From a virus: a stretch of 28,827 nucleotides of DNA. The stretch's first letter is position 1. Each line of letters opens with the position of its first letter. Positions 1-28,827 of this stretch are shown here, in pieces. The DNA is taken from positions 1 through 28,827 of the IMG/VR virus record IMGVR_UViG_3300046167_000003, one strand, 5' to 3'. The notes under the pieces were generated by a model. That model was given only the letters and a program-made list of their open reading frames with translations. It was not told the origin of the DNA and searched no databases. Both the position numbers and the translations under genes were made by a program.

Positions 1-1
1 C

Positions 2-616
2 TCTCTTACAGCTAACGCACCGATTATATGGGGACTAGATGTTGCACGATTTGGCGGAGATAACTCTGCTTTGTGTATACGCCAGGGAAACCATGTTATG
101 AGTATTAAGTCGTTTAGATCTATGGACTTGATGCAGTTATGTGGTGTGATTAAGAATATGTATGACGAGTGTACTGCGATAGAGAAACCACAAGAAATAT
201 TGATTGACGTTATTGGTTTGGGCGCAGGCGTGGTGGATAGGCTCGCGGAGCAGAACTTACCTGTGCGCGGAATCAATGTTGCCGAAGCGCCTGCGAGTAA
301 GAAAAATTATTTAAACCTACGCGCTGAATTATGGTTTGCGATTAAAGACTGGCTCGCGCAAAGAGATTGCAGAGTTCCACGCGATGATGATTTAGTCGCA
401 GAACTTGTAGCGCCGCTGTATAAATACACCTCTACAGGTAAAATCAAGATTGAGAGTAAAGACGAGATGCGCAAGCGTGGAATTAAATCTCCAGACAAGG
501 CGGATGCGCTCGCGCTGACGATGGCATCCTCGGCTGCAAGTTTTGGTGGAAGCACTAGCTTTTTAGGTTATAATTTCAGACAACCGCTAAAATCTAAAAT
601 AATTAGAATAGGATAA
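2..616 (+). CDS. Terminase large subunit, C-terminal nuclease domain (5' end outside window)
   Basis: The reading frame is open from base 2, so the gene enters from upstream; only about 204 C-terminal residues are present and the ATPase domain is missing. The protein would cut concatemeric phage DNA during packaging at the portal. The visible part is the RNase H-like nuclease domain. WGLDVARFGGD near the start carries the first acidic metal ligand, IDVIGLGAGVVDRL the second strand and acidic residue, and SPDKADALALT near the end the last Asp. This three-acid layout is typical of large terminases. It ends 3 bases before the portal start, the usual terminase-portal order. A TTG at 71 is an internal codon, not the start, because the nuclease motif lies upstream of it. 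Confidence 0.9.
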   Translation, partial: SLTANAPIIWGLDVARFGGDNSALCIRQGNHVMSIKSFRSMDLMQLCGVIKNMYDECTAIEKPQEILIDVIGLGAGVVDRLAEQNLPVRGINVAEAPASKKNYLNLRAELWFAIKDWLAQRDCRVPRDDDLVAELVAPLYKYTSTGKIKIESKDEMRKRGIKSPDKADALALTMASSAASFGGSTSFLGYNFRQPLKSKIIRIG

Positions 617-619
617 AGT

Positions 620-2777
620 ATGGCAAAGAAATATAAAGAAGAAGAAATCATGGCCGCAGTAGAAGAGCAAGGCGATATGATTGATTTAGTAGGCGTAATT
701 AAATCCGAGATGGATGATGCCAAAGATTTTATACACCAAGTAGGTGCGGAAAGAGCTGAATCAACAGAATACTACCTAGGCAATGAGCCAGAAGGTACTA
801 GCTCTATGCAGTCAGAGTTTGTTTCTACAGATGTTAGGGAAAGTGTCTTGTTTATGTTGCCATCAATCATGCGTACTTTCTTTGGTACTAAGAAGATTGT
901 AGAGTTTGTCCCTAAAGGACCAGAAGATATAGACGTTGCACAACAACAAACAGACTATATTAACTATGTCATACAGCAAAAAAATCCTGGATTTAAAGTT
1001 TTGTATGACGTTTTTAAAGATGCGTTAGTAAGAAAGACTGGTTTTGTAAAAGTCTTTTGGGATGACAGCGTAACTGCAACTACTCACGAATTTAGCAATA
1101 TAGATCCACAATCCTACCAAGCATTAATCATGGATAAGAATGTAGAGGTGGTAGAAGAGTCAGTAACCAATGAAACTATCGTAACGATTGACCCTATAAG
1201 TGGCGAAGAGGTAGTGCAAGAAATACCAGCAAGTTATGACCTAACAATTAGAAGATTAAAACCAAAAGACCAGGTGTGTATTGAGTCAGTACCACCAGAA
1301 GAAGTGCTGATATCAAGGCACGCACGCGACATAGAAACTGCATCTTACGTTGCACATAGAATGATTAAGTCAGTCTCTGATTTAGTTGCTATGGGTTACG
1401 ACCAAGAAGAGATAGAACAGTATGCAGGTTATGGTGGTAGTGCGTTAGACCCAGAAAGCTACGAAGAACAAGAAGCAAGAAACCCATTTGACAACATGGT
1501 ATACCCAGATAGAAATGATGCTGGCGGTAAAGATGTTTTATATGTAGAGCATTACTTATACTATGACTATGACGATGATGGTATTGATGAGCGAATTAAA
1601 GTTTGCACAGCAGGTAATGGCTTAGAGGTACTTCATGTAGAACCATTAGACGAACTACCTATATGTATGTTCTGTCCTGACCCAGAACCACACACAGCTA
1701 TAGGATCATGTCCAGCTGACTACTTAAAACCAATTCAAGCGGCTAAATCACAAATTATGCGTGATACGCTAGACTCACTAGGTCATTCAATCTTCCCAAG
1801 AATGGGTGTGGTTGAGGGTCAAGTAAACATAGACGATGTACTCAATACAGATATTGGTCAGCCAATTAGAATGAGAGCGCCAGGAATGGTACAACCATTT
1901 GCTGTACCTTTTGTTGGTAAAGAAGCTTTCCCAGTCCTAGGATATTTAGACGAAGCAAAAGAAAACCGAACAGGTGTATCTAAAGCAAGCGCAGGATTAA
2001 ACGCAGAAGCATTACAATCTACAACTTCCGCAGCTGTAACAGCTACTATGAGTGGCGCGCAAGGTAGAGTAGAACTTATCTGTAGACACTTTGCTGAAGG
2101 TGGTCTAAAAACCATGTTTAAAACAGTAAATAACCTAGTTATTAAGCATCAAAATGCACAAGATGTATTTAGATTAAATGGTAAATTTATCCCTGTAGAC
2201 CCAAGATATTGGGACTCTGACAAGGATATGGTAGTCAATGTAGCTATATCTAAGTCATCAGACGAAGAGAAGTTCCAAGTGCTAACAGGTCTAGCTTCTA
2301 AGCAAGAACAGATCATGCAAACACTAGGACCACAGAATCCATTGGTATCTATGCAGCAATATGCAAACACTCTAACAAGAATGATAGAGTTAGCAGGATT
2401 CCAAGACGCACAATCTTTTGTAAATACAGAAGTTCCTCCTATGCCACCGCAACCGCAAGAACCGCCTAAGCCAGATGCAGCAGAAATGCTTGCACAGGCC
2501 TGAAGCAATGAAAGCACAGGTTAGCGCACAAAAAGCCATGATTGACGCAGAGACAGATAGAATGAAAATCATCATGGATGACGACAGACAAAGAGATATT
2601 GAAGAGGCACAACTTAGAGTTAAGGCTATGGAGCTACAAGCTAAGTATGGCGCACAAATCAATATCGCAGAAATCAATGCAGTAATGGAAAGAGACAGAG
2701 AAGGAATAAGACAAAATGCAAAAGCTCAAGCTCAAGGATTATTTACAAACAATGTCCCACCCCAGCAAAATATTTGA
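620..2777 (+). CDS. Portal protein, interrupted by a frameshift near base 2500
   Basis: This is the dodecameric portal that anchors the packaging motor and neck to the capsid. The first 627 residues run from ATG 620 to a TGA at 2501. The sequence continues without a break in the next frame from GAA at 2502 to the stop at 2777, giving EAMKAQVSAQKAMIDAETDR and onward, a long charged helical tail of the kind that ends such portals. Dropping one C from GGCCTGAAGC restores ...LAQAEAMKAQ..., so the intact protein would be about 718 residues. The N-terminal part has the long helical and acidic character of podovirus portals (VRESVLFMLPSIMRTFF, FVKVFWDD). It follows the terminase by 3 bases. The frameshift may be a sequencing error, a true mutation or, less likely, programmed; no clear slippery site is visible. 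Confidence 0.85.
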
Positions 2778-2930
2778 TATTGAAGTAATAATAGATGACA
2801 TGGTTTATGTTGGAAAAGAAATTAGAGCAAAGATAAAGAAGCAGCGTTAAAGATCATGTCTATAATGTCAGGCGGAGAAGTAACAACCGAGTCTGAAATA
2901 ATACATTTTGAAGAAAGGATGGTACATTAA
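2752..2930 (+). pseudogene. Small phage protein, apparently broken by a one-base deletion
   Basis: An ATG at 2752 overlaps the end of the portal frame and reads 32 residues (MSHPSKIFDIEVIIDDMVYV...) to a TAA at 2848. In another frame the sequence continues as KEAALKIMSIMSGGEVTTE... to a TAA at 2928, one base before the next ATG. Adding one A to the AAA run around 2833 would join the two halves into one protein of about 59 residues ending EERMVH. The seamless fit on both sides suggests one gene with a homopolymer deletion. I do not recognise the family. The name of this entry is an inference from frame continuity. Confidence 0.5.
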
Positions 2931-3059
2931 ATGAAATATATAACAAAAGTATGGGTCTGGTTAAAACAAACTTGCACTAAGTTCTTAGACTGGGTAGACA
3001 GTCTTTTAGAACCAAAGCCAGTAATTAAAAAAAGAGGCAGACCAAGGAAGAAGAAGTAA
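2931..3059 (+). CDS. 42-residue protein with AT-hook-like C-terminus
   Basis: This tiny ORF begins immediately after the preceding TAA and its stop overlaps the ATG of the next gene (TAATG), so it sits in a tightly packed cistron. The N-terminal half is rich in Trp, Phe and Leu (VWVWLKQTCTKFLDWVDSLL) and could be an amphipathic or membrane-touching helix. The last ten residues, KKRGRPRKKK, match the AT-hook pattern, a Gly-Arg-Pro core flanked by basic residues that binds the minor groove of AT-rich DNA. That makes a DNA- or membrane-associated role plausible, but the function is unknown. It was found by reading the frame directly. Confidence 0.6.
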   Translation: MKYITKVWVWLKQTCTKFLDWVDSLLEPKPVIKKRGRPRKKK

Positions 3060-3316
3060 TGGCAACACCAAGAAGAGGTAAAGCAAAAGTCAAAGTAACT
3101 GCATCTGGTAAAAAGGTAAGTTATGGCCAAGCAGGTAAAGCCAAAGGTGGTGGACCAAGAGTAAAGCCAGGAACATCTAAAGGCGATTCATATTGCGCTA
3201 GAAGTCTAGGTATAAAGAAAAGACTATCTAAGAAAAAACAAAACGATCCCAACACTCCTAACAACCTATCAAGAAAAAGATGGAAATGTTCAGGAGCTAA
3301 ATCTAAAAGAAAATAA
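3059..3316 (+). CDS. Conserved small basic marine-phage protein
   Basis: An 85-residue, very basic protein beginning MATPRRGKAKVKVTASGKKV and containing SYGQAGKAKGGGPRVKPGTS, GDSYCARS and DPNTPNNLSRKRWKCSG. I recognise this combination from small proteins often found next to portal genes in environmental marine phages, though I cannot assign a function or family number with certainty. High Lys and Arg content and the two conserved Cys contexts suggest nucleic acid binding or a compact metal-binding fold; this is inference. It overlaps the upstream stop by one base and is followed by a strong Shine-Dalgarno (AAGGAG at about 3314) for the next gene. Confidence 0.75.
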   Translation: MATPRRGKAKVKVTASGKKVSYGQAGKAKGGGPRVKPGTSKGDSYCARSLGIKKRLSKKKQNDPNTPNNLSRKRWKCSGAKSKRK

Positions 3317-3325
3317 GGAGATACT

Positions 3326-3478
3326 ATGCCAGGAAAAGGACTATACGCAAACATACACGCTAAACGAAAAAGAATTAAAAAAGGTTCTGGCGAAACCATG
3401 AGAAAGCCAGGAACCAAAGGCGCACCTAAAGCTAGTGCTTTTAAGAAAGCAGCAAAGACAGCTAAGAAAAAGAAGTGA
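3326..3478 (+). CDS. 50-residue basic protein (MPGKGLYANI type)
   Basis: It starts at ATG 3326 behind AAGGAG with good spacing and ends at TGA 3476-3478. The protein begins MPGKGLYANIHAKRKRIKKG, contains GSGETMRKPGTKGAPKASAF and ends in a Lys-rich tail. Very similar short proteins recur in environmental phages in the portal-to-lysis region; their role is unknown. The left edge of the large duplicated block begins at its stop codon, so this gene is single copy. The 25-residue proteins at 8655 and 15550 look like shorter relatives (MPKGKGTYGS...). Confidence 0.75.
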   Translation: MPGKGLYANIHAKRKRIKKGSGETMRKPGTKGAPKASAFKKAAKTAKKKK

Positions 3479-3558
3479 AGTTTATAAGTAACCTTATAGA
3501 TAGATTTTTAGAACGCTCTTGGCAAAGAAAAGAAGATAGACTAACCAACAAACAATGA
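3475..3558 (+). CDS. Possible 27-residue leader peptide
   Basis: A GTG at 3475 overlaps the previous stop and opens a 27-residue frame (MKFISNLIDRFLERSWQRKE...) ending at a TGA that overlaps the ATG at 3555. The stop/start overlap on both sides and the amphipathic N-terminus make it a candidate coupled mini-gene. There is no family evidence, and in the second copy (from 10369) the start codon is lost at the duplication junction (GTG becomes CTG). Low confidence. Confidence 0.3.
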   Translation: MKFISNLIDRFLERSWQRKEDRLTNKQ

Positions 3559-3905
3559 ACGACATGGTAGCAATCATAACCGAGCTAGGTTTTCCTATTG
3601 CTGCTGCCCTAGGTCTAGGTATGTTTGTGTGGAAGCTAATCAATAGAATCATTGATGGCATGGAAACTAAACTTGACACCCTAGACGACAAACTCAATAA
3701 CTCCCTAGCTAACCTAGAAGATAGACTAGGCACAAAACTAGACACGCAACATGGTATCTTGGTTGCTCTCATAGATAGAGTGCGTAGTTTAGACAATGAG
3801 ATAATTAGACAAGATACTATGATTAAAACTATACTTGGTGTACCGCAATTAATTAATAGCGACAAGATTGCAAAGGCAGGTAGAAATGACAAAAGAAAAG
3901 ATTGA
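3555..3905 (+). CDS. Small membrane-anchored coiled-coil protein, copy 1
   Basis: A 116-residue protein with one hydrophobic segment near the N-terminus (about residues 8-30, FPIAAALGLGMFVWKLI), followed by a long heptad-like region (METKLDTLDDKLNNSLANLE and onward) and a charged C-terminus. This TM-plus-coiled-coil layout resembles small phage holin-like or BhlA/UviB-type proteins, but I cannot assign a family. It leads the curli module, and its 3' end overlaps the csgF-like gene by 20 bases, so the two are probably translationally coupled. It could be an inner-membrane helper of the module or a lysis accessory. The second copy at 10448 differs by one residue (N to S). Confidence 0.7.
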   Translation: MNDMVAIITELGFPIAAALGLGMFVWKLINRIIDGMETKLDTLDDKLNNSLANLEDRLGTKLDTQHGILVALIDRVRSLDNEIIRQDTMIKTILGVPQLINSDKIAKAGRNDKRKD

Positions 3906-4386
3906 TAGAGAAGAAGCAGCCAAAGTAAGAATATTTATTTGGTTGGCGTTCATGGGTGCAATAATGATTACCATGATAATTGCACAACATTTACATTCAG
4001 ACGAAATGGTACACAAGTTTAAATCGCCATCATTCTCTGGCATAGGAACATCTGCACATTACCTTACTATTGAGAACCAACAGTACACTAGGAAGATGAC
4101 TGTAAAAGCAGAACTCAAAGCAATACAAGACGAGATAGAAAGAGACAAAGAGAACACAACACTAGCTAGATTTATTCGTAACCTAGAGTCAAGAATCTAT
4201 GCACAACTATCAAGACAGTTAGTAGAAAACCTATTTGGCGAGACAGCAAGTGATAGTGGTGTACTAGAGTTAGAAGGTAATAGGATAGAGTATAATGTTG
4301 TAGACGGCATAATAACTTTAAACATTACAGATTCAGATGGTAACACGACAACTATATCTCTCCCTATCGGTAGCTTTACTTTCTAG
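3886..4386 (+). CDS. CsgF-like curli assembly factor, copy 1
   Basis: In enterobacteria CsgF is a secreted partner that plugs into the CsgG pore and anchors the nucleator. This 166-residue protein has a hydrophobic export signal or anchor (about residues 14-34, VRIFIWLAFMGAIMITMII), then KFKSPSFSGIG. That matches the N-terminal CsgF stretch that inserts into the CsgG channel (FRNPNFGGN in E. coli). The C-terminal IITLNITDSDGNTTTISLP matches the CsgF ending LQLNVTDRKTGQTSTIQV. The middle is a helical segment, as in CsgF. I chose ATG 3886 (AGG 10 bases upstream) over an in-frame TTG at 3868. It overlaps the preceding gene by 20 bases and the csgG-like gene by 50 bases. Confidence 0.85.
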   Translation: MTKEKIDREEAAKVRIFIWLAFMGAIMITMIIAQHLHSDEMVHKFKSPSFSGIGTSAHYLTIENQQYTRKMTVKAELKAIQDEIERDKENTTLARFIRNLESRIYAQLSRQLVENLFGETASDSGVLELEGNRIEYNVVDGIITLNITDSDGNTTTISLPIGSFTF

Positions 4387-5152
4387 CTGTGCGTTAATAG
4401 TAGATCCTTTAGAAAACAACTTACCACCATTCCAAAAGATAGAAAAAGCAAAGATAGATTCTCTGCTTGTTCCTGGTCTTGCGAACATAAAAACATCTAA
4501 TCAAAAGAAGCCAGTCGTAGCTATCTATGCAGGTTCTTTTACAGACCAAACAGGACAAAGAAGAAGTAATAGTAACTATGCAACCTTCTCGTCAGCAGTA
4601 ACTCAAGCACCAGACGCATATCTAATTAGAGCCTTAAAACACGCAGGTAGTAACCATGATGGTTTCTTTGAAGTAGTAGAGCGAGTAGGTTTAGACCATG
4701 TAACCAAAGAACGTCAAATCATAAGAAGCGCTAGACAGCAAAATAAAAACAAACAGAAGCTACCAGATTTATTGTTCGCTGGTTTGATAATGCAAGGTGG
4801 CGTGATATCATATGAAAGTAATATAAAGAGTGGTGGTGCAGGCGCTAGATACTTAGGCATTGGAATGTCTAGGCAGTTTAAGCAAGATACTGTAACCATA
4901 TCTTTAAGAACTGTATCTGTAAGTACAGGTAAAGTGTTACTAGAAGTATTAGTAACTAAAACGATACTAAGTGCATCTATCGATCAAGATATATTTCGTT
5001 TTATTACTGACAGCACCGAACTAGTAGAAATAGAGAACGGATTAGTCAGAAACGAGTCAATCAATATAGCACTACAAACAGCAATAGAAACTGCTGTGCT
5101 ACAAACAATAAGAGAAGGAACAACCAGAGGATATTGGAATATTGATGAATAA
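4337..5152 (+). CDS. CsgG-like outer-membrane secretion lipoprotein, copy 1
   Basis: CsgG is the nonameric outer-membrane pore of the curli (type VIII) secretion system. This 271-residue protein, the usual CsgG length, has a lipoprotein signal with lipobox LLSSC (Cys18). It then follows CsgG closely: GVISYESNIKSGGAGARYLG corresponds to GSIIGYESNVKSGGVGARYFG in E. coli, then SVSTGKVL, TKTIL, FRFI, and RGYW near the end. By alignment F84 sits at the constriction Phe56, while Tyr51 and Asn55 appear replaced by Ser and Thr. The start must be ATG 4337, since the signal peptide lies there; it overlaps csgF by 50 bases in another frame. It overlaps the curlin-like gene by 8 bases. Confidence 0.93.
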   Translation: MVTRQLYLSLSVALLSSCALIVDPLENNLPPFQKIEKAKIDSLLVPGLANIKTSNQKKPVVAIYAGSFTDQTGQRRSNSNYATFSSAVTQAPDAYLIRALKHAGSNHDGFFEVVERVGLDHVTKERQIIRSARQQNKNKQKLPDLLFAGLIMQGGVISYESNIKSGGAGARYLGIGMSRQFKQDTVTISLRTVSVSTGKVLLEVLVTKTILSASIDQDIFRFITDSTELVEIENGLVRNESINIALQTAIETAVLQTIREGTTRGYWNIDE

Positions 5153-5879
5153 AAATGACACATTCGTAGTAACTTACTACAGTCTATTAGGAGTATTGTT
5201 TTTAAGTTTAAATGCTTACTCCGCAGACAACGAGATATATGTAGACCAAAGTGGTGCTACAGCTAACATAGATTTAGAACAGCTAGGATCATCTAATATT
5301 ATTGGTGGTCTAAACTCTGTTGCTGGAACGCTAACACCTTTAGATCTTGATGGCATAAACCTTACACTAGACATAAACCAAATAGGTAATACTAATAAAT
5401 TTCTTGGTGATATCTACGGAGATAACGTAACAGGATTCTTTGAGTTTGATGGAGATAGTAATACTTTTACTATACAAGGCGACCCAGATAATACTTATGG
5501 TATAGATAACTCCAACTACAATGTTGATGTTACTGGTAACTCTAATACATTTACATTAGATACAGGCACATCAGCTCTAGCGTCTGGTCTTGACCTAGAC
5601 TGGATTATTAACGGAGACAACAACACTTTTGATTTTGATATAAACTATGATGGTGCTACTAACTATGTTGATGTAGATGGGGATAGCAACAACGTAAACT
5701 TTACAGGAAGTGGCTATGCAGGAGGATATTTCTACCTTGACCAAACAGGAAACAGCAGAACATTCAATATCATCCAGTCGTCAACTCTCGCTGCTGATTG
5801 GTTACAGATTAATTCTACTGGGTCTAACGGCACTGTTTGTGTCGTTCAAAACGATGGCGGAGTCTCAACCAGCTGTTGA
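5145..5879 (+). CDS. Curlin-like repeat protein (candidate secreted amyloid), copy 1
   Basis: A 244-residue protein with a signal peptide (YYSLLGVLFLSLNAYS, likely cut before ADNE). The mature part is built of about eight short strand-turn units with Gly-Asn or Gly-Asp-Ser-Asn turns: QSGATANIDLEQLGSSN, INQIGNTNKF, GDSNTFTI, GNSNTFTL, GDNNTFDF, GDSNNVNF, QTGNSRTFNIIQ. These resemble the curlin repeat (Q-x-G-x2-N-x5-Q). The C-terminus is CVVQNDGG...STSC with two Cys. Its place directly behind csgF and csgG supports it as the exported subunit. ATG 5145 is preferred to TTG 5142 and overlaps the csgG stop. Repeats are degenerate, so amyloid formation is inferred. The FecR gene probably starts inside it, at 5716. 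Confidence 0.75.
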   Translation: MNKNDTFVVTYYSLLGVLFLSLNAYSADNEIYVDQSGATANIDLEQLGSSNIIGGLNSVAGTLTPLDLDGINLTLDINQIGNTNKFLGDIYGDNVTGFFEFDGDSNTFTIQGDPDNTYGIDNSNYNVDVTGNSNTFTLDTGTSALASGLDLDWIINGDNNTFDFDINYDGATNYVDVDGDSNNVNFTGSGYAGGYFYLDQTGNSRTFNIIQSSTLAADWLQINSTGSNGTVCVVQNDGGVSTSC

Positions 5880-8655
5880 CGTAGGAAACATATCTGAATT
5901 AACAGGTTCTGCTAGTGTTTTTAGGGAAAAGCCTTATAATGCCGAGCTAGAATTTGACATCCAACAGAACGATGAAGCTATAACTACCAATGGTCGTATG
6001 GCTATTACGTTCTTAGATGATTCAAAAGTTAAATTAACAGAAAACTCGCAGCTGACCATTGATGAATATATTTTTGACCCCAATCCCAGTAAATCTAAAA
6101 TGGCTATTACCTTTGGTCTTGGTACGGCTAGATTTATTACTGGCAATCTAAATAAGATAGATAAAAACAATATAGATCTTAAAACACCTACAGCAAACAT
6201 AGCAATACGAGGGACTGACTTTACAGTTACAGTAGACGAGACTGGAAGATCATTGCTAATACTTTTACCAGATGAGTTCGGTATATCTAGTGGCGAGATA
6301 CTAGTAACCACAGCCATGGGTACAGTAACCCTTAACAAACCCTACCAGGCAACAACTGTAGATGTCTTTGAGAAACCACCTAGCTCGCCAGTAATCTTAG
6401 ACCTATCACTAGAACTTATAGACAATATGCTTATTGTTAATCCACCTAAAGAAGAAGTGGTTATAGAAGAGTCTATACAAACCAAAAAGAAAAACATACT
6501 AGACTTTGATGGTTTAGATGAGGACTTCTTGGAAGAGGACTTTTTAGACGCAACAAAAGAACTAGAGTTTACAGAGTTAGATATAAACTACCTTGATGTA
6601 AACTTCCTAGAGGACTTGCTAGATGTCATAGACGCGCTGCAAGAAATACAACAAGAGGATCAGTTAGCACAAGATGCTACGTCTACTAATATAGTTGGTA
6701 CACAGTTAGGACAAGACTTATCCACACAAATAACATCTTTTATAACAGGACAAACACTAACGCTTATGCGTAGTGTTAGTGATACAGCTAGATTAGATAT
6801 AGACTCTGCTGGTAGCTATACTGTTATCTTTATACAAGACGGAACATCTAACATCATCAAAATAAATGGTGGTACAGGTGGTACTATCAAAATCACTCAA
6901 AGTTTAATGAAGCGACTACTATTCACCATACTTATAATACTAGTGTTGCCTTTGTTATATCAGTCAACACCAACAGAGATACTAAAGCTAAAAGTATTTG
7001 ACTATCTTGTACCCAAGCAAGATCCTTCTGGTTACTTCACAATACTAAACATAACTGAAGAAGATATAGATACAGAGGGTGGTTGGCCTATACCTAGACA
7101 AAGGCTAGGAGAAATACATAAAGAAATTATGGATGCTGGTGCTATAGGTGTGGGTTGGGTTGTAAGCTTTCCGCATCCAGATAGATTTGGTGGAGATAAG
7201 ATTTTTAGAGAATCCTTCTTACATGGTACATCTATTTTGGCTTCGTTTGAATACCCAAATCAAATATACCCAAAAACAGTTGGTACTGTCATCAAAGGTC
7301 CTGATGTTAGTGGTATGCTTTCCGAGGGTGTAGTACAGAATACTCACAACCTTAGAACTAACTATATACAAGAAGGTATATCTGCTGCACCCACCGATCT
7401 TGATAATCTTGTCAGAAGAATACCCTTACTACTAAAAACACCAGATGGTTATGTTTCTTCTTTTGGTACAGAAGTGTTAAAAGTATTAACAGGAGCTAAA
7501 ACTTACATTATCACTACGAATGATAATGGTATACAGGAAATATTAGTTAGAGGAATACCACCAGTCAAAACAGATAACCTTGGTCGTAAATGGATTAGTT
7601 GGGTAGATACTCCACAAACTGATTTACAAGAAATGAATGTTGCAGGTAAGTTTGTATTTCTTGGAATTACAGCACCAGGAATCATGCCACAAATTGCAAC
7701 TCCAGTTGGATTATTAGAACCACACAAAATTCAAGCAGCATTATCTGAGTCAATTCTTATAGAAAACTCTCCAAGGATTCCAGAATGGTCTTTAGCTGCC
7801 GAAATTGTGATTTTCGGAATTTTTGTGTCGTTGACGTGGCTTGTAATCCATTATCTCAGCATAGTTAAGGGCGTAAGCTTAGTTATAATTTTGCTCTTCA
7901 CCACGAGCTTCCTAGAAGCTTACAGCGTTTCTAAAGGTATTTTATTGGATTTTACATGGACTTTTGTATGTCAGGTTCTAATTTCTACTATTGCCTTCTA
8001 TTTAAGTTACAAAAAACAACATAAATTGCGTCAACAAATCAAAAAACAGTTTGAGCATTATCTTGATCCAAGACAAGTTAAAGAATTACAAGATAATCCA
8101 GACTTGCTAAAACTTGGTGGGGAGAAAAGATACTGCACATTCTTGTTTACAGATGTTCGTGGCTTTACAAGTTTGTCAGAAACTTTAGAACCAGAAGAAG
8201 TAACAGAAATTATGAATAAGGCTTTGACAGTCCAAGTTAATGCTGTACAAAAATTAGGCGGTATGACAGACAAGTTTATTGGAGATGCTGGTATGTTTAT
8301 ATTCAACGCGCCACTAGATTTAGATAACCATGAAGAGAAAGCTGTGCAAGCTGCAATAGATATAAGAAAAGGTATGGCAGAAGCTAACTTAGGTATAGAG
8401 ATAGGTATAGGTGTAAATACTGGTTATGCGGTTATAGGTAATATGGGTTCTGATACAAGGTTTGACTACTCTGCTATAGGTGATGCGGTCAACACAGCAG
8501 CACGTTTAGAGTCAGCAACTAAGGAAGCAGGAGTTGACATACTTATTGGCGAGGCTACAATTAAGAAAACACAGAATGGTGTTTTTCACAAGAAAATATA
8601 CGTCAAAGGAAAAAAGAAACCATTGAAGGTATATACAACAAAAGAGGAACTATAA
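5716..8655 (+). CDS. FecR-domain protein fused in frame to CHASE2-nucleotide cyclase, copy 1
   Basis: One open frame of 979 codons joins two genes that are separate in the second copy. The first ~395 residues are the FecR-domain protein (signal segment RLILLGLTALFVSFKTMA, FecR hallmark TPTANIAIRGTDF). From ATG 6907 the remaining 582 residues are the CHASE2 sensor plus three membrane helices plus class III cyclase. The fusion arises because AGTAATTAATG in copy 2 reads AGTTTAATG here, a 2-base deletion that removes the FecR stop. The cyclase ATG is retained, so independent translation is possible. As a fusion, the cyclase N-terminal hydrophobic segment would become internal. The start at 5716 follows AGGAAG at 5704; the alternative ATG 5854 lacks a Shine-Dalgarno and would lose the signal segment. 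Confidence 0.7.
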   Translation: MQEDISTLTKQETAEHSISSSRQLSLLIGYRLILLGLTALFVSFKTMAESQPAVDVGNISELTGSASVFREKPYNAELEFDIQQNDEAITTNGRMAITFLDDSKVKLTENSQLTIDEYIFDPNPSKSKMAITFGLGTARFITGNLNKIDKNNIDLKTPTANIAIRGTDFTVTVDETGRSLLILLPDEFGISSGEILVTTAMGTVTLNKPYQATTVDVFEKPPSSPVILDLSLELIDNMLIVNPPKEEVVIEESIQTKKKNILDFDGLDEDFLEEDFLDATKELEFTELDINYLDVNFLEDLLDVIDALQEIQQEDQLAQDATSTNIVGTQLGQDLSTQITSFITGQTLTLMRSVSDTARLDIDSAGSYTVIFIQDGTSNIIKINGGTGGTIKITQSLMKRLLFTILIILVLPLLYQSTPTEILKLKVFDYLVPKQDPSGYFTILNITEEDIDTEGGWPIPRQRLGEIHKEIMDAGAIGVGWVVSFPHPDRFGGDKIFRESFLHGTSILASFEYPNQIYPKTVGTVIKGPDVSGMLSEGVVQNTHNLRTNYIQEGISAAPTDLDNLVRRIPLLLKTPDGYVSSFGTEVLKVLTGAKTYIITTNDNGIQEILVRGIPPVKTDNLGRKWISWVDTPQTDLQEMNVAGKFVFLGITAPGIMPQIATPVGLLEPHKIQAALSESILIENSPRIPEWSLAAEIVIFGIFVSLTWLVIHYLSIVKGVSLVIILLFTTSFLEAYSVSKGILLDFTWTFVCQVLISTIAFYLSYKKQHKLRQQIKKQFEHYLDPRQVKELQDNPDLLKLGGEKRYCTFLFTDVRGFTSLSETLEPEEVTEIMNKALTVQVNAVQKLGGMTDKFIGDAGMFIFNAPLDLDNHEEKAVQAAIDIRKGMAEANLGIEIGIGVNTGYAVIGNMGSDTRFDYSAIGDAVNTAARLESATKEAGVDILIGEATIKKTQNGVFHKKIYVKGKKKPLKVYTTKEEL

Positions 8656-8732
8656 TGCCAAAAGGAAAAGGAACATACGGATCTAAAGTAGGTAGACCGC
8701 CAAAGAAAAAAGCTAAAAAAAATAAAAAATGA
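8655..8732 (+). CDS. 25-residue basic protein, copy 1
   Basis: ATG 8655 overlaps the cyclase stop (TAATG) and the TGA at 8730 overlaps the holin ATG (ATGA), so it is sandwiched in a coupled cistron. The product MPKGKGTYGSKVGRPPKKKA, plus a Lys/Asn tail, is extremely basic and has a GRP core with flanking Lys, an AT-hook-like pattern. It resembles a shortened version of the basic protein at 3326. Function unknown; DNA binding is inferred from composition only. An identical copy lies at 15550. Confidence 0.55.
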   Translation: MPKGKGTYGSKVGRPPKKKAKKNKK

Positions 8733-8962
8733 TTGATAAATTAATAGGTCCAGTAAGCGACATAGTTAATAAGTTAATACCTGACAAGGATTTACAAGCT
8801 AAGCTAAACCATGAACTCAAAACTGAATTACATAAAGCGAATATGGCTCAAGTTGAGATTAATAAAATTGAAGCTAGTCATAAGTCTTTATTCGTTGCTG
8901 GATGGCGGCCATTTGTCGGCTGGACTTGTGGTCTTTCCGCATCCAGACAGATTCGGTGGTGA
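8729..8962 (+). pseudogene. Truncated holin, copy 1
   Basis: The first 68 residues match the complete holin at 15624, up to RPFVGWTCG at base 8932. There the sequence switches abruptly to cyclase DNA, and nine unrelated residues (LSASRQIRW) lead to a stop at 8962. The membrane segments that follow in the full protein are missing, so this copy should not function as a holin. It marks the right edge of duplication copy 1. Confidence 0.85.
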
Positions 8963-10368
8963 TAAGTTTTTTGCAGACTCCTTCAAACATAGTACATCTA
9001 TTTTGGCTTCATTTGAATACCCAAATCAAATATACCCAAAAACAGTTGGTACTGTCATCAAAGGTCCTGATGTTAGTGGTATGCTTTCCAAGGGTGTAGT
9101 ACAGAATACTTACAACCTTAGAACTAACTATATACAAGAAGGTATATCTGCTGCACCCACCGATCTTGACAATCTTGTCAGAAGAATACCATTGCTACTC
9201 AAAACACCAGATGGATATGTAAGTTCTTTTGGTACAGAGGTATTAAAAACCTTGGTAGGTGCAAAAACTTACATCATCACAACCAATGACATTGGTATAC
9301 AAGAAATTAGTGTTAGAGGATTGCCTCCAATCAAAACAGATAGCCTTGGTCGTAAATGGATTAGTTGGGTAGATACTCCACAAACTGATTTACAAGAAAT
9401 GAATGTTGCAGGTAAGTTTGTATTTCTTGGAATTACAGCACCAGGAATCATGCCACAAATTGCAACTCCAGTTGGTTTATTAGAACCACACAAAATTCAA
9501 GCAGCATTATCTGAGTCAATTCTTATAGAAAACTCTCCAAGGATTCCAGAATGGTCTTTAGCTGCCGAAATTGTGATTTTCGGAATTTTTGTGTCGTTGA
9601 CGTGGCTTGTAATCCATTATCTCAGCATAGTTAAGGGCGTAAGCTTAGTTATAATTTTGCTCTTCACCACGAGCTTCCTAGAAGCTTACAGCGTTTCTAA
9701 AGGTATTTTATTGGATTTTACATGGACTTTTGTATGTCAGGTTCTAATTTCTACTATTGCCTTCTATTTAAGTTACAAAAAACAACATAAATTGCGTCAA
9801 CAAATCAAAAAAACAGTTTGAGCATTATCTTGATCCAAGACAAGTTAAAGAATTACAAGATAATCCAGACTTGCTAAAACTTGGTGGGGAGAAAAGATAC
9901 TGCACATTCTTGTTTACAGATGTTCGTGGCTTTACAAGTTTGTCAGAAACTTTAGAACCAGAAGAAGTAACAGAAATTATGAATAAGGCTTTGACAGTCC
10001 AAGTTAATGCTGTACAAAAATTAGGCGGTATGACAGACAAGTTTATTGGAGATGCTGGTATGTTTATATTCAACGCGCCACTAGATTTAGATAACCATGA
10101 AGAGAAAGCTGTGCAAGCTGCAATAGATATAAGAAAAGGTATGGCAGAAGCTAACTTAGGTATAGAGATAGGTATAGGTGTAAATACTGGTTATGCGGTT
10201 ATAGGTAATATGGGTTCTGATACAAGGTTTGACTACTCTGCTATAGGTGATGCGGTCAACACAGCAGCACGTTTAGAGTCAGCAACTAAGGAAGCAGGAG
10301 TTGACATACTTATTGGCGAGGCTACAATTAAGAAAACACAGAATGGTGTTTTTCACAAGAAAATATAC
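8933..10368 (+). pseudogene. Third, 5'-truncated and frameshifted copy of the CHASE2-cyclase gene
   Basis: This segment matches the cyclase from about residue 88 (FPHPDRFGGDK) to residue 565 (HKKIY), where it abuts the second curli block and meets a TGA. It lacks the N-terminal membrane segment and the start of CHASE2. The first ~410 bases differ at dozens of positions from the other two copies (for example DKFFADSFKHS for DKIFRESFLHG). From about 9346 onward it is almost identical. An extra A at 9807-9813 (seven A where the others have six) shifts the frame after KKQHKLRQQIKK, separating the membrane part from the catalytic domain, which remains open from 9823 to 10371 with FTDVRGF and KFIGDAGM intact. 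It is a mosaic relic or a chimeric join. Confidence 0.85.
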
Positions 10369-10447
10369 TGAAGTTTATAAGTAACCTTATAGATAGATTT
10401 TTAGAACGCTCTTGGCAAAGAAAAGAAGATAGACTAACCAACAAACA

Positions 10448-10798
10448 ATGAACGACATGGTAGCAATCATAACCGAGCTAGGTTTTCCTATTGCTGCTGC
10501 CCTAGGTCTAGGTATGTTTGTGTGGAAGCTAATCAATAGAATTATTGATGGCATGGAAACTAAACTTGACACCCTAGACGACAAACTCAATAGCTCCCTA
10601 GCTAACCTAGAAGATAGACTAGGCACAAAACTAGACACGCAACATGGTATCTTGGTTGCTCTCATAGATAGAGTGCGTAGTTTAGACAATGAGATAATTA
10701 GACAAGATACTATGATTAAAACTATACTTGGTGTACCGCAATTAATTAATAGCGACAAGATTGCAAAGGCAGGTAGAAATGACAAAAGAAAAGATTGA
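10448..10798 (+). CDS. Small membrane-anchored coiled-coil protein, copy 2
   Basis: A 116-residue protein identical to the one at 3555 except for Ser in place of one Asn in the coiled-coil region (DDKLNSSLANL). N-terminal hydrophobic segment, then heptad-like helix, then a basic end. It overlaps the csgF-like gene by 20 bases. The 27-residue mini-frame upstream in copy 1 loses its GTG start here because the duplication junction falls just before it. Family and function not recognised. Confidence 0.7.
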   Translation: MNDMVAIITELGFPIAAALGLGMFVWKLINRIIDGMETKLDTLDDKLNSSLANLEDRLGTKLDTQHGILVALIDRVRSLDNEIIRQDTMIKTILGVPQLINSDKIAKAGRNDKRKD

Positions 10799-11279
10799 TA
10801 GAGAAGAAGCAGCCAAAGTAAGAATATTTATTTGGTTGGCGTTCATGGGTGCAATAATGATTACCATGATAATTGCACAACATTTACATTCAGACGAAAT
10901 GGTACACAAGTTTAAATCACCATCATTCTCTGGCATAGGAACATCTGCACATTACCTTACTATTGAGAACCAACAGTACACTAGGAAGATGACTGTAAAA
11001 GCAGAACTCAAAGCAATACAAGACGAGATAGAAAGAGACAAAGAGAACACAACACTAGCTAGATTTATTCGTAACCTAGAGTCAAGAATCTATGCACAAC
11101 TATCAAGACAGTTAGTAGAAAACCTATTTGGCGAGACAGCAAGTGATAGTGGTGTACTAGAGTTAGAAGGTAATAGGATAGAGTATAATGTTGTAGACGG
11201 CATAATAACTTTAAACATTACAGATTCAGATGGTAACACGACAACTATATCTCTCCCTATCGGTAGCTTTACTTTCTAG
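10779..11279 (+). CDS. CsgF-like curli assembly factor, copy 2
   Basis: A 166-residue protein with the same sequence as copy 1 at 3886; I see only a silent difference (TCG to TCA). It has a hydrophobic export signal or anchor at about residues 14-34, then the CsgG-inserting motif KFKSPSFSGIG, a helical middle and the CsgF-type strand pair IITLNITDSDGNTTTISLP at the end. It should act in the periplasm or at the outer surface as a partner of the CsgG pore. Its last 50 bases also encode the start and lipoprotein signal of the next gene in a different frame. Confidence 0.85.
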   Translation: MTKEKIDREEAAKVRIFIWLAFMGAIMITMIIAQHLHSDEMVHKFKSPSFSGIGTSAHYLTIENQQYTRKMTVKAELKAIQDEIERDKENTTLARFIRNLESRIYAQLSRQLVENLFGETASDSGVLELEGNRIEYNVVDGIITLNITDSDGNTTTISLPIGSFTF

Positions 11280-12045
11280 CTGTGCGTTAATAGTAGATCC
11301 TTTAGAAAACAATTTACCACCATTCCAAAAGATAGAAAAAGCAAAGATAGATTCTCTGCTTGTTCCTGGTCTTGCGAACATAAAAACATCTAATCAAAAG
11401 AAGCCAGTCGTAGCTATCTATGCAGGTTCTTTTACAGACCAAACAGGACAAAGAAGAAGTAATAGTAACTATGCAACCTTCTCGTCAGCAGTAACTCAAG
11501 CACCAGACGCATATCTAATTAGAGCCTTAAAACACGCAGGTAGTAACCATGATGGTTTCTTTGAAGTAGTAGAGCGAGTAGGTTTAGACCATGTAACCAA
11601 AGAACGTCAAATCATAAGAAGCGCTAGACAGCAAAATAAAAACAAACAGAAGCTACCAGATTTATTGTTCGCTGGTTTGATAATGCAAGGTGGCGTGATA
11701 TCATATGAAAGTAATATAAAGAGTGGTGGCGCAGGCGCTAGATACTTAGGCATTGGAATGTCTAGGCAGTTTAAGCAAGATACTGTAACCATATCTTTAA
11801 GAACTGTATCTGTAAGTACAGGTAAAGTGTTACTAGAAGTATTAGTAACTAAAACGATACTAAGTGCATCTATCGATCAAGATATATTTCGTTTTATTAC
11901 TGACAGCACCGAACTAGTAGAAATAGAGAACGGATTAGTCAGAAACGAGTCAATCAATATAGCACTACAAACAGCAATAGAAACTGCTGTGCTACAAACA
12001 ATAAGAGAAGGAACAACCAGAGGATATTGGAATATTGATGAATAA
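11230..12045 (+). CDS. CsgG-like outer-membrane secretion lipoprotein, copy 2
   Basis: A 271-residue protein with the same predicted sequence as copy 1 at 4337; the DNA differs silently. Lipobox LLSSC puts the lipidated Cys at position 18 for outer-membrane anchoring. The core carries the CsgG signatures YESNIKSGGAGARYLGIG, VSVSTGKVLLEVLVTKTIL and EGTTRGYW. The family forms a nine-subunit, 36-stranded barrel with a periplasmic vestibule. No csgE homologue (periplasmic gate) is visible in the window, so this pore would rely on the host for one, work without it, or use another partner such as the 116-residue membrane protein. The stop overlaps the curlin-like start by 8 bases. Confidence 0.93.
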   Translation: MVTRQLYLSLSVALLSSCALIVDPLENNLPPFQKIEKAKIDSLLVPGLANIKTSNQKKPVVAIYAGSFTDQTGQRRSNSNYATFSSAVTQAPDAYLIRALKHAGSNHDGFFEVVERVGLDHVTKERQIIRSARQQNKNKQKLPDLLFAGLIMQGGVISYESNIKSGGAGARYLGIGMSRQFKQDTVTISLRTVSVSTGKVLLEVLVTKTILSASIDQDIFRFITDSTELVEIENGLVRNESINIALQTAIETAVLQTIREGTTRGYWNIDE

Positions 12046-12772
12046 AAATGACACATTCGTAGTAACTTACTACAGTCTATTAGGAGTATTGTTTTTAAGT
12101 TTAAATGCTTACTCCGCAGACAACGAGATATATGTAGACCAAAGTGGTGCTACAGCTAACATAGATTTAGAACAGCTAGGATCATCTAATATTATTGGTG
12201 GTCTAAACTCTGTTGCTGGAACGCTAACACCTTTAGATCTTGATGGCATAAACCTTACACTAGACATAAACCAAATAGGTAATACTAATAAATTTCTTGG
12301 TGATATCTACGGAGATAACGTAACAGGATTCTTTGAGTTTGATGGAGATAGTAATACCTTTACTATACAAGGCGACCCAGATAATACTTATGGTATAGAT
12401 AACTCCAACTACAATGTTGATGTTACTGGTAACTCTAATACATTTACATTAGATACAGGCACAACAGCTCTAGCGTCTGGTCTTGACCTAGACTGGATTA
12501 TTAACGGAGACAACAACACTTTTGATTTTGATATAAACTATGATGGTGCTACTAACTATGTTGATGTAGATGGGGATAGCAACAACGTAAACTTTACAGG
12601 AAGTGGCTATGCAGGAGGATATTTCTACCTTGACCAAACAGGAAACAGCAGAACATTCAATATCATCCAGTCGTCAACTCTCGCTGCTGATTGGTTACAG
12701 ATTAATTCTACTGGGTCTAACGGTACTGTTTGTGTCGTTCAAAACGATGGCGGAGTCTCAACCAGCTGTTGA
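12038..12772 (+). CDS. Curlin-like repeat protein (candidate secreted amyloid), copy 2
   Basis: A 244-residue protein almost identical to copy 1 at 5145; the visible amino-acid change is Ser to Thr in the DTGT(S/T)ALASG turn. Signal peptide, then about eight strand-turn units with GNSNTF- or GDSNTF-like turns and Q-x-G pairs resembling curlin repeats, then a C-terminal pair of Cys. The strongly acidic, Asn/Gly/Thr-rich composition without Lys clusters fits a secreted fibre subunit. A virion or adhesin role is an alternative. The FecR gene starts at 12609 inside its 3' end. One substitution in that overlap (GGC to GGT) is silent here but changes Ala to Val in the FecR signal segment. Confidence 0.75.
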   Translation: MNKNDTFVVTYYSLLGVLFLSLNAYSADNEIYVDQSGATANIDLEQLGSSNIIGGLNSVAGTLTPLDLDGINLTLDINQIGNTNKFLGDIYGDNVTGFFEFDGDSNTFTIQGDPDNTYGIDNSNYNVDVTGNSNTFTLDTGTTALASGLDLDWIINGDNNTFDFDINYDGATNYVDVDGDSNNVNFTGSGYAGGYFYLDQTGNSRTFNIIQSSTLAADWLQINSTGSNGTVCVVQNDGGVSTSC

Positions 12773-13802
12773 CGTAGGAAACATATCTGAATTAACAGGT
12801 TCTGCTAGTGTTTTTAGGGAAAAGCCTTATAATGCCGAGCTAGAATTTGACATCCAACAGAACGATGAAGCTATAACTACCAATGGTCGTATGGCTATTA
12901 CGTTCTTAGATGATTCAAAAGTTAAATTAACAGAAAACTCGCAGCTGACCATTGATGAATATATTTTTGACCCCAATCCCAGTAAATCTAAAATGGCTAT
13001 TACCTTTGGTCTTGGTACGGCTAGATTTATTACTGGCAATCTAAATAAGATAGATAAAAACAATATAGATCTTAAAACACCTACAGCAAACATAGCAATC
13101 CGAGGGACTGACTTTACAGTTACAGTAGACGAGACTGGAAGATCATTGCTAATACTTTTACCAGATGAGTTCGGTATATCTAGTGGCGAGATATTAGTAA
13201 CCACAGCCATGGGTACAGTAACCCTTAACAAACCCTACCAGGCAACAACTGTAGATGTCTTTGAGAAACCACCTAGCTCGCCAGTAATCTTAGACCTATC
13301 ACTAGAACTTATAGACAATATGCTTATTGTTAATCCACCTAAAGAAGAAGTGGTTATAGAAGAGTCTATACAAACCAAAAAGAAAAACATACTAGACTTT
13401 GATGGTTTAGATGAGGACTTCTTGGAAGAGGACTTTTTAGACGCAACAAAAGAACTAGAGTTTACAGAGTTAGATATAAACTACCTTGATGTAAACTTCC
13501 TAGAGGACTTGCTAGATGTCATAGACGCGCTGCAAGAAATACAACAAGAGGATCAGTTAGCACAAGATGCTACGTCTACTAATATAGTTGGTACACAGTT
13601 AGGACAAGACTTATCCACACAAATAACATCTTTTATAACAGGACAAACACTAACGCTTATGCGTAGTGTTAGTGATACAGCTAGATTAGATATAGACTCT
13701 GCTGGTAGCTATACTGTTATCTTTATACAAGACGGAACATCTAACATCATTAAAATAAATGGTGGTACAGGTGGTACTATCAAAATCACTCAAAGTAATT
13801 AA
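12609..13802 (+). CDS. FecR-domain periplasmic protein, copy 2
   Basis: A 397-residue protein. An unusually long polar start is followed by a hydrophobic export segment (RLILLGLTALFVSF in copy 1; LTVLFVSF here) and a likely cleavage site at KTMA/ESQ. Residues about 75-215 form the FecR domain: GRMAITFLDDSKVKLTENSQ, then TPTANIAIRGTDFTV, the family hallmark. Next come a Pro-containing linker and an acidic repeat region (FDGLDEDFLEEDFLDATKEL). The C-terminus (VIFIQDGTSNIIKINGG) resembles a curlin repeat. Classical FecR relays periplasmic signals to a sigma factor; here no sigma gene is present and the neighbour is a CHASE2 cyclase, so a sensor or scaffold role is inferred. ATG 12609 has AGGAAG upstream; the next choice is ATG 12747. 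The stop overlaps the cyclase ATG by one base. Confidence 0.85.
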   Translation: MQEDISTLTKQETAEHSISSSRQLSLLIGYRLILLGLTVLFVSFKTMAESQPAVDVGNISELTGSASVFREKPYNAELEFDIQQNDEAITTNGRMAITFLDDSKVKLTENSQLTIDEYIFDPNPSKSKMAITFGLGTARFITGNLNKIDKNNIDLKTPTANIAIRGTDFTVTVDETGRSLLILLPDEFGISSGEILVTTAMGTVTLNKPYQATTVDVFEKPPSSPVILDLSLELIDNMLIVNPPKEEVVIEESIQTKKKNILDFDGLDEDFLEEDFLDATKELEFTELDINYLDVNFLEDLLDVIDALQEIQQEDQLAQDATSTNIVGTQLGQDLSTQITSFITGQTLTLMRSVSDTARLDIDSAGSYTVIFIQDGTSNIIKINGGTGGTIKITQSN

Positions 13803-15550
13803 TGAAGCGACTACTATTCACCATACTTATAATACTAGTGTTGCCTTTGTTATATCAGTCAACACCAACAGAGATACTAAAGCTAAAAGTATTTGACTAT
13901 CTTGTACCCAAGCAAGATCCTTCTGGTTACTTCACAATACTAAACATAACTGAAGAAGATATAGATACAGAGGGTGGTTGGCCTATACCTAGACAAAGGC
14001 TAGGAGAAATACATAAAGAAATTATGGATGCTGGTGCTATAGGTGTGGGTTGGGTTGTAAGCTTTCCGCATCCAGATAGATTTGGTGGAGATAAGATTTT
14101 TAGAGAATCCTTCTTACATGGTACATCTATTTTGGCTTCGTTTGAATACCCAAATCAAATATACCCAAAAACAGTTGGTACTGTCATCAAAGGTCCTGAT
14201 GTTAGTGGTATGCTTTCCGAGGGTGTAGTACAGAATACTCACAACCTTAGAACTAACTATATACAAGAAGGTATATCTGCTGCACCCACCGATCTTGATA
14301 ATCTTGTCAGAAGAATACCCTTACTACTAAAAACACCAGATGGTTATGTTTCTTCTTTTGGTACAGAAGTGTTAAAAGTATTAACAGGAGCTAAAACTTA
14401 CATTATCACTACGAATGATAATGGTATACAGGAAATATTAGTTAGAGGAATACCACCAGTCAAAACAGATAACCTTGGTCGTAAATGGATTAGTTGGGTA
14501 GATACTCCACAAACTGATTTACAAGAAATGAATGTTGCAGGTAAGTTTGTATTTCTTGGAATTACAGCACCAGGAATCATGCCACAAATTGCAACTCCAG
14601 TTGGATTATTAGAACCACACAAAATTCAAGCAGCATTATCTGAGTCAATTCTTATAGAAAACTCTCCAAGGATTCCAGAATGGTCTTTAGCTGCCGAAAT
14701 TGTGATTTTCGGAATTTTTGTGTCGTTGACGTGGCTTGTAATCCATTATCTCAGCATAGTTAAGGGCGTAAGCTTAGTTATAATTTTGCTCTTCACCACG
14801 AGCTTCCTAGAAGCTTACAGCGTTTCTAAAGGTATTTTATTGGATTTTACATGGACTTTTGTATGTCAGGTTCTAATTTCTACTATTGCCTTCTATTTAA
14901 GTTACAAAAAACAACATAAATTGCGTCAACAAATCAAAAAACAGTTTGAGCATTATCTTGATCCAAGACAAGTTAAAGAATTACAAGATAATCCAGACTT
15001 GCTAAAACTTGGTGGGGAGAAAAGATACTGCACATTCTTGTTTACAGATGTTCGTGGCTTTACAAGTTTGTCAGAAACTTTAGAACCAGAAGAAGTAACA
15101 GAAATTATGAATAAGGCTTTGACAGTCCAAGTTAATGCTGTACAAAAATTAGGCGGTATGACAGACAAGTTTATTGGAGATGCTGGTATGTTTATATTTA
15201 ACGCGCCACTAGATTTAGATAACCATGAAGAGAAAGCTGTGCAAGCTGCAATAGATATAAGAAAAGGTATGGCAGAAGCTAACTTAGGTATAGAGATAGG
15301 TATAGGTGTAAATACTGGTTATGCGGTTATAGGTAATATGGGTTCTGATACAAGGTTTGACTACTCTGCTATAGGCGATGCGGTCAACACAGCAGCACGT
15401 TTAGAGTCAGCAACTAAGGAAGCAGGAGTTGACATACTTATTGGCGAGGCTACAATTAAGAAAACACAGAATGGTGTTTTTCACAAGAAAATATACGTCA
15501 AAGGAAAAAAGAAACCATTGAAGGTATATACAACAAAAGAGGAACTATAA
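13802..15550 (+). CDS. CHASE2-domain class III adenylate/guanylate cyclase
   Basis: A 582-residue membrane enzyme expected to make a cyclic nucleotide in response to a periplasmic signal. N-terminal hydrophobic segment (2-18); CHASE2 sensor (about 25-290) with FTILNITEEDIDTEGGWPIP and the GA-x-G-x-G stretch before PHPD; three membrane helices (about 297-367); linker; class III cyclase domain (about 405-560). Catalytic residues are in place: metal ligands D416 (FTDVRGF) and D460 (GDAGM), base-contacting K456, and N529/R533 in GDAVNTAARLE. The Lys with Ser522 fits ATP as substrate, but GTP cannot be excluded. The start overlaps the FecR stop by one base, so the two are coupled. Copy 1 is fused to FecR and a third copy is truncated; this one is the intact reference. 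Confidence 0.93.
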   Translation: MKRLLFTILIILVLPLLYQSTPTEILKLKVFDYLVPKQDPSGYFTILNITEEDIDTEGGWPIPRQRLGEIHKEIMDAGAIGVGWVVSFPHPDRFGGDKIFRESFLHGTSILASFEYPNQIYPKTVGTVIKGPDVSGMLSEGVVQNTHNLRTNYIQEGISAAPTDLDNLVRRIPLLLKTPDGYVSSFGTEVLKVLTGAKTYIITTNDNGIQEILVRGIPPVKTDNLGRKWISWVDTPQTDLQEMNVAGKFVFLGITAPGIMPQIATPVGLLEPHKIQAALSESILIENSPRIPEWSLAAEIVIFGIFVSLTWLVIHYLSIVKGVSLVIILLFTTSFLEAYSVSKGILLDFTWTFVCQVLISTIAFYLSYKKQHKLRQQIKKQFEHYLDPRQVKELQDNPDLLKLGGEKRYCTFLFTDVRGFTSLSETLEPEEVTEIMNKALTVQVNAVQKLGGMTDKFIGDAGMFIFNAPLDLDNHEEKAVQAAIDIRKGMAEANLGIEIGIGVNTGYAVIGNMGSDTRFDYSAIGDAVNTAARLESATKEAGVDILIGEATIKKTQNGVFHKKIYVKGKKKPLKVYTTKEEL

Positions 15551-15627
15551 TGCCAAAAGGAAAAGGAACATACGGATCTAAAGTAGGTAGACCGCCAAAG
15601 AAAAAAGCTAAAAAAAATAAAAAATGA
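15550..15627 (+). CDS. 25-residue basic protein, copy 2
   Basis: Identical to the small gene at 8655. It overlaps the cyclase stop by one base and the holin start by 4 bases. The product is Lys-rich with a VGRPPKKK core. It links the curli/cyclase module to the lysis genes in one continuous translational chain. Function unknown. Confidence 0.55.
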   Translation: MPKGKGTYGSKVGRPPKKKAKKNKK

Positions 15628-16004
15628 TTGATAAATTAATAGGTCCAGTAAGCGACATAGTTAATAAGTTAATACCTGACAAGGATTTACAAGCCAAGCT
15701 AAACCATGAACTCAAAACTGAATTACATAAAGCGAATATGGCTCAAGTTGAGATTAATAAAATTGAAGCTAGTCATAAGTCTTTATTCGTTGCTGGATGG
15801 CGGCCATTTGTCGGCTGGACTTGTGGTATTGCTCTTATGTACCATTTTCTATTACAGCCTATTATTATCTTTGGACTCTCAGCAGCTGGAATCACTTTTA
15901 TACTACCATCCTTTGACATGGGATCGTTGATGACTGTATTGATGGGTATGTTAGGACTTGGCGGATTAAGAACTTTTGAAAAAACTAAAGGAGTTGCAAA
16001 ATGA
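15624..16004 (+). CDS. Holin of the three-transmembrane, gene-transfer-agent type
   Basis: A 126-residue protein. The N-terminal half is an amphipathic helix region (LIGPVSDIVNKLIPDKDLQA). It is followed by the family signature WRPFVGWTCG and hydrophobic segments (IALMYHFLLQPIIIFGLS, then GSLMTVLMGMLGLGG). This matches the 3TM holin family known from gene transfer agents and related phages. These form inner-membrane lesions that release endolysin and time lysis. The start ATGA overlaps the 25-residue gene and the stop overlaps the endolysin start by 4 bases, a classic holin-endolysin pair. A truncated copy lies at 8729. Confidence 0.9.
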   Translation: MIDKLIGPVSDIVNKLIPDKDLQAKLNHELKTELHKANMAQVEINKIEASHKSLFVAGWRPFVGWTCGIALMYHFLLQPIIIFGLSAAGITFILPSFDMGSLMTVLMGMLGLGGLRTFEKTKGVAK

Positions 16005-16372
16005 GTTGGGATAATTTCACATTAGAAGAGTTTGCTTGTAAGCATTGTGGAGAAAACAAAATAGAACATGAGCTTATAGATGAGCTGCAAAAGCTTAGAA
16101 CTGATTGTGGTTTCCCTTTTAAGATTACAAGTGGTTACAGGTGTGGCGATCACCCTGTAGAAGTAAAGAAATCTAAACCAGGTACACATGCACTTGGATT
16201 AGCAGCAGACATAGGTGTAAGAGGTAAGCAAGCTTTAGAGATATTATCAAAAGCAAGAAACTATGGTTTTACTGGTGTTGGAGTCAATCAAAAAGGTGGA
16301 GCTAGGTTTATACACCTAGACATATCTAAAGACTCTGAAGGTAGACCAAGACCACATATCTGGAGTTACTAA
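16001..16372 (+). CDS. Peptidase M15-type endolysin
   Basis: A 123-residue zinc peptidase predicted to cut peptidoglycan stem peptides at lysis. SGYRCGDHP is followed by GTHALGLAADIG (zinc ligands His and Asp) and FIHLDIS (third ligand His), the order seen in M15 D-Ala-D-Ala-type peptidases. The N-terminal FACKHCGEN is a common Cys pair in marine-phage members. There is no signal peptide, which fits release through the holin. It overlaps the holin by 4 bases and the next gene by 1 base. Confidence 0.9.
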   Translation: MSWDNFTLEEFACKHCGENKIEHELIDELQKLRTDCGFPFKITSGYRCGDHPVEVKKSKPGTHALGLAADIGVRGKQALEILSKARNYGFTGVGVNQKGGARFIHLDISKDSEGRPRPHIWSY

Positions 16373-16611
16373 TGGGACTAGATGGTATGATGTTTTGGAA
16401 TATAATGATGACATTAGTATTCGCTCCAATCATACATGGTATAAGAACCAACGCGACAGAATTAAAAAGAATTGATATACTGCTTAATAAGACTCGCGAA
16501 GAAGTTGCAAAAGATTATGTAACTAAAATGGAACTTACTATAAGTATAGACAGGGTTATAGATCGTTTAGATAAGCTAGACGAAAAAATGGACAAACTAA
16601 TTACAAGTTAA
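16372..16611 (+). CDS. Small membrane/coiled-coil protein of the lysis region
   Basis: A 79-residue protein with an N-terminal hydrophobic stretch (MMFWNIMMTLVFAPIIHGI) and a charged helical remainder with heptad character (IDRVIDRLDKLDEKMDKLI). The position directly after the endolysin is where spanins or holin accessories often lie, but there is no lipobox and no Pro-rich outer-membrane partner, so I do not call it a spanin. The start overlaps the endolysin stop by one base (TAATG). Confidence 0.7.
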   Translation: MGLDGMMFWNIMMTLVFAPIIHGIRTNATELKRIDILLNKTREEVAKDYVTKMELTISIDRVIDRLDKLDEKMDKLITS

Positions 16612-16612
16612 A

Positions 16613-17863
16613 ATGGCAATAACATACAATCCAGAAGAATATATAGCAGCATTAGGCGACCTAACTCCTTTAGTGCGAGATGAAATGGGCGGTATGCAAG
16701 GCGTTGATATCTTAAATCAATTTGCTGGCGGTGGCGGTAGCTACAATATTCCCAATGGTGGATTTGCTAGACCTGTTGCAACAACAGACCCAACTTACAG
16801 TAGTGGTTATGACTATGCGCGTTCTATAGCTGGTGGTATGCCAATGTCACAAGTTATTGCACCAGGCGTAAGTTATTCTCCAGAACAACCAGGTGGTTAT
16901 ACACAGGCAGATCTAAATATAGCTGCTGGCATAACTCCAGCTCCACCTGTATATAAAGAACCTGATGATCCTAGCTTTTTTGGAACTGGTATCGGTGGCG
17001 TAACAATACCTGGCGGCAGAAGAGATAAGATGCCTCCACTAAGAAACATCTTTGGTAATATGCCTGCTACAGTACCTCCAGTACAAGCGCCTCCAGTACA
17101 AGTACCACCACAAGAGTTTGATATAGAGCAGATTCGTCAAGATATAGCTGATTCAGGAATAGACTTTACTAACTTGTTTGGGTTGCCACAAGCGCCAGAC
17201 TTATCACAATTTGTAACTAAAGATGATTTACCTAATGTTAGGGATTTTTCTATAGAAAATTTAGATCTTCCTGACTTCAATGAGTTTGCATTAAGAAAAG
17301 ATTTGCCTGTTTATCAAGAACCTGATTTATCACAGTTTGTAACCAAACAAGACTTACCATCATTAATACCTGATGTACCTAATGGTAGAGATTTTTCTAT
17401 AGATCAGTTTGATCTTCCAGATTTTAGCGAGTTTGCTCTAAGAAAAGATTTACCAGTATATCAAGAGCCAGACTTATCAGGTTTTGCGAGAATAGAGGAT
17501 TTACCCACATTCAATCCTGATGAGCTTAGAAAAGATATAATGATGTCTTTACCAACTTACGAACAACCAGACTTATCTGGTTTTGCAAAAATAGAAGATT
17601 TACCTACGTTTAATCCAGACGAGCTTAGGCAAGATATATTAATGTCTCTACCTGAACAAAAAATGCAAGACTTATCTGGTTTTGTGACTCAAGCAGATAT
17701 TAATAAAGCTATCTCTGGAATTAATATGCCAACTTATGAACAGCCAGACCTGTCTGCGTATGACACAAGACTTGCTGAATTAGAACAAAGTTTAGCAGCA
17801 TTACAACAACCAACTGGCGGTAGGTTTTCTATAAATCAACCACAAGTAAGGGGATTATTCTAA
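16613..17863 (+). CDS. Repeat-rich hypothetical structural protein
   Basis: A 416-residue protein of unknown family. The first ~130 residues are Gly/Pro-rich (FAGGGGSYNIPNGG) and residues 130-170 are Pro-rich. The C-terminal half holds repeated modules of the type PDLSxF(V/A)xxxDLP... with DFSIxxxDLPDFxEFALRKD and YEQPDLSGFAKIEDLPTFNP. The last ~70 residues form a short coiled coil (TRLAELEQSLAALQQ). The position between lysis and capsid genes suggests a virion or assembly protein; that is inference. The first three-quarters exist once, while its 3' end is repeated at 20727-20923 as part of the 3060-bp duplication, which begins inside one of its repeats. Confidence 0.75.
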   Translation: MAITYNPEEYIAALGDLTPLVRDEMGGMQGVDILNQFAGGGGSYNIPNGGFARPVATTDPTYSSGYDYARSIAGGMPMSQVIAPGVSYSPEQPGGYTQADLNIAAGITPAPPVYKEPDDPSFFGTGIGGVTIPGGRRDKMPPLRNIFGNMPATVPPVQAPPVQVPPQEFDIEQIRQDIADSGIDFTNLFGLPQAPDLSQFVTKDDLPNVRDFSIENLDLPDFNEFALRKDLPVYQEPDLSQFVTKQDLPSLIPDVPNGRDFSIDQFDLPDFSEFALRKDLPVYQEPDLSGFARIEDLPTFNPDELRKDIMMSLPTYEQPDLSGFAKIEDLPTFNPDELRQDILMSLPEQKMQDLSGFVTQADINKAISGINMPTYEQPDLSAYDTRLAELEQSLAALQQPTGGRFSINQPQVRGLF

Positions 17864-18130
17864 ATGTCAGTAACACACGAAGAAGTAGTTAAGGCTGCAC
17901 AAGCCGAGCAAATATTAACATCTGATGTTTTTAAAGAAGCCGTAGAAAATCTAAAACAAGAATATATAACACATTGGTTAAACTCAAGAGAGATAGCTGA
18001 TGTTAATGCTAGAGAAGATATCCACAGGTCATTATTACTATTACCAGAGGTCGAAAGGCATCTGCGTATCATTGCCGAGAAAGGTAAACTCACACAAGCC
18101 AATATTAACAAAATTAGAAATATTGGTTAA
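17864..18130 (+). CDS. Conserved hypothetical protein before scaffold, copy 1
   Basis: An 88-residue, mostly helical, charged protein (MSVTHEEVVKAAQAEQILTS). It starts one base after the upstream stop and ends 61 bases before the scaffold. It contains EAVENLKQEYITHWLNSR and VERHLRIIAEKGKLTQANIN. Small helical proteins of this size in this position in podovirus-like phages are sometimes called small terminase or head-assembly factors; I see nothing that decides. Identical protein at 20924. Confidence 0.65.
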   Translation: MSVTHEEVVKAAQAEQILTSDVFKEAVENLKQEYITHWLNSREIADVNAREDIHRSLLLLPEVERHLRIIAEKGKLTQANINKIRNIG

Positions 18131-18191
18131 ACCTTCCCTTTTTACACATTATTAAGCTAAAATACTCTTAAATACATAAGGAGTATTTATT
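18131..18191 (+). promoter_or_regulatory. Intergenic leader with candidate promoter and strong RBS for scaffold
   Basis: The 61-base gap is one of very few non-coding stretches. It holds a pyrimidine-rich run (CCTTCCCTTTTTA), then GCTAAAAT (18156-18163) as a -10-like element without a well-spaced -35, and AAGGAG at 18178 ahead of ATG 18192. The same GCTAAAAT motif occurs 7 bases before the gene at 20218, suggesting a shared phage promoter core. The sequence is repeated at 21191-21251. Confidence 0.35.
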
Positions 18192-19199
18192 ATGGCAATA
18201 ACGGATAAACCGACTGCTTTACAAACTGATAAGGAAATTACTGCCTCGATGTTTGAAAGTTTTTTAACCCCTGAAGAGGACAAGGTTGAAGAAGCGGTCA
18301 CAGAAACAGAAGAAGTAGTAGAAGAAGTTATCGAAGATGATTCTGAATTTGTTGATGAAGAAATTGATCAAGAAATTGCAGATGAGTTAGAAGATGACGA
18401 TGAAGAAGAACTGGATGAAGAACAAACCGATGTTGAAGAGGAAGCTCAGCAACCCCAAACATTTACTGTAAAAGTAGATGGTCAAGAAGTGGAGGTGACG
18501 CAAGAGGAACTCGTCAATGGATATTCTCGTCAGCAAGATTATACGCGCAAAACTCAAGAACTCTCTCAACAGCGTAAGACTATTGAGCAGCAGCAAGCAG
18601 AGTTAGCGCAAAGAGATGCGATTTATTCGCAGTTGTTACCGAAGATGGAGGCCCAGTTAAAGGGCGAATTGGCTAACGAACCAGATTGGAACACTTTGTA
18701 TGAAGATGATCCTGTTGGTTATGTTCGTGAAAAGCAGCTTTGGGATGAAAAGAAAGAGAAGTTGACTGCGGTTAGTGCTGAACAACAAAGGCTTCAACAA
18801 GAAGCACAAGTAAAACAGCAAGCACAAATTCAGCAAATAGTTGAATATGGTCAACAAAAGCTTTTAGAAATTATCCCAGAATGGCAAAATCAAGAGATTG
18901 CGTCACAAGAAAAAGCAGCTATTAGCGAATATGCCGTGAATACTTTAGGTTATACACCTCAAGAAATTCAACAGGTTTATGATTATCGTGCATTGCTTGG
19001 TTTAAGAAACGCTTGGTTAAACTCTAAAACAGTTGAAGCCACGAAGAAGAAACCAACACAAAAAGCACCAGCAAGAGTGGCTAGACCTGGGACAACTAAC
19101 CGACCTAAATCGGCAGCACCTGTAAAGAAAGCGCAACAAAGGTTGGCTAAATCTGGCAAAGTCCAAGATGCAGCTAAAGTTTTTGAACAATTAATTTAA
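18192..19199 (+). CDS. Capsid scaffolding protein, copy 1 (intact)
   Basis: A 335-residue protein with the classic scaffold layout. The N-terminal third is extremely acidic (long Glu/Asp runs around residues 30-85). A Gln/Glu-rich coiled coil follows (about residues 110-230, LSQQRKTIEQQQAELAQRD), and then a basic C-terminus (TKKKPTQKAPARVARPGTTN) of the kind that binds coat protein. It is followed 20 bases later by the major capsid gene. It guides procapsid assembly and is expelled or degraded later. The second copy at 21252 has a one-base insertion that breaks the frame, so this copy is the reference. Confidence 0.88.
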   Translation: MAITDKPTALQTDKEITASMFESFLTPEEDKVEEAVTETEEVVEEVIEDDSEFVDEEIDQEIADELEDDDEEELDEEQTDVEEEAQQPQTFTVKVDGQEVEVTQEELVNGYSRQQDYTRKTQELSQQRKTIEQQQAELAQRDAIYSQLLPKMEAQLKGELANEPDWNTLYEDDPVGYVREKQLWDEKKEKLTAVSAEQQRLQQEAQVKQQAQIQQIVEYGQQKLLEIIPEWQNQEIASQEKAAISEYAVNTLGYTPQEIQQVYDYRALLGLRNAWLNSKTVEATKKKPTQKAPARVARPGTTNRPKSAAPVKKAQQRLAKSGKVQDAAKVFEQLI

Positions 19200-19219
19200 T
19201 TTTATAAAGGAATATAAAA

Positions 19220-20155
19220 ATGGCAAAGGTAACTAACGCATTTGACACATATTCGGCAACAGCTGACAGAGAAGATCTAAGTAATATCATTTACAACATC
19301 TCTCCAATGCAAACTCCGTTTATGTCATCAATCGGAAAAAGAAATATTAAAAACGTAGTGTTTGATTGGCAGACAGAAGTCTTACCTACTCCAAGTTCAG
19401 CTGGTCAGCTAGAAGGTTTTGAGCTATCAAGATCTACTTCTACAGCGACAACTAGAGTAAGTAATGTTGCAATGATCTCATCAAGAGACGCAACTGTAAC
19501 TGGCTCACAAGACGCTTCAGACCCAGCTGGTAAAAGATCAGAAATGGCTCATCAATTAGCTATTATGGCTAAAGCATTGAAAAGAGACATGGAAGAAGCT
19601 TTATGTCAAAACGGTGCTAAAACAACTGGTGACGCTACAACAGCTAGGGTAACTGGTGGTTTTGAATCATGGCTAACATCTAACGTATCCAGAGGTTCTG
19701 GTGGTTCAGGTGCTGGTGGTGGAGCTGCTCCAGTTGACGGAACAGACAGAGACTTAACAGAAGATCTTTTAAAAGGTGTTCTACAAACTATGTTTGGTAA
19801 TGGTGCTGAGCCTTCAATGGCTATTTGTGGACCACATAACAAACAAGTTATCTCTACTTTCACTGGTAGAACTCAAGCTAGACAAATGATCGATGCAAAT
19901 ACTGTAGAAGCTTCAGTATCTGTATACTCTTCTGACTTTGGTGAACTAAAAATCGTTCCATCAAACAGATCAAGAGAAGCATCATTACTATTAGTAGATC
20001 CAGAGTTTGCTAAAGTGTCTTACCTAAGAGACTTTAAAACTGTTGATATTGCTACAATAGGCGATGCCCAAACGAAGATGATCATTACTGAGTTTGGATT
20101 GGAAGTATCTAACGAAGCCGCTCACGGAATCGTTGCTGACTTAAACGAATCATAA
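19220..20155 (+). CDS. Major capsid protein (SU10-like), copy 1
   Basis: A 311-residue coat protein. The sequence MAKVTNAFDTYSATADREDL, then NISPMQTPFMSSIGKRN, VVFDWQTEVLP and RDMEEALCQNGA follows the SU10/DUF5309-type HK97-fold capsid family; length is typical. A Gly-rich loop (RGSGGSGAGGGAAP) sits in the middle. It has an AAAGGA ribosome site 10 bases ahead and follows the scaffold. A hairpin terminator lies 17 bases downstream, as expected for a strongly expressed gene. It differs from copy 2 by silent changes and a few conservative ones near the C-terminus (GDAQTKMIIT versus GDAETKMIVT; NES versus TNS at the end). Confidence 0.92.
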   Translation: MAKVTNAFDTYSATADREDLSNIIYNISPMQTPFMSSIGKRNIKNVVFDWQTEVLPTPSSAGQLEGFELSRSTSTATTRVSNVAMISSRDATVTGSQDASDPAGKRSEMAHQLAIMAKALKRDMEEALCQNGAKTTGDATTARVTGGFESWLTSNVSRGSGGSGAGGGAAPVDGTDRDLTEDLLKGVLQTMFGNGAEPSMAICGPHNKQVISTFTGRTQARQMIDANTVEASVSVYSSDFGELKIVPSNRSREASLLLVDPEFAKVSYLRDFKTVDIATIGDAQTKMIITEFGLEVSNEAAHGIVADLNES

Positions 20156-20172
20156 GTTTAGTCAATTAGCTT

Positions 20173-20201
20173 AAAGGGATGTTTCGGCATCCCTTTTTTT
20201 T
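20173..20201 (+). terminator. Rho-independent terminator after capsid gene, copy 1
   Basis: AAAGGGATG and CATCCCTTT form a stem around a TTTCGG loop, followed by a run of T. It lies just behind the capsid stop. The same structure is repeated at 23234-23262. Confidence 0.88.
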
Positions 20202-20202
20202 G

Positions 20203-20218
20203 TGCTAAAATCTGTCTA
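20203..20218 (+). promoter_or_regulatory. Candidate extended -10 promoter giving a leaderless start, copy 1
   Basis: Directly after the terminator is TGCTAAAAT, an extended -10 form (TG-N-TAAAAT), and 6 bases later the ATG at 20218. Transcription starting about 7 bases past the -10 would begin at or next to the ATG, and no Shine-Dalgarno is visible, so the mRNA may be leaderless. There is no good -35. Repeated at 23264-23279. Confidence 0.4.
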
Positions 20219-20509
20219 TGGCAAAGACAACATTAATAGATCACAAGAAAGGTTATAAGTCTGTATTCGCAACAGAAGATGACAAGGTTGTGTATCACAC
20301 AAAACAGAACATACAACCAACATTAGGACTATGTAAAAAATCTATCTGAATATACACCTGGTAAAGATTTACGTCATGTAGCAGAAATACCAATGGTGGT
20401 ATACCAAAGAGCAGTCCGAGAAGGATGGGCGCAAGATTCTGCACAATGGAAGAAATGGCTAAACCATTCAGATAACAAACCATTTAGAACATGGAAAGGT
20501 AAAGTATGA
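20218..20509 (+). pseudogene. 96-residue gene, copy 1, frameshifted
   Basis: It begins MAKTTLIDHKKGYKSVFATE like the intact gene at 23279. It then shifts at about 20323-20330 (ACATTAGGAC here, ACTTTGGAC there, a net extra base) and stops at 20347 after 43 residues. The rest of the gene continues in the other frame to 20509. The substitutions around the indel argue against a pure homopolymer miscall. Confidence 0.8.
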
Positions 20510-20763
20510 CATACGATGAATTAAAAACTAATATCGCAAACTTCTTAAACAGATCTGATTTAACAGACCAGTTAGACTTCTTTATTGATGCAACTGAATC
20601 AGAGTTTAATAGAAGATTAAGAAACAAAGACATGGTAAAGCGTGCTACTGCTACAGCAGATGGGCAGTACATGAGCCTACCTACTGATTGGTTAGAAGCA
20701 ATTAATGTAGAGATAACATCAAACGCCAGACTTATCTGGTTTTGTGACTCAAGCAGATATTAA
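20506..20763 (+). pseudogene. Truncated head-tail adaptor gene, copy 1
   Basis: The first 73 residues (MTYDELKTNIANFLNRSDLT to VEITSN) match the full adaptor at 23566. At base 20725 the sequence jumps back into the 416-residue gene and reads 12 unrelated residues to a stop. The protein lacks two-thirds of its fold and should be non-functional. It marks the duplication junction. Confidence 0.85.
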
Positions 20764-20923
20764 TAAAGCTATCTCTGGAATTAATATGCCAACTTATGAA
20801 CAGCCAGACCTGTCTGCGTATGACACAAGACTTGCTGAATTAGAACAAAGTTTAGCAGCATTACAACAACCAACTGGCGGTAGGTTTTCTATAAATCAAC
20901 CACAAGTAAGGGGATTATTCTAA
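20727..20923 (+). pseudogene. 3' fragment of the 416-residue repeat protein gene
   Basis: Carries the last ~65 codons of the gene at 16613 (PDLSGFVTQADINKA to VRGLF and stop) without a start or the preceding repeats. It exists only because the duplicated block begins inside that gene. Confidence 0.85.
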
Positions 20924-21190
20924 ATGTCAGTAACACACGAAGAAGTAGTTAAGGCTGCACAAGCCGAGCAAATATTAACATCTGATGTTTTTAAAGAAGC
21001 AGTAGAAAATCTAAAACAAGAATATATAACACATTGGTTAAACTCAAGAGAGATAGCTGATGTTAATGCTAGAGAAGATATCCACAGGTCATTATTACTA
21101 TTACCAGAGGTCGAAAGGCATCTGCGTATCATTGCCGAGAAAGGTAAACTCACACAAGCCAATATTAACAAAATTAGAAATATTGGTTAA
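20924..21190 (+). CDS. Conserved hypothetical protein before scaffold, copy 2
   Basis: An 88-residue protein identical to that at 17864; the DNA has a silent change (GCC to GCA). It is intact, but its upstream gene is only a fragment here. Followed by the same 61-base leader with GCTAAAAT and AAGGAG. Confidence 0.65.
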   Translation: MSVTHEEVVKAAQAEQILTSDVFKEAVENLKQEYITHWLNSREIADVNAREDIHRSLLLLPEVERHLRIIAEKGKLTQANINKIRNIG

Positions 21191-21251
21191 ACCTTCCCTT
21201 TTTACACATTATTAAGCTAAAATACTCTTAAATACATAAGGAGTATTTATT

Positions 21252-22260
21252 ATGGCAATAACGGATAAACCGACTGCTTTACAAACTGATAAGGAAATTA
21301 CTGCCTCGATGTTTGAAAGTTTTTTAACCCCTGAAGAGGACAAGGTTGAAGAAGCGGTCACAGAAACAGAAGAAGTAGTAGAAGAAGTTATCGAAGATGA
21401 TTCTGAATTTGTTGATGAAGAAATTGATCAAGAAATTGCAGATGAGTTAGAAGATGACGATGAAGAAGAACTGGATGAAGAACAAACCGATGTTGAAGAG
21501 GAAGCTCAGCAACCCCAAACATTTACTGTAAAAGTAGATGGTCAAGAAGTGGAGGTGACGCAAGAGGAACTCGTCAACGGATATTCTCGTCAGCAAGATT
21601 ATACGCGCAAAACACAAGAACTCTCTCAACAGCGTAAAACTATTGAGCAGCAGCAAGCAGAGTTAGCGCAAAGAGATGCGATTTATTCGCAGTTGTTACC
21701 GAAGATGGAGGCCCAGTTAAAGGGCGAATTGGCTAACGAACCAGATTGGAACACTTTGTATGAAGATGATCCTGTTGGTTATGTTCGTGAAAAGCAGCTT
21801 TGGGATGAAAAGAAAGAGAAGTTGACTGCGGTTAGTGCTGAACAACAAAGGCTTCAACAAGAAGCACAAGTTAAACAGCAAGCACAAATTCAGCAAATAG
21901 TTGAATATGGTCAACAGAAAGCTTTTAGAAATTATCCCAGAATGGCAAAATCAAGAGATTGCGTCACAAGAAAAAGCAGCTATTAGCGAATATGCCGTGA
22001 ATACTTTAGGTTATACACCTCAAGAAATTCAACAGGTTTATGATTATCGTGCATTGCTTGGTTTAAGAAACGCTTGGTTAAACTCTAAAACAGTTGAAGC
22101 CACGAAGAAGAAACCAACACAAAAAGCACCAGCAAGAGTGGCTAGACCTGGAACAACTAACCGACCTAAATCGGCAGCACCTGTAAAGAAAGCGCAACAA
22201 AGGTTGGCTAAATCTGGCAAAGTCCAAGATGCAGCTAAAGTTTTTGAACAATTAATTTAA
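21252..22260 (+). pseudogene. Capsid scaffolding protein gene, copy 2, frameshifted
   Basis: It matches the scaffold at 18192 through the acidic N-terminus and coiled coil. At about 21916 CAACAGAAAGC replaces CAACAAAAGC, a one-base insertion. The frame then reads AFRNYPRMAKSRDC... to a stop at 21986. The correct frame continues from LLEIIPEWQNQEIASQEKAA to the basic tail and stop at 22260. Without the C-terminal coat-binding tail the short product should not assemble capsids. The gene may be a true pseudogene or intact with a sequencing error. Confidence 0.85.
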
Positions 22261-22280
22261 TTTTATAAAGGAATATAAAA

Positions 22281-23216
22281 ATGGCAAAGGTAACTAACGC
22301 ATTTGACACATATTCGGCAACAGCTGACAGAGAAGATCTAAGTAATATCATTTACAACATCTCTCCAATGCAAACTCCGTTTATGTCATCAATCGGAAAA
22401 AGAAATATTAAAAACGTAGTGTTTGATTGGCAGACAGAAGTCTTACCTACTCCAAGTTCAGCTGGTCAGCTAGAAGGTTTTGAACTATCAAGATCTACTT
22501 CTACAGCGACAACTAGAGTAAGTAATGTTGCAATGATCTCATCAAGAGATGCAACTGTAACTGGCTCACAAGACGCTTCAGACCCAGCTGGTAAAAGATC
22601 AGAAATGGCTCATCAATTAGCTATTATGGCTAAAGCATTGAAAAGAGACATGGAAGAAGCTTTATGTCAAAACGGTGCTAAAACAACTGGTGACGCTACA
22701 ACAGCTAGGGTAACTGGTGGTTTTGAATCATGGCTAACATCTAACGTATCCAGAGGTTCTGGTGGTTCAGGTGCTGGTGGTGGAGCTGCTCCAGTTGACG
22801 GAACAGACAGAGACTTAACAGAAGATCTTTTAAAAGGTGTTCTACAAACTATGTTTGGTAATGGTGCTGAGCCTTCAATGGCTATTTGTGGACCACATAA
22901 CAAACAAGTTATCTCTACTTTCACTGGTAGAACTCAAGCTAGACAAATGATTGATGCAAATACTGTAGAAGCTTCAGTATCTGTATACTCTTCTGACTTT
23001 GGTGAACTAAAAATCGTTCCATCAAACAGATCAAGAGAAGCATCATTACTATTAGTAGATCCAGAGTTTGCTAAAGTATCTTACCTAAGAGACTTTAAAA
23101 CTGTTGATATTGCTACAATAGGCGATGCAGAAACTAAGATGATTGTGACTGAGTTTGGATTGGAAGTATCTAACGAAGCCGCTCACGGAATCGTTGCTGA
23201 CTTAACGAACTCATAA
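22281..23216 (+). CDS. Major capsid protein (SU10-like), copy 2
   Basis: A 311-residue, fully open copy of the capsid gene at 19220. Most nucleotide differences are third-position (for example GAG/GAA, GAC/GAT, ATC/ATT, GTG/GTA). The few protein changes cluster in the last 35 residues (Q to E, I to V, and the final residues TNS). This pattern of silent change shows that both versions come from lineages under protein-level selection. Same ribosome site and same downstream terminator as copy 1. Confidence 0.92.
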   Translation: MAKVTNAFDTYSATADREDLSNIIYNISPMQTPFMSSIGKRNIKNVVFDWQTEVLPTPSSAGQLEGFELSRSTSTATTRVSNVAMISSRDATVTGSQDASDPAGKRSEMAHQLAIMAKALKRDMEEALCQNGAKTTGDATTARVTGGFESWLTSNVSRGSGGSGAGGGAAPVDGTDRDLTEDLLKGVLQTMFGNGAEPSMAICGPHNKQVISTFTGRTQARQMIDANTVEASVSVYSSDFGELKIVPSNRSREASLLLVDPEFAKVSYLRDFKTVDIATIGDAETKMIVTEFGLEVSNEAAHGIVADLTNS

Positions 23217-23233
23217 GTTTAGTCAATTAGCTT

Positions 23234-23262
23234 AAAGGGATGTTTCGGCATCCCTTTTTTTT
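23234..23262 (+). terminator. Rho-independent terminator after capsid gene, copy 2
   Basis: Same stem (AAAGGGATG / CATCCCTTT), TTTCGG loop and T-run as at 20173. Confidence 0.88.
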
Positions 23263-23263
23263 G

Positions 23264-23279
23264 TGCTAAAATCTGTCTA
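23264..23279 (+). promoter_or_regulatory. Candidate extended -10 promoter, copy 2
   Basis: TGCTAAAAT followed by CTGTCT and ATG, as at 20203. A terminator directly followed by a promoter would separate capsid expression from the connector and tail genes. Confidence 0.4.
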
Positions 23280-23569
23280 TGGCAAAGACAACATTAATAG
23301 ATCATAGAAAAGGTTATAAGTCTGTATTCGCAACAGAAGATGACAAGGTTGTGTATCACACAAAACAGAACATACAACCAACTTTGGACTATGTAAAAAA
23401 TCTATCTGAATATACACCTGGTAAAGATTTACGTCATGTAGCAGAAATACCAATGGTGGTATACCAAAGAGCAGTCCGAGAAGGATGGGCGCAAGATTCT
23501 GCACAATGGAAGAAATGGCTAAACCATTCAGATAACAAACCATTTAGAACATGGAAAGGTAAAGTATGA
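23279..23569 (+). CDS. Conserved hypothetical 96-residue phage protein
   Basis: Intact version of the broken gene at 20218. It begins MAKTTLIDHRKGYKSVFATE and is rich in charged and aromatic residues (VVYHTKQNIQPTLDYVKNLS, EGWAQDSAQWKKWLNHSD). No membrane segment or signal peptide. The position between capsid and adaptor suggests a head-completion or virion-associated role, but I do not recognise the family. The TGA overlaps the adaptor start (ATGA). There is no Shine-Dalgarno. Confidence 0.75.
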   Translation: MAKTTLIDHRKGYKSVFATEDDKVVYHTKQNIQPTLDYVKNLSEYTPGKDLRHVAEIPMVVYQRAVREGWAQDSAQWKKWLNHSDNKPFRTWKGKV

Positions 23570-24216
23570 CATACGATGAATTAAAAACTAATATCGCAAA
23601 CTTCTTAAACAGATCTGATTTAACAGACCAGTTAGACTTCTTTATTGATGCAACTGAATCAGAGTTTAATAGAAGATTAAGAAACAAAGACATGGTAAAG
23701 CGTGCTACTGCTACAGCAGATGGACAGTACATGAGCCTACCTACTGATTGGTTAGAAGCAATTAATGTAGAGATAACATCAAACGACTTTAGACCATTAT
23801 TCCAACAGTCTTTAGAGTCATTAGACGTATACAGAAAGGCTAATAATAATGTTACTGGTCAACCTATTTACTATGCGATTGTAGATAACTCATTAGAGTT
23901 AGCACCTACCCCTGACTCAAGTTATACGCTACAATTAACATACTATGGCACTATAGATGCACTAAGCAGTTCTAATACAACGAACTTTATATCCACAGGA
24001 TATCCAGATGCTTACTTGTATGGTGCTTTAAAACACGCTTCTATCTATCTAATGGAAGATGAAAGAGTGCCGTTATTTACAGCACAATTTGAAAAAGCAT
24101 TAGAAGAGATGAGAATGGAACAAGAGAAAGCAGAGTTTGGCAAAGGATCTCTAATGCAAAGAAGAAGAACTTATGGCAAGTCTGGTAAAAACATTTATTA
24201 TTGGAATAATAATTAG
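23566..24216 (+). CDS. Head-tail adaptor (connector) protein
   Basis: A 216-residue protein beginning MTYDELKTNIANFLNRSDLT and containing FFIDATESEFNRRLR, YMSLPTDWLEA and a late helical region (ALEEMRMEQEKAEFGKGSLM). This arrangement is typical of the gp4/SU10-type adaptors that bind below the portal in podoviruses and related phages. It follows the 96-residue gene with a 4-base overlap and precedes tail genes behind a TTAGGAG ribosome site. The 5' third is duplicated at 20506. Confidence 0.8.
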   Translation: MTYDELKTNIANFLNRSDLTDQLDFFIDATESEFNRRLRNKDMVKRATATADGQYMSLPTDWLEAINVEITSNDFRPLFQQSLESLDVYRKANNNVTGQPIYYAIVDNSLELAPTPDSSYTLQLTYYGTIDALSSSNTTNFISTGYPDAYLYGALKHASIYLMEDERVPLFTAQFEKALEEMRMEQEKAEFGKGSLMQRRRTYGKSGKNIYYWNNN

Positions 24217-24224
24217 GAGACAAT

Positions 24225-24617
24225 ATGGCTGGATTTAGTGATTACTTAGAAGATAAAGTATTAGACCATGTATTTGGTGGTAATGCTTATACTGCACCTG
24301 GAACATTATATGTTGCTTTATATACTGTAGCACCAACAGACACAGGTGGTGGTACTGAAGTATCAGGTGGTGCATATGCAAGACAATCAGGAGCATTTAC
24401 TGTTTCTGGTACAAACCCCACAACAGCTACTAATTCAGCTGCAATAGAATATCCAACAGCTACAGCTGACTATGGAACTGTAGTTGCAGTTGGTATTTTA
24501 GACGCTTCATCAAGCGGCAATCTAATGGCTTATGCAGATTTAACAACATCTAAGACTGTAAGTTCAGGCGATGTATTTAGATTTGATGCTGGCGATTTAG
24601 ATATAACATTAGCTTAA
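24225..24617 (+). CDS. Gp80-like phage tail/fibre-associated protein
   Basis: A 130-residue protein: MAGFSDYLEDKVLDHVFGGN, then TLYVALYTVAPTDTGGGTEV, YARQSGAF, AVGILDASSSGNLMAYADLT and a final DLDITLA. This fold family is common in tail regions of phages infecting Gram-negative bacteria and is usually annotated as a tail fibre protein or Gp80-like domain. All-beta composition and no signal peptide. Good Shine-Dalgarno (AGGAG) 8 bases before ATG. Confidence 0.75.
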   Translation: MAGFSDYLEDKVLDHVFGGNAYTAPGTLYVALYTVAPTDTGGGTEVSGGAYARQSGAFTVSGTNPTTATNSAAIEYPTATADYGTVVAVGILDASSSGNLMAYADLTTSKTVSSGDVFRFDAGDLDITLA

Positions 24618-24621
24618 CAAC

Positions 24622-25287
24622 ATGGCCTCAGTAGGCTATGGTGAATATACATACGGAAAGTCCGATTACGGAACTCCTGTATATCATTTTGGCGCATCCA
24701 CAATAGCACAAACCTCATCTGCAACAGCGGATGGTAGATTTGTTATTGTTGGCGCATCAACTATAGCCGCAACCTCTAACACTACCGCAACAGGTAGATT
24801 CGTAATTACAGGCGCTTCTGTAATAGCTTCAACTTCAGACTTTAACGCAACAGGTGGTATTATCCTTGATGGTGTAGCTACTATAACTGCTACATCTGGA
24901 GCATCCGCAGTAGGTACACAAATAGATTTAGGGTCTGCAACGATAGCAGCCACATCCAATGTAATAGCTACAGGAACACAAATAGATCGTGGTGTAGTCT
25001 TTGGACCAGCAGTATCAGGCATGACTGCTACTGGTAGGTTCACTGTAGTCGGAGAGGCTTTATTTGCACAAACAAGTGGGTTAGATGCAATCGGTGGTAT
25101 TGTCTATAGAGGTGCTACCACAATTACACAAACAAGTGGATTTAATGCTATTGGTGGTCTAAAATGGGAAGATATAATTGTTCCTGATGATACTTGGACC
25201 GATCAAATAGTAGCAGGCGAAACCTGGACAGATCAATCTAATCCAGATACTTCATGGACAACATTAGGCGAACAAGACGCAGCTTAA
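24622..25287 (+). CDS. Tail/fibre-associated protein with eight 20-residue repeats
   Basis: A 221-residue protein. After MASVGYGEYTYGKSDYGTPV it contains about eight consecutive 20-residue units of the form GASTIAATSNTTATGRFVIT, with conserved Gly at position 1, Ile at 5, Ser at 9 and Gly at 15. The end is a Trp-Thr region (DDTWTDQIVAGETWTDQSNP, TSWTTLGEQDAA). The even 60-base period suggests a beta-solenoid or stacked-hairpin shaft. It sits between a Gp80-like gene and the S74 fibre gene, so a fibre or baseplate role is likely, but I do not recognise a named family. Confidence 0.75.
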   Translation: MASVGYGEYTYGKSDYGTPVYHFGASTIAQTSSATADGRFVIVGASTIAATSNTTATGRFVITGASVIASTSDFNATGGIILDGVATITATSGASAVGTQIDLGSATIAATSNVIATGTQIDRGVVFGPAVSGMTATGRFTVVGEALFAQTSGLDAIGGIVYRGATTITQTSGFNAIGGLKWEDIIVPDDTWTDQIVAGETWTDQSNPDTSWTTLGEQDAA

Positions 25288-25300
25288 AGGATAAAATTTT

Positions 25301-27355
25301 ATGGCAGATACATTTACAACGAATTTAAACTTAACTAAACCAGAAGTAGGAGCATCCACAGATACTTGGGGAACAAAGCTAAACGCTGACCTTGATACTG
25401 TTGACGGATTATTTAGCTCTACTGGTACTTCGGTAGCTATGAACCTAGACGGAGCAGTTATTGATAGTTCTGTCATTGGTGGTACTACAGCAGCCGCAGG
25501 ATCATTCACAACTCTATCAGCAAGTACATCTATAACAGGTACACTAGCTACAGCAGCACAACCTAATATTACAAGTGTTGGTACGCTTACAGCTCTTACA
25601 GGTGGTACAGGAGATTTAAACTGGGATAGCGGAACTTTATTTGTAGATTCTTCAGCCAACTCTGTTGGTATTGGAACTAGTAGTCCTGATACCATCATGG
25701 AAATTGTTGGTGCAAACCCAATATTAACAATCAGAGATACAGATACTTCAGGAAGTACAGCAAATTCTAGGATTAGATTTGCAGAATCAGGAGCTAGTGA
25801 TAGTTTAGACCAATATTGGGATGTAGGTTTAGACCCAACATTAGCCTTAGTTTTTTCAAGAATTGGAACAGAACATGCAAGGTTTGATTTAAATGGTAAC
25901 TTTGGAATTGGAACGACTAGTCCTAGTAGCGAACTTCATGTTGTAGGAAAAATAACAGCAGATACACATTTTACATCTAGCGACACAAATGCAACACTTA
26001 GCACATCTGGAAGTGGTGGTGCTGTTCGTTTAAGACCAAATGGAAGTGGCTCTTCAACAGGACAATTTACAGTTCAAAGCACAGGCAATGTTGGAATTGG
26101 AACTGATAGTCCCGCAGCAGTTTTAGAGGTTAAGGGAAGTCCAGTAGCTACTGGAGATACAAGGTATGAACTTATACTAAGTGAAGATAATACAGCATCT
26201 ACAGGAAGAGGCGGTGGTTTGGCTTTTGCAAGACAAGGCGTAATTTATGGTGGCATAAAAACTATTCAAGACACTTCTAGTGATAGTAATGCAAGTATGT
26301 ACTTCCAAACTGTAACAGGTGGCTCAAACACAAATAAGATGACTATAGACTCATCTGGAAATGTTGGAATTGGAACTGATAGCCCTTCACAAAAACTTCA
26401 TTTGTATAAATCTAGTGGCAATGTACTTGCTCAAATACAATCAGGTAGCTCAGGAGTTGCTGGGTTAACGCTGCAAACAAGTGCTGGTGCTAGTACTATT
26501 TTTGCAGGTGTTGGTTCTGCACAGGGTTTAATGTTTTATGCCAATGGTACAAGTGAGGCAGCTAGAATTAACTCATCAGGCAATTTTGGACTTGGAACGA
26601 CCGCACCATCAAGCGGTATGCAAATTAAGGGAGATGGTAAATCTTTAAAAGTATCAAGTGCTGATTATGATATTGGATTTTTGGGTGCATTAGGAAGTGG
26701 TGGTACTTCAGTTGATAAAGGTTATTTTTATTTAAAAAATGCAGGTACTACAAAAATACAACTACATTCAGATGGCGATTCATATTTTAATGGTGGCAAT
26801 GTTGGAATTGGAGAAATTAGCCCATCGGCTAGAGTTCATATAACAGAAGCTGCAAATAAATCTGAAGGAGATTCACATTTCAGAATAGAAGGTGCAGGTT
26901 ATTCAGGATTCCACTGGTTAAATGGTACTGCATATTATATAGGTCAAAACTCAAATGGTAGACAGCTTAGGATGTATTCAGGCTCAAATGAAGGTGTTGG
27001 AGTATACCTAACAAATGGAGGAAACTCTTGGGCAAGTTATTCTGACGAACGATTAAAAGAAAATATACAAGACATAGGTTCTGTAACTGAAAAAATTAAA
27101 GACATTAGATGTGTAACTTATAACAGAAAAGATGTTGATGATGAAAATAAACATGACACTATAGGTTTTATAGCACAAGATTTTGTTGGTAAATTTGACC
27201 AAGTATTAGATGAGTCAAAAGTTTTAGATTCAGATGAAGAAACTCGTTACTCTATAAGATATACAGAAACTATACCTATCTTAATGAAAGCTATACAAGA
27301 ACAACAAACAATAATAGAAGATTTAAAAACTAGAATAGAAACATTGGAAGGATAA
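25301..27355 (+). CDS. Tail fibre with C-terminal peptidase S74 chaperone domain
   Basis: A 684-residue receptor-binding or fibre protein. The N-terminus ([35 protein letters not shown]) is the common virion-attachment start of such fibres. The long shaft has repeated [10 protein letters not shown]-type units (five or more). The C-terminal ~110 residues are the S74 intramolecular chaperone: [15 protein letters not shown] with the catalytic Ser before DERLK, then IGFIAQDF and a trimeric coiled coil ([20 protein letters not shown]). The chaperone trims itself after fibre trimerisation, so the mature protein would end near SYSDE. AAAGGAT ribosome site upstream. Confidence 0.92.
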
Positions 27356-27359
27356 TAAT

Positions 27360-27524
27360 ATGGACTTTATAATAGAAGTAATAACAACAATAACCTACAT
27401 AGTAACAGCAGCATCAATCATAGCTGCTTGTACGCCTAACAAAATTGATGATGGTTGGATTAACAAATTGTTTAGTTACATTGATCTATTAGCACTTAAT
27501 TTCAAAATAAATAAAGGAGAATAA
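27360..27524 (+). CDS. 54-residue small membrane protein
   Basis: A short ORF between the fibre and the next gene: MDFIIEVITTITYIVTAASI, then IAACTPNKIDDGWINKLFSY. One hydrophobic helix spans about residues 3-24, with a Cys after IIAA that loosely resembles a lipobox but lies too far from any charged n-region to be convincing. Small proteins of this kind follow tail fibre genes in several environmental phages; function unknown. Ends with AAAGGAGAATAATAATGG, which supplies the ribosome site of the next gene. Confidence 0.6.
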   Translation: MDFIIEVITTITYIVTAASIIAACTPNKIDDGWINKLFSYIDLLALNFKINKGE

Positions 27525-27526
27525 TA

Positions 27527-27868
27527 ATGGCAAATACATATACATGGGATTGTAAAACAGTAGATGTTTATCCAGAATACGAAAACAATAGTGATGTTGT
27601 TTACAACGTACACTGGCGATTAAACGCAGAAAGCGATCAGCAAGATTCTGAAGGTAATAACTACACAGCAACGGTTTATGGAACACAAGCATTAACAGTT
27701 GATGATATTGGTTCTTTTATACCTTTTGCAGATCTTACCAATGACACAGTTACTGGTTGGGTTACAACAGGTATGGGCGAAGATGAAGTTGATAATCTGA
27801 AGTCTGGCTTAGATGCTCAAATCGCATTACTGATTACACCAACATCTGTTACTAAACACATAGGTTAA
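27527..27868 (+). CDS. Conserved phage protein of tail region (113 residues)
   Basis: MANTYTWDCKTVDVYPEYEN, then VVYNVHWRLNAESDQQ, YTATVYGTQALTVDD, FIPFADLTNDTVTGWV and LDAQIALLITPTSVT. This pattern is frequent in phages, usually near tail genes, and is annotated as a domain of unknown function. Acidic, soluble, no membrane segment. Strong AAAGGAG ribosome site at 27513. Probably a minor virion or assembly protein, by context only. Confidence 0.7.
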   Translation: MANTYTWDCKTVDVYPEYENNSDVVYNVHWRLNAESDQQDSEGNNYTATVYGTQALTVDDIGSFIPFADLTNDTVTGWVTTGMGEDEVDNLKSGLDAQIALLITPTSVTKHIG

Positions 27869-27870
27869 AA

Positions 27871-28827
27871 ATGGCACTATTGCCTGTAACTCCGCCAGCT
27901 GGCATAGTCAACAACGGAACTGACTATGCTAACAAAGGTCGTTGGGTTGACGGCAATCTTGTGCGTTTTGAAAATGGCTATCTAAAGCCTATCGGTGGTT
28001 GGTCTAAACTAAAAACTACAGCACTAGACGGAGAACCTATAGGTATGTATGCCTATAAGGACAACCTAGGTGCTTCTGTTTTAGCTGTTGGTACAAGACA
28101 AAAAGTTTATGTTTTATACGACAACACTTGGACTGATATAACACCATCTGGTTTTGTAAATGATGCCTCTAATGATCCTCTTGGTTATGGTGCATACCAC
28201 TATGATGTAGAAGATTATGGCGATGCTAGAAGTCAATCTGGATTACCTCTTGATACAGGTCATTTCTCCTTTGATAACTGGGGAGAGGATTTAATCTTTT
28301 GTTTTTCTGGCGATGGTAAAATATACAAGTGGAGGCCTGTTTCAGGAGGAACAGCTGATACCATAGGTACAGTTGTAACTAACGCACCTACAGGCTGTCA
28401 GGCTGTCCTAGTAACCAATGAAAGGCACTTAGTTGCTATTGGTTCTGGTGGAGATCCTAGGAAGATATCTTGGAGTGATAGAGAAGATAGAAACACTTGG
28501 ACATCTAAAGCTACCAATACAGCAGGTGATGTACAAATACCTACAGGTGGTAGAGCATTACTAGCAGTTAAATACCAAAACGATGTCATTATCTTTAGTG
28601 ATACTGGTATAGATAGAATGAGCTATGTAGGCTCTCCTTTTGTTTATGGTATAACCGCAGCAGGTGCAAACTGTAAAGCAGTCAGCAGAAGATCAGTAGT
28701 TCAAACTGGTAACTTCCTAGCGTGGATGGGAGAAAACTCCTTCTTTGTTTATGATGGCGTTGTGCGTGAAATACCATGTGATGTGCATGATTATGTATAT
28801 GACCAGCTAAATGTACCAGGAAGAAAG
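27871..28827 (+). CDS. gp10/nozzle-like tail protein, N-terminal 319 residues (3' end outside window)
   Basis: The frame is open to the window end. The N-terminus MALLPVTPPAGIVNNGTDYA is followed by RWVDGNLVRFENGYLKPIGG, then beta-propeller-like units with LAVGTRQKVYVLYDNTWTDI, YKWRPVSG, RKISWSDREDRNTW and FVYDGVVREIP. This opening is characteristic of the P22 gp10-like stabilisation and SU10-like nozzle proteins that close the portal channel in short-tailed phages. It supports the podovirus-like assignment together with the adaptor gene. Confidence 0.8.
   Translation, partial: MALLPVTPPAGIVNNGTDYANKGRWVDGNLVRFENGYLKPIGGWSKLKTTALDGEPIGMYAYKDNLGASVLAVGTRQKVYVLYDNTWTDITPSGFVNDASNDPLGYGAYHYDVEDYGDARSQSGLPLDTGHFSFDNWGEDLIFCFSGDGKIYKWRPVSGGTADTIGTVVTNAPTGCQAVLVTNERHLVAIGSGGDPRKISWSDREDRNTWTSKATNTAGDVQIPTGGRALLAVKYQNDVIIFSDTGIDRMSYVGSPFVYGITAAGANCKAVSRRSVVQTGNFLAWMGENSFFVYDGVVREIPCDVHDYVYDQLNVPGRK

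Follow-up and report, generated by a model that had tools for sequence, protein, structure and literature searches.

The cassette and its surroundings

The window, i.e. the whole stretch of 28,827 nucleotides that we analysed (virus record IMGVR_UViG_3300046167_000003), comes from a marine, podovirus-like phage of ~37 kb. Its positions 10448-15550 hold a cassette of six genes, located, as are the lysis genes and the further copies of cassette and cyclase given below, on the + strand. Their order is a 116-aa protein, CsgF, CsgG, a curlin-like protein, a FecR-domain protein and a CHASE2 adenylate cyclase, and adjacent genes overlap along the whole cassette. The initial annotation had placed a curli module at 10779-13802; the genes that it named were retained, but the relevant module is larger. 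The late-region setting that it described, from portal to lysis genes, was found in the same order in many other contigs, each with one cassette copy between portal and holin. In the window, the cassette is adjoined by a three-TM holin (15624..16004; PF11351, 8.7e-18; phrog_3427, holin) and by an M15 peptidase endolysin (16001..16372; PF08291, 2e-13; phrog_894, endolysin, 2e-34). Promoter and terminator scans performed no better than chance.

The window also contains duplications that the initial annotation had overlooked, in the cassette, the cyclase gene and the capsid region. Precisely, the segment 10357-15827 recurs at 3464-8932 with 99.6% identity, which gives an entire second cassette and, after it, the first part of the holin gene; in this copy, FecR protein and cyclase are joined in a single 981-aa frame. 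A third copy of the cyclase gene, partial and broken, occupies 8933..10368, with 96.6-96.7% identity to both 7167-8601 and 14062-15496. Part of the capsid region, 3 kb long, is doubled as well (17655-20725 and 20715-23785). Since these regions are single copy in other contigs, the repeats are probably assembly duplications or artefacts.

The proteins encoded

The first gene (10448..10798; phrog_18771, 3e-16) encodes a small membrane protein with a single hydrophobic segment and a predicted coiled coil, 69-100% conserved between cassettes and homologous to the small proteins (93-115 aa) that HTVC008M and Melnitz encode 5′ of csgF; two small genes of this family lie upstream in HTVC008M. The gene at the same position was named histidine kinase (HK) by Wittmers et al. 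2022 (PMC9599517). We rejected this identity: the protein is 116 aa long with one hydrophobic segment, Pfam gave no kinase family for it, and its sequence suggests a small membrane/coiled-coil protein rather than the "histidine kinase" named in the literature.

CsgF (10761..11279 from a TTG start, with an ATG at 10779) was identified by PF10614 (4.6e-17; 62.8 bits, where the cut-off is 25.8), with residues 34-166 covered. It begins with a hydrophobic signal followed by HKFKSPSFSGIG, the N-terminal pore-binding segment, and can be aligned with CsgF of HTVC008M and Melnitz. CsgG (11230..12045) was identified by PF03783 (3.6e-47), the match spanning the whole domain (residues 54-269), and by comparison with the solved E. 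coli CsgG chains in the PDB (E 2e-40); it is a lipoprotein by its lipobox, as named in the initial annotation, whose Cys18 is invariant among the aligned phages and E. coli. Its constriction loop is unlike that of E. coli and those of the sampled cellular CsgGs, so that substrate and gating could differ. In the contig profile search for CsgG, a phage-only alignment recovered no relative, and relatives were recovered with E. coli CsgG added.

The curlin-like protein (12035..12772) carries a signal peptide and several repeats ~24 aa apart. Among the three profile searches that the initial annotation had proposed, those for CsgF and CsgG succeeded with Pfam, and that for curlin succeeded only with a phage repeat profile: the window protein had no significant Pfam match, and its sister sequences match Curlin_rpt weakly (best E 0.047). 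The repeat profile, trained solely on curlins from distant myophage-type cassettes, found several repeats in the window protein (E 4e-6; best of 500 shuffles, 0.82). Moreover, the protein is homologous to the Melnitz curlin (8e-15), which does pass the Pfam cut-off; it thus has tandem curlin repeats by both profile and homology, and Pfam alone would have given a false negative. The AlphaFold2 model predicts, with low confidence (pLDDT 60), repeated strand-turn-strand units, and Foldseek gave no significant relative or PDB match for it. As a further curlin-like motif we considered QDGTSN, at the C-terminus of the window FecR protein; it stands in the same place in other FecR proteins, but scored at shuffle level with the repeat profile and was discarded.

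The FecR and cyclase companions had been recognised in the initial annotation, and both were confirmed. The FecR-domain protein (12603..13802; PF04773, 2.5e-10) has an N-terminal hydrophobic segment, and the FecR domain is its sole Pfam match; no sigma factor was seen within the window, and structure prediction was uninformative. Its open reading frame starts within the curlin gene, and the shorter versions aligned with it begin at the signal-like segment; translation probably begins at some point beyond 12603. The CHASE2 adenylate cyclase (13802..15550; PF05226, 1.5e-24; PF00211, 7e-17) has intact catalytic residues (D416, K456, D460, D526, N529 and R533), in columns conserved in 63 of 63 sequences, with Asn in 62 of 63. 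By sequence it thus classifies as a class III adenylate cyclase, with two metal Asp, the Lys/Asp substrate pair, Asn and Arg.

Distribution, transfer and known relatives

The survey for the gene order, as had been suggested, recovered the same cassette in one order in 72 viral contigs: 48 of the window lineage (A), nine of a lineage B, six HTVC023P-like (C) and nine without lineage assignment. In the window lineage the pattern is all-or-none, i.e. every contig that reaches from portal to holin carries the full set of six (26 loci in 21 distinct contigs) or no cassette gene (27), and the cassette-free ones include portals up to 95% identical. We also considered that a PDDEXK nuclease at this site and the cassette might exclude each other, and rejected this, the nuclease being present in 22 of 51 cassette loci too.

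Comparison of genomes from the three lineages, each complete or nearly so, gave 65-97% identity for the cassette proteins (for the 116-aa gene, B against C only) and little else in common. When well-supported branches of the CsgG tree are counted, there are at least five label changes for lineage A and at least three for B. On these trees and comparisons, the cassette has moved repeatedly between phage lineages, and all six of its genes are, by their median dN/dS (0.07-0.18), under purifying selection.

The existence of phage curli modules has already been published. CsgF and CsgG were known in pelagimyophages (PMC7029224), for which the initial annotation had mentioned curli-related genes, and in the OM43 phage Melnitz (PMC9004378). 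The novelty that it had implied for a podovirus-type phage did not hold, since this cassette, FecR and cyclase included, was reported in HTVC023P-type podoviruses and in pelagimyophages; that report also described the module as lacking CsgC/D/E and as transferred from viral family to viral family (PMC9599517). The HTVC023P-type module has the same order (small protein (HK), CsgF, CsgG, CsgA/B, FecR, adenylate cyclase), and the window cassette, unlike it, has no second curlin gene. We rejected an assignment of the window phage to the HTVC023P type: it is a separate lineage with an SU10-type portal and capsid, and its portal, capsid and partial terminase had no tblastn match at E 1e-3 to HTVC023P (bases 1-50,000) or to 023Pt_psg01 (42 kb), the only matches being orf85, o216 and o319 at 29-47%.

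HTVC008M and Melnitz likewise share the gene order, down to FecR and CHASE2 cyclase, and their CsgG is 43% and 40% identical to that of the window, but they carry an extra, longer curlin gene, placed between FecR and cyclase. In cellular csgFG loci (Sphingomonadales/Erythrobacter and others), CsgF mostly adjoins CsgG, which is 38-46% identical to that of the window and differs from it in the constriction loop; none of the 76 cellular loci examined had the small first gene, a FecR gene or a cyclase gene beside csgG. With the E. coli curli system (CsgG 4UV3/3X2R, CsgF, CsgA/B) the window shares the CsgG and CsgF families, the lipobox and the curlin Q-x-G-x-x-N motifs, but it has one divergent curlin only, and FecR and cyclase in addition. 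A complete E. coli-type operon was excluded, as CsgE, CsgD and CsgC were not found among the ORFs inspected within the cassette and around it, in agreement with PMC9599517.

New in the present analysis are the window lineage and one further lineage as carriers, in addition to the two phage groups known earlier, as well as the all-or-none pattern, the repeated lineage transfer, the lysis-type downstream neighbour, the selection on the genes together with the intact cyclase residues, and the reassessment of the first gene.

Possible roles of the cassette

That this is a phage-borne curli (type VIII) secretion module, as first claimed, is upheld by profile, structure-database, synteny and selection evidence. 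Bacterial DNA fused to phage genes in a chimeric contig is in effect ruled out despite the assembly-like duplications of the window, since identical junctions of phage and module occur in dozens of independent contigs and in three phage lineages, and the nearest cellular csg loci are without the other cassette genes.

On balance, we favour a reading of the cassette, drawn from sequence, as late-expressed, mobile and optional cargo that would export a curli-like amyloid from dying cells. The six genes would be co-transcribed and expressed late, alongside structural and lysis genes; CsgG and CsgF would build a pore in the outer membrane of the infected cell and pass the curlin-like protein out through it, to assemble as amyloid on the dying cell or on debris from it. 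The FecR protein, if exported, and the CHASE2 cyclase may act as a periplasm-to-cytoplasm sensor that raises cAMP. The likeliest benefit would be local, with neighbour cells clumped or envelope debris coated so that progeny reach new hosts. Cultures infected with Melnitz showed no clumping (PMC9004378), which argues against aggregation, at least for Melnitz.

Immediately 3′ of the cyclase, each of the three lineages has a lysis gene or a membrane gene like one. In the window lineage this is the holin, with the M15 endolysin after it; the HTVC023P-like lineage has an Rz-like spanin with a lysozyme, and lineage B a two-TM protein of phrog_1544, a family that precedes a lysozyme in L090. The cassette, upstream of unrelated lysis blocks, may perhaps act during lysis or once it is over, such as by coating envelope debris or by tethering new hosts, a suggestion that we make tentatively.

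The same neighbourhood could speak for an aid to lysis: at the end of infection the outer membrane would be depolarised or opened by the CsgG pore, alone or together with CsgF, acting as a pinholin or spanin or in concert with one. This was put forward for Melnitz (PMC9004378), and the first small protein has weak holin PHROG matches. We nevertheless consider it unlikely: 27 sister contigs keep the holin/endolysin block without the cassette, a spanin and a lysozyme of its own adjoin the cassette in the HTVC023P-like lineage, the annotated neighbours of the clusters in HTVC008M and Melnitz are not recognised lysis genes, and a pore alone would leave the purifying selection on curlin repeats, FecR and cyclase unexplained. 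An essential role in lysis or host entry is likewise unlikely, because close sister phages are entirely without the cassette.

Exclusion genes are often optional cargo, as is the cassette, and amyloid or an altered outer membrane could cover the receptors of competing phages. Although a hindrance of phage adsorption in biofilms by curli matrices was discussed as a hypothesis in PMC9599517, we regard a superinfection block as quite improbable, since the late-gene position by the lysis genes suggests late expression, with little time left for exclusion. Least convincing is a channel for nutrient or cofactor uptake, with CsgG free of CsgE gating and with FecR and cyclase tuning host metabolism; it was proposed in PMC9599517 and PMC7029224 and agrees with CsgE not being found, but we judge it very improbable, as it leaves the conserved CsgF and the curlin repeats under purifying selection unexplained.

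The conserved place beside differing lysis genes leads to a hypothesis on timing. If the cassette does act at or after lysis, curli secretion would be a phage strategy in itself and not an unchanged bacterial loan. The all-or-none pattern provides natural pairs of nearly identical phages, with and without the cassette at a single genomic site; together with the conserved lysis-side position, they open the function to testing and speak against an essential role in lysis. One cassette that moves repeatedly among unrelated phages suggests hosts in common and a real selective benefit.

Module genes of the window and their identity

The window, an IMG/VR virus record of 28,827 bp, encodes among others a partial terminase, a portal, the curli module, a holin, an endolysin, a scaffold, an SU10-type major capsid protein, head and tail proteins and a tail fibre. 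The six module genes are on one strand, each overlapping its neighbour, in the order 116-aa protein (10448-10798), CsgF (10761-11279), CsgG (11230-12045), curlin-like protein (12035-12772), FecR-domain protein (12603-13802) and CHASE2 cyclase (13802-15550), with a three-TM holin and then an M15 endolysin downstream. Within the curlin gene the FecR frame stays open over some 170 bases (12603-12772), and relatives overlap similarly; 12603 is an ORF start, and the gene itself probably starts further downstream.

The initial annotation had read a curli secretion module here. CsgF and CsgG both score far above the curated cut-offs of Pfam, and CsgG also matches the solved E. coli CsgG chains; the phage cassette is real and well supported, but its kind is already published. 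The curlin-like protein is the weakest identification of these three and had no match in a Pfam search. It was found (E 4e-6; best of 500 shuffled versions, 0.82) by a repeat profile trained solely on curlins from the distant myophage-type cassettes of HTVC008M, Melnitz and the metagenomic locus L096. It also shares homology with a curlin of Melnitz, which itself scores above the cut-off of Pfam. Its AlphaFold2 model consists of repeated strand-turn-strand units (pLDDT 60), with which Foldseek gave no significant match.

Two published statements need correction. The gene named histidine kinase in the HTVC023P-type cassette (PMC9599517) corresponds to the 116-aa protein by position only, no kinase domain being found in the window protein. 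Melnitz is said to be without curlin genes (PMC9004378); contrary to this, its GenBank record has two annotated curlin repeat proteins, both above the Pfam cut-off.

The region 3464-8932 repeats 10357-15827 at 99.6% identity, with FecR and cyclase fused in this first copy through a frame difference, and 8933-10368 is a third, broken cyclase copy. We take these duplications as probable assembly artefacts, because in other cassette-bearing contigs spanning both portal and holin, some of them 95-100% identical to the window, the interval is about 6.1-7.7 kb, which fits one copy. The direct repeat of about 3 kb at 17655-20725 and 20715-23785 (99.1%), spanning scaffold, major capsid protein and neighbours, is probably a second assembly duplication.

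Phage lineages carrying the cassette

Relatives in the window lineage (lineage A) extend to 36.9 kb in G006, which has a terminal repeat of 85 bases. The best isolates for portal and capsid are only 30-52% identical, including Microcystis phage MJing1, Sinorhizobium phage phiM5, OM43 phage Venkman and Pelagibacter phage HTVC106P; the structural proteins do not group the window phage with HTVC023P. Lineage B is represented by G011 (52 kb, terminal repeats), whose portal is at most 36% identical to those of HTVC115P, HTVC033P and Roseobacter phages. Lineage C, represented by G003 (48 kb), whose portal shares 50% identity with those of HTVC023P and HTVC027P, corresponds to the already published carrier group; in G003 an N6/N4 DNA methyltransferase gene (L082 14957-15631) interrupts the cassette between the FecR and cyclase genes. 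In the literature searched we found no earlier report of lineages A and B as carriers, although an ocean-wide survey already in print may include their proteins under Podoviridae. An unannotated 1,499-bp 'Salmonella phage' record of the phages collection (OR851715.1), possibly bacterial sequence, encodes a CsgG 40% identical to that of the window.

Distribution and origin of the cassette

The gene order seen in the window recurred as the one cassette order in 72 contigs, as far as each contig extends. Among lineage A contigs spanning portal to holin the cassette was all or nothing: each contig carried the six genes complete (26 loci, 21 distinct contigs) or lacked every one of them (27 contigs, 22 with a portal at least 83% identical to that of the window). 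Genes found at this site instead of the cassette encode, among others, small basic proteins and a PDDEXK-like nuclease; the nuclease also occurs alongside the cassette. The CsgG tree intermixes the lineages: its well-supported branches require a minimum of five label changes for A and of three for B, and C is a single group nested among A. Cassette proteins are 65-97% identical across genomes of the three lineages, which have little else in common except, between A and B, tail-fibre segments and a 93-aa protein (G006 22970-23263, G011 9723-10016; 88% identical), located just upstream of the cassette in lineage B; these hint at shared hosts. Between G006 and G003 FecR is 97% identical and the cyclase 71%, hence the cassette is itself mosaic. 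At the level of sequence, this is useful new evidence for a mobile and optional cassette.

For cellular relatives we considered the 80 best CsgG loci of the cellular database. In 76 of them csgG was present, in most cases together with csgF, and none of the three remaining cassette-specific genes was seen nearby. Cassette features occurred in the remaining four (L090, L091, L096 and L106), all on MAG contigs, binned as Maricaulis, Pelagibacter, Rhodobacteraceae and Pirellulales. The L090 and L096 contigs clearly carry phage genes, so phage contigs have probably been binned into these species entries; L091 and L106 are likely of phage origin too, if this is less well shown. Among 190 sampled alphaproteobacterial genomes CsgF was above cut-off in four and CHASE2-type cyclases were common. 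Within the short flanks available, a FecR-like neighbour accompanied at least six of the 30 nearest cyclases. It is plausible that the cassette arose from a csg unit joined to a FecR/cyclase pair.

Possible function and the adjoining lysis genes

Purifying selection acts on each of the six genes (median dN/dS 0.07-0.18), and the catalytic residues of the cyclase are retained, so the system is in use and not decaying. Directly downstream there are a holin and an endolysin in lineage A, an Rz-like spanin and a lysozyme, sometimes after a small TM protein, in lineage C, and a two-TM phrog_1544 protein, of a family preceding a lysozyme in L090, in lineage B. These lysis or lysis-like neighbours suggest late expression.

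The same holin is retained in phages that lack the cassette, and lineage C has a spanin of its own, so the cassette is not an essential lysis component. We therefore favour a curli-like amyloid that would be exported late, as the infected cell dies; a lysis pore, a superinfection block and an uptake channel are less favoured readings. As clumping was not seen with Melnitz (PMC9004378), such an amyloid may be likelier to coat debris or to act in some subtler way than to cause gross aggregation. Lineages A and B thus join the published carriers of a cassette that, on this comparative evidence, is mobile, optional and adjoining lysis genes.
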